Source of the DNA: Sipunculus nudus | Taxonomy: Eukaryota > Annelida > Sipuncula > Golfingiida > Sipunculidae | Length of the DNA: 64,000 nt | Reading direction: 5' to 3' | Assembly: GCA_026874595.1 (NCBI GenBank) | Contig: CM049322.1 | Coordinates: 41,472,840 to 41,536,839 of the forward strand | Shown here: one piece after another, positions 1 through 64,000 of the stretch | How positions within the stretch are numbered: position 1 is the first letter of the stretch | Layout of the letters: the number at the start of each line of letters is the position of its first letter | Made by a program: the position numbers and the translations under genes | The notes under the pieces: generated by a model | Databases searched by the model: none | What the model saw: only the letters and a program-made list of their open reading frames with translations | Told to the model about the DNA's origin: nothing

Positions 1-330
1 TGTAGTCCTTTAAACAAGTTGGGTAAAAATTGTCTCGAGGTAAAATACATAAACATAGATTTTTTTTGTGGTAAAGACTTCGTGAAATAAGTAGTATTTT
101 GTAAGCATCCGCATGTGCAATGTAAAAAGAATGTGTTTCCTTGTTCTGTGACAAATTTTGATCTTGGAGTTTAGACGAGTAGTTGCGGCCCTCCCACAAT
201 GCCAGACTGGAAAAGGTTCTTTTGGAGTAGAAGCGACCTCTGTCGGAGGGCCCTTTGAGTGGTGTAGGATTTGGTTTGCTCTGGTTGGCCCTAGCCATTA
301 TCCGAGGTGCCATGAAAATGTGTTAGATTT
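1..330 (+). repeat. dispersed repeat family A, copy 1
   Basis: A shared order of motifs (TGTAGTCC, ATGAAATAAGTA-like, a GCATGTGCAATGTAAA-like segment, then GAGTAGAAACGTC-like) recurs near 3920, 7707 and 49665. Copies are diverged. The class is unknown. Confidence 0.55.
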
Positions 331-1040
331 TTTGTTAACTTTTTAGCTTATCTCAACAAAATATGACAGTTTTTGTCAGGTATGTTTCTCTCTGTGCATG
401 GCAAGTCAAAGACAATATGTTTGTTTGAAACTAACCAGAGGGTCCATTTTGGCCAGAATTGTTTTGAATACACAATACACAAGCAGCAATATTAGATACA
501 TAAGTGCCTTATATTTGAATCCTCATAGATGCCCAGCATATAGCTCTTATTGACATGTTATTCTTTTTTTTAAATATGTGGTATTTACTGACAGAGAAAA
601 TTTTAATGTTCCATCGTTTTATAATTTTCTTCAGGAAGTAATATGTGTTGAGCTGATGGAAAGATATAACAGAGAAAAGAAATGTAAAAAAAAATTGTAC
701 GACAAACATGTACAAAAAAAAAAGGAAATTTTCAACCAGGTTTGACATAATCATGCTAATATTTTTTTACATTTAGATTCAATTTGATTATATGTAGAAA
801 ATGTTTGATTATGTTTAATATGAACATTATTTTCGAGGGGGATGTTGGTGATAAATATGGAAAAATAGGAAAATTTAGAGACACACCCCAAGGGAGAAAG
901 AAAGAAGAATAAAAAACCTCCATGTTAATGCTCCAATCTTGTGTAACTAGCACACTTCTAGAATATCAGAGTTTAAAATCAGCATTCAGTATTAAGTTGT
1001 GCAAAGAGAACTAACCTTCAGGCTTTTTATAGCCTTTTTA
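330..1040. other. AT-rich non-coding stretch
   Basis: Only short spurious open frames are present. I see no recognisable gene or mobile element. Confidence 0.5.
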
Positions 1041-1121
1041 CACACACACACACACACCGACACCCACACACCGACACCCACACACCGACACACACACACA
1101 CACATGCGTGTGTGCGTGTGT
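1041..1121. repeat. (CA)n with CCGACA interruptions, then (TG)n
   Basis: CA dinucleotides interrupted by three CCGACAC-like units pass into TGTGTGCGTGTG, making a potential hairpin. Confidence 0.9.
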
Positions 1122-1959
1122 AAATTCCAAACAAGAAAATCTGCCATTTTGATAATATCGTGTTCATTCAGGTAATAATTCGTGTATATTTCTCTTGCGG
1201 TATAACTACAAATGCGACATGCGACTCTCGGGTTTTGGTGTTTGACGTACCCTAATATGGGGAGACATAAATCCGTCAGTGTCCAATAGGAGCATGGACA
1301 GAGTCCAGGAGAGAAGCTATCTGAGGAGAGAGGTTAGTATCAAGGAGACTATTATCGAAAAAAATTTAGGTCTTAATGACCCTTTTTTTTACCACGCCCA
1401 ATCCCAAATTATAGTAAGATTGAACCTAGGACAGTGTTAGGACAGTAATGTCGGTCCGACGGTACGTAAATCGGGGATGTAGCCTGATATCAGGTTTTGA
1501 ATGTTCAGTGTGTTTAAACTTTCGTTCTCTCTCTGTTTAAAATATAACATGTTGGAGATCGTAAATGGTTTTCTGCTTCACAGTATATATTCGCTACAAG
1601 CTGTGTATACCCATGTTCAGTGATTCGTGATAAGAGTAATTAAGACATATAAAACTCATATGAATCATCTGTGAATCATACAACATTAAACTCTGTATTG
1701 GCTTTTCTCCTCTGGTCCGTAATATTTAAATGGCTCTTAGTGCCATGTCTGCCGTAAAATTACAAAATATACTGTTTCTCTCAGGCAATGCGACAAAGAA
1801 ATTGCTGTAAGGCGCAATCTGAGTGATGACGATCGCTGATGCATGTATCATCATGCCAAAAGGAATATGCATACCACGTCTTAGACACATGAACTGTGGA
1901 GATTCGCGAAAACCTCCCTCTTCCTGGCATCCACCTAGCACTTATCCGGCTTCTATGTT

Positions 1960-2156
1960 CTGTGGCTCATGGGTAGAACACAGGACTCAAAGTTGGGAGA
2001 TCGTGAGTTCGAATTTCAGCCAAGGATTCTTTCACAAACGAGACTTGGTATGACCCAGCAATGGGGTCAATTACACACCACGATCAGGGCCCGCAGGTGA
2101 AGTAGTCATCGGAATGGTTAACACCAGGATATCAAAAAAAAAAAAAAAAAAAAGAA
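1960..2156 (+). mobile_element. tRNA-derived SINE with poly(A) tail
   Basis: GTGGCTCATGGGTAGAACAC resembles a tRNA A box. GTGAGTTCGAATTTC about 30 bases later resembles a B box. About 120 bp of unrelated body follow and end in an A-run at 2134-2152. It matches neither SINE at 28047 or 50456. Confidence 0.65.
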
Positions 2157-2725
2157 AAGAAAAGAGGAAGCGTGTGATACTGCCCTGTCAAGAAGTCCAA
2201 AACCGGAATGGAATTCTATAGATGTACATATGCTTAGTTAAGCTAGCATTCAAAATGCTAGCAGCAAAAATAAATAAATATTTAAATAAATAAATAAATG
2301 AATGCTAGGGACATCTACATAACTTTGTGACAAACTGCAATGAATTGGCATATTCCTTGGGATAGGGTTAGCACCCTCGTTTCAACGAGAAGCCTTTTAT
2401 TATTTTTAGAACAAATTGTGGAATAGTGGTAGGATATTACTGCATGTTTAGCAGGCATATTCATGGATCAGTCCCCGGCACCTCCTCCGGTGTTGTGGTG
2501 TACATATTTGAGATAACAATTCCTCTATGTGTTTTCTATATTATACATGCTAGGAATTAGGTCTACTTTGTGTAATTTTAGGGGTTATGGGCTCGATTTT
2601 AAATGTATATCGTCAAAATATCAGGAAAAATATACTACCCCATTGTGGCAGCAAGAGAACCTTTTTCAAGCATGTAAATTATTTAATGAATAATGCAAAA
2701 TATGCTTATTGAATTGTTACACACA

Positions 2726-2766
<41 letters not shown>

Positions 2767-3599
2767 TAGAATTTGAAAACCAAAGTGGAAATGGCCCTCC
2801 GTTTTGGTTATAGTTAATTACTAAATGCAGGATTGAAAAACTAATACTCTGACATAGCTGATATAATAAAAAAAACAGAAACTGTGTTGCATATGAAATA
2901 TTTACAGATGGACAGACAAGGAGACAGAAAGGACCCATTGGTCCCTTGTTTTTTCATATTAGACACGCGTAAGCTTCAATTTACTTTAGTTGCGTGCAGT
3001 CCATGAATTGTAGAGCGTTTACATTCAGTGGAAGTTTATTCCCTACAAAGAAAACTAGATATATGCAATCGCTCGATTGAAAGCGATGCCTCCTCCAGAC
3101 AATTCCACCCCCTCCCGCCTCTAACCCCCAATGTTTTAAACACTCTGTTCACGGTTAGCCGCAAATGAGCAGTAAAAGGGATTACTCAGATAGGCCATGT
3201 GGCCAGAAAATTAATTAAATCTATGTTCTGTGAATATATCTATTAATCCAATAAATTTATATGACAAGTGCAAAAAATGGATAAATTGCAGATAACAGAT
3301 GGGTACACATGCGATCTTACAATTGAGGTTTGGGTAAACAATAACCCATAAATCATGTATGAAAAAGAAAACCCTCAGATTGTTGGCATCCAAATTTTCC
3401 CGAATTCACAGTGTATGGTCGAAAAATCACGACCTAAGTAACAAACCTACAATTACATTTGGCCGTTTCCAGCAGAGAGAATTCTCTTAAGGTAAAACGG
3501 CTTTCCGAAAAAATATAGGCATGCGTTCAATAGCCATACAGTCGTTATTCGTGTACCTGTAATTAAGGTGTCTGTACCTGTATGGAAGAAATTCTAAGC
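2157..3599. other. non-coding stretch with (CA)n(TA)n at about 2721-2766
   Basis: It holds a CTAGCATT/AATGCTAG inverted repeat with an AAATA tract near 2240-2310 and a CA/TA microsatellite. No gene is supported. Confidence 0.5.
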
Positions 3600-3919
3600 C
3601 CAGTATTTTTTATCTTCTAGCGTCTTATATTAAAGACGGGACCTTATTTTGACCAGTTTATTTGCTCTAATAAATGTCAAAGCAGAAAAAATGTATATGA
3701 TATATAAAATCTCACTCACCGGATGCATTTGTCGTGTGTGTGCACTTCCTTAAAGTGAGTTGATGGAAGGTATAAAGATATATGTAATAATGTATTGGTA
3801 TCAGTCATATTCAAACTTCTTGTATTTTGTATTTACCCGACATATTTAGGTTATCCCTGATACACATTTCTATGTCGGACAAATTACACCAGCTGTAGAG
3901 ATATGAATGTAGTAAAGAA

Positions 3920-4135
3920 AGCAATGTAGTCCGTTAAAATTATTTTGGATAGGATTTGTTTCATGGCAATTTACGTGGCAATGGATCTTTCTGAGTTAAG
4001 GATTCATGAAATAAGTAATATTTTATGCATGCGCATGCGCATGCGCAAGGTAAACAGAAGTAGACCCGACCGTCCAATAATTCCTAAATTGAGGAGATTC
4101 GTTTTGAGTAGAAATATCAATAGGAAAAATATCTG
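3920..4135 (+). repeat. dispersed repeat family A, copy 2
   Basis: It carries TGTAGTCC, ATGAAATAAGTAATATTTT and GAGTAGAAATATC in the same order as at 1-330. It also occurs at 7707-7922 as part of the 3.78-kb duplication. Confidence 0.55.
4030..4047. promoter_or_regulatory. two overlapping NRF1-type palindromes
   Basis: TGCGCATGCGCA occurs at 4030-4041 and 4036-4047. This equals the vertebrate NRF1 consensus. The duplicate is at 7817-7834. No gene is attached, so function is unproven. Confidence 0.35.
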
Positions 4136-4179
4136 AAATGCCTATGCGCAAATAAAAGACAGAAGACTAAAGGTAGCTG

Positions 4180-6001
4180 CAGTGAGGGACGTAGGACTCG
4201 AGTCCAGGCTCATGTTATCTTTTTAGGGACTTTGACCTGGACTCAAGCGTCCTTGACTCGGACTTGTAGTCGGACTCTTCTCTCAGGTAGGTACTCGAGA
4301 TAACGTGCCGAGTCAATCTCGAGTCCAATAGAAAAAAAACTGTCATTCATGATAAAAACAACAGCGAACTACCAACAGAATATTGCAATATAATAGTACA
4401 ATATATACCAATTTTCGCTCAGCATCTGGAGTGTAATTAATCATTATAGCATATGCATCTGTGTACTTTCTTAAAAATGTCCCTGATAATCTGAAATATT
4501 CATTTTAAATTGCCGTTTAAGGATGTTTGTACACTTGGACTCGAGTCTTAAATCCTTGAGTTGACTTGGACTCGAGTGGCTTGGACTGATATACTTGCGC
4601 TTGGACTCTAATGATGTGGACTCGGATGGTATGTAATTAAATTCCCTAAGCCCCCCCCCCGGATATATCATTTGGTCGTTGTTAAAAATGGCTTATTTGA
4701 CGATACAAGGCAGTAAACCACAGACGAAAATGAAATGATAAAATTCCTATCTAACCATGCTAATCTTCAACGTGAGTAGTCAGTGCACGCTCCTGTTGAC
4801 CCGCATTAGCATATGTACAGTTGTACAAAAGTTCCATTGTATGTTTAAGTTCATTCTTAATACAGGCAACTCATTCATACAAGAGGCCAGGGACCGTGCT
4901 TCTGAAATAATATTATCATGCATTGAAAGTAAAACGACTAGAGTGGGGTACAAGGAGACCTTGTTCCAAGTGCGCTCCCATTTCGCAATATTTCTTTTAC
5001 AAGTTTTGTAACAAACCAGGGCTATAGCCAGAGCCTACATACAGTATATACTGCATATTAAAGACAGTTATTCATATGCCTTTTCTATAGAATTTCTGTG
5101 ATTTCTAGCTTACTCTTTGTAAGCACCTTTTAAAGGTGCCCATTCAGCTACCTTTTAGAAAAAAAAGGACTTATGTGATTTCTGGCTTCTTTTATTTATA
5201 TATTAATGATCTAAGGGTAATATTGGTTGTGAAAAGTTCTTATAACGCCTTCGATAAAAAGTTGAGAACCTGAGTTAATGTCACACAATATGACAACTGT
5301 TATATGAATTGCAATATAGCTTCAATAGATCTTGCTGAACTTCTATTATTATTATACATGTTATATTGTTACGTTTCTTTAATTTTCAAAATGTAATTGT
5401 CAAGGTATATTGTTCATAATTATATTATATCAATAGTTTCCCGCTCAGCTGTACAGGCTAATCATTAAAGAACGTACTTGTATCCACTGCAGTGGTATAT
5501 AGTCGATCCCACACCATCCGAGTGTGAGTGCAAGTCACATGACAGGTTACTCGAGTCCGAGTCCTTCACGTTCGAGTTCAAGTCTTCTTTGAGTTCGAGT
5601 TATTCGTTACCCGAGTCTGAGTCTACTACAAAGTCCTGTTTCAAGAAATTGAAAATGGAAATTTGAGATTATCATATATATTCCTATATGCTGGCTTACA
5701 CATAGTTTTTATCTGAATGTTTAACTGCATTTAGTTCCTGTTGCAGAGCTAAAGCTTGGAAAATATAGTCTTTTTTTTTTAAATATCCTGTTAGTAGTTC
5801 GTCCATGTATATAGTATACCATATGACATTATACTATTATGTATGTGACAAACTTTATTAATTCTGGACTCGGGGTGGATCCGGTCCTTACCTCCTAGTT
5901 TAAGTCCGAGTCCAGGACCCTGAAGTCCAAGTCCCAATCCCTGAAAAGTTTACTAGAGTCCAGACTCGAGTCGAAGTCCGTTCTCGAGTCCTAGATCACT
6001 G
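4180..6001. mobile_element. GAGTCC-rich element(s), possible non-autonomous hAT-like DNA transposon
   Basis: Blocks of repeated CGAGTCC/GGACTCG occur at 4187-4330, 4540-4640, 5493-5665 and 5868-6001. The left end starts CAGTGAGGGACGTAGGACTC and the right end, read in reverse, starts CAGTGATCTAGGACTCGAG, so the ends are imperfect inverted repeats. I found no matching 8-bp target duplication. The hAT-like label is inference from the CAGTG ends. The same blocks recur at 7966-9787. Confidence 0.4.
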
Positions 6002-6659
6002 ATACACGGGAAACGTAGAACGATACAGCAAAACGTTATTAGCCTACGCATTGCCAATTAACCTGGGTTTATGTGCAGGCTATTTTTAGTTAACACATAC
6101 TTTGCGGTAACTACAAGATAAAACGTCATCCAATGAACTGGTTCATGATTTGTTTTCGTTTCATAATTTGTGTTTGATCTGCCATATGGGTCAAAACATC
6201 TTTTCACAGTAAATGAAAGTATAGCTCGAATGAATATAAAAGTGTCAAGTACAAGCGTCAAGCGATAACCATATAAACAAACCATACTAACATTTATGTG
6301 TGCAGCCGTTAGCCCTATTAGTTATAAAGTATTCCCGAGTGTTTGACGACTCTATCTAGCAACGTGACTATGCACTTAACATGTGCATGGTGTGGAATTC
6401 ATTTATTGGTACATGTAAGTCGAAGTCCTCAAGGCCCCTTGAGTATTCAACCAGTATTTTAATTATGGGTCACCTAAATATGGAAACCAAAGTTAGTAAA
6501 CATCTCTGTTAATTTCGGCAAATGTTATAAAGGCAGAGTAAGAAATCAAATTAGCAGTGGTAGTACCAATAGTGTTAGCATAGTTGGAGCAGCTGAAGTA
6601 GTAATGGAAGAAGTACTACTACACTTCGTAGTAGTAGTAGTTGTTGCAGTGACATTAGT

Positions 6660-6674
6660 TATATATATACATAC

Positions 6675-6708
<34 letters not shown>

Positions 6709-6712
6709 TATA
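6660..6712. repeat. (TACA)n(TA)n microsatellite
   Basis: The tract is repeated at 10446-10493 in the second 3.78-kb copy, where it is four bases shorter. Confidence 0.9.
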
Positions 6713-7386
6713 TAGTTTAGTGTATGTGCTAATGGCAGCCCTAGCTTAATGGTAAATACTATTAAAGACACATTGTCCGATAGATTAAATGGTGCTATAT
6801 TAATGAACAATCGTTAATGGTATAAGAGTGAATGATACAATACAGCGTTAGTTATCGAAAGAATAACGTTGAAGATTACTGCAGTGGCGATAAGAATGTA
6901 AATGAATTGACATTAGTAGCAGCAGTGACACATAGTAGTGCATTATTAGGGTAAAATAGTACATATGTTTATAATGGCAGCATTAACCATGCTACTTCCA
7001 CCATTACTCATTATTACATTTAAAATAGTAGGCTAGTTTGAATGGAAGGCGCAACGAGACCAAAAAATGTAGGAATAGCAGTAGCAGGGACAGAACAATG
7101 GAGGATCTAACCAAGGAAGAAACATAAGAAACCTTAAACTGGTCCTCAGGCCCTGAGACGAAAACAATTGGCTTGAAAATCTTGAAAAAAAGCTGCGGCT
7201 GAATAAAGGGGGTTGGGTTTTGTTCCCCACCCCTCGGCAAAGATGCCCTATACTGCCGAAACTAATAGTTGTCGGAAGCAAGCTGCGGTTGTTAAAACAT
7301 GCAAAAAGAATTTAGTAAGATGTGGAGTCTTGCTTTTGTGCTGGAAATATTCCAGAAACGAATGTTCACATATAGAAAGCTGCGCT

Positions 7387-10300
7387 CCAGTATTTTTTAT
7401 CTTCTAGCGTCTTATATTAAAGACGGGACCTTATTTTGACCAGTTTATTTGCTCTAATAAATGTCAAAGCAGAAAAAATGTATATGATATATACAATCTC
7501 ACTCACCGGATGCATTTGTCGTGTGTGTGCACTTCCTTAAAGTGAGTTGATGGAAGGTATAAAGATATATGTAATAATGTATTGGTATCAGTCATATTCA
7601 AACTTCTTGTATTTTGTATTTACCCGACATATTTAGGTTATCCCTGATACACATTTCTATGTCGGACAAATTACACCAGCTGTAGAGATATGAATGTAGT
7701 AAAGAAAGCAATGTAGTCCGTTAAAATTATTTTGGATAGGATTTGTTTCATGGCAATTTACGTGGAAATGGATCTTTCTGAGTTAAGGATTCATGAAATA
7801 AGTAATATTTTATGCATGCGCATGCGCATGCGCAAGGTAAACAGAAGTAGACCCGACCGTCCAATAATTCCTAAATTGAGGAGATTCGTTTTGAGTAGAA
7901 ATATCAATAGGAAAAATATCTGAAATGCCTATGCGCAAATAAAAGACAGAAGACTAAAGGTAGCTGCAGTGAGGGACGTAGGACTCGAGTCCAGGCTCAT
8001 GTTATCTTTTTAGGGACTTTGACCTGGACTCAAGCGTCCTTGACTCGGACTTGTAGTCGGACTCTTCTCTCAGGTAGGTACTCGAGATAACGTGCCGAGT
8101 CAATCTCGAGTCCAATAGAAAAAAAACTGTCATTCATGATAAAAACAACAGCGAACTACCAACAGAATATTGCAATATAATAGTACAATATATACCAATT
8201 TTCGCTCAGCATCTGGAGTGTAATTAATCATTATAGCATATGCATCTGTGTACTTTCTTAAAAATGTCCCTGATAATCTGAAATATTCATTTTAAATTGC
8301 CGTTTAAGGATGTTTGTACACTTGGACTCGAGTCTTAAATCCTTGAGTTGACTTGGACTCGAGTGGCTTGGACTGATATACTTGCGCTTGGACTCTAATG
8401 ATGTGGACTCGGATGGTATGTAATTAAATTCCCTAAGCCCCCCCCCGGATATATCATTTGGTCGTTGTTAAAAATGGCTTATTTGACGATACAAGGCAGT
8501 AAACCACAGACGAAAATGAAATGATAAAATTCCTATCTAACCATGCTAATCTTCAACGTGAGTAGTCAGTGCACGCTCCTGTTGACCCGCATTAGCATAT
8601 GTACAGTTGTACAAAAGTTCCATTGTATGTTTAAGTTCATTCTTAATACAGGCAACTCATTCATACAAGAGGCCAGGGACCGTGCTTCTGAAATAATATT
8701 ATCATGCATTGAAAGTAAAACGACTAGAGTGGGGTACAAGGAGACCTTGTTCCAAGTGCGCTCCCATTTCGCAATATTTCTTTTACAAGTTTTGTAACAA
8801 ACCAGGGCTATAGCCAGAGCCTACATACAGTATATACTGCATATTAAAGACAGTTATTCATATGCCTTTTCTATAGAATTTCTGTGATTTCTAGCTTACT
8901 CTTTGTAAGCACCTTTTAAAGGTGCCCATTCAGCTACCTTTTAGAAAAAAAAGGACTTATGTGATTTCTGGCTTCTTTTATTTATATATTAATGATCTAA
9001 GGGTAATATTGGTTGTGAAAAGTTCTTATAACGCCTTCGATAAAAAGTTGAGAACCTGAGTTAATGTCACACAATATGACAACTGTTATATGAATTGCAA
9101 TATAGCTTCAATAGATCTTGCTGAACTTCTATTATTATTATACATGTTATATTGTTACGTTTCTTTAATTTTCAAAATGTAATTGTCAAGGTATATTGTT
9201 CATAATTATATTATATCAATAGTTTCCCGCTCAGCTGTACAGGCTAATCATTAAAGAACGTACTTGTATCCACTGCAGTGGTATATAGTCGATCCCACAC
9301 CATCCGAGTGTGAGTGCAAGTCACATGACAGGTTACTCGAGTCCGAGTCCTTCACGTTCGAGTTCAAGTCTTCTTTGAGTTCGAGTTATTCGTTACCCGA
9401 GTCTGAGTCTACTACAAAGTCCTGTTTCAAGAAATTGAAAATGGAAATTTGAGATTATCATATATATTCCTATATGCTGGCTTACACATAGTTTTTATCT
9501 GAATGTTTAACTGCATTTAGTTCCTGTTGCAGAGCTAAAGCTTGGAAAATATAGTCTTTTTTTTTTAAATATCCTGTTAGTAGTTCGTCCATGTATATAG
9601 TATACCATATGACATTATACTATTATGTATGTGACAAACTTTATTAATTCTGGACTCGGGGTGGATCCGGTCCTTACCTCCTAGTTTAAGTCCGAGTCCA
9701 GGACCCTGAAGTCCAAGTCCCAATCCCTGAAAAGTTTACTAGAGTCCAGACTCGAGTCGAAGTCCGTTCTCGAGTCCTAGATCACTGATACACGGGAAAC
9801 GTAGAACGATACAGCAAAACGTTATTAGCCTACGCATTGCCAATTAACCTGGGTTTATGTGCAGGCTATTTTTAGTTAACACATACTTTGCGGTAACTAC
9901 AAGATAAAACGTCATCCAATGAACTGGTTCATGATTTGTTTTCGTTTCATAATTTGTGTTTGATCTGCCATATGGGTCAAAACATCTTTTCACAGTAAAT
10001 GAAAGTATAGCTCGAATGAATATAAAAGTGTCAAGTACAAGCGTCAAGCGATAACCATATAAACAAACCATACTAACATTTATGTGTGCAGCCGTTAGCC
10101 CTATTAGTTATAAAGTATTCCCGAGTGTTTGACGACTCTATCTAGCAACGTGACTATGCACTTAACATGTGCATGGTGTGGAATTCATTTATTGGTACAT
10201 GTAAGTCGAAGTCCTCAAGGCCCCTTGAGTATTCAACCAGTATTTTAATTATGGGTCACCTAAATATGGAAACCAAAGTTAGTAAACATCTCTGTTAATT

Positions 10301-11168
10301 TCGGCAAATGTTATAAAGGCAGAGTAAGAAATCAAATTAGCAGTGGTAGTACCAATAGTGTTAGCATAGTTGGAGCAGCTGAAGTAGTAATGGAAGAAGT
10401 ACTACTACACTTCGTAGTAGTAGTAGTTGTTGCAGTGACATTAGTTATATATATACATACATACATACATACATATATATATATATATATTATATAGTTT
10501 AGTGTATGTGCTAATGGCAGCCCTAGCTTAATGGTAAATACTATTAAAGACACATTGTCCGATAGATTAAATGGTGCTATATTAATGAACAATCGTTAAT
10601 GGTATAAGAGTGAATGATACAATACAGCGTTAGTTATCGAAAGAATAACGTTGAAGATTACTGCAGTGGCGATAAGAATGTAAATGAATTGACATTAGTA
10701 GCAGCAGTGACACATAGTAGTGCATTATTAGGGTAAAATAGTACATATGTTTATAATGGCAGCATTAACCATGCTACTTCCACCATTACTCATTATTACA
10801 TTTAAAATAGTAGGCTAGTTTGAATGGAAGGCGCAACGAGACCAAAAAATGTAGGAATAGCAGTAGCAGGGACAGAACAATGGAGGATCTAACCAAGGAA
10901 GAAACATAAGAAACCTTAAACTGGTCCTCAGGCCCTGAGACGAAAACAATTGGCTTGAAAATCTTGAAAAAAAGCTGCTGCTGAATAAAGGGGGTTGGGT
11001 TTTGTTCCCCACCCCTCGGCAAAGATGCCCTATACTGCCGAAACTAATAGTTGTCGGAAGCAAGCTGCGGTTGTTAAAACATGCAAAAAGAATTTAGTAA
11101 GATGTGGAGTCTTGCTTTTGTGCTGGAAATATTCCAGAAACGAATGTTCACATATAGAAAGCTGCGCT
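7387..11168 (+). repeat. 3.78-kb direct duplication, copy 2
   Basis: The copy matches 3600-7386 except for a few differences I could see by eye: substitutions near 7495, 7767 and 10979, a C-run shorter by one and a TA-run shorter by four. It is either a very recent tandem duplication or two haplotypes assembled in series. Confidence 0.95.
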
Positions 11169-11499
11169 ATTAAAGCAAAAGAGTACATAGATATAGCAGA
11201 TGTCAGACAACAATACCTTCAGGTGTAGACGACAATACCTTCTATTCTGTGATACAGTCGCCCTGAGCTGTGTATTGTTATTCTGTTCTTGCGTTATACG
11301 TGCACACAGACGGGACCCGCACACACTCAAGGCCTTGTATGTACACAGACCATCCACGCGTCACTGACGGTCTATAGGCAGCGCGTTCTGATTACCTTCA
11401 AAAAGCCCTTACCTGTATTTACCAATATTTACACTTTCACTCGGGACTGTGTATGTACACTTTTATCTTAAGTACATACACAGATAGTCCCTTCTATGT

Positions 11500-12370
11500 T
11501 TGATTCGGGATAGAAGCAGTTCTCCGAGCCCCAAATCAAACAACGTGACTGATCGTCCTCTCACTTACGCTCCCGAGGCAGCGGAAATCTTGCGCTTCTA
11601 AAGAAGCAACTGATTTTCACGCTGCCAGCTTTGACCGTTTATGATATATTTAGACACCAGATGGCGGTTTGCTGTCCGCTGAAAAAAACGTGCGTTTGAT
11701 GTGACAAGCAGCCAATCAGATGCCAATAAACAAACACTCGACAGGCATCCTGGCTCCGCCCATAGCTGCGCTTCAAGCGCCGCTTGGTGAGAGTTAATGG
11801 TCAAATTTTAATTACTCCCTCTGTATTCTCGCATCATCGACCGATTCGATTATGACATTATGACTGTGTTAGCGTACCCATGTATCTGTTGTCTGCAGAA
11901 CTGAAACCAGCCAGCGAGGTGTGCACGCAGCCTTTGTTGTTACGTTTCGTTTGAATTACAACTCACTAGCCATGCATCCTAGGTGCCAAAAGCCCTAAGC
12001 ATACCATGTCTGGGGCAATTCTCTTTGAGCCTGTGGCCTGTTCAGATGGTAACCGGCTGTCACTCAAAACGAAATGAACATGATTGGCTCCTTGTATTCC
12101 TCGCTTGGCCGTGTCCTCAAGCACAAGGTCTCATTTGATTGGACAAAAATACAGTGCTCCCCTCTGGTGTAGCAATTCAGGATACGGGGTCATAACAAAC
12201 AGCGCTTAGGATATAGGGAGTATAGGCCTATAGTTTAAGCGCTGTGAAAAGAGCGTACCTCTCACTTTAAATGTCATTTTTGCATAAGGGAGCGGGGAAC
12301 CAGACGGGAAAGATAACTTGGCAATTACGGACCGATTTCGCATTATGAGAACTTTGGCCGATTGGATTTT
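11500..12370. promoter_or_regulatory. candidate regulatory block, GC-richer, with CCAAT boxes
   Basis: CCAAT or inverted ATTGG boxes occur near 11712, 12083, 12138 and 12360, with a CTCCGCCC GC box near 11753 and a CTCF-like site at 11654. The block is less AT-rich than its surroundings and has no coding potential I can support. A promoter or enhancer is inference. Confidence 0.3.
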
Positions 12371-12462
12371 AGTGCACCACTTCGAGAAATTGTCATAATG
12401 TCATTCTTACTTTGTTACCTGTACAGGAGTACCGTAAGGTTTATCAACACCTTTCTTCACAA

Positions 12463-12590
12463 TTTATCTATCTATCTGTCTATTTGTCTGTCTGTCTGTC
12501 TATCTACCTACCTATCTATCTACATACATATATTAAAAATATATACATATATTTACATATATATACGTATATACACATATATATGAATTC
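12463..12590. repeat. (TCTA/TCTG)n and (ATAC/ATAT)n tract
   Basis: Tetranucleotide CTAT/CTGT repeats run into TATA/CATA repeats. Confidence 0.9.
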
Positions 12591-12805
12591 CAATCTCAAG
12601 TCAATGTTAACCTCACCCCTTTCATATACGCGTTATATACAATTATGATTTAACGCAAAAACAAGTATGGTCATTGTCCAGTTGGCCATTTTTTATGAGG
12701 ATTACACATATAAAGGTATATAAGATACACATATATGTACATGTGTGGCCTTGCGACAGGTACTTTTCGTTAGTATCGGACTACTGTCACATATACTGGA
12801 ATAGC

Positions 12806-12866
<61 letters not shown>

Positions 12867-13150
12867 TAGTAATAATAATAATAATCATAATCATAATGAA
12901 AATAATAAAATTAATAATGATAATGAAAATAATAATAATTATATTAGTAGTAGTAGTAGTAGTAGTAGTAAATATAATAAATAAATAAATATGAAAATAA
13001 TAATAATAAATTAAAAAAAAATAATAATAATAATACTTAAAATGATGATCATTGTAGAAAATAAATAAATAAATAATAATAGTAATAATAGGAATAATAA
13101 TAAAATAATAATAATTATTATAATAATAATTACAATAATAATTATGAAAG
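12806..13150. repeat. (AAT)n-rich trinucleotide tract, about 350 bp
   Basis: Long AAT runs are interrupted by (GTA)n at about 12945-12970 and AAAT units. The tract would read as poly-Asn in one frame but is a simple repeat. Confidence 0.95.
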
Positions 13151-13654
13151 GCGGTATAATATCCGTTTACTCTTAATCATCATTGGAAGCATCATTATAA
13201 TGTATTACATCACGGGGCGGCCATGTACTTCAAAATATACCTTTGTCAGCGACATCTAGTACCAGTATGCAAAACTAAAATGTATTTTAACTGGGATCAG
13301 CTGTGAGATCGTCACCTAATTTACCATCACAATCTTGTAATTATATATACATCTGTCTAATAACTGACAATTTTGTCTGCGAATGTAAACTTTACCCCAT
13401 GGCAATATATAAATATTCACGAGGAAATGTTCCATGAATATTCATGAACCGGACTATTGCATGCAACACTTTACTGGTATAGCATATATTAATATCATGA
13501 ATAACCCCAACGTTGATGTTCTGACCTTAAGTCCCTCTCCATCAGGGGCCTGAAAAATGTAAATATTACGCGTGTGGGGGGGGGAGGGGGGAGAGGGGAG
13601 TTGCAGGTTAGGAAGAATACATATATTCATGTACACATACACCCCCATCCTCCA

Positions 13655-13890
13655 TATATATAATATAATATATAATATAAATATAATATATATATATATA
13701 TATTTCTGTGTTACTTCTTTGAAATATATTACAGTTAATACGTTTAATATATTTAAATTGGGTTTAATGTTAATTCCTCATAGAAATAACCCACTGGAAC
13801 ACAACGTTATCCTTGTTTTTGCGAAAAACCAATTTTGATGATAACGTATATTGTAAGTCTCTGTGTGCGTGGGGGGGGGGGGGGGGGGCA
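13655..13890. repeat. TA-rich tract and G-run
   Basis: (TA)n at 13655-13703 is followed by a poly-G run at about 13871-13888. A shorter G-rich run occurs near 13575-13600. Confidence 0.8.
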
Positions 13891-13899
13891 CAGAGGATT

Positions 13900-15925
13900 G
13901 GAGAAACATTGAATTGAGATCTTGGAAGATTCGATATATATATAAATTAGTCTTCTATTTGGTACCGTATATTTTTCTTGGTCCCTATGCATCATATGCT
14001 CTTTTATAACTGTAATTATATTTATTACCCGTCACTTTGTTATTGTTAGCTCTACAGGTTTCCATACTACTTTGGGTGCCATTAGATCTAATGTGCATAA
14101 TCTAATGTCATGAATCATGTAACTTTGTAATTTTATATTGATTGCACCATATGTATTCCTTACATTTAGTATAAGTCATACAAACACAAAACATTGAATG
14201 GACATGTCACTGCATAATTTGTGGATTCAAATCAAACCATACTGTATATGACTGTGTATGTATGCCTATACTATTTATATACCCATTTAAAAAATACATA
14301 AATGAGCTCAGCCCTCAAAGGAAGTGCTTTGATTAGCTGTTGACTGTGCCAAAATATCTTACATAAATTTTGTAGTAGCTGATTAATTCATAATTTGTAG
14401 AAGACATGATCTAAATAACAGTCCATGGCAGGACCCGTGGACAAGCTTAACTCACTCCTTGGGACAATGACAAACCAAACCTGCGGAAACCACAGGAGAA
14501 AAAAAAATGTTGAAAAATACAAACTATCCTAATTATGTATATTTCTATAAGCTGCAAATGTATGCACTATATGTAAATGCATTTAAATGTGTATAGCTAC
14601 AGATGTGTGTATAAGCACATGTTTTTACATGTATGTATATAAGTTTAGTTTTTTTTGTGTATATGTGTGTCAACATATTTTACCCCCCCGGTACCTATAA
14701 TGTATGTATTAACATTAATGTAGATCAGTGTATGATATCTTACTATGAAGATACTCTTATAATAACGACAGCAACAACAATAATAATATAGGTGATATTT
14801 AACAGTGTATGCTGGTGCTACATACAATCATCGTATTGTAAAGAGCTAATACAATTGTATTGTATTGTACTGGTAACCCTGTGTTCAGAACCAACGCGAT
14901 TAACCTCAAGAGGGACATCTGGCGGTGGTTGATTGAATTAAAAACTTATATGCAGCCGGCAGGACAGCCATTGAGGCGATGTTAAGGTCCATTTCATTGA
15001 TTGTAAGTACACATTTATAATGCACAACCTACGCTAAGAAAGGCAATATTCCATAATGCAGCAGTTACTGTGTATATGTTTTATTTCGGCATTGAAATTT
15101 GCATTGTCTTTAATTATGTTTCAACCAATAAGGCAAAAAAAAAAAAAAATTAAATAAAAAAAATAAAATTAAAGGCATGGTTCTCAGGCATCAATTCATT
15201 ATTATTTTGATTTTCAATAGAAACTTACCAACTTTGAGCTCAAGCCGCTCGGAATTGTGTTTCAAGAAGATTATTGATAAAATTTCCTTTGTTTTGTAGT
15301 GCTTTTACTTGTTTAGAAAAAAAATCTCTTGTTATTATGCTTTTCTCTAATCATATGACATTTTTTATCGAAACATACATAAAAATGGTAAAAAAAAAGA
15401 AAATAAATAAATAAAACACCCGCCCGCGTTGATTTATGAAAAAAAATTCCCGAGAACCAAACCTTATTTTTTTGGCCTAAAGAAATGTTATCTGGACGTT
15501 TTGCTTCTTCTTTTACTGCTCACAAAATATGAGCGTCAACTACCGCTTGTTTGATTCAGAGTAACAGACTGCTTTCTGCCTTGATACAAACTCACGGTTG
15601 CCGACAGATGGTGCTGGAGATAGCCCGCTCAAAAAATAATTGACAGTATCCGGAATTATGGAGAAATCAGGAAAAGTTACCCCCCTTGGGAGAATCTTTA
15701 CATCATCCCAGACAGTTCAATAAAAAAAAAAAACGTGCATATCCGAGACGTGACTACTGAGGAGCTCTGGGACAAAATCCAGTGCGACCACTGTGTTTTA
15801 TAATACAGAATATCATTACAGTACGTATCTATATTTATCGATGATACTATGCGTATTTAATTTGCATTTTCTACCGGCATAGTGCTGAGATAAAAAAATC
15901 TTTCTTTGTATGTATATTGTTCATA
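13900..15925. other. AT-rich non-coding stretch
   Basis: It contains A-rich runs near 15137-15170 and 15390-15415 and a poly-A run at 15722-15732. No gene, intact tRNA or recognisable transposon was seen. Confidence 0.5.
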
Positions 15926-15929
15926 TTAT

Positions 15930-16236
15930 TATATTATATATATCTTATTATAGCACGAAATTGTTCTAGATGTAATCGTTGCTCTTACCGCTGTTAGTAC
16001 CGTCCCTTTTATTAATTTTATGATATTATCATTCCTTATTAATGATTTTACAGTCTCATTATGTCTTTTATATTTCGCATTGTACATTGTACTTTTATGT
16101 ATTTTTATTATCATGTTCCATTGTTTATAATATCTTGTATATCTTGGAAGAGGGCCCTGCTTATAACAGAATTCTTATTCTGGTACAGGCCACCCTTCAC
16201 AATATTATAATAAATAAATAAATAAATAAATATATT
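15930..16236 (+). mobile_element. LINE-like 3' end with (TAAA)n tail
   Basis: A T-rich 3'-UTR-like stretch leads to GGAAGAGGGCCCTGCTTATA and a terminal (AAATA)n run at about 16208-16232. Its layout (GGGCCCT, then simple tail) resembles the end at 62300-62570. Assignment to LINE is inference from this layout. Confidence 0.45.
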
Positions 16237-16361
16237 TCTCTAATTTGAGTTCCCTTTTTCACAGTTTGCTTGTTAAGCAGGTGAAGGTTAGAAGAGACCA
16301 AAATGTGGCACCAACTATCATCTACCGCTATGTTTGTCATAGCTTAATATGCGCTCTCAGG

Positions 16362-16480
16362 AAAAAGGGTTCTTGTGGTTTCTACTAAGAACCCCCATAG
16401 TTTTGTCCGGAACCATGGTTCCAGAAGAACCATTTTCGTAGTGAAAAAGCTCGATCTGGCAATGAGAGGTTCTTGCCCTG
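16362..16480. repeat. GGTTC/GAACC palindromic repeat, copy 1
   Basis: Alternating GGTTCTTG, AAGAACC, GGAACCATGGTTCC and AGAACCATT make a MITE-like fold-back. A related sequence lies in intron 8 of the protease-like gene at 39212-39440. Confidence 0.5.
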
Positions 16481-18208
16481 ATCTAAAGTTTACAGATGGA
16501 GCCCGTGTTGTCAGTGGCGTCAATTTATGAGTGGTGATTTGTAGTCGTGTGAGGGAAGTCAGACCTTTATTTTATTAACCTTTCATTATCTGTGTGCCAC
16601 ATTTCAAATATATTACAATTCAGTATAAGTTTTTTTTTTTTTAAGAAAAAAAAGTGATGTTTTCAGTTAAATTTAACTCTAAACTACGCAGGTTTCGAGT
16701 TATAATCAATTCATAGTAATCTTAGACATCCAACCATAGTCTAATTATTAAAATCAGTATATAAATATTATTATCTGAATATTGGGGAGGGGGTTGTAAA
16801 TACATGGACTCCGGAGCATGCGCACTTTATTTGAATTATTTGGTCAACGGTTCAATGGTTGGGTGTTTTGGTCTGTGAAGTTATAAGAAGTGGAAATAAT
16901 ATGAGGTAAGACCTATGTTTATATATATTTAGATGTAATATTAAGAAGCAAGAAACTCCCGAACCACACTCTTTTTAAACCATGATAATGACTGCCTTTT
17001 GAATTTAATATGAGCAATATAAATTGTATTAATATTGTATATTATGTTAATATTATTATAGAATAACCCCCCCTCTTATTTCAAAGACACAATGGAATAG
17101 TGAAGACTTATCGGTAACTAATATAGTTCTACTTATCGGTGTCAAATATCTAGTTTTTCATATATTTATCATTAATTCAGCAGTTGTTATTACGGGTCTT
17201 TACTTTTCCTTATTATTTGATTACAGATTGATCTGATGAGAGTGATCAGTTGGGTCAATGACACTAGCGGCATCTGCTGGCGATGGATGATATTAACTCT
17301 CTTTATTTGATCGGACAAAGAAAGCCTGCATTAGACCTTGCTAATTCAACTAAAATTCAACTAATGTGAGGTTCATGCAGGAGCAGGGCTCCAATTTTCA
17401 TTCGCAGTGTTAGTTGGATAGGGGAGGAGACTTCAACCCCCTACCCCAACCTTCAAAAAATACATAGGCTCTTATAATGAGGAATAACATATTTAAGCAC
17501 CCCCAGACCTGGGAGCCAGCCGTTGACCTGTTAATCGGCTGGCTGGAAGAAAAAATGGCTGGCTAGCCGGCTGAGCCGGCTCAGGTCTAAGAACAATGAT
17601 GATGGCTGAGTGGACAACGTTGTGGCTGGCCAGCCGGCTGAGCCGTTAAGATGAAGCAAATATCTAATGGACAAAATGTTCTCTAAATCTAATGCAATTA
17701 TATTTATATGTACAAGAATTTGAAACAATCTTAAGGAATATTTTGACAAGGTTATTACCCTTTGGATAAATTGATTTTATTCAATATCACGCTGGGCGTG
17801 TACAAGGACAGTGAGTGGTTACGGGAAGGATGGGGTTCCCCCTCTGTGTTTTCAGATCTGACAACATAGCGTGTTTTGGTGATGCTGAGCGCTTATTTGA
17901 TCAGATGAAATTTGTTATGATTTTCCTCATTTCTTTTGACAGACGTTGGCTACACATGCATTATTTGATCTGAACTGATATAACGTTACATTGCTAAAAG
18001 CATCTTGAAAAATCGAAGGCTTCAATTCAGCTATTGAGATATATAGATATCATTGTTTGCATCCTCTAAGAAACTGTTTTCGTTCGCTCAGTTCAACCGG
18101 ATAATCGTTTTTTTCGTGTGCCGACCTTAAAGTGTCATGGCTTGACGTAGTGTGTGCTTCTTTTTTTTAACTGTATCATATGAGGTTATGTGAAAGGGCA
18201 GGAAATTT

Positions 18209-18210
<2 letters not shown>
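16480..18210. other. non-coding stretch with a GGCTGGC-rich patch
   Basis: At 17510-17650 there are repeated GCCAGCC, AGCCGGCT and GGCTGGC motifs, strongly self-complementary. The remainder is AT-rich without recognisable genes. Confidence 0.5.
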
Positions 18211-18211
<1 letters not shown>

Positions 18212-18247
<36 letters not shown>

Positions 18248-18257
18248 TATATATAAC

Positions 18258-18314
<57 letters not shown>
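18212..18314. repeat. (TA)n microsatellite
   Basis: TA dinucleotides run for about 100 bp with three short interruptions. Confidence 0.95.
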
Positions 18315-18317
<3 letters not shown>

Positions 18318-18319
18318 TA

Positions 18320-20240
18320 CAGAAAGTCATGCTTCACCCGCGAGTGTCTCTAACATTTGGTAATAATCTGTCACTTGAGGAGGGTACAAAATCGAACTCC
18401 TGCCCAAGAGTTTTTATAATAATTATGAAAATTTGATTACTTAAAACATATTGTGAATTCTTCTTGATGTAATGTGAACAGACCAACTCACTGCCACAAC
18501 CACGAAATCTCTAATTCCTTTTGGCCTAGCCTATGATCAACATGTTTTTTTCCTGCGCTGAACTTTCCAGGTCGCAATCCTGTACGTTTATGTCACGTGT
18601 CTTAATTGAAATATGAATTTTGTCATGCATTTTCGCAGGTGTCAGCCTCAATCACCCCCGTGACCTCTGTGACCCTTTAAATGTTCATGCAGCGATATGT
18701 TTGTCAGTGGTTGAAGCAGCCGGTTTCTGCAGCTGTTTGACACTGATTTGGTCTCGCGTTTTAAATTCAAATTGCTAACCAATCAGACTCGCTTAAAAGT
18801 TTAGGTTCTACTCAAGGATTTTATGACATTTATCCATATGTGTTTATGCGAATGACATTTGTAGCATGATTATAATATGAGGTAGTTATAAGCGGTCGCT
18901 GGCTGCAGACATCGTTTCATGGTTATACCTACACTGTCTTATATTGGCTGGAAACAATAATAACAAAATGCATGCATATTTTTTCCATACATATAACAGC
19001 TTATCCCTATGGTTTTAGTTCATTTAATCCTAAATTTTAACCGAGCTGTATATAATATTTTTTTAAATATTGCACATCGACCTCAGTAACTTTAAATGTT
19101 CAAGCATCAGTATCTGACTGAATAAACTTGGGAATGAACTGGATTCCTGCATTTTTTCTCTTTATTTTGAGCAACCAGGGTTAGAGAAACGCCCTTGATC
19201 AAACGGGGAATATGCCAGTTATCCGGTCTGAAAAAAGAGGCTTGCGGGAACCTTGTTAACTGTCTAACATAATGACATACAACTTCCATAAAATTAATCA
19301 TGCATTACCATTGCGAAGCCATGCAGCTCGGTGATATCTGCATGAGACGGGTTCGTGTTAACACAATACTGTAGTAACTATTTACAAGCTGATGTTTGCA
19401 AGCGATTTAAGGCGATTTTGAAGCAGTTTCAGAATAAAATAACAGGGAATAGTATCGCGCAGAAACCAACGAGAATTAAAATTTAAGTCTATATAAGGTG
19501 CATGTTTTTTTTATCTCCGGGTTTTAATGGCCGAGGACCAAAATGTCGTGTTACTGGGGGAATCCCGTCATAAATTTCAGTCATTTTGTTATTGTAAACA
19601 TTTCTTAAACACTGGAGTTTATATTTGAGCGACACTAAACATCGCGACACTTACACATTTTTTTAAATAATAACATTTTACTTATTGCAGTATTTAAGTT
19701 ACCCCAAAGGTACTTTTAATATTTTATAAATGAGTATTGGACAAACTTTGTATGTTAAATTGATAGAACTTCAACAAAGGAGCTTATTGATTGGCTGACT
19801 GGCCACGGGTAGTGAAATGCCCTTCTGAGCCAGGGCTTTCAGGCGGCATACGGGGTTTACATCTATGACGTCAACTGGTTATATATGCTCAACTGGAAAC
19901 CGACAAACTCGCATCAAGCCTCTTGTATCAACAGTTTAAACTGAAATATACATACTTGAATTACACTCGTCCAACATTTGGGTCGCGGCGTGTGACTATA
20001 ACGTACAGAGTCCAGTGCTTCAAAATATAGCGCGAGGGCTGGTTGTCAAACCGCTAAAACACACTATTAATCACTGGGTATAACTTAAAGCTGCTACATA
20101 CACTTTAAATTTACTGTAACAACCCAAGGAAACGATTTTTCACATTGAGGTTTGAAAATGATTTAATAGCAATAACTAAATGCCATGACTAAATAACTAG
20201 AAGCCACACTGAAATTACCTGCCACAAGCTGGCGTCCGCC
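18320..20240. other. non-coding stretch with one promoter-like site
   Basis: No gene was recognised. The only notable feature is the CRE plus TATA pair at 19866-19886. Confidence 0.45.
19866..19886 (+). promoter_or_regulatory. CRE palindrome next to a TATA-like box
   Basis: TGACGTCA at 19866-19873 is a perfect CREB/ATF site. TATATAT follows at 19880-19886. No coding exon is evident downstream, so a non-coding transcript or chance are both possible. Confidence 0.35.
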
Positions 20241-20241
20241 G

Positions 20242-20363
20242 AAGACCCTATAATTTATTGTAATAATTACAGTGAAAACTTGTCTAACGGACACCTCACT
20301 TAGGCGGACAACTGGCTATAACGGACAGGATAGTTAAGACCCTATAATTTATTGTAATAATTA
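20242..20363. mobile_element. short pogo/Tigger-like remnant between 28-bp direct repeats
   Basis: Two perfect 28-bp copies (20242-20269 and 20336-20363) flank 66 bp that start CAGTGAAAACTTGTCTAACG and include GGCTATAACGGACAG, typical of pogo/Tigger terminal sequence. The direct repeats are far longer than the TA target site of that superfamily, so local duplication is more likely. Confidence 0.5.
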
Positions 20364-20822
20364 GCATTAAACAGGTTCATTCTAATAGGTAGGAAACGTT
20401 CTTGTTTATGCAGAGGGTTTGGCATGTAAAAGTACAGAGTAAAATAACGTTATGGACATCGAATGGAAACATTTTTATCTTGAAAAAAAAAAATACTTAA
20501 CAGTTTTGTACTTAAGTAGATGGTACCATCCACGATTGAAATGACTCTAATGAATATATTATATGCATATACTGACCCCATGAATCATGTAAATATGTTG
20601 AAGTTTTGATTTTAAGCTTCATTATAAACATACAGGAGATTCCCAACCGCTATTTTTTGTCCTTCACTGACAAATGCATAAATGACACTTTTTGCCATCA
20701 ATTTAGAGTTTACGTAAGAAACGGAATAACTTCGGTTCCAGCAACGCGTATTACACAAGGTTAAATTTTTAATCCCCTGATGTTTGAATTGGTTGCCTGA
20801 ACTGTTATGCTGAAGGGTAGAT

Positions 20823-20825
<3 letters not shown>

Positions 20826-20881
<56 letters not shown>

Positions 20882-20882
20882 T
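20826..20882. repeat. (GA)n microsatellite
   Basis: The tract is a run of GA dinucleotides followed by (GATA)2. Confidence 0.95.
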
Positions 20883-20989
20883 AGAAAGATAGGTAGACTC
20901 AATTTTCATAAAACTGTAATCAGCATATAAGATATGGGCATAGACAAATATTTAAAAAAATATACACACAAATAAAATGAAATCTATTT

Positions 20990-21545
20990 AAAATCAGTTC
21001 TAATATATAGCTATTATTTAACGCTTTTAATTCTGGAAAAATCAAGATATAATATTTTTTTATTCCGCTTAAAACGTTCATAATTATCCACACGTCTCAG
21101 ATGGACTGGTAATTTGTTCCATTTAACAGAGACTGCAAATCGTCATGATCTTCTACCAACAGTTTTTGGTTTTGGTTCATTGCACTCTCAGTGTAAGTAT
21201 GTTGTTTGAGTGCATATTATATCGTATATGTTTGCAAAGCACATGCGTCTTACTGATATAAATAGGAGCTAAACCATGGAAAGCTTTAATGGAAAGAGAT
21301 ACAATTTTGTATTCACATTTGTTGACTGGCAAACAGGTAAGCATCTTAAACAAAGGGAAATATGACATGTTGCGCAAGAAGCGAGCTGCAGTGTTTTGGA
21401 CCTTTCATATTTCTTTTATTTACAAAAAGGTTAATTAATGTACAGGGCCTTACAATAACCATTTTTTTCTGTACCACATCCGCATTAATCATTGTTTTCC
21501 CTCTGTCATCTGTTATATAATTCCTAATCTGGTAATAGTGAAATG
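20990..21545 (-). pseudogene. LINE reverse transcriptase C-terminal remnant (CR1/L2-like)
   Basis: Reading the reverse strand from 21545 downward, broken frames give QIRNYITDD, then KAFHGLAPIYI, and after a frameshift near 21177 FAVSVKWNKLPVHLR and YERFKR. These match the order in CR1/L2-type LINEs after the RT core (RNI-x-LT, TYKALHGLAPxYI, WNSLPxxIR, FKxxLK). Stops and frameshifts show it is dead. The clade call is from memory of family motifs, not a search. Confidence 0.6.
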
Positions 21546-21690
21546 CAGTGATGTAGTCGAGTCCACGCCATTCGAATCCGAGTGCAAATCCAATCTGGGC
21601 CACTCGAGTCCATGTCCAAGTCCTTGAGTTTAGAGTCCAAGTCTACCTTCTATGAGTCCGAGTTATTTGGAAATGACATGTCCATGTCCA
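21546..21690 (+). repeat. GAGTCC-rich repeat, dispersed copy
   Basis: It starts CAGTGATGTAGTCGAGTCC, closely like the start at 5493 (CAGTGGTATATAGTCGATCC), and continues with repeated GAGTCC motifs. It abuts the LINE remnant ending near 21545. Confidence 0.55.
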
Positions 21691-21899
21691 ATACAAATAT
21701 CCTGAAAAGGCAATTTAAATATCTAGGTATGGATATGGAAATAAACTTATCACCCCCATATTTAATTTTGGTTGCTCTCGAGTCCCTTTCACTAAATGAT
21801 CGGGTTTTGTCGTTCATTTTAAATTTGTTTCATAACATCCAGTGATGTGCATCCCTAACACAGTTTTCTATAAACAGTTACTTTTACTACAATGAGTTC

Positions 21900-22200
21900 T
21901 AATGGTCCTCATTGCACTTACAACGTTTCCCTACTGTAAGACAACTTGTGGCCTTGACGTACCACGTGACCAGGAATACCATTTCGCGCCACGGGTGACC
22001 AGACCACTGAGGTTGTCCTCAACATGTGATCCCCGGGCTTGTCACCGTTCATACCTGTCCGTACAATTTACATGTATAATGACAATATCATACAGGAAAT
22101 GTAGTTCATGTGAAAATGTTTAACAAGTTACAAAAATAATATTTGGTAATTGTCCTATCAATTAATCAATGAACAGTTCGACAGTTGAAAACAAAATAAA
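21900..22200. repeat. diverged repeat, copy 1 (pair with 23490-23780)
   Basis: CCAGGAATACCATTTCGCG and the following 90 bp align with CCAGAATACCGTTTCGAACC at 23570, in the same orientation and order (ACATGTGATCCC against ACATGTGAATCCC). The class is unknown. Confidence 0.5.
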
Positions 22201-22576
22201 ACTTTTCTTAAAATTGACAATGTCAGTCATAATAAATGCTATGGTCACGTGGTCACAGACCTGTTGTTCCTTTAGCATGCTCACCTTTAGAGAATTTTGA
22301 AACAAAACTTGGCTAAATTTGTCATTCAGTCCGAAAGTATGTACATAAATTTGATATTTTTCACAAAAAAAAAAAAGAAATCCAACTGAACTAGTTCTAT
22401 CTCCCTCCATCATTATATAATGGCAAAAGTCGATTATTAGCATTGCACATACTTAATATCATTTTTAGAAATAACTTTTACTCTAATTGTATACGTTATG
22501 GAAGGCTTCCGACCATTGAGAGCTGTATATTTGTACGCGAATTATACTGCAGTTTCCAGTGCCGGGACATAATCTG

Positions 22577-22665
22577 TCCACACCATGCGAGTCCGGGTCA
22601 CATGACTCGGAGTCCAATCCTAGGTCCAAGTCATTTGGGACCCAAGTTGAAATCTTAGTCCGAGT
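22577..22665 (+). repeat. GAGTCC-rich repeat, short copy
   Basis: CACACCATGCGAGTCCGGGT and further GAGTCC/AAGTC motifs match the interior of the 5493 and 21546 copies. Confidence 0.5.
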
Positions 22666-22669
22666 GCAA

Positions 22670-23480
22670 TATAAATATATAAAATAAAAAAAATTAAAAT
22701 AGGATGTTTAGGATATCCTGTGGATTTTTAAACTGGTTTAATCATGCCCTTTACTTTAATGTTTAATTACCCAGCACGCAATGCATAGCTATAGCTATAT
22801 ATTGAATTAGTGAGACTTTATTTATCAAAAACTCAGCAATCTGCATGGAGACTTAGGGAATTCTTGTACATCTAGATGTAAATCACGTAGCTCCTGTTTT
22901 TTATCTGATGAGCTTCTTATGTAAAAACCACGTAGCCGTGTATATGAATGTCCAAAATTGTTGTTTCTAGATTTTTAAACTTGAGGAGTTTTGGATCCTT
23001 AGCATAGAGGATTCCATTAGTAATATATTGAAGAACCAACATCTGAGGTTCTCGATAAAAGTCGTGAAGCCTTTCGGCCACCGCTGGCTTCACCCCCACA
23101 TGATGGCGATCCCACAGAGAATGGGTACAAAATACGGCAATGAAAAAGAAATGTGAAAATAAATAGGGCATTGAAAGAAAAAAGATACAAATGAGACACA
23201 ATAGTGGCACAACCGAGAATAAAGATTACACTTTACCAAGTACATTGTAAATTTTTAAACTATCAATAGTTGTGTAATTAGTGCTAGACTGGAAGGATGA
23301 TTCTTTCTGAATCCAGACAAACAATCGTGATTTTCAATGAAATATACTTTAAGTTTCTTCGTCACCTTTTAAAATAAGACTATTCTTTGGTATGTTAGGG
23401 TGTACAGTTATATGGATATGTAATTAGAGATAGGAATACAATTAACTCTTAGTGCATAGGAGCTATTTTTAAAACCGTGA
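22670..23480. other. stretch without a supported gene
   Basis: A 97-codon reverse-strand open frame (22917-23210) begins with a hydrophobic stretch, but it matches no family I know and lacks splice or promoter support. The rest is AT-rich. Confidence 0.4.
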
Positions 23481-23489
23481 ATTCCGTAG

Positions 23490-23780
23490 GTCCTCTTTGC
23501 GCATGAACACATTCATTCAATGTGCGACAACCTTTTGGCCCTGGCCTCCTGCAGTATTCACCATGCATCCAGAATACCGTTTCGAACCACGTTTGACTGC
23601 ACCATTAAAGCTCTCCTTCACATGTGAATCCCGGTTCGTCAGTCTTCAGGCCTGGCTGCATCATATATAATATCTATATAGTACAGCAAATGTTCATCGT
23701 GTGAACGCTTTTAATATCTGTTAAAAAACAATAACATTTGGAAATAAACATTATTTAATCAGTTTATCATTCAACTTGAG
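23490..23780. repeat. diverged repeat, copy 2
   Basis: It aligns with 21900-22200 as described there. The separation is about 1.6 kb. Confidence 0.5.
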
Positions 23781-24072
23781 TAAATAGATGAAAAGTAAAG
23801 GAAACGCTTCTTTAAGTGGGAAAGGTCAGTTTTGCCATATGCTGAGCTTCCCTTCTCAGTAACAAAACGTTCCCCAGCTTGCTTTCCTCTAGATAATTCT
23901 AGAAACAAAATTTACATTCATTCAAATAATATGTACTTATTCTTTATGCCTTCTACACAAATAAACTGGATTGTTTCCGACTAAACTAAATACATCATAT
24001 AAAAGAAACAAGAATATTTTTAGAATTGCCTGTACATAATAACAATATTAATCTCTTCAATGACTGCACATG

Positions 24073-24073
<1 letters not shown>

Positions 24074-24137
<64 letters not shown>
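24074..24137. repeat. (TA)n microsatellite
   Basis: The tract is an uninterrupted TA run of about 60 bp. Confidence 0.95.
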
Positions 24138-24138
<1 letters not shown>

Positions 24139-24139
24139 C

Positions 24140-25270
24140 GTTAAGTCCTGTTCTCACGTTTAAACAAGTCTTTGTTTATACTATGTGACAATATTTTTTC
24201 TTACCTGACTCGAGACTTACCTACATTATCATATGTCTCTCAATAAACTCAAATGAGTAGTCATTTCTTTCTTTAAACATCTCGGGTACCTAAATGTCTT
24301 CGATCATGAGCATAAATATGTGCCAACATTACAACACAGCAACTTAGTATAGTATGTGTACTATCAAAAAACGCATTCATTTCACCAAATACATTTGTTT
24401 ATAGAATCGCATTGTACGCTCTAAAATGCATAAATGTATAATATATCCTAAACGTTAAGTTCCGTAACAAAACGTAAACTGAGTCTATCATAATAAGAAC
24501 ACGCACGAGCACTTAACTTATGAATTCATTCCACAATAAGCGTAGTTTGTTGAGCCTTCGACCCTTCATTCAAGAATAGCATATTGTGAAATGGTAAATC
24601 GGTCCAAATAATCAAGTTCTTCAGATATTTGAGACACACGTTTATAATATATACGTTAATATTCCTTTACGTTTTCACACTTTAATTAACACAGGGATTC
24701 TACATATGTGTTTATTAAAGATCAAAGCTTTATTGAAATAACTCATACTACTCATCTCATACAAATGACAATCATGTGAGAGGCATGATGTCCATATGTA
24801 TTCTTGGAATAATGATAAAACCTACGTTTCCATCTTTAAGAAATCAAGAAAAGGACAGAACTAGAAGAAATGTTAAAAAAAATATTTATAAATTAAATAA
24901 AAGCGATGAGAGAACAGAGTGGACATACTCCGAAGTGTTGGACATTTATTTATAAACAGGTGACGGGGCTGCCAAACTGATGAGGCGGGAACTTCTGTGC
25001 ATTCACTTATTTTTTTTTGCCCATACTCCCAGGTTTATTTATGCATAAGTGACGGTTTATTTGTGAATATTCCTTGATGGCACTTCAGAATAAAGAGGAG
25101 CTGCTGGATGCACCTCAAACTCTAATAGATTCTTCCTTGGCCCATTCCAGAAATGCCCTGAAAAATTTCATGGTTCATGGGTTCGCGAGTTATTTTGTGA
25201 ACAATATCGTTGAAATATTAACTATGGTATGGACAAAGAGTAAAAGGGATAAAGGTTTTTAAGTAGCAAA
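24140..25270. other. AT-rich non-coding stretch
   Basis: Only short open frames are present. One of 62 codons at 25074-25262 has no recognisable similarity. Confidence 0.45.
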
Positions 25271-25279
25271 CAGTGTGAA

Positions 25280-26230
25280 ACACAACAAGTATCTGTATTA
25301 AAGCTTGAATGAATCTGGATTTAATTAATAAACCTATTTCTGTTTTGAATACTACATGAAAACTAATTGCATGCAGTAAACCTAACGCCATCTCTTTTTG
25401 GTTTCGGAAGTAAAATACAATAACAGAGAGTATCAAAGGCCTTTAAAAATATGAAAAAATAGGAATTCGCAGACCTCTGTTATATGGCAGTCAGAAATGC
25501 ATTTTCCTTTGAATATTTCCTGATCGTGAAGGTGATCCGGGCCACCTCCAAAATTCAATCAGTTGTTCCTTGTATTTTTGCCCACCTATCCTGTCATTTC
25601 ATGAATATCCTTAAATAACGTTTGAGTAATGTTGCTAACAGACAAACAAACAGACACACAAACCAACGCCGACAAACAAATAACCCCCGCCCCTTGGCTG
25701 AGTTAATAAAGAACAACGCCGCAAAAAACATAGCCCCCTCTTGGTAAAGAGGTAATAATAATAATAAATAAAAAAAAAAGTTACATGGTCTATGTTATGA
25801 GGGAACTTCCCAATTTATCAACATGACCTAGACTAGTACCATAATTCATTCTAGATCCGCATTATTTTTAAAAAATAATTTTTCTGTTTGTTTTGCGTTG
25901 ATTTTTATCTCCAAAACTTAGTTATAACATGTAAGATTGAAAAGGGCATGCAACTGGAAAGAGACATACCGTCTTCTTTTGATAATAGAGTAAACTTTGC
26001 AGATATACGCTTCGTCGATCATCAGAAACATTAAATGTGCTCTGCACCGGGCTTGCTTCAGTCTCAACAAAACTGGTCTGCCGTTTCGGGTCATGGGCAT
26101 CTGAACATGAAAGGTTGTCATTCAACCAATGTAAACTTCTGCCCTCGGCTAGGCACATTTTCGGATTGGACCGAACCATCTTTTGACATATAGCAGGGAT
26201 TGATAATTCACGATAAAAAAGGAAAACCAA
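25280..26230. repeat. diverged segmental duplication, copy 1, with a LINE-like 3' end inside
   Basis: TGAATCTGG to TTGGTTTCGGA (25311-25408) and the segment near 25925-26200 align with 26370-26465 and 26545-26760. Between them, 25490-25790 resembles a LINE 3' end: AACAAACAGACAC, then CTCTTGGTAAAGAGGTAATA and a (TAA)n-poly(A) tail. Confidence 0.5.
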
Positions 26231-26339
26231 TTTTCATCAGTGATCTCTATCTGAAAAAAAAAAATATATATATGAAGATTTGTGTAAATTTCTGCACTTT
26301 GTATGTTTTTTTGTATAATGTTAACACAGAAATAGAAGT

Positions 26340-26850
26340 TTCAGTGTAGGTTTCAGTGTAGGTCTGAGTGAATCTGGTTATAATAAACACACATATATCT
26401 GTTTTAAAACAACATAGGAAGTAATCGCCTGTAGTCCCCCCTGATACCATCTTTCTTGGTTTCGGATGTGAAATTCTCATGACACATACTACAAAATTCG
26501 TTCTGCATATCTTTTTTATCCCTAGAACATTTGCACAATAAGCAAGTGTTAAAAGGTTCTTTATCTGGAAAGAGTTATAAAGTCTCCCATTAATAAAGGG
26601 GTAACTTTTGCAAGGTTAAGCTTTGTCTGCCACTTAAACATGCGACACAAGCTTGTGACCGCGGGTGACTGAGCCTCGATCTTGAGTTGCCATTAAAACA
26701 CCTTTTGAACCGCATCCCCCGGCTGGCCACTTTTCTGGTTCGACAGAACCAGAAATCGACCTTTAATATGACTAAGAGTTCATGTTGAACCGTGCTTTCC
26801 ACATATGCTTTCTCATAATAAATGCCTGAACGAGCAGACATGGAACTAAT
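26340..26850. repeat. diverged segmental duplication, copy 2
   Basis: The sequence order matches 25280-26230 without the internal LINE-like tail. This suggests that the tail inserted into copy 1 after duplication. Confidence 0.45.
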
Positions 26851-27102
26851 GTAATAAACATGCAGTATGGTTTGGTATTATTGATATCAGCTAAGGGTTA
26901 CACTACATTAGACCATTAATGGACCAGAAATCGACCTTTAATATGACTAAGAGTTCATGTTGAACCGTGCTTTCCGCATATGCTTTCTCATAATAAATGC
27001 CTGAACGAGCAGACATGGAACAAATGTAATAAACATGCAGTATGCACAGGTATTATTGATATCAGCTAAGGGTTACACTACATTAGACCATTAATGGACC
27101 AG
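26748..27102. repeat. tandem duplication of 175 bp, two copies
   Basis: The segment starting ACCAGAAATCGACCTTTAAT at 26748 recurs at 26923 with about three visible differences. Both copies end ATTAATGGACCAG. Confidence 0.9.
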
Positions 27103-28046
27103 GGGTGTTTTCGTTATGTGAATACTAGTGTTTGCTAAATGCCTAATTACCAAACTTTTTTTCGGCTTCATTATTAAACGTCTCTCTCAAAATATAAACA
27201 TTTTTCAAAAGTGAAACTGCACATTAGTAATGTTGAATATCATTGTGTCCCCCGGGTTTCGCATATTCCCATTTATATGTCTCAAACATTTTGACATTAT
27301 TAAGGAGCATTGTTTTCTAAGTGATACATATAGGTCCATGCCAATAGGCGTATGTGGAAAAAAATAGGTCATACGTATACTAATTAGGAGGCGGCGAATA
27401 TGTTTTATAACCCAGTTTTAGAGATTTATCCTATAATCATTGAAGCTAGGCTCATTTGAAAGCAGTTTCTGCTTTGCTTTTAAATTTACAATAAATTATA
27501 AAAACCAAGTTATTCAAAACAAAAAAAGGTAAGAAAGTAACTCGATTGTGTATCTGTAATAAATAAAAGAAAAAGAAAAATTAAGAAAAGTTTTTGTTTT
27601 AGTAGCGCTCATTTCAGGTACAGCTACTCATAAATGCATTGTAATTCCTTTTTACTGGGATAGACATTTAGAAAGTAGAACGATAAAACCACAGAAATAT
27701 GTAATAAATATAAATATGAAGTCAAAACAATAAAACACATTTAAGACATCGACGCTAAGCAATTGAAGAGAATATCAGACGAACTTAGACAAAAACATGA
27801 AAGAACTTTTCTCATAAAAATGTTGCTTTAAACCCAGAGATTGGATTCGCGTCACGAACATCATCAACATCGCTTGTAGCAGCTAATGTTAAAGCCCGAT
27901 CGCCAAAGCTCACCAGCCCTGATCCCATCATGAAGACTTATCTTGAAGATGATGAACTAAATAATAGAAAAAAGCATATACATATATCCGAAATTTTGAC
28001 ACATAATCTCTGTAACGTAAACAAAAAAGGCTAATTTATATAAAAT
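27103..28046. other. AT-rich non-coding stretch
   Basis: No gene or recognisable mobile element was found. Confidence 0.5.
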
Positions 28047-28284
28047 ATAAACTTATTTTATTTTACATGGATTGTACCAATAATTATTATAACTTATCGC
28101 GGCACCCTCCATGGCTCGGATTTCGGCGTTCTGTAGACTGTATAGGTGGAGGAAACCAGAGAATCCGGAGAAAACCACCGGCCTTGGACGGGCAACTACA
28201 GCCCACTCTCATAGCCACGCCCGGGACCTAACCCAATTCGCCAGGGGAAAGAACCAAGCGTTTTACCCCTCGAATGTTCAGGCC
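28047..28284 (-). mobile_element. tRNA-derived SINE with conserved central domain, reverse strand
   Basis: It is the reverse complement of the SINE at 50456-50694. Shared parts are the head with GTAAAACGCTTGG, the central CCGGTGGTTTTCTCCGGA-like domain, and a tail ending CAATCCATGTAAAATAA. The B box is damaged (GTTAGGTCCCGGG), so this is an older copy. A (TA)n run follows at 28288-28325. Confidence 0.8.
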
Positions 28285-28289
28285 CCAAA

Positions 28290-28329
<40 letters not shown>

Positions 28330-28574
28330 CCATAAAAGTACAATATCCATCATATGTGGGAAAATAGGAATAGTAGTACTATATATTCTTTATGTTATCA
28401 TTCGTGGAGGGATGTAATATTCGTAATATTAATGATGATTACTGGTATTATAATAAAACAGTAATATTAAAGGCAATAATGGCACTTTACATTTTATTAT
28501 TATTATTCAGCTGTGTGTTTTGCTATTAACGAATATATCTGACTTGAAAATGCGGAACAAAATTTCAGGTCACT

Positions 28575-28965
28575 GAACCCAGAATAATATAAAATATACT
28601 TTATAAATCACTTGCAGGAGCATTAACTAGTGCCCCCACATAAATAAATGGGGTAACCTGCACATAATTATAAATAATGATATTATCTTCATAAATACTT
28701 TATAAAACCCTTGCAGGTATATTACACTATGCCTGCACATTAATAAAAGGGGGAAAAGGTAATAATCGTAACAAAAATACGTACACAATTATAAAATAGT
28801 GATCTTATTTTTTTAAATACCATACTTGATAAATTCCTAGCAGGTAAATAACATAGTGCCGGCACATTAATAAAAGGTAAGGCTGTAATGATCGATACAA
28901 TAAACATGAACATTATTATAAAATAGTGATATTGTTTTTATAAATACCATAAAAATGAGTTTTGC
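28575..28965. repeat. tandem repeat of about 100-125 bp, four degenerate units
   Basis: Each unit carries TTATAAA-x-CTTGCAGG-like, a TGCC-x-CACATTAATAAA motif and a TTATAAATAGTGAT-like motif, at about 28600, 28715, 28840 and 28920. Confidence 0.65.
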
Positions 28966-29790
28966 AGTAACTCAACCTGCGTAATTATTTACTGTTTTCC
29001 CTTTACATATATCTATGAAATTAAAACCACTTATATTGTCTGATTTTTCTGAAGAATAACTGAAAAAAGTCGCCTTATTTATAAAACAAACAAGGTACGC
29101 TAAGAATAAAGCCATTTATGAATCCAGAGTCACCGTCATTCCGCCTTTTGTTCAAAATAGCTTCCGTGACGAAGGGGCCAACGTGTCCCGGCATACCGTG
29201 TGTGAAACAAGTACACATTTGTATAAAATTTTGTATGAGCCTTTAAGTATTAATGTGAAAATAGAAATACTATGTAACCAGAAACATGGACAAAAAAGGA
29301 AATATATGTTTTGTTTTATACCTCTGCCTATCGCTGGAGAGCACTTGGGTGATCATGGATTTTAGAAAGTATTTTACCTAAAGATATGATCTAAGCAGAT
29401 GTCCATTATTCGGCTTTTTGTTTTTGGTCGAGTGCAGAATCTATAATGAAAGTTTTAAATAAAGAAACTAGTATTTTCTCATATAAAGTGTTTTCACAAT
29501 CAACTGTACCGAAATTAGACGGCGCCAGCTGCAGAAATCATGTCTACATGACACTAATTACACAAATATTAGTATTAAGGTAATCCCCATATGAAAAATA
29601 GTTTGCCTTAAAGGATGATTTCAATTCTCTAAAGGATGTTTTCAATTATCTAAAGTCTACACTTATGTATGAAACACTTTCTATTAATTACCGTTGACTC
29701 AGAAACTGGACAAATTTGGGGCGGGGATCTTAGGGGCAACATCCTGTCCTTTCATAGACGCGTTGTTAATGGATTGAGAGAACTCGACCA
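28966..29790. other. intergenic, upstream of the pseudoprotease promoter
   Basis: A short direct repeat (AAAGGATGATTTCAATT and AAAGGATGTTTTCAATT near 29610-29650) is present. No other exon was identified. Confidence 0.4.
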
Positions 29791-29816
29791 TATAAAGGTC
29801 ATGTGCCCCTCACTCA
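29791..29816 (+). promoter_or_regulatory. TATA box and initiator of the pseudoprotease gene
   Basis: TATAAAGG at 29791-29798 is followed, 25 bases after its first base, by CTCAGGT with a candidate +1 A at 29816. The start codon lies about 93 bases further on. The spacing fits a focused core promoter, but the TSS is inferred. Confidence 0.6.
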
Positions 29817-29908
29817 GGTGCTTTCATGTGTGGCCATTACTCGCCTGATGGCCTTCAACCATATCGCACGCTAAATTGTCACTTCAGTCTAACCTCCGCG
29901 TGTGTAAG

Positions 29909-29978
29909 ATGAATATCAGAGCTGGTTTCGTTGCCCTGTTGATTTTATTTGTGAAGGAGTCAGAGGGACAGAAGAAAA
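29909..29978 (+). CDS. exon 1: start codon and signal peptide
   Basis: It encodes residues 1-23 plus one base. The ATG at 29909 is followed by a hydrophobic stretch (AGFVALLILFV) and a likely signal-peptidase region before ESEGQKK. The donor is GTGAGT at 29979 (phase 1). The start lies about 93 bases downstream of a predicted TSS, and no in-frame ATG is needed upstream. Confidence 0.85.
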
Positions 29979-31463
29979 GTGAGTAAAAACCCAATATATA
30001 TATATGTGTGTGTGTGTGTGTATGTGTATAAATGTACGTGTGTACACTGCAAGATTAAAAGATGAAATGGTTTCTTTATAAACATGCCGATGTTACAGTG
30101 GAAACATGATATACAACGAAAACGGTTTGTAATGATAACCAGCAAATTGCTTAAATTATAATAATGCTCCATCATTTTTTTTAAATTTTGGATGTTCATT
30201 TAGTATACAAAGTGCAGGAAAAACGATATGTTACAGTTGGAAATATCTGGTAAATATCGCCCTTAGGCCGTGACATCTACTAGAAAACTAGAATGGTAAA
30301 AACGACTTAGCGGAGACAACATTTTATTATGAAAGCAGAGGTTATTTGTGATACAATAACTTAGTATTGCTAATAATCAGGCATTCAGGTGAAGCCATTT
30401 AATATTCCTAGGGAATAAGCATTTTGTGGATGCACACCGGTTTTTGTTTAATCTGAAACACGGTTATACATTGTTTTATACAATGTAACAAATATGAATA
30501 AAAATTAAACACTTTCTGATTCAACATACAATTTGGCAAATTCAAGGTACCGATTCGGCAAAGTAACGTCTTAGTTTATTGATTTGCAGTTTTGAAGATG
30601 TGAAGATGAAAATAGGTCAGCTTTTATGATGTTTTTGTTTTGTTATGATGTTTGTGTTTTGTTAAGATGTTTGTTTTTTATGATGTTTGTGTTTTTGTTA
30701 TGATGTTTGTGTTTTGTTATAAATATTTGTTTTTTTTATAATGTTTGTGATTTTGATATGATACTTACAATTTTATTATGATGTTTGCATGTTTCTTTTA
30801 ATAAGAAATATGCGGGGAAGCACCTCACAGCGACGAATGCCTTCTCCAGATTTGGGAGAAATCTGGATGTGATCCAAAAGGGACTCATGCGCCACCGAAC
30901 GGGGTATGTCGTTAACTCTTTTTAAAATGTGGCTATTTCGCAAACGAAATTGTTCAGAATATTAGTTCTGCTTTGTTCATTTTGTAGTGAACCCCATTTT
31001 ATCCATCGACAGGATTTTTTTTATCCTGTCAGAGTCACCCCGCTTGAAATTTGGATTATACTTCTCAGTTCGATGAAGCCTTATTCGCACATAAAACAGA
31101 GTCCTTGTAAACACAGCTCTCCCTTTCGTAACGTTCATACCTGGAAGGTGGGGAACCATTAGGTCTCGGGCATTTTCGAATTCGGCCCACACGAAATCGG
31201 ACCATTTCAGATCGGACCATTACGATCTCTGACCACGGGACCAACGATCTCGGACCACTTAATTTAGGGCTACTACGATCTCGGACTAGGGTTTCAGATC
31301 TATTCATGTGATGTTCTGCCTGCTGATACCGTTATGAAATGCTCGAAATTTTGTAAATAGTACCAGTGAGAATATTATACAAAGACGACCCACGCTTCCC
31401 TATAACTATATTTATAAAAAAATGAGGCATATTAGGTTGTTATATATCGACTGAGAAAACTCA

Positions 31464-31502
<39 letters not shown>

Positions 31503-31594
31503 GCTAAATGTCAAGCACTTTGAGCATCGAGAAAGAAACCTGTTCTACCTTAGCTGTATCGAGCACTAAGCTGCAAGCATTGAAACCTACTTAG

Positions 31595-31637
<43 letters not shown>

Positions 31638-31928
31638 AACATATATATGTATATATATGCACACACACATATATTCAATACAGATGTCCAAAAGGGTCAT
31701 ATGGTCGCCTTTCGCCTGTCTTTGGCAAATAATATTTCTATTTATGTCCCTTATTAAATTATAGATATATAATCCTAATAAACCTTTTCAATTATTTTAT
31801 TTCAATCATTCAAATTTTGCACGTATTGTTAAAACACATATTACTCAAACGAGTTCACTAACTATATAATGTTAGCAAATGACAGTTAAATATTAATTAG
31901 AATTAAGAAAATATGCAAAGGATAATGG

Positions 31929-31986
<58 letters not shown>

Positions 31987-34900
31987 CGAGAGAGAATGTG
32001 TGTGTGTGTTATGTTGGTAACAAGGTTTTTTTAATGTACAGACAATATGTCTCAACATGGTTTGTAGATAGCAGATATATATTTCATTATGATATCGTAA
32101 GTCCGAACGAGGTCTAAAGGAGTCCGTCATAGTTGTCCAAGGTGGTATGGAAAAGGGTCCAACATCATCGACTCTGGTGGTACGAATTTGTGTTGGCCGA
32201 GCTCGCAAAGGTCCCGGTTCTCCAGAAACCGGAAGGTGGACGTTGCTTACAGGTCTTGTCATTGTCGTCCAAAACTACAATCAGCAAATTCATGAAACAA
32301 CTTACGACAAATTGCTTTAGGTAATAAAACTAATAAAATAAGAAAGACGTAAAATAATGCAGGTTCTGAAGTCTAGTTAAACATATGCTTTCATTAAACC
32401 TCAACAAACTTTGCACTATTAACACTATTTATCTAAACTCAGCTGCTTCAAAGGTATTGACAAGAATACTGACATTATTGATTCACAGCCTGTTGACGTC
32501 TGGCGGATGATGGACAAAAAAGAACTAAGTGTTAGCATGAAGAAGTACAAGAAAAGAGCCATGAGCGGTTACGTCGATAAAGAAACCGGTACCGAATACG
32601 TGACCCTCTGTTACGGAAAAGAGGGAGGTGAGATGACTGTTTTATAGATGACACGAAAGAGATAAAAGGAGGATCTTTAAAACATGGTTTATTATTATAC
32701 ATCATGATCGTATCAGTTTATGGTAAACTATCGTGACACTATTGTATTTCCTTAGTATCGTGAGATGTAAAGATCAGTGGATTTCTGTTTTCTTTGAAGT
32801 AGGGTCTGCAGGATCCAGCTTCATCCTTTTGGTCCTACAGATAAATATACGAGCGTCCTGTTGGACACTTGCCCATCCAGTAGTTTGTATCCGAAAAAAG
32901 ATTTCAAGCATGATAGATGCATACTCCCGCATTCCTGGAAGAAGTGTAAAAAGTAAGGTTGTGGTGTAAGACACAGGCCTTTGTAAACTAGACGCATACA
33001 CCAGAAAGTTAAAAGGACATAACTTTACCAAAATTCAAGGAGGCGCTGTATACTTATCTAGTTGTCCGATTCATGTTAGCCATTGTGAATGAAGATTGCT
33101 CTACAATTACAGGCAACAGAGAAAAGACAGTAGAAAACAAGGCTCGCATTTAATATCGTTCTAATCACCTTTCTTTTAACAGTAAGACAAAATAATAAAA
33201 GCATCCTTCGAGCTCAAATGCAGTTTGAAGCTCTCTGTGTAGCTTTGTCTTCATAGCCACGATATATATTGGACCGTGGAGTCTGTAATACGCATGATTA
33301 TCGTGTTGGTGTACTAACTAAATAGTGTCATGAGTGAGGCAGAGCCGATTAACAGAGATAAGCCTGTTCGAGTCGGTCAGCTTTATTTTCGAATGTGAGC
33401 GCTTCATTGGCTACACATCGTTTAGTCGAGGGAGGATTTGGTGTTTTTTGGCCCTATCACTACACTTTGCCACTGTTGTTACACAGCTTCCTCGGTACTG
33501 TTACTTTTTTAGAATAATTTATCAAGTTTATGTTGATGTAACAAAGATTAAACTCTTCACAAGTATATTGGAAGTAAATAACCTAGTAGTACCCCCATTT
33601 TCACTAAAATACCCCATAATTTTAAGGGTTTACAAAGGGAGGTTTTACCTTAATTACGGGTAAAATGCAATTGATGTTTATTTTATGAACACATAGCATT
33701 TGATTAACCCTTTACTGTTTACAGGCCACTAAGGAGCACTAGGAAAGGGCAACTAGAATGCCGTGATATATATAGAATTTTTCAGGACAAAAATATTGCA
33801 TATAATTTTAAAGTTTCAATGATTTTCAATAATCTTCAGCAAACCCTCTTAGTGGAAACTGTTGAAAATTTGATAAAGATACAAAAAAGCTTGAAAAGAT
33901 ATTGCGGTTAGTGTAAATTTAAATAGTGTCAGTATTTGTCGGAAATCTTAAATGAATGTAAACAGGAAAGAGTTAAGGCATTAAAAGTGAAAAATTCCTT
34001 TGTATACTAGTATTCTTGTACATTTGAGGGGATTGCCAACGAGAAAATATTACGTATCACTGCGTTTAGCTGAAATATGATTAAAGTTCAATGTATAATC
34101 GAAAAGACATATCTAAATCGTTCAACATTTCAATACTTGATGGCGCTCAGAAGCAAGCGAGGTAGTTACGGTAAATAACAAAAATTGTGTTCGTTGTCGT
34201 GGCTGGAACCATCTGGTGATTACGCGAGGACTGCAACTCGTTTTGTATGAAGAGAAAGAAAGGTGTGTTTAAAATATTACCGTTTTGAATACTGTACTTT
34301 GTATTTTAAGGGAACTGCGGTCCAAAATCTGCGCCTGGTCCTCACACACTCAGTTGTCTTCAACAGATGTGGAAGGAAGCCAAATGTTTTGTAACAGGAA
34401 CAGGGTATCCCGTACTTGGGCCGGTAAGTATTGTTACATGCAGTTTTAACGAGCTAAAGATTCGATAAGATTCCAAGATAAAGTGATTGGTCGCTGGTAA
34501 ACTATTAGTAAAGCAATTAAAATTATCATGAAAATTGATGTCATGATTCTTATAATAGTGTCATAAGAGTGCTTGATGGTTGATGTTATGAACGGATTAA
34601 TACCGATAAACATAAGTTAATAATGAATGACACTTGTGAAACCCTTGTTTTGCAGACATATTCTTCTATGTCTGAAAAGAAGCCATAAGGTTCTTGGAAA
34701 CGATTTATTTGGATATCTAATCTCCGGATTATTTTAAATCCTAGATTGATTTTCATGCAATCACAAGCGATCCTCGAAAATATAATTTAACAGTCAGAAA
34801 TGATCTCAATTTGACTTAGAAAGCAAGATAACAATTCGTACACGAAATTTAGTGCATTTTTTGTACAACTTTTAAATGCAGAAGCATTTACAAATTAATT

Positions 34901-37900
34901 TTTGAAAAGGTAGTAAAGCAAGTGAGTAACCAAGTAACCAGCAAAACTAGTGCATTTGATCAAATGAGTGGACCATTTGAAAGAACACACAATAAACTTT
35001 GAACAATGAAGAAATTACCACTATTTGCTATTAATATAAACAAGATAGTTGGCATATAAACATAAAATGTATTCGTCACTGTGGAACCTTTGTTTTCGTA
35101 ACATGAGGGGGAAAAGGGTACCAATTCCTTTATGTAACTCTCATCACGTGCTACAGAATTCTAATAATATTCATATTTGATGGCGTGTTGTACATGTTTA
35201 CAATAAAAAAAAAGGGGCTTACGATTTCACGCTTCACTCCTTATTTTTCAGAAAGTTAAGTACTGGAACAGTATGCCGGTAGGTAAAGTACGCCGTGAAA
35301 TGAGGGCGATCAAAAAGAAAGCTTTGAACCAGAAAGTAGACAAAACAGGCGAACCCTTCGTCCAAATATGTTACGGTAAGTACCTTCCCTTTGAAACACC
35401 ACTCCTCTTCACTGATGTCCGGCAAGTAGCAGGCATATCTAATTTGTGCTGTTTGATAAATATTCAGTTTGCCTCTTTTGTGTGTTTTCCTTTACCAATA
35501 ATTCATTCGTTGCTTTGAATTGATTCGCTTCTGGAAACTTAACCTGGGATCCATTAGATCCACACGATACACACCGTGGGCATATATGTATCCATAAGCA
35601 GAGACATGTTTGATGTTGATTAACTCTCCCAAAATTTGTATGAAAGAAAATGAAGAAATGTATTTTGTTTATGATGATACTGATAGTCTATTCAAATAAC
35701 TACTGTAAATAATGTTTACTTTTACAAAATGATCCGTACGAAAATCAGAATATTGGACAGACGACAATTAGAGGAAATTCTTGTACATTACCGGCAGATA
35801 AGGTGAGAGATAAGATGAAATTTATTTTAAATCTGTGTACGGGTAACATACACATATATATATCAATATTTTGCTCTACGACATCTCCCCGACGATGAAT
35901 CCTTTTATTCAAGAATTTATTTTTTGGCGATAATTTGAAACCCATGCGAACGAAAAATCAATCACAGTTTGTACAACTTTAACGTCAAATGTATCATCTT
36001 ACATATCGAATTATTTGTTTGCTCATTATACCCTGTTCTGTTGTATACGTCTTAAATTTCAGGATGTGGCATCAGTAACCACATGGACGAATTCATATAT
36101 CTCGGAAGTGATGTAACGGATCCACAACGCTGGCCATGGGCGGTGAGTTGTTGAACTTTTCATGAAAATTTCTGATTTGCTTTGAGTTTTGCATCTTAAA
36201 ATGTTTCCTTCTCTGCAGCATATTGTAATACTACATAGTATTTTATTATTTATGTGGTCAGAGCGACGTGAAAAGATATGTTTGATAAGCTGGGTGAAAA
36301 GGTTGAAGGATTAAAAGTGCATGGAGTACCCATGATTGTAAAGAAATATGAATTTAAATTATTAAAAATTGGGTTAATTACAGTATTGTTTTCTTTCTAT
36401 GGATTAAAGGAATTAAAAGGATTGGATTTCACGAGTCTAGTTCATGTTTTGTTTTTTAAACAGAACCTTTACATTGATGTGATAAAAGGAAATTAAAAGA
36501 ATAAAATATACTTTTTTCTGTCTATTAATTTGTGTTTAGAATTTCTTAAAAATTTGATAATTTTATTTAATTTAGGAGCATATATTTTTAAATAAACACA
36601 TATAATAGACAGTACCAAAAAAAATATTGGTAATAACGCCGATCCAATCCGTCATAATCCCTATTTACAAATATAAAAGTATTTATTCAAAAGAATACAA
36701 ACTCAGTGATATTAAAACCCAGTATGTAATCATATTTTCATCATATCAATAAATTGATAAGGTTGTGATTTTATTGAATAATTTACAGGTATCAATTTAT
36801 TCTGACAACGGACTTGAATGCAACGGGGCTATACTAAGTCCTAAATGGGTCCTGACAGGGGCTGATTGCCTGTATAAGTAAGTAACAAAGTGGAACGCAC
36901 ACACACACACACATATAATAGTTGTGTGCAAATTCATAAATTATAGCGATTATACCGATATGATATTCCTAATCTTTCAGATATATTAGAAGGCTGAAAC
37001 AGCATTACAACTTTACCTTGTACTGCGAATAAATATAAACAGCCCCTACATTAGCTTGACCTTTCAGCGTGATTTACACGTTAGACTGAGTTATCTCGTT
37101 CATTATGTTAGGTATAATTCTATTGATCATACTTTACTATAAAATAGGTAATACATACTATAATCGATTAATAATCGATCATGGGTCTTTCTTTTACCTT
37201 GTTGAAGAGAAGTGAACTAACACACACATATATATACAGTGATTTAAGATTAGAGACCGAATCGACTTTTCCAGGAATTTGAAATGGGACTTTGATACGA
37301 CGGGTGTATGACTTGGACATTTACTCATATTCAGAGGTTTTGGTCTAATCCAGTTCTCGTCAAGTTTAAAATAAACATATATCACTTGGGTTCTCCCGGA
37401 AAGTAGCCTACCGACACATCATAAGCGCATCACTTTAAGGGGAATATTTTGAGAAAATAAAGTTTGGACCTCCTATGTTTTAAACTTTAAAGTCTTAAAT
37501 TTCTATACATGGGCGTGGCTAGGAAAGTTAACTGTAGGATTTTCTATATATTGCAGCATGTTGAGCAAATTCATAGCCTTTTGAATAGGTAAATACCAAG
37601 GGGTCTCAGACCAGAAGTTTATAAAGTATTAAAAAGCTATTAACATAAACTTAATGTTTAATATTACTCGATATACAGTGTTTCAATCCTTTAGGTATAT
37701 ATATATATATGCCAGTATTTTGTTATGAAACCATTTGCTTACTTCCGCACAAAACTAAAAAATTCTTGCACCAAGCGCGATCAGTGATGTAATATATAGA
37801 CCCAGTGCGCACGTCACCAAGCCCTCCACGATCGACTTTACATCAATTCTTTACAAGCTTCTCTCCGGTGTTTCTTCCTTTATGCCACCTCCTAATTTGG

Positions 37901-40900
37901 TAATTGTCAGTTTTGCGCAAGACTGGACTTCTGGAGGTGCAGTTTTGTTATGGTAATCAGACTCGCATGGACTGCATTTACCCACATGCTGAAAAATAAC
38001 GTATGAAATATATGTAAAATGGGAAGACAAAGTCCACGGGCGGGATGGGTTTGTTAGTAAATCTTCGTATTCTGCCAAGTGAAGTAATTGCTATTGATAA
38101 CGCACATGTGAAATGCAATTGTTTATGTACCTTAAAGGAAAATCTGAATCAAAGATTATAAATAGAAGTCACACGAATCTATTTCGAGTCATATTTTTTC
38201 GTCGTTTACGACAGACCGATTTATGTCGTTTAACGAAACACGGCACCTCCATCTTTCCAAAGTGCAGCAATGTAATTAAATATATAATTTCCTGTGATAT
38301 CTGATAATTCTGGTATTTTTATTTGTTACTTGTATAATTTGTATAATAAATACAAATGCAATGTGCCTTAACTTTAGTTCTTACTTAACGCTAATTAGAC
38401 AGTTCAGAGACCTCCAACGTCAGAGAATAGCTATAAGAGGACGACTGCTTTGAATGTACACACGCGCTAATATACACACGTATATATAATGTACATGTAT
38501 GATTATATTTATCAGTATATATATGTGTATATATATATATATTAATTTATCTAACTTGCTTTTTTTAACTGAAATCTCATGTAGAGGGTACTTAAGGTGA
38601 TATCCGCCCTATTTTTCTCTGAAATGCAATAAAATTCATCTGCAAGATGTGTATTGTGAGGTTCTTGCTACATTGCGAGGGAATAAACGTTGAAGGTTAA
38701 AGCCGTTAATTATAACAACATGGATAATGCATTCCTAAATTATCCTACCATGTTATTATTTGGGGATTTATTTTCCGTTCTCCGTTTTGCCACCAGATTT
38801 TCTAAGTAGAAATATTGTCGAGTTCAGCTGTCCTCGCATTCCTTCCGGGTTCTAACCGAAACCAAAAAGTTTTATTTCTCCCAGTTTTTTTTTGGGTGGC
38901 CATTTTGCGTTTACACAAAAACACAGGGGTCTCAGTTCGCGTGTCGAAATTACGGATATACCGCTTGTAAATATGTATTATCTTTTTTCTACTCCAGTGA
39001 CGAAGCTGGCGATCTCACCGTTCGTATGGGCGTGGTAGACATTTCTGGGGACGGTCCGGAACCAGTTCTGTCAGGGGTACAACGCATCATAACTCACGAA
39101 GACTATGAGTCCGTTGGGAGTCCTTTCAAGTAAGACATTTGTCATATAGTGAATATAGAGTGGTGAAGAGAAGGTATAAAGATATTGCGAGCTTATGTTT
39201 CATGACTGCACGCTAAGAAAAAAGGGTTCCAGCTGGAACCAAAAGGGGTTCTTTAGAGTGGACTGAGTGGGAAACCTTTCAAGGGTCTTTTTGAAATCTC
39301 CCGAGGGTTCTTTTATGGAACTTGTAAGGTTCCATCTAGAACCTATTCAGAGGTTCTGAGAGGAACCATTCCAGGTGATGGACTGAACAGAGAACCTTGA
39401 AAGGTTCTTGGGGTAACCCGACGTGTCAGGTTCTTTATAATCATACGTTTAGCATACATTAATCACACCTCATATATATATATATGTAGTAATTGGCTGT
39501 TTAAAATGGAATATGTATAGCAAACGGCTGTTACATATATGTTGAATTAACAGTTTTTATTACCATAATCTGCTTTGAATTTGTACCATGTTGACCCAAG
39601 TTTCAAGGGGTCATTTTTTATTTATCAATAATGATATGTTATAAATGCAGTCCAGGTATATGGGTGTTGTTGAGCCCTTGCCCTCTTGCACATAATGGTT
39701 AAAAGTTCAAATTGTTCGTCGGCTTAATGACGATTGACGATTAGTGTATTTGAGATCTGGTTGTGCGAGTCCACGATTGGTCACACTGTACCAGGCATTA
39801 TGGTCATTATACACTGTTTATAAACCATGTATATATACAGCCGCTTACTATATATGTTCCACTGACAAAGAAGGTCTAAGCTTCGAAAGCTCGTGAATGA
39901 AACACTAAGGCGTCCACACCTATAAACAATAATGTTTTCTGAATGTTCCCGAAATATAATTTACACGATAACCTTTAATTCACAGGAACCGTATTCAATT
40001 TACACAAAACATATTAAAAAGTAAGTTACATGAATTTTTTACAACGGTATATTAACAGAAAGAATACGTACTAGTCCTTATTCCCATGTTTACCTTATAA
40101 TATTCATTACCTTTCTTTCAAACTATTTGAGGCCTCCTTATACTAAGGTGGTTAACATAGACAAAAATTGCTTTTATTTTGCTTTGTGACCCACAATTAA
40201 ATGTGCAAAGGTAACACATGTTATGATTGAGAAATAACTAGCAATGTTAAATATTCACTCTTCCTTCTTTATTTGCATTCTTGCTTAACATAAAGATGTT
40301 TCGGGTTCCTGCAAAGAGAGAGAATGAATGGGTGACCTAAATATATCCTATACTTGGTAAAAATTAATCACTGCACATCAGGTTAATTTTAGAACGCCGT
40401 CAACGAATGAGTAATTAAGCGTGACCATGCCACGAGAGACTGTTTTGTCCTTATACGTTTTGAAAACCCCAATACTAAAGTTTCTAAAACTTAAATATAA
40501 TTTTTTTTGTTTGCATTTGAATACAATGATACACATGATTACGATCATTACACAATGTATACTGAATAAGTAATCATATCTTATTCTTTTAAATGTATTT
40601 GTGGAATTCCTCCTATTCAGATGAAGATACAGACATAACAATCTTAGAATTTTGCTTTGTGATACACACTTCCAAGAGGATTATTAACACTTGACACGTT
40701 TTAATTAAGGAATAACTCAGGTATAACCAACCAAATTAAATTCATCATTAAATTAAAATCCTTTCAAATGAAAACAAAATCTTTCTTCTTGTTCATTTGC
40801 ACTCTTGCTAGCCATGGAAATGTATCGGGTTACTGCAAAGAGAAATAACGGAGAGATGACATAAAAAGAAAATCATACTAAATCAATATAACACCAAATT

Positions 40901-42561
40901 ATTAGGAGAACACTTTCAGTTAATGTGTAATTTAGTATGACCAATCATTGACAGAGTTCGTGTTGTTCCTCAAGCCCATGTGATGAAAACCCCCAAGTGA
41001 ACAGTTTTCAAAACAATGCTCCAATATTTCGCATCAACTCGTTATACGGATAATAGGCTTGGCGATGTGTTTTTAGTCCTATATAAAAGAAAAATGATTT
41101 GAAGGACAAATTAAAGAAAGCACTTAGGATAGAGAAATACTGTAAACAATATATACAGGGTGTTATGAATGCATTTGATGTAAAGTCGTCTGGCTTGTTT
41201 AGTTTCAATCACTGAAGCCGCATTATAATTTTGTATAATTTGTTTGCTTGATGGATTTATGGATTCTTTTTACGAAAAAAGAGGACCTTCATGTGGTTTT
41301 TTTTAATAGAGGCACGGGGAGCCTCTTATTCTAAGAGTGCGAGTTAAAATGCTTTTGGGAGTTCAAGCAATTAATAATTTACAAACCTTGATATGCTTTA
41401 TTAAAACGTGTAGTTTCGTTTTCATTATTTTTTTTGTCATTTTAGGTATCTTTTTCTGTCATTGGTTTAATCTTCCCGTATTTACCTGATTTTAAAATAA
41501 AGGTTAAAGTCGCAACAAGTGAAACAGTTGAGATATAAATAAAATCTTAAATAAAAAGGTTAGCTTAAGTATAATTTGATGTAGCATTTCTTGCAAATAT
41601 CCCTGTATTAACTTAATGCAGAAAACGTTTTAAGTTCATAGTAGTACAAATAAATACAATATCATATTACTCTTAGTACAGATTCTTTATGATGATACAC
41701 GTCTTTATTAAATTTACAATCATTTTCAAATGACATAAGTAACCAGTAACATCGAATTGCTTTTCAGTCAGTTATTTACAAACTACATGACAGTACACTA
41801 AATCGTTCTTGCTTATTAATTAATATTTTTGATGCAAGAAAATAAAAGAAAATTTCATTTTTCAAAAGATAACATCTTATATAAATATGTTGTATATAGA
41901 ATTTCTGTTTACTGATTGATTAAGGGTCATTCATGACATGGCGTTGCTGGAGCTCACTGAAGAGGTTGAGCTGGGACAAACTATCAGACCAATATGTCTA
42001 CCAAGACCAGGTGGCAAATCATACAACAAGTGTCACGCGGCAGGCTGGGGAATAACAGAAACCGATGGTAAGACAAGCCATTGTTGTAAATGAAAATTTC
42101 TTTTGAATCAAATCAGCGAAAGATAAGAAAAATATTGAGTAAACGAATAAGAAGGAGGTGATATGTCAATCAAGAAAAGTATCTGACTAGGGGTTCAGAA
42201 ATTAGTATGAAAGTTCCCTGTACTGCTTTTATAAAATATTAAAGGCTCATTAGTTTAACCAGTTAATTTTTATGTTTTAGTCACAAACTAGCCTTGGGGT
42301 ACATAACAACAAATTTTTACCAGTATGAAAAAAATATGGCATGACCTCAAAGACATGCTTAATTGCTTTAAAGATCTATTTCACAACACGGTTTCTTTTC
42401 TATGATTGACAGGATATGGGAGCGACATCTTGCAGGAACTCAAGATACAACTCGTGGATGATGATGAGTGTGGGGAAAGAACTAGACTCAGTTGGATCTC
42501 GACAGGTGGCGTTCAGTGTGGCGAAGGGGAAAGTGGAGGTAGACTATGTCATGTAAGTCAA

Positions 42562-42619
<58 letters not shown>

Positions 42620-42986
42620 TTAAATAAGTTTGACATAATCTCAATTTGAGATTTAGGGAAAACGGTTGCAACTTGGGAACTTTTAATGTTAGATTTCTGG
42701 TACAGGTGGCATTTGACAAGCTTTCAGTCATTCAAGTGTAAGCTGCATCTATTCTAGCTACATCTTCTGTCAAACGCATATAAGCAAATTTAAAAATGCC
42801 ATCAAACGGGCAATATTTTAGTTGGTCAGGTCGAGGTTCCACTCTTAGTAGTACCGCTGTCACTGACTAGACTGCAAGTCTCGTCTTGTCTCGCAACTGC
42901 GGCAATCAAACGAGAAGAAGCAAAGTTTCACGGACATGATCACGTTTTATGCTAGGGAGGTCTGGTTTTCTGCATGTTGTGGCATA

Positions 42987-43032
<46 letters not shown>

Positions 43033-43346
43033 TTTACCTAATATATATTCGTCATATCACAACCTTTTGAACAGTAATGAGGGTGTTATTGTATCGTTTC
43101 CAGCAGTCTGCTGGCTAGGACTGGTGACTATGTGACGATTACATCTTGTTATAATATAAACTTTAATTTCAGAAAGATTCTGGGGCGCCGTTGGTTTGTA
43201 TACAAGGAAAGAACGACTACTATGTTGCCGTAGGCGTCGGCAGTTGGTGGCCGAAAAAGTGCGAATCATCCAGCTATCCGCATGGCTTTGCGCAGGTGGA
43301 CGAAAAAGTGCGTTGGATCCGAGAGAAATGTAATCAGTGTAACTAA
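29909..43346 (+). CDS. secreted serine protease homologue (S1 pseudoprotease) with two N-terminal cysteine modules; 11 exons, 433 aa
   Basis: Exons join(29909..29978,30806..30903,32489..32627,34311..34423,35252..35375,36063..36142,36789..36877,38998..39129,41925..42067,42413..42552,43173..43346) give one frame of 434 codons with GT-AG borders throughout. Residues 1-20 form a hydrophobic signal peptide. Residues 25-102 and 104-182 are two copies of a four-Cys module that I cannot assign to a named family. Residues 183-433 are an S1 (chymotrypsin-fold) domain with WPWAVSI, WVLTGADC, DMALLEL, AAGWG and KDSGAPLVC. Cysteines fit the disulfides 183-306, 219-235, 318-385, 349-365 and 375-406. The catalytic triad reads D234 (normally His), D286 and S379. 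G193 is K377, position 189 is R373 and position 216 is W402. The domain starts IYLG after EF, so no Arg/Lys activation site is seen. I infer a catalytically dead secreted binding or regulatory protein, as known for other S1 homologues in clotting and innate immunity. Its actual role is unknown. Confidence 0.9.
30628..30790. repeat. degenerate GATGTTTGTGTTTT tandem repeat in intron 1
   Basis: About eight units of roughly 18-20 bp share TATGATGTTTGTGTTTTG. The array ends just before the exon 2 acceptor at 30805. Confidence 0.8.
30806..30903 (+). CDS. exon 2: first half of cysteine module 1
   Basis: It encodes residues 24-56. C26, C35, W40 and C45 are seen in the pattern C-L-x2-I-W-x4-C. The exon enters in phase 1 and leaves in phase 0 at a GTATGT donor. 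Its counterpart in module 2 is exon 4. Confidence 0.88.
31156..31300. repeat. short CGATCTCGGACCA repeats in intron 2
   Basis: Variants of ATCTCGGACCA and ATCGGACCATT recur about six times. (CA)n at 31471-31496, (TA)n at 31599-31635 and (AG)n at 31931-31982 follow in the same intron. Confidence 0.6.
31931..31994. repeat. (AG)n microsatellite in intron 2
   Basis: AG dinucleotides run for about 60 bp, interrupted once by CCGCG. Confidence 0.95.
32489..32627 (+). CDS. exon 3: second half of cysteine module 1
   Basis: It encodes residues 57-102 plus one base. W61, a Lys-rich helix-like stretch (66-79), VDK (85-87) and CYG (97-99) are visible. The exon leaves in phase 1 at GTGAGA. Exons 2 and 3 together are 237 nt, so the module is a symmetric 1-1 unit that can be duplicated without breaking frame. 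Confidence 0.88.
34311..34423 (+). CDS. exon 4: first half of cysteine module 2
   Basis: It encodes residues 103-140, with C105, C118, W123 and C128. The C118-to-C128 spacing equals C35-to-C45 in module 1. The exon enters in phase 1 and leaves in phase 0 at a GTAAGT donor, exactly like exon 2. Confidence 0.88.
35252..35375 (+). CDS. exon 5: second half of cysteine module 2
   Basis: It encodes residues 141-181 plus one base: W145, a Lys/Arg-rich stretch (152-168), VDK (169-171) and CY(G) at 180-182. Exons 4 and 5 together are again 237 nt. C128 to C180 is 52 residues, identical to C45 to C97. Confidence 0.88.
36063..36142 (+). CDS. exon 6: linker and start of the S1 domain
   Basis: It encodes residues 182-208: GCGIS, then IYLG in the place of the protease N-terminus (usually IVGG), then RWPWA. 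C183 corresponds to chymotrypsin Cys1. The usual basic residue before the activation cleavage is absent (EF precedes IYLG). The donor is GTGAGT in phase 0. Confidence 0.88.
36789..36877 (+). CDS. exon 7: His57 region with Asp in place of the catalytic His
   Basis: It encodes residues 209-237 plus two bases. The canonical WVLTAAHC motif reads WVLTGADC; codon GAT at 36864-36866 gives D234. A single base change from CAT would produce it. C219 and C235 form the C42-C58 pair. The donor is GTAAGT in phase 2. Confidence 0.9.
38998..39129 (+). CDS. exon 8: S1 domain, strands between His57 and Asp102
   Basis: It encodes residues 238-281 plus two bases, including LTVRMGVVD and the VQRIITHEDYE segment typical of S1 folds before the Asp102 strand. 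It enters and leaves in phase 2 (donor GTAAGA). Confidence 0.87.
39212..39440. repeat. GGTTC/GAACC palindromic repeat in intron 8
   Basis: Many alternating AGGTTC and GAACC motifs (GGGTTCCAGCTGGAACC, AAGGTTCCATCTAGAACC, GAGGTTCTGAGAGGAACC) would fold into stems. It is related to 16362-16480. Confidence 0.6.
39768..40400 (+). repeat. dispersed 630-bp repeat in intron 8
   Basis: From GGTCACACTGTACCAGGCAT to TTTTAGAACGCCG it matches 53737-54355 with few differences. It includes GGTCTAAGCTTCGAAAGCTC. The class is not certain; such GGTCTAAGC...GAAAGC segments occur in terminal regions of some retroelements. Confidence 0.8.
40160..41000. repeat. diverged internal duplication in intron 8
   Basis: ATCGGGTTACTGCAAAGAGA at about 40826 mirrors TTTCGGGTTCCTGCAAAGAG at about 40300, with matching flanks (TTGCATTCTTGCT, GTGACC, GAAAACCCC). 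The offset is about 520 bp. Confidence 0.6.
41925..42067 (+). CDS. exon 9: Asp102 region
   Basis: It encodes residues 282-329 plus one base. HDMALLEL places the catalytic Asp at D286. IRPICLP gives C306 (Cys122) and KCHAAGWG gives C318 (Cys136). It enters in phase 2 and leaves in phase 1 at GTAAGA. Confidence 0.9.
42413..42552 (+). CDS. exon 10: S1 region up to Cys191
   Basis: It encodes residues 330-376, with C349 and C365 (the 168-182 pair) and C375 (Cys191). R373 lies at position 189, where trypsins have Asp. A second GESGG sequence (368-372) looks like the active-site motif, but alignment to C375-H-K-D-S shows it is the preceding loop. The phase-0 donor (GTAAGT) splits the active-site motif just before KDSG. 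Confidence 0.88.
42565..42620. repeat. (AAT)n/(ATT)n microsatellite in intron 10
   Basis: The trinucleotide run starts 12 bases after the exon 10 donor. A (TA)n tract at 42985-43031 lies in the same intron. Confidence 0.95.
43173..43346 (+). CDS. exon 11: Ser195 region, C-terminus and stop
   Basis: It encodes residues 377-433. KDSGAPLVC carries S379 in the Ser195 position, but Lys replaces Gly193. SWW puts Trp at position 216. C385 and C406 complete disulfides. The domain ends VRWI, followed by REKCNQCN with two extra cysteines. That tail and the stop are also the first unit of the downstream 31-bp minisatellite. Confidence 0.9.
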   Translation, partial: KDSGAPLVCIQGKNDYYVAVGVGSWWPKKCESSSYPHGFAQVDEKVRWIREKCNQCN

Positions 43347-43962
43347 ATTCGAAAGAACTGTATTATGTGTAACTAGGATTCGTAAGAAATGTAATCAGTG
43401 CAACTAAGATTATTAAAAAATGTAATATGTGCAACTAAGATTTACTAGCAAGGTAATCAGTGTAACTAAGATTTGTAAGAAATATAATCAGTGTTACTTA
43501 GATTTCTATGGATTATAATCATTATTGTAACTAAGATCTGCAAGTAAAGTTATCCGTGTAACTGGGATTTGTAAGAATTCTTATCAATGTAACCAAGATT
43601 TGTAACAATTGTAATCAGTGTGATTAAGGTTTTTAAGAAATGTAATCTGTGTAACCGAGATTTGTAAGGAATGTAATCAGTGTATCTAAGCAGTACAAAA
43701 AAAGGTAATTAATCAGTGTAACTAAGACTTTTAAAATATAAAATCAGATTAACTATGATTTCTACGAAAAATAATCAGTGTAACCAAGATTTACTGGAAA
43801 GGTAATCAGTATAACTAAGATTTACTAGGAAGGTAATCCGTGTAACTAAAATTTCTAAGGAATTTAATAAGTCCAACTAAGATTTATAAAAAAATTTAAT
43901 CAGTGTTACAAAGATGTTAAGGAACATAATCAGTGTAACTAAGAATTACAAAAAAAGACTTT
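43325..43962 (+). repeat. 31-bp minisatellite overlapping the 3' end of the gene
   Basis: About 20 degenerate units of roughly 31 bp share the core GTAATCAGTGTAACTAAGAT. The first unit is inside the coding region and supplies the CNQCN codons and stop. The array makes up the proximal 3' UTR. A variant poly(A) signal ATTAAA occurs at 43412-43417, but I cannot tell whether it is used. Confidence 0.85.
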
Positions 43963-44099
43963 TATCCAGCAATCCGGATAGGTAGGAGGCAATGTAAATT
44001 AATGCATACGGGCACATTTTGTTTTCCAAATAGGAGACTCCATGATTATATTTGTATTTACTCTTCCTATGAAAATCACACTGTGTTCACTGATGTTCA

Positions 44100-45440
44100 C
44101 CTGATTATTGTCCGCTGCCTCGCGGATGCGGGGGACATTGATTTGGGTTTGTCTGTCTGTCTGTCTGTCTCTCTGTCCGTCCGTCAGGTTTCTTTTCCTT
44201 GCGATAACCTTGATATTATCCGATTTCATCAAATTTGGGTCAGTGATTGCTCTCATGCATACCTTGGTTGGGAAAAGTTTTGGAGTGTCTGGCTTCTGTC
44301 TGTCTGTTACTTTGTCAGTCTGTCAGGTTTTCGTTTCCGTGCAATAACTTTCCTAAATATTATCTGATTTCATCCAAATTTGGGTTAGTGATTGCTCTCA
44401 TGCATTCCTTGGTTGGGATTTGGAGTGTCTGTCTTCTGTCTGTCTGTCTGTCACTTTGTCTGTCGGTCTGTCTGGTTTTGTTTCCCTGCGATAACTTTCC
44501 TAAATATTATCCGATTTCATCCAAATTTGGACCAGTGTTTGCTCTCATACAAACCTTGGTTGGGATTGGTTTTGGAGTGTCTGGCTTCTGTCTGTCTGTC
44601 ACTTTGTCTGTAGGTCTGTCAGGTTTTCGTTTCCCTGCGATAACTTTCCTAAATTATATCCGATTTCATCCAAATTTGGATCAATGATTGCTCTGATGCA
44701 TACCTTGGTTGGGATTGGTTTTGGGGTGTCTAACTTCTGTCTCTGTGTCTGTCTTTCACTTTGTCTGTCTGTTTGTCAGGTTTTCGTTTCCGTGCAATAA
44801 CTTGCCTAAATATTATCCGATTTCATCCAAATTTTGATCAGTGATTGCTCTCATGCTTACCTTGGTTGGGATTTGTTTTGGAGTGTCTGGCTTCTGTCTG
44901 TCTGTCTGTCACTTTATCTGTTCATCCGTCAGGTTTTCATTTCCCTGCGATAACTTTCCTCAATATTATCTGATTTTAATCGGAATTTTGGTCAGACATT
45001 GCTCTCATGCATACCTTGGTTGGGATAGGTTTTGGAGTGTCTGGCTTCTGTCTGTCTGTCACTTTTTCTGTTCGTCTGTCAGGTTTTTGTTTCCCTGCTT
45101 AAACTTTCCTAAATGTTTTACGTTGTCATTCAAATTTTGGTCAGTGATTGCTCTTATACTTACCTTGGTTTGGATTTGTTTTGAGGTGTCTGGCTAATGT
45201 CTGTCTGTCTTTAACTTTGTCTGTCTGTCAGTTTGTCAGGTTTTCGTTTCTGTGAGATGACTTTCCTAAATATTATTCGATTTCATTCAAATTTTGGTCG
45301 GTGATTGCACTCATGCTTACCCTGGTTGGGATTTGTTGGAGTGTCTGGCTTCTGTCTGTCTGTCTGTCTCTCTGTCTGTCCTACCTTTATCAAGCATGAA
45401 AAACAACAAGATCCCAAAGCGGGGGACATTAATTCCACAA
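44100..45440 (+). repeat. tandem repeat of about 145-159 bp, roughly nine units
   Basis: Each unit has TGTCTGTCTGTC, CAGGTTTTCGTTTCC, ATAACTTTCCTAAATATTAT, GATTTCATCCAAATTTGG, GTGATTGCTCTCATGC and CCTTGGTTGGGAT. The last motif recurs near 44262, 44406, 44551, 44701, 44860, 45015, 45162 and 45320. Open frames across it are by-products of the repeat. Confidence 0.9.
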
Positions 45441-46375
45441 ATTTGCTTGTTGTATCAGATGTATTATTCACTATAAACGGTATGGAGTCTGGTATTTTTT
45501 TCTTTTAGGGTTAATCATTTAGTTTGAAATACATGTATACGTTGTATTCTCCAAATAAACAAATGGTTCATGTGTTATAAGTATTCGGTTTTATTGGTAC
45601 CACAAATATGACGTTTAATATTACTTATTCACTTATCCAGAACTTAACCCTCCGATAGCGATATTATGCTCGTTTCTCAATACATTGTCCAATAATCCCC
45701 TGAATTACAGAACATCTACATTTAACAACGACGATGTCAGAACCGCTTTCGTGCACATTTCTTTAGAATTTATTGGATATTTTGTCGAAACCTCCCTAGT
45801 TTATGTGTCATGATTTCATGGAGATCAAACGTGGAAAGCATAGAGTCTAAATCAAACATTTTGACAAAATTAGAAAACGTTTGAATTATCAGTTATCCCC
45901 GCCTAACACCAATCAACACTAGCTGTACGGTTTGTCATAATATCTGACAAACGTTTAAGTGATGGATTCGCTCCTTGAAATGAGACCTATTTCCTCTTTC
46001 TTTGAATTCATTCTCCGTAATAGTTTAAAAATTAGAAATCTGCAATCCAATGAATGTACCCATCTGTCATTTTTGCAGTCATGTATAGTATAGAAAATGT
46101 GTGAAATAATTCACCAAATATTACGACAGAAAGAATCAAAAGATTTAGAACTACAAATGCCTTCGTATTATCCACTTTATGGAAAGCAGAAGACATCAAT
46201 TTAATTAATTACATATTTTATTAAAAATATAAAATTTTTCTTTTTGTGTAAAAGTCTGAAATAAAGAACCGGAACTCTTCAATTAACATATCATTGGAGA
46301 TCAACTTAAAGACCTGTGTAATTTTTCAAGGGAAATCCATATTTTTTTCAGCATAGCTAACCATTTTGGCCAGTT
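45440..46375. other. AT-rich non-coding stretch
   Basis: It contains AATAAA at 45554-45559, but no gene can be linked to it. Confidence 0.4.
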
Positions 46376-47141
46376 GTATAGGTCACCATGACCTAATTTC
46401 AGGTTTCCATGGAGATTGCCAAGGAAGTTTTAGTAGGTAGCACGCAAAATGTAGGTCACCATGAAATAATTTCAGAATTGCCTGGAGATACCCGAAGAAT
46501 TCCCTGTATATAATATTGAAACATTCTAGGGATAGCAGGTACAATTTTTGCCCAACTGATTTTCCGGGTGTTAAAATTATGTACTTGGCTAGTAGTTCAC
46601 AGAATATAGGTCACTATGACATAATTTCAGGTTTCCAGGCAGATTTACCGAGACACTGCCTGAAGTAGATTCTTGGCCTAGCGTAAAGAATTTATGCCCC
46701 GTCTGACTGACTTGGTGCTCAAAATCAATTTTACAGTCGTATCGTACAAAATATAGGTCACCATCACCAAGTTTCCAAGAAAATTTTCGCAAGACCTCCC
46801 TGAATATACAGTTAGAAGTTTCCAACCATTGTGTTTGTGCCCTGTTAACGGACGACTGCTTCATCTGAAGGTCTAAAAAACAAGGAAAAATACAGGTGGC
46901 GCTACCAGGCTCCAGGAAATGATGAAACACTCGATGACCAATATGCATGAATGAATCATGGCTAAAAATACATTACTTATGCAGAGACTGGAGCTTTCGT
47001 ATCAATTTTTTTTTATTCTGGAGTTACTTTCAATATATGCCCTTTTAACGGACAGTTCGATAGACGGACGGACAGACAGACGGGCGACGGACAAAGAGTG
47101 ATCTCTATAGCTCAGATGACTTTCAGTCATATGAGATAAAA
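46376..47141 (+). mobile_element. dispersed repeat family with AGGTCA palindromes, copy 1
   Basis: Internal units begin ATAGGTCACCATGACCTAA (46378, then variants near 46451, 46606 and 46754). The sequence continues through TGTGCCCTGTTAACGGACGA and ends with GACGGACGGACAGACAG, ATAGCTCAGATGAC and GAGATAAAAAA. The tail layout looks like a transposon 3' end, but no coding part is seen. Confidence 0.6.
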
Positions 47142-47463
47142 AATCTATTCAATGCATTCTTCACAACTTCCAGAGACACAAGTGCAAAATACTAAAATCA
47201 GCACAAACTATGCTGGTCTCATTTCTCGGCGTCAGAGATCAGCTGCGCGTTATGACTGTGGGTCACTTGTATTTTATTTATATTTTGTTTTAAGAGAAAC
47301 ACTGAACAGTGAATGTCATAACAGAACTGATGAACAACTTGCACGATTTCCTTCATAGCATTACTAACGAACTGAACGGCGTAATTGTGGTTTATACTTT
47401 GACTCTAAGAACACCTGCATATAGTTGTATATAAATGAACAAGAGTAAAAGACTGCGGTACGA

Positions 47464-47480
47464 TATATATATATATATAA

Positions 47481-47512
<32 letters not shown>
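47464..47512. repeat. TA-rich microsatellite
   Basis: The tract is a TA run with AAATATAT interruptions just before the 30-bp satellite. Confidence 0.9.
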
Positions 47513-47569
47513 CTGTCGATGAAAGAAATACCGATATATATTGACACTTGACACTGTAGAAAAGTCAAG

Positions 47570-49480
47570 TTGGTGGCATCTGCGAATCCGCTTGGCGACT
47601 TGGTGACGTCTGCAGTTTCCCTGTGTGACTTGATGACGTCTGCGGTTTAACTGTGTGACTTTATGACGTCTGCATTCCCACTGTGTAATTTGGTGACGTT
47701 TGCAGTTTCACTGTGTGACTTGGTGACGTCTGCAGGGTTACTGTGTGACTTGGTGACGTTTGAAGTTTAACTGTGTGACTTGGTGACGTCTGCAGTTTCA
47801 CTGTGTGACTTGGTGACGTCTGCATTCCCCCTGTGTGACTTGGTGACCTTTGCAGTTTCACTGTGTGACTTGGTGACGTCTGCGGTTTAACTGTGTGACT
47901 TGTTGACGTCTGCAGTTTCACTGTGTGACTTGGTGGCGTCTTCAGTTTCACTATGTGACTTGGTGACGTCTGCAGTTGCACTGTGTGACTTGATGACGTC
48001 TGCATTCCCACTGTGTGACTTGGTGATGTTTGTAGTTTCAATATGTGACTTGGTGACGTCTGCAGTTTCACTGTGTGACTTGGTGACGTCTGCATTCCCA
48101 TTGTGTGATTTGGTGACCTTTGCAGTTTCACTGTGTGACTTGGTGACGTCTGCGGTTTAACTGTGTGACTTGTTGACGTCTGCAGTTTTAATGTGTGTCT
48201 TGGTGACGTCTGCTGTTTCACTGTGTGACTTGGTGACGTCTGCAGTTTCACTGTGTGACTTGGTGACGTTTGAAGTTTCACTGTGTGACTTGGTGACGTC
48301 TGCAGTTTCACTGTGTGACTTGGTGACGTCTGCATTTCCACTGTGTGACTTGGTGACGTTTGCAGTTTCACTGTGTGACTTGGTGACGTTTGCAGTTTCA
48401 CTGTGTGACTTGGTGACATCTGCAGGGTTACTATGTGACTTGGTGACGTCTGCAGTTTCACTGTGTGACTTGGTGACGTCTGCATTTCCACTGTGTGACT
48501 TGGCGACCTTTGCAGTTTGCCTATGTGACTTGGTGACGTCTGCAGGGTTACTGTGTGACTTGGTGACGTTTGAAGTTTAACTGTGTGACTTGGTGACGTC
48601 TGCAGTTTCACTGTGTGACTTGGTGACGTCTGCATTCCCCCTGTGTGACTTGGTGACCTTTGCAGTTTCACTGTGTGACTTGGTGACGTCTGCGGTTTAA
48701 CTGTGTGACTTGTTGACGTCTGCAGTTTCACTGTGTGACTTGGTGGCGTCTTCAGTTTCACTATGTGACTTGGTGACGTCTGCAGTTACACTGTGTGACT
48801 TGATGACGTCTGCATTCCCACTGTGTGACTTGGTGATGTTTGTAGTTTCACTATGTGACTTGGTGACGTCTGCAGTTTCACTGTGTGACTTGGTGACGTC
48901 TGCATTCCCATTGTGTGATTTGGTGACCTTTGCAGTTTCACTGTGTGACTTGGTGACGTCTGCGGTTTAACTGTGTGACTTGTTGACGTCTGCAGTTTTA
49001 ATGTGTGTCTTGGTGACGTCTGCTGTTTCACTGTGTGACTTGGTGACGTCTGCAGTTTCACTGTGTGACTTGGTGACGTTTGAAGTTTCACTGTGTGACT
49101 TGGTGACGTCTGCAGTTCCACTGTGTGACTTGGTGACGTCTGCATTTCCACTGTGTGACTTGGTGACGTTTGCAGTTTCACTGTGTGACTTGGTGACGTT
49201 TGCAGTTTCACTGTGTGACTTGGTGACATCTGCAGGGTTACTATGTGACTTGGTGACGTCTGCAGTTTCACTGTGTGACTTGGTGACGTCTGCATTCCCA
49301 CTGTGTGACTTGGCGACCTTTGCAGTTTGCCTATGTGACTTGGTGACGTCTGCAGGGTTACTGTGTGATTTGGTGACGTCTGCAGTTTCCCTGTGTGACT
49401 TGGTGACGTCTGCAGTTTCACTGTGTGACTTGATGACGTCTGCAGGTTCAGTCGGTTACTTAGTGGCGAAGCAGGTTCAC
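47570..49480. repeat. 30-bp satellite, about 63 units, with an 810-bp higher-order repeat
   Basis: The unit is CTGTGTGACTTGGTGACGTC followed by TGCAGTTTCA. Variants (TGCAGGGTTA, TGCATTCCCA, TGCGGTTTAA, GACCTT) recur in the same order with a period of 27 units: 47731-48540 and 48541-49350 match nearly base for base. Because 30 is divisible by 3, long frames are open on both strands. The reverse strand gives a ten-residue LQTSPSHTVK repeat (49505-48786 and 48761-47661) and the forward strand gives VTSAVSLCDL. Confidence 0.97.
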
Positions 49481-49664
49481 AAGGAGCAGGAGGTATGTAA
49501 CACAATATTGGCTTTATCTGCCCCTCATTGAAGGCCCACCATAATTCCTCTTTTTGCGCTACTTTTTTGTACCTCGAAATAAACTCGTAAATTATGACAC
49601 TTTCTCGCTGCTTTTGTATTTGGTAGTAAACGAAACTTCACAAATGAATTTGCTGGAGCTTTAA

Positions 49665-49960
49665 ATGTAGTGAAGAGGGCAATGCAGTCCCAGTAACAAA
49701 GATTGTTTCAAAGCAATTTAACATGGGATTCTTAGTGGTAGGACTTAACGGAATAAGAAATACTCTGCAAGCATCTGTATGTGGAATGTAAACAGGTGTT
49801 TCCTTGAAATGAAACAAATTTTTATTTTTAAATTTGACAGTTCAGACAAGTACGCCCCACAGTGCCCAAACAGTAGAGAATCGTTTCGAATAGAAACGTC
49901 CTATGGCGGAAGAATGTAGCATCATTTGTATCCAACCTCCTTCAAAGCCATCACAAGGGA
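49665..49960 (+). repeat. dispersed repeat family A, copy 4
   Basis: It shares the sequence order of 1-330 (GCAGTCC, GGAATAAGAAATACT-like, GTGGAATGTAAACAG, GTTCAGACAAGTACG, GAATAGAAACGTCCTATG) with substantial divergence. Confidence 0.55.
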
Positions 49961-50214
49961 ACACACAGACAATATTTCGTGCCATATACTACTCCTGTGA
50001 GTTTGCTGCGGAAAACCGTAAGCATCAACAAAGCGTGTTAAGCCAAGACATTTCAACAACAATGCCAAGAAATGTCCTTGGACGGCTCGTCCAATTTTCT
50101 TGCCACTTAGTAAATAGTCCGTAACATTAATATCAGGTTATGGTTAAAGAAATCCAACAAAGTAAATAACTCAAAGTTAGCCTCACAGATAATTCAAAGT
50201 AAAATTTGCAAATA

Positions 50215-51494
50215 CAGTCAAGCCCGCTTATTGTCATATCGGTGGTGCATGCTTAAATCATGATAATAACCGGGATGTGCTATTATGCGGGCTTTAACAT
50301 CGATGTCCTTTTTGAGTCATAGAAAAGGCGTTAGGTATCAAATGATATAAAAAATCAATAAAAAGGAACCAGAAACGTTTATGAATATTTTTTTTATTGC
50401 AGAAATTAAGTTTATGCGCACATTCACCTTATTTCCTGTAAGTTTTGTGCCGCATGCCTCCTGGACAGCTGAGTGGTAAAACGCTTGGCTCTCTCCGCTG
50501 GCGACCCGGGTTCGATCCCCGGCGTGGCTATGAGAGTGGGTTGTAGTTGCCCGTCCAAGGCCGGTGGTTTTCTCCGGGTACTCCGGTTTCCTCCCCCCTG
50601 CAGACTACCGAACGCCATCAACCGAGCCATGGAGAGTGCCTCGATTAGTTATAATAACTATTTGTACAATCCATGTAAAATAAATAGGTTTATATTTTTA
50701 ACTGGCCATGGTCCGACTTGCCAACAGAAAGAGATGTATCGTCTGGGTCATTAGGTCAATTGTCTGGAAATATGCAGCACAGTGATAATTTTATGCGTAG
50801 ACAAACTATTTTACTTGATAATCCTTTCCCGACTATTTCGCCTTATTTTCCGGATGTCTTATTAGTGACTCAAACTTCCATGATCGTCTTTATGATAGAA
50901 CTGCTCGGGAAGCGGGCGTCGTCAAGCCATTGCCAACATTCTTAAGTTTTGCGGCGATGTAGGTTTTGGACCGGGTATCTCCTCCAGTGCTCACAAAACC
51001 TCAAGCATTTTGTGGACCTTTAAAAGGGATTTCCGGTCTTAACCAACGTTCACAGCGCGTGCTTCATGTCATCTCGGAGAAAAATGTCATCGAGGAGTTT
51101 ATTATGTTTATCAAGAGATAGCAAACATCGCCCATGTTAACGTAAGAAGAAAAACAATGATCTAGATGGTATCTAAAGACGTTAAATCGCTAAGTGACGG
51201 GGAGTGACCCGCATGCATCACTACACTTGCCTGCATCACACAGGTGGGAGATGTGATCATTTGATACGCCTTACCGATTACAGGCCCTTGGCTTCGTTGT
51301 GCGGCCTGTCGGCCATGTGATATTTACTGCGAACTGGTATCACTGCCAAGGGTTCCAGGTATGACAATAAACGGGATTATGACAATATTCCATGATATTA
51401 AACGGTCAGGTTTAACATTGTTTATTTAGGAAATGGTTTGGGTTTTTGGATTTATGTGACAATAAACGGGATTTTCTATTAACCGATATGACAC
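50215..51494. mobile_element. pogo/Tigger-like DNA element, ends only, with a nested SINE
   Basis: The left end is CAGTCAAGCCCGCTTATTGT followed by CATATCGGT. The right side has its complement in pieces (AACCGATATGACA at 51481-51493, TGACAATAAACGGGATT at 51456-51472 and again near 51362-51376). No transposase frame is readable. Confidence 0.4.
50456..50694 (+). mobile_element. tRNA-derived SINE with conserved central domain
   Basis: The head has a tRNA Ser/Leu-like A-box region (AGCTGAGTGGTAAAACGC) and a perfect B box (GGTTCGATCCC). The central part CGGTGGTTTTCTCCGGGTAC, then TCCGGTTTCCTCCC, resembles the conserved core of V-type SINEs. The tail is CAATCCATGTAAAATAAA. Intact boxes make this the younger of the two copies here. 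Confidence 0.85.
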
Positions 51495-51499
51495 AAAGT

Positions 51500-52350
51500 G
51501 AGCTGAAATGTATATCGAAATGTTACATTTATGATAAATGCTTGTGGTATGGTGTCATCATCCAAAACCACTCCAGTCAGTTCGCTTCTGTTTTGTTTAA
51601 TTAAACAAACATGGCTAGAATGTAGAATCCACTGCTTGTATTCCGTTCTATTTGCTATAATTCATGCATTCCAAAGGGACACAATAGGTTAAATGTTAAA
51701 CATTCTGTATGTCATTTTCTGTATCACTGTTGGTAAAGTAACCTCTGATTACTGGCTTATCTCTAAAAATGAATGATGTGTGTGTGTGTGTGGGGGGGGG
51801 GGGGGGTACTGACCACAACAATGTATACCATTATTTGATCCATGCGTAGACGGTAACACTTTATTGATAACCGATGAACTGTACGCCTTCCTTTTTTGTG
51901 ATTTATGTGGGTATGTACAAGGCTACCATCGGACCCGTTTGATGTTCCATGCTAGGTCGCCAGTATGCCATGGAAATAATAAAGGTAAATGTAAGTAATA
52001 TGATAAAAGTAAATAAAGTATATAATACATGTATAACAAGGGACACTTTGGCTAGGTGTTGAACTCTGGAAGATTTTATTGTAGCGAGAATTATCTTATC
52101 TCGAGTAGCAGATATTCGACTTCCTCACAGAAATAAAGCTGTTTGCGTTGTGTGAGACACTGCATGGTGTCCACAAATCGAAGACAGATGGGTCATGTGT
52201 GTTTCCGTCATCTCAGAGAAATATATAGACATATGAAATGGATCGACTTGTTCTTTTTTTTGGGATTGTGCAGTTAAAAAAAACATGAAACAAAAAGATG
52301 TGACAACATTCTAATGAATTATTTGTTTTGGGTCAAATTGAAGATCCTGT
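51500..52350. other. non-coding stretch with (TG)n(G)n at 51776-51807
   Basis: No gene or recognisable transposon was seen beyond the dinucleotide and G run. Confidence 0.45.
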
Positions 52351-52351
52351 G

Positions 52352-52358
<7 letters not shown>

Positions 52359-52411
<53 letters not shown>

Positions 52412-52522
52412 CGAACCTGAATACATAGAAAAGTCGGTCCACTGCCGATTGCAACCGACTTTTCTGTGTATTCATGTTCCATTTCTATAAACATTGAACC
52501 AGCATGGATATTCATACAAATT

Positions 52523-52580
<58 letters not shown>
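52359..52580. repeat. (TA)n, (TC)n and (TA)n microsatellites
   Basis: TA runs occur at 52359-52407 and 52559-52580, and a TC run at 52526-52558. A 20-bp inverted match (AAAAGTCGGT and ACCGACTTTT) lies between them at 52429-52465. Confidence 0.9.
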
Positions 52581-52714
52581 GTTTTACTTAAATTTCTTAA
52601 TTTGATAATTGTCAACAGGAACTGAGATTTTGCCGGGCTCCGAACAACTCCTCTGCCAATAACGTCAAACGAATCGCACTCAGCCCATACCAAAATTCGA
52701 AACATCAGACACAT

Positions 52715-53700
52715 CTTCATAATAATAATAATAATAATTATTATTATTATTGTTATTATGAAATGTTTTATATAGCGCTCAACTAGTACATGATATTGTT
52801 TCCAATACATGTACTCTGTGGCGCTTTACAGCAGTAAAGAGTAATGCAGGTTATTAAGAGTATATGCAGTGGATTACATCATTTTATAATCATTCAATTC
52901 ATTACATTAATAATCAGTTAAATGGCTCGGTAAATAAATGTGTTTTAAGGGTCTTCCTGAATTTCTAAGTATTCTCAATCTGCAATTGTAAAGTATTTCA
53001 ATGTTTTTGGGAAAATACTACATTGTACTTGCAAAGGTCATAACTTTGGTCTTTGATACTAAGGAAACAGTACCATCTCTGTTTGATCTTAACGAATAAT
53101 TAGTTTTTCGTTTTACTTGCATCATAATTTGGAAGAATTCTGGTGCTTGTTTGTTTAAGCATTTATGTACTAGAGTGAAAACTTTTAAACAATATTCTAG
53201 ACTGAATAGGAAGCCAATGAAAGGCTTTCAGTACGTCATCACTACTAACTTACTTATTACAACTCATTCTTACTTACTCAATACTTTTTTGTTCTACTCA
53301 GTTCTGTATTCATTTCACTCTATCAATATCTACCTTGGATAAGACCACGAAGAGACCATTACAGAAGTCCAGGTGAGAAAGAACTAACCAATGCATTAAT
53401 TGCTTGCATGCCTGGAATGTTACTGAACTATGCAAAATTTTTAATATTTAAATGATATTATGCCTTCTGATACTTAAGGATAATAATATGTTTCTGCACA
53501 GTTAGATTTTTATCCAGAGTTACACCTAAGTATTTTATCTGACAGACACCTCTATCTCTTACTAAAGACTGGTGATGCCATCTGTAATCAATGTGGCATC
53601 AGTGGCTTTGGGTGAAAATCACTCATATCTCAGGAGTGGTTTAATGTACTGATCTATAATTTGGCATGTTCACTATTCTTGGATAGCTTTGTCGTAGACG
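52715..53700 (-). pseudogene. LINE RT C-terminal remnant with 3' UTR (CR1/L2-like)
   Basis: Read on the reverse strand: IKYLGVTLDKNLTVQKHI (near 53545-53490), a YHLNIKNFA segment, then FTLVHKCLNKQAPEFF and NYSLRSNRDGTVSLVSKTK (53180-53040). These fit the C-terminal order of CR1/L2-like LINEs (YLGVxLDxxL, TYKxLNxxAPxY, LRSS, VPKTR). The 3' UTR has GTAAAGCGCC and AGCGCTATATAA before an (AAT)n tail at about 52721-52757, again typical. Frameshifts and stops make it inactive. Confidence 0.7.
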
Positions 53701-53736
53701 AGACAGATGGCTCCACCTACCATTCCATTTTTGCAC

Positions 53737-54355
53737 GATCGGTCACACTGTACCAGGCATTATGGTCATTATACACTGTTTATAAACCATATATATATAT
53801 ATACAGTCGCTTACTATATATGTTCCACTGACAAAGACGGTCTAAGCTTCGAAAGCTCGTGAATGAAACACTAAGGCGTCCACACCTATAAACAATAATG
53901 TTTTCTGAATGTTCCCGAAATATAATTCACACGAAAACCTTTAATTCACAGGAACCGTAGTCAATGTACACAAAACATATTAAAAAGTTAGTTACGTGTA
54001 TTTCTTACAACGGTAAATTAACGGAAATAATACGTACTAGTCCTTATTCCCTTGTTTACCTTATAATATTCATTACCCTTCTTTCAAACTGTTTGTGGCC
54101 TCCTTATAGTAAGGTGGTTAACATAGACAAAAATTCTTGTTTTTATTTTGCTTTGTGACCCACATTAAAAGTGCAAAGGTAACATATGTTATAATTGAGA
54201 AATACCCAGCAATGTTAAATATTCACTCTTCCTTTTTTATTTATATTCTTGCTTAACATAAAGATGTATCGGGTTCCTGCAAAGAGAGAGAATGAATGGG
54301 TGACCTAAATATATCCTATACTTAACCTGCACATCAGGTGAATTTTAGAACGCCG
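53737..54355 (+). repeat. dispersed 630-bp repeat, intergenic copy
   Basis: It matches 39768-40400 (intron 8) closely, from GGTCACACTGTACCAGGCAT to TTTTAGAACGCCG, with small indels in the TA run. Confidence 0.8.
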
Positions 54356-54369
54356 AGACAGGGATGCCA

Positions 54370-55545
54370 AGACAGAAGATTCTAGGTCCAACAGTAAAAT
54401 TTTGACTTTCTAGGTGCTTAACATGTTGCTTGCAAGTGATAAAGGTCACCATGATTTAAATTAAAAATTGCCTGGAGATTGCTCAAGACTTCCCTGTATA
54501 TTACATTGAAACATGCTAGGGCTTGCAGATACAATTTGTGCCCAACTGATTTTCACGGTGCTTAAAGTATGCTCTTGGTCCATAGTTCACAGAATATATG
54601 ACCTAGTTTCAGGTTCCAATGCAGATTGACCGAGAACCTGCCTGAAGGAAGAAGATTCTAGGCCTAGCTTAAAGTATTTGTGCCCCGTCTGACTGACCGG
54701 GTGTTCAATGTCATGTTTTCAGCTTGTAGTTCATAAAACATAGGTCACCATGATCTAATTTTAAGTTTCCAAGAAGATTTGCCTAGGACATCCCTGAATA
54801 TACAGTTAGAAGTTTAGATTTGTGCCCTGTTAACGACGCACTGCTTCGTCTGAAGGTCCCAAAAATTAGAAAAAAATACAGATGGCGCCACCCGTCTTCA
54901 AAAGAAATTTTGAAACAATCGATGATTAATTTGAATGGAAAAAAATCATGGCAATCAATGCATTAGTTATTAAGATACTGCAACTTTTGTATCAAATGTT
55001 TAATTATTCTGGAGGTACTTTCAAGCCGCATAGCTCCAAGAATATAGGTCACAGAAACTTTCTTATAGGTTTTCAGCGAGGATTTTGTATGGATCTCCAT
55101 GGATATAGCGTTAAAAGATTACAGCCTAGCGGATACAATTTTTTCCCAAGCTGACTGACGGGGGCTCACAATCATGTTTTGAACCAGGGGTTAGCAAAAT
55201 ATTGGTCACCATGACCTAATATCAGGGTTCCAAGAAGATTAGCCGATGAACTCCCTAGATGTACGATATGTGCCCTGTTAACGAAAAAACTGCTTCATCT
55301 GTAGGTCTAAAAAATAGAGAAAAATTAAGTAAAATTTAAAAAAAATACAGTTGGCGCCAACAATCTTCATGAAATGATGAAACACTTAATGCTCAATATG
55401 CATAGAAAGAAACATGATATTCACTGGATTTGTTATTCAGATATTTGAGTTTTTTATCACATTTTTAATTATCCTAGGAGATACTTTTGAGCTCCCCGAA
55501 GCTTAGAGGATATAGATCATAGTGTCCTAATCTCAGGTTTCCAAT
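54370..55545 (+). mobile_element. dispersed repeat family with AGGTCA palindromes, copy 2
   Basis: It shares CCCAACTGATTTTC, GTTCACAGAATATA, TTCTAGGCCTAGCTTAAAG, TGCCCCGTCTGACTGAC and TGTGCCCTGTTAACGA with copy 1, in the same order. The copy seems internally duplicated, since CCCTGTTAACGA occurs near 54825 and 55275. Confidence 0.65.
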
Positions 55546-55549
55546 GAAA

Positions 55550-56330
55550 ATTTTATTGATCTAAATCAGAAATGTTCTTGTATCCCCCTTCATTCAGAAA
55601 AGCAGCCAGATCTTTGCTATAGGTTTGCAAGAACTGCCCGCGCAAAAGTAATTCCATTAATGCTTTAAATTAGGCTTCGATACGAGAAAGGTCTACAAAT
55701 AGTAAAAAAAAAAAAACAACCACTAAAACGTGACGCGGATTCTGAGATTGCGTCTTTCCGTACTGGACAATATGTTCAGAATTTTGTTCTATACCCATCC
55801 TCAGTCATTAGATAAAGTTTAAAAGCGCAACCTCTTATTTCTCGTAGTCTAATGCTTCTGCAGGCGGCATACGTAAATAGATCTCATGAGCTCATCCTTT
55901 TAACAAAGCACTGAAACTAATCGCCCACGTATCGCGCATCCAACCCTGACTGGTCGAGAAACGTTCGAATCTTTCTATATACGCATCAGGATCGCCTCTA
56001 CCGTACTCATATTCAGGGATTTTACAAGCGATGCCTGCATTAGACCTTCGTTATCACCGTCACATCCTCCACCATGTCTATTTTAAAAGCGTAAATGTAA
56101 AAGTACCTTTTCTTCTAGAACCCTTTTTAACTCGTGCTTACGTTGAGCTTCTTTTCCGCGTCTGGCGCGTTCTGCCATCGGTTCTTCGTGTTCTCGATCT
56201 TTTTTTTCTCCCTGTTCTCGCTTAGCTCGCTTTTGCTCGACACAGTCACTGAGCCTAGTATCTCTATAACCCAGTTCTTGACCTATCTATAAGATCTCTC
56301 TCAGACCCATGTTTGCTACTATTATGAATC
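55550..56330 (-). pseudogene. Ty3/Gypsy retrotransposon gag remnant
   Basis: On the reverse strand, from about 56290 downward, a basic Glu/Arg/Lys-rich stretch is followed by PEYEYGRGDPDAYIERFER (near 56020-55965), WAISFSALLKG, MPPAEALDYE, TEDGYRTKF and, near 55640-55570, LLLRGQFLQTYSKDLAAFL. This is the motif order of the SCAN-like gag domain of some Gypsy elements. At least three stops or frameshifts interrupt it. No protease, RT or LTRs were found beside it. Confidence 0.7.
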
Positions 56331-56339
56331 GTAACTGTC

Positions 56340-57290
56340 GCTGTGAAACGTAACGCATCTCCACTGTTTGCGGCACACACAAAAAAACCAAACTGTCAAC
56401 ACACGACTGTGAAACGCGAGTTTATACAAGACTCAAAATCTCCACGAGATTACATATCACCAACTCTCTTTTCACATGAACCTTTCATCTGAAAATAATA
56501 GTCCATGTGATAGATACAGTCGATAGCCGTAGCTCATCGGACTCGTACCCCAGCCGTAGCTGTATTTAATACCGCACAAAGAACAGTTAATTCTTTTCAC
56601 CTGAACAAGGTTATCACAAATACTTTAACAAGAGCAAAATATTCATTCGCGGCTCACTGCGACGGCAGATGAACGTGAATTAAAGAATAAGCACGATTTA
56701 ATATGGTTTGCAATGTCCCTCGTTTGTGGTCCCTGATTCAAGTTATGTAATGGTTATTTAAGTACAAGCATGAATTAATAAATCGAACGAATATCCTGGA
56801 ACGCTCTCATATTTCAAACATTCAATCATTTATAATTCTCATCGTGACCATTCACACACCTGTCCAATGGCGACAAATACAAATAGAAATTCGAGCGTGG
56901 ATATATTCTTTTCTCAGCTCAGACGTCTTAGGCGTGCCGTTATGAATCCCAAGCAGCCCTTACATCAAGGTGTTGCCGCTGAATGAACTTTAAATGAAAG
57001 TAAGTATATTAATTACGACGAAAACGTAAGGGGGTTGACGAACATGTTACAGATAAAACGTTAAGACTTTTCGCAGTCATACTTGTGAAGTTTAACGGAA
57101 TGTTTAACTATTTTACATTAGGCCTACAGACTGCAGTTAAGGAATCACAGAAATAGAGAAAATTACAGTAAAGACGGCAGTTACAGAAATACTGAGATTA
57201 TTAATATCAATGGAGATTCATTGGTTCAGAAAAAAGGAAAATTAAGAAATTATAAGTAAAAGTGCGTTTGCTTACTTAAACCGTCACCAC
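56340..57290. other. non-coding stretch with one small open frame
   Basis: A 40-codon frame starts at 56867 (CCAATGG context) and ends before a strong donor-like GTAAGTAT at 57000. It has no recognisable similarity and could equally be a 5' exon or chance. Confidence 0.3.
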
Positions 57291-57299
57291 CTGATTCCG

Positions 57300-60200
57300 A
57301 AACAGGACCCATTGCTTGCCACCTTCTTATGTACAAGCTTTCAGAATGAAATATCCAGGACGAAATATAGAAGGTAAAAAATATATAAAACAAAATCTAA
57401 TGAGGTCTTGTAGACCTGGAACTTCCATCTCCCCGGCTTATCTTGACTCGTCACTGCTACAAGAAATTAAAACTATTAAAACTTCGAAAGCTGAGGCGAA
57501 AGGTGAGGTGTTTTTTTTGCGGGAAAGACCTTTATAGGCGGTATGTCTGAGTGTGCGTCCAGGTGTCGTCATGCATCATGACCCCTTTGCTGTACTCAGA
57601 GCTCAAACATGAAAACCACTCTCAATAGACAGGATGTATTAATGACATCATCAGAGTCAATATAATCAGATGTAATTAGTGATACGGACCGTTACTATTG
57701 TGTTTATGAATAATTGACAGTAACGAAACCGAAACTGAGAGGGGTTATAACCTACACGAGTGTCAGGGTTTATTCCCTGGCACGATTTTTGTTTGGACAG
57801 GTAACAGTACACTGTTTTACGTTTTTAGTTAGTATATATAAAGGTAATATAGTTAGTATATTGATAAACCTAGTTCTCACTGAATACAGTATAAAATACC
57901 GTTTTATTAACCCAAAATCCACCTTCTACTCAGGCAAAGGGTCTCTACAAATATTTGTTTGTATTAACAATGTAAAATTAAAAAAGAATTATCATTACTG
58001 TTTTTCCCATATGTATTCAACATGCTTAAATAGATATGAGAAATATCGACTTGCCGTACCTCCATCGCATGTATACGCGCATGGGCTTTGTTTTGCTGGC
58101 AAAATGTGAGCCACTTACATCTCCTTTTTAATTGAAATTTTAAATAAAAAAATGAGATTATCACGTATTTTATGTTTGTTAACACATGCTTTCTACATAA
58201 ATGTTTAATTATATTTAACTCGTCTATATATACGTCTATGCATATACGTCTTCATATTATGCGATTGATTTTTTTTCCTGCAGGGCTGGAGATTGACTCA
58301 ATCGGCCTGATTTTCTGATACCTTTACCGCAGAGTCATTGTCCAGAAACCTCGAGTTCAAGTCCTAATCAAAGTCTCAACCCGGACTCGAGTCCTTCATG
58401 ACTGGTCAGGAGAGCTCCTGTAATAAGAAAGAGGAACCTATGGTGGACATTGCTGTCGACCCCTTTAAACCCTCCTCAGCAACCCTCGAATACCGGGAAG
58501 CCAAAAGCAGCATCCGGTACCGACCACCAGTCCTCGTTGGGGGCTGGGGGATTTCCAAAACGTTACTGGCAACCCGGAATCTTCTTTGATTCCGAAAAAA
58601 AAGAGCATGATTGAGCACCCCGACATTTGGTTTATAGTACTAGTTCAATTGATGTGTTTAAAGCTTTGAACTTGAGTTCCCCTACAGGAACCTTTAATTA
58701 CAAAAAAAAAAAAATTGGAACACTAGGTGATCCACTAAGGTTCACGTCGTTTCCTAAGTACAAATATTTAATGGAGAGTGGAGTTTCCTAAATTTTCCCC
58801 CCAAACAACTTAAATTTACATGCCACGTTATTTTTTTCATACCATGACCCCGAATGTGATGATTGTCGCTCTGCTTCACTGATAATTATTTGGCTCGCAT
58901 AAAATGATAAAGTGTAGGAAATTAGGATTACAATCTTCTTTATCTGATGATAAACAACAGCTTAAAAACTTGACACTCTTCACTGATAGGTTGCATCATT
59001 AATAGATGAGCAACTTCTCGCTGCGCATGCTTACTGTTTCCTAACGTGGCCTACATTAAGGTGTCATTATTGTCATAACCCCATATATCTAAATCAATCC
59101 ATAAGTTGTTTAAAGACTCAATAATGTTTCAGATTTTCCTCCAACTCTATACGAAAACCACTTACTTTTATAAAAGAAAGATGATGAGAATTCTTTGAAA
59201 AATTTAACGGCAACATTTCTCAATATCGGGATTGAACTAAAATATGCTTGTTTTCAGAAAAAAAACTCGCCGCCTTAGTGTGAGTCCACTGACATACGAG
59301 GATGAAAGGCAAATAAGGCAACTATAAAATCCATAAGAACAAGTATGCATTTAAATGATTAAATTTAGGAACATTTCCGGAAAGATTTATGTCCTTGCTT
59401 TGACTTGCCTAAAAAGGTGTATTTTATACGAAACTGTATGTTCAAAATTAATTGCATTACTGTTACTTTGCTGATTGAAGCGTGATAAACAGTAGGAGTT
59501 AATTCAGTTATACGCATACGTCTAACCTGGAGCTCGATCTCTCAAATTTGTATTGCGCATGTTGCCCTTTTATCCGATTGCGTCGGGACACTAGTGAAAT
59601 AACATAATCGGGGCTGGAGCAGCCCTGTACGGTTGCCTGTACAGGTCGTGTCTCGGACAGTACCTCAACCAGATACTAGATGTTTAATACGTCTCCCCTT
59701 TAACACCTGTGTCCAGTAATACTATTAATACATGTATATCTATGTCTTCTCATGTTTGAAGAAACGATCTTAGCGAAGTGAAAGAGAAAGTAGGGTGTTG
59801 TTTATAAAAATGTATTCTTCCAATTGGTTAAACTAATTCCTGTATACTATATATGGTATCTTTATCTTTCCAAGAATTAGTATAAGATCTTGGCGAAAGG
59901 GAAACGGAAAGACTTGGCGATGAGTATGTCCAATCATGTTTATTGGTGCGCGGCCACAGTTAACGGGGAGGAAGAGCTCATGCCTGCTAGTGGCTGTCAG
60001 TCCTGAGACATGCTGCTGGCCATCATGAGGGGCATCATGAGCTATTCTCAAAATGTGAACACGGAGACATGGAGGGCAGGAACTGGATAAATAACGGTAT
60101 TTTACATACATATATAGCATTGAACCATACACAGTGGTGAATTAAAATATTTTCTCTTTGTAATGAGAGCGTTTCGCCACCTTTATAATATTAGACCGAG

Positions 60201-60532
60201 TCCCTTTTTTTTTTTAGGATAGAAGCCTCATAAACAATGAGGAATAATCTTGGAGAACACAATGCTTGTTAAGGATACTGGGAAGTTGTCCCCAGCAGAG
60301 CAAATATCCATTTTAGAGGCATTCAACAAAGTGATAATATTCTTCGCGCTAAAGCGTGTGCGTTACCAAATTACTTCAATTGAAGTTTAGAATTAAAATG
60401 AATGCATTAATGAAACAATTGCAAAGGAACATATATTATTAATGAAGATATTTCACATGCAGATGAAACATACTTCGATTAATAATATACCCAAAGTAAT
60501 TGACAGACGTTCGGAACACACGATTGATGTAT

Positions 60533-60535
<3 letters not shown>
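57300..60535. other. AT-rich stretch without a supported gene
   Basis: Several frames of 60-130 codons exist (for example 57714-58109 +), but none shows a known motif, consistent splice borders or a signal peptide with plausible context. The GAGTCC fragment at 58335-58402 is the only recognised element. Confidence 0.45.
58335..58402 (+). repeat. GAGTCC-rich repeat fragment
   Basis: CTCGAGTTCAAGTCC and CGGACTCGAGTCCTTCATGA show the same motif series as the family at 4180 and 21546. No ends are visible. Confidence 0.4.

Positions 60536-60536
<1 letters not shown>

Positions 60537-60590
<54 letters not shown>
60537..60590. repeat. (TA)n microsatellite
   Basis: The tract is a pure TA run. Confidence 0.95.
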
Positions 60591-60592
<2 letters not shown>

Positions 60593-61013
60593 TTCACATA
60601 AACAACCAGTGTATTGAATTCACATCGAATGCCTTTTCTCGTATTTACAGGTTGATGCTAGCTGCTATGCATTCAAATGAAAATTCACAGCGGGCCCATC
60701 TAGTAACCAAAATGGGTAAACTACAATGAAGCATTTCCCATCTTAAGCCAGGCAATCCGGCGCTGTTCTCAAAGCAGCGAAGGCTGCTATATCACTCAGT
60801 ACGTTTACTTACAATTTAATTAATATTTTATGTTCCATGAATGAAAACAATATGAAAAAGTATATGTAATAACCTGACAAAAATAAGCTTATATAGAGAC
60901 AGGGTACATGTACCGTGCAAAATTTCGTTCATATTCAGACTTTTACTTCTAAATTGATACGTGTTCTTTCGATACATGGAAAGACTCCAAAGTTAAATAA
61001 CTGTCTATATATA

Positions 61014-61016
61014 TAG

Positions 61017-61068
<52 letters not shown>

Positions 61069-61109
61069 CATTATTACTGTCTATATATATATATATTTAT
61101 ATATATTAC

Positions 61110-61148
<39 letters not shown>
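61014..61148. repeat. two (TA)n tracts separated by TTACATTATTACTGTC-like spacers
   Basis: TA runs lie at 61020-61068 and 61083-61146. CTGTCTATATATAT occurs before each run, suggesting local duplication. Confidence 0.9.
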
Positions 61149-61149
<1 letters not shown>

Positions 61150-62215
61150 TGAGCGGCTGATCTGGGGAAGGCGTATTCGGAACTAGTATAACATTCACAG
61201 TAAATCCAAGGTTTTCCTTGACGAACGGTCAGTGCCGGCACCAGGCGCGTCAAAATATCCGAAGCCTGTTAAAGAAAAGCTTGTTAAGGGCTTCAGGTAA
61301 AGATTCTACACAACCACAAGTTTGGCGTCATCTTCACCTCCGTAGAAATAACCTTTGTCACCAAATAAACGCTGTCACCACAGGCGATCTTTGAAGCCTG
61401 TGTAGATACCATCAGGATTTTGGAAACGCTTTTCTTATGGCGGTTAAAACGCAGGATGGCAAGACGTTCCTGTTTTCTTTGCCAAGCTTGTGCCATACCA
61501 TGTACAAAAAACACCTGTATGCTAAATATCTGTATATCCTGAAAGAAACAGAAAATAACCTGGGTCATTATGTATGTCCTAGCTCTCATATATTCTATGA
61601 CCTATTAATATTTAAATACATATACTTTCTCAGTATAGAAATATCTTGCAGTGTTGAGGTGTTACTTTATTATGCCGTCATGAAAATGTGTATAAAGCAT
61701 ATCTAATCCTTCTGTAACCTTCGTCCTGGCTCAGGGCGAGTCTTCATTGAAACATATTATATTTGTGTGTGACTCTAAATTTCAGACAGGTTTCTTACTC
61801 ATTTTCATGTTTGTCATCCCCAAATAGTCCATCCGCCTGGATCTATTCATATTTGGATGTTAATAAAACATATATATTAAGACAATTTGCCTCAAAACCC
61901 GGGTGCCCCGGGTACAGTTGTGTGAGCCCATACCATTTGCTATCACTTTGTAACTGTGACAACATCTGTTTTCCCGTTCCTTTGTCATGAGTTCAAAGTT
62001 CTGACAATGACACCTATAGAAAAAGAAAAGCGGCACTATTTTAATTATATGTTTAATTTGTACTAAATATCCGAATAAAGTAAAATAATGTGAATATCCC
62101 ATTAGACATAAAAATATAGCGCGCTAATATTTCTTTTCATATAATACCAAGGCAAAATAATTTCCTTTCATTTTATACTTGTATAGCTAAATAAAACTAA
62201 AATTTGAGCGTCATC
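61150..62215. other. stretch without a supported gene
   Basis: Overlapping frames at 61293-61589 (reverse) and 61437-61706 (forward) are of similar length, show no known motif and cannot both be real. Confidence 0.4.
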
Positions 62216-62217
62216 TA

Positions 62218-62219
<2 letters not shown>

Positions 62220-62268
<49 letters not shown>
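62220..62268. repeat. (TA)n microsatellite
   Basis: The tract is a pure TA run. Confidence 0.95.
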
Positions 62269-62269
<1 letters not shown>

Positions 62270-62299
62270 GTTTCATTTATATTATACACTATAGTGCTT

Positions 62300-62570
62300 T
62301 ATTTGTATTTTAACCACGTTTAATGTATTTCTGTTTCTTACTTTTCATAACGTAACTGCGTTTACGTTACCGCGTTTTCGCTTAATATTCTGTGATTGTA
62401 TGATGTACGTCATTTTAGTTTTATAAACTTCTTGATTCTTGTAGTTTATTGTGATTTATCCATGTATTACAGGGCCCTTCTGTAAAATCAAAAATTTGAT
62501 TAAAGGTACCCTTAAAGATGTTGTAATAAATAAAAAAATAAACCATAATAAATAAATAATGTTGTTCTAG
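62300..62570 (+). mobile_element. LINE-like 3' end with AATAAA-rich tail
   Basis: A T-rich leader is followed by TATTACAGGGCCCTTCTGTA, GGTACCCTTAAAGATG and AATAAATAAA repeats. The layout is like that at 15930-16236. No coding part is attached. Confidence 0.45.
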
Positions 62571-64000
62571 AGTGTAAATGATTGCCATTTTTGATAGTCG
62601 TCCAACATACAGTGATTGCCGAAGAATGAATATTACTATGCAATTTAAAACCATTGATTTAATGCTAGATCTGGCTTCCATTTTTTTTTCGTTTTTGTTT
62701 TTGTCCTTTTTTTCCTTGATCAACGAGTAATATTAGATCTAACAACACATTTAAAGTTAGTAGAATTACAGCGTGTTACAAACAATATATGGTGTTGGAG
62801 TCTTATACGATTATATTTATCTTGGTTTAACTGTAACTGACTTGGTTATATATATATAAATTGTAAATTAATTATTATTATCGGTACTGCTTAGTACGTT
62901 ACCCAATCACTTACGTAAGCATTCGTTAGCAAACATATTTTCCTGAAACATGTGTTAAATGAGAGAGGCTTTATTAACAATAACCACGTTTTAAGAAACA
63001 CTCTCTTAGATGCAGATGCCATGTGTTGCATAGCATTTCTACTTGATAGATCGCAGAGCGATGGTAAATATTAGGTTGAGGAAAATGTCTTCTGATACAA
63101 GGATAACACGGGGAGAGTGAGGCTGATGATACTAGATTGTTATGTTTGCTGAGTAGATAATAATTTATTTACAGAAAAAAATAGAAATATGCTTGTGTGT
63201 GTGTGGGGGGGGGTCCCTATGGTGGTATAACCGTGTTTGTTTTCAGTTTTCTGGCCAATATTCCCACATTCATTCGTGCATAAGTGAATACGCATTTAAA
63301 ACATTCTTTGATGATATTCCTTAATCCGGATTATCTGCCGCGTACACCACAAAAATCATTTTGATTATTTAATGGTCAGTTTCTGAACTGATTCGAAAAT
63401 CTCATGAGCTTACCATGATTGCAATGAGTCAGTTATGTTGACGACGAAAAAAAAAATCAAGACAAACCTAAACACACACACGAATGAGGATAAAGACATA
63501 CCGTCCTGATTTATGCAGTAAGGCCTCTTTTAAGATATTAGAAAGAAAATATTTATTTGTAAACACAAATTAGTCGTTGTGCATTGGTGATCCTCAAATA
63601 CATGGAAAGGCCGCTTCAGTGCCGGGAAATACGGCATCTTCGTCGTTGACACAGTGGAAAATGTATCTCTGATCTAACTTTCTGGTGAAGTTTAGGAACG
63701 CATCACCTGAAATGCAAAGTAAATGCTCTAATATTGTCACTTAAACATTAAAAACTAATAATTCCCGCCTTCTCTGTCAAAGATGAAATATATAACACCG
63801 GATGTGAGGTGATCACTTGGATTTTTAGGATTTCTTGGAGATAAATATTTTCTAATGTCCTTGTTGCCAATTATTATTCCATGACGTGATTCATCTAGAA
63901 ATAAATGGCGGGCGAGGGATTGGTGGATGAACATTTGGCTCAAATAATGGATTTGTACTGTGTTTGAATGATTCCGCCCACATCTGTTAGATGTTTTGAG
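62570..64000. other. AT-rich stretch to the window end
   Basis: It contains a (TG)n(G)n run near 63194-63213. A 62-codon reverse-strand frame at 63755-63943 has no recognisable similarity. No gene is supported. Confidence 0.4.

What the first reader, a model, noticed from the sequence alone, without database searches (positions are those of the whole stretch)
36789..43346. S1 domain with catalytic His replaced by Asp but fold fully preserved
Seen: WVLTGADC instead of the usual TAAHC-type motif (D234), D286 and S379 retained, Lys at 193, Arg at 189, Trp at 216, and all five expected disulfide pairs placeable. Known: S1 homologues lacking His57 are inactive and often serve as cofactors or recognition proteins. 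Inference: several independent changes around the active site, with no damage to the reading frame, point to selection for a non-catalytic role.
Basis: partly seen in the sequence, partly recalled or inferred. Interest (0 to 1): 0.72.

Follow-up and report, generated by a model that had tools for sequence, protein, structure and literature searches.

The report
Secreted serine protease look-alike gene
This animal gene encodes a secreted protein that keeps the shape of a digestive-type serine protease but seems to have lost the parts needed to cut proteins, so it most likely works by sticking to other molecules; such look-alikes are common in animals.

Summary
An 11-exon gene (29909..43346, +) encodes 433 aa: signal-like leader, two tandem 4-Cys repeats, S1 domain (Pfam Trypsin E 6.2e-38). 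Numbered on chymotrypsinogen, Asp replaces His57; Asp102, Asp194, Ser195 stay; Lys sits at 193, Arg at 189, Trp at 216; five S1 disulfides are placeable. New here: no Arg/Lys at the activation site (F|IYLG), His at 226, Ala at 197. Several changes need two or more nucleotide changes from the usual residue; the frame is intact; no alternative His exon was found in the window. Best reading: a secreted S1 pseudoprotease (serine protease homolog) acting by binding. Selection is inferred only from the intact frame: no orthologue, dN/dS or transcript was available. As a class this is ordinary: a beetle has 125 such homologs among 269 S1 sequences, 83 of 125 without His57. Less ordinary is the N-terminal doublet, without a credible Pfam or PDB match, and a charge split (+13 N-terminal, -17 S1). 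Host, paralogues and function stay undetermined; the genome tool did not complete.

The parts
29791..29796 (+). TATAAA, possible TATA box 118 nt before the start codon
   Evidence: consensus match only
29909..29978 (+). exon 1: start codon and hydrophobic signal-peptide-like leader (MNIRAGFVALLILFVKESEG)
   Evidence: by eye, no signal-peptide program was run
30806..30903 (+). exon 2: first half of N-terminal 4-Cys repeat 1
   Evidence: phase-1 intron before, phase-0 intron after
32489..32627 (+). exon 3: second half of repeat 1 (ends ...CYGKEGG)
34311..34423 (+). exon 4: first half of 4-Cys repeat 2
   Evidence: exons 2 and 4 match each other by tblastn (E 0.002 and 0.089)
35252..35375 (+). 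exon 5: second half of repeat 2 (ends ...ICYG), basic
   Evidence: exons 3 and 5 match each other by tblastn (E 0.002 and 0.005)
36063..36142 (+). exon 6: cysteine C183 (position 1) and changed activation site DEF|IYLG, then WPWA
   Evidence: positions 15-19 read by eye
36789..36877 (+). exon 7: WVLTGADC, Asp (GAT) at chymotrypsin position 57
38998..39129 (+). exon 8: S1 domain, segment before D102
41925..42067 (+). exon 9: HDMALLEL with D102 (D286), RPICLP (C122), GWG 140-142
42413..42552 (+). exon 10: C168, C182, R189 (R373), L190, C191
43173..43346 (+). exon 11: K193 D194 S195 G196 A197, SWW (W216), H226, C-terminal KCNQCN and stop
43324..43944 (+). 31-nt tandem array, 19.8 copies, starting inside the last codons of the gene
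   Evidence: 70% matches
43412..43417 (+). ATTAAA, possible poly(A) signal
   Evidence: consensus match only, inside the tandem array

Best explanation
A secreted S1A pseudoprotease (serine protease homolog). Shown from sequence: signal-like leader, two homologous 4-Cys repeats, and an S1 domain with its disulfide cysteines but with H57D, S1-pocket positions changed to R189, L190, W216 and H226, Lys for Gly193 of the oxyanion loop, and no trypsin-type activation site. Inferred: it does not cut peptides and works by binding. The basic N-terminal part (net +13, repeat 2 alone +10) would attach to polyanionic surfaces or a partner, and the acidic S1 domain (net -17) would offer a protein-binding face, as in clip-domain SPHs of arthropods or vertebrate pseudoprotease ligands and scaffolds. 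Immune or cascade-cofactor use is my leading guess among binding roles, at about 0.4.
For: Pfam Trypsin 6.2e-38 and 548 PDB sequences. Of 36 positions invariant in five triad-intact S1 references, 25 are kept and 11 differ. By my knowledge of the fold, eight of the 11 lie at or near the active site and pocket (G43, A55, H57, G193, G197, G216, V227, Y228); two lie elsewhere (G25, I47); one (C182) is an alignment slip. The changes are not one hit: if the ancestor had the usual residue, G193K needs 2 nucleotide changes, G226H 2, P1 Arg to Phe 2, and the second and third residues after the cut (V, G) 2 each. Frame and 20 splice sites are intact over 13.4 kb, and coding GC is 48% against 33% in introns. 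No His-bearing alternative exon was seen in the window. Charge split.
Against: No activity, transcript or orthologue data. Position 189 varies among S1 enzymes: Arg is three changes from Asp but one from Ser AGT/AGC (my reading of the code), so it is weak evidence; three of the 11 differences are conservative (I47L, A55G, Y228F). K193 alone does not prove inactivity (recalled: mesotrypsin has Arg193 and is active). F|I could be cut by a chymotrypsin-like enzyme; T. molitor S1 proteins with L|IVGG sites are listed in PMC11172050 (passages seen). Net charge is a weak guide to binding.
Confidence: 0.72

Rival explanations
1. A recently silenced gene or one damaged allele: H57D and some of the other changes are early decay, with no new role.
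For: H57D is a single nucleotide from His (GAT against CAT), and G197A and G216W are single changes too. One sequence only, no transcript. At 0.01 substitutions per site 54% of 2000 neutral runs still have no stop, so a very young pseudogene would look intact.
Against: G193K, G226H and the P1 site each need at least two nucleotide changes from the usual residue. That many neutral changes would be expected to bring stops or splice loss: 0.6% of 2000 runs without a stop at d=0.1, and by formula about 2% chance that 40 splice nucleotides are untouched. Caveat: the pocket changes may have arisen while the protein was still active.
Confidence: 0.13
2. An unusual active enzyme: Asp57 or another residue stands in for His57, with a pocket for a rare substrate.
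For: Asp102, Asp194, Ser195, Gly196, Ser214 and Trp215 are kept.
Against: Pocket and oxyanion-loop positions carry bulky residues (W216, H226, R189, K193) and the usual activation site is gone. A kept Ser195 is not telling: 24 of 125 T. molitor SPHs keep it (PMC11172050). I recall no S1 enzyme that uses Asp at 57; no search was made for one.
Confidence: 0.06
3. Sequence or model artefact: a wrong exon or base errors create the apparent changes.
For: The gene model has no transcript support, and the window holds a 3.8-kb tandem duplication at 99.8% identity that might be an assembly fault.
Against: All ten introns have canonical ends and consistent phases. The seven changed sites (P1, 57, 189, 193, 197, 216, 226) lie in four exons and would need many independent base errors without a frameshift. 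No alternative exon 7 was found.
Confidence: 0.05

Closest known systems
Arthropod clip-domain serine protease homologs (CLIPA28 network of Anopheles; Sp-SPH of mud crab)
   Same: S1-like domain without catalysis in a multidomain immune protein; non-catalytic cofactors (PMC6901238, abstract) or microbe-binding (PMC3665817, abstract).
   Different: No clip domain was detected here: four cysteines per repeat and no Pfam match to the doublet above cut-off. The mosquito SPHs are activated by cleavage (abstract); here the usual Arg/Lys site is absent.
Vertebrate S1 pseudoproteases (HGF, MSP, haptoglobin, protein Z, PRSS23)
   Same: S1 fold kept, function by binding receptors or partners (PMC13194640, passages seen). 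PRSS23 likewise lacks the normal activation switch.
   Different: Different accessory domains (recalled); PRSS23 keeps its triad, which is broken here.
Coagulation factor XI and plasma kallikrein catalytic domains
   Same: Best sequence matches among solved structures; 36% identity to factor XI over 219 aligned positions.
   Different: Those are active enzymes with apple domains and an R|IVGG-type site (recalled); the match is by the S1 domain and says nothing about blood clotting.

Membership tests
S1A (chymotrypsin/trypsin) fold family | significant whole-domain match | tested here: met
   PF00089 E 6.2e-38, profile 4-220 of 220
S1A (chymotrypsin/trypsin) fold family | disulfide cysteines 42-58, 136-201, 168-182, 191-220 (and 1-122) | tested here: met
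   cysteine positions; 182 and 220 placed by eye
Active S1A protease | His57-Asp102-Ser195 triad | tested here: not met
   D57; D102 and S195 kept
Active S1A protease | Arg/Lys-type activation site R|IVGG | tested here: not met
   DEF|IYLG
Active S1A protease | Gly193 and open S1 pocket (Gly216, Gly226) | tested here: not met
   K193, W216, H226; note that one reference, L002, has Thr at 226
Serine protease homolog (S1 pseudoprotease) | S1 domain with one or more triad residues replaced | tested here: met
   definition as in PMC11172050; H57D
Serine protease homolog (S1 pseudoprotease) | no proteolytic activity | not testable with these tools
   needs purified protein
Clip-domain SPH | clip domain (recalled: six cysteines) before the S1 domain | tested here: not met
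   four Cys per repeat; no clip family among Pfam matches at E up to 1
Orthologous group under purifying selection | related species share D57, K193, W216 with low dN/dS | not testable with these tools
   no animal sequence collection on hand; the genome search did not complete (seven calls)

The most novel reading that the evidence does not exclude
The N-terminal doublet is an undescribed extracellular 4-Cys domain (C-8-C-9-C-51-C in repeat 1, C-12-C-9-C-51-C in repeat 2, two exons per repeat, bounded by phase-1 introns) that serves as a docking module for a family of S1 pseudoproteases, giving an invertebrate lineage its own counterpart of the arthropod clip-domain SPHs.
Probability: 0.25. 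Interest if true: 0.5.

Novelty: new member of a known kind. Interest (0 to 1): 0.32.

Why it matters
S1 pseudoproteases are common, and by my knowledge most are unstudied outside insects and vertebrates. This one is a clear case: triad, oxyanion-loop glycine, pocket and activation site are all changed while the fold markers are kept. It comes with an accessory doublet that had no credible Pfam or PDB match, so it gives a concrete handle to look for a non-arthropod set of such proteins and for a small disulfide domain not yet in Pfam.

Tried and rejected
Tried without result. Relatives of the N-terminal doublet in viral contigs and genome contigs, and of the S1 domain in viral contigs and genome contigs: 15, 73, 1 and 48 pattern hits, none confirmed. 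Phage records: no match. Plasmid records: 111 bacterial records with distant trypsin-like proteins; four were fetched as alignment yardsticks. PDB search for the doublet: none at E up to 10; with a two-row profile two matches at E 0.22 and 0.96, taken as chance. Exon 10 alone against PDB: none at E up to 1. Rfam at gathering thresholds: none. Pfam on 10 longer open frames elsewhere in the window: 3 of 10 had matches (best E 0.0078), all under the curated cut-offs; the remaining open frames were not scanned. Paper searches for such proteins in molluscs, oysters, gastropods or other lophotrochozoans and on pseudoproteases in general: no listed paper describes this architecture in its title or the start of its abstract, but several lists were capped (one search showed 20 of 3,745; 12 of 179; 15 of 27), one search found nothing, and the library is open-access only.

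Considered and rejected: an alternative His exon (besides exon 7 itself only short chance matches such as isolated AAHC or LTAAH strings outside an S1 context; the scan is weak, since the gene's own exon 10 scored only E 0.53 with its probe); clip domain (no match, four cysteines per repeat); recent damage as the sole cause (see rivals).
Full report
What is there. The gene model runs from 29909 to 43346 on the + strand in 11 exons. The coding sequence is 1302 nt, 433 aa plus a stop, and all ten introns start with GT and end with AG. Exon ends were chosen to keep the frame and have no transcript support. A TATAAA lies at 29791 and an ATTAAA at 43412, both only consensus matches. Coding GC is 48% and intron GC 33%.

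Domains. Residues 1-20 look like a signal peptide (by eye). Residues 24-103 and 104-182 are two homologous repeats, 41% identical in alignment A1; their local alignment score is 128 against a maximum of 53 in 2000 shuffles. Each is encoded by two exons, with a phase-0 intron inside and phase-1 introns at both ends, and each has four cysteines (26, 35, 45, 97 and 105, 118, 128, 180). For the doublet Pfam gives only matches under the curated cut-offs (best DUF6440, E 0.041, 14.1 bits against a cut-off of 26.5), and PDB gives none or two at E 0.22 and 0.96 with a two-row profile. Residues 183-433 are an S1 domain: Pfam Trypsin E 6.2e-38 over profile positions 4-220 of 220; DUF1986 also matches residues 205-309 of the same stretch, under its cut-off (E 0.00017, 22.4 bits against 25.2). 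The best solved relatives are the factor XI and plasma kallikrein catalytic domains, then TMPRSS2 (60 of 548 shown).

Active site. I numbered the residues on bovine chymotrypsinogen (letters confirmed) in an alignment with factor XI and four bacterial S1 proteins. D234 is at 57, D286 at 102, D378 at 194, S379 at 195, K377 at 193, A381 at 197, R373 at 189, L374 at 190, W402 at 216 and H413 at 226. Of 36 positions invariant in the five triad-intact references, 25 are kept and 11 differ; one of the 11, C182, is an alignment slip, since C365 is one residue away. The activation site reads DEF|IYLG where S1 zymogens usually have R|IVGG, with one more residue before Trp27 than in chymotrypsin; the automatic alignment places it one residue off, so positions 15-19 are read by eye. 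No Arg or Lys lies between C183 and R204, so a trypsin-like activator has no target at the usual place. A chymotrypsin-like one could cut after Phe; S1 proteins with L|IVGG sites are listed in a beetle survey (PMC11172050, passages seen). The five S1 disulfides are placeable, two of their cysteines by eye, and two further cysteines (429, 432) sit in the C-terminal KCNQCN.

Is it damage or design? H57D, G197A and G216W are each one nucleotide from the usual residue. G193K, G226H and the loss of Arg at P1 need at least two each, as do the changes of Val and Gly just after it. D189R needs three from Asp, but position 189 varies and Arg is one change from Ser, so it weighs little. Under neutral change the frame stayed free of stops in 54% of 2000 runs at 0.01 substitutions per site, 6% at 0.05 and 0.6% at 0.1; by formula, 40 splice nucleotides would be untouched with probabilities 0.67, 0.14 and 0.02. 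So an old pseudogene is unlikely. A very recent inactivation of an already odd protein is not excluded. A scan of the window for trypsin motifs and with generic S1 probes showed no second exon 7 with His and no second S1 gene (with the protein itself). That scan is weak for diverged exons: the gene's own exon 10 scored only E 0.53, and an unrelated stretch near 13315 scored E 0.029.

How it probably works. The S1 pocket positions carry bulky residues, the oxyanion-loop glycine is Lys and the catalytic His is gone, so catalysis is very unlikely (inference). The N-terminal part (21-182) has net charge +13 (pI 9.4), mostly from repeat 2 (+10; repeat 1 is +1); the S1 domain has net charge -17 (pI 4.65). 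I suggest a two-part binding protein: a basic part for a polyanionic surface or partner, and an S1 domain as a protein-binding face. Arthropod SPHs bind microbes or act as cofactors (PMC3665817 and PMC6901238, abstracts), and vertebrate pseudoproteases serve as ligands, cofactors and scaffolds (PMC13194640, passages). None of this was tested here.

How unusual is it? In Tenebrio molitor 125 of 269 S1 sequences are SPHs; 42 of the 125 keep His57 (so 83 do not) and 24 keep Ser195 (PMC11172050, passages). A lost His57 or a kept Ser195 is therefore ordinary. What I could not place is the N-terminal doublet. Absence from Pfam and PDB is not absence from animal proteomes, which I could not search; the whole-genome tool did not complete.

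Verdict. Observation confirmed and extended; interpretation partly supported. New member of a known kind, with one open lead in the doublet.

Noticed in passing
window 3600-7386 and 7387-11168: Head-to-tail duplication of about 3.79 kb at 99.8% identity: a very recent tandem duplication or an assembly fault.
   Followed up: no
window 47597-49450: 30-nt minisatellite, 61.8 copies, 85% matches, with long open frames on both strands that fit the 30-nt period; whether any is translated is unknown.
   Followed up: no
window 43324-43944: A 31-nt tandem array (19.8 copies) begins inside the last codons of the gene: the codons of the C-terminal KCNQCN and the stop match the consensus unit over about 23 of its 31 nt, so either the array grew out of the gene end or the tail was captured from it.
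   Followed up: partly
window 44150-45381: 157-nt (or 460-nt) tandem array rich in TCTG, 8.2 copies, 81% matches.
   Followed up: no
window 26748-27102: 175-nt unit in two tandem copies, 96% matches.
   Followed up: no
L001 (Streptomyces globisporus plasmid NZ_CP108665.1), match at 151-855: A plasmid-borne S1 protein with Gln at 57 and Ala at 195 (LTAAQC, GDAGSP): it looks like a bacterial S1 pseudoprotease; the record carries no annotation.
   Followed up: no
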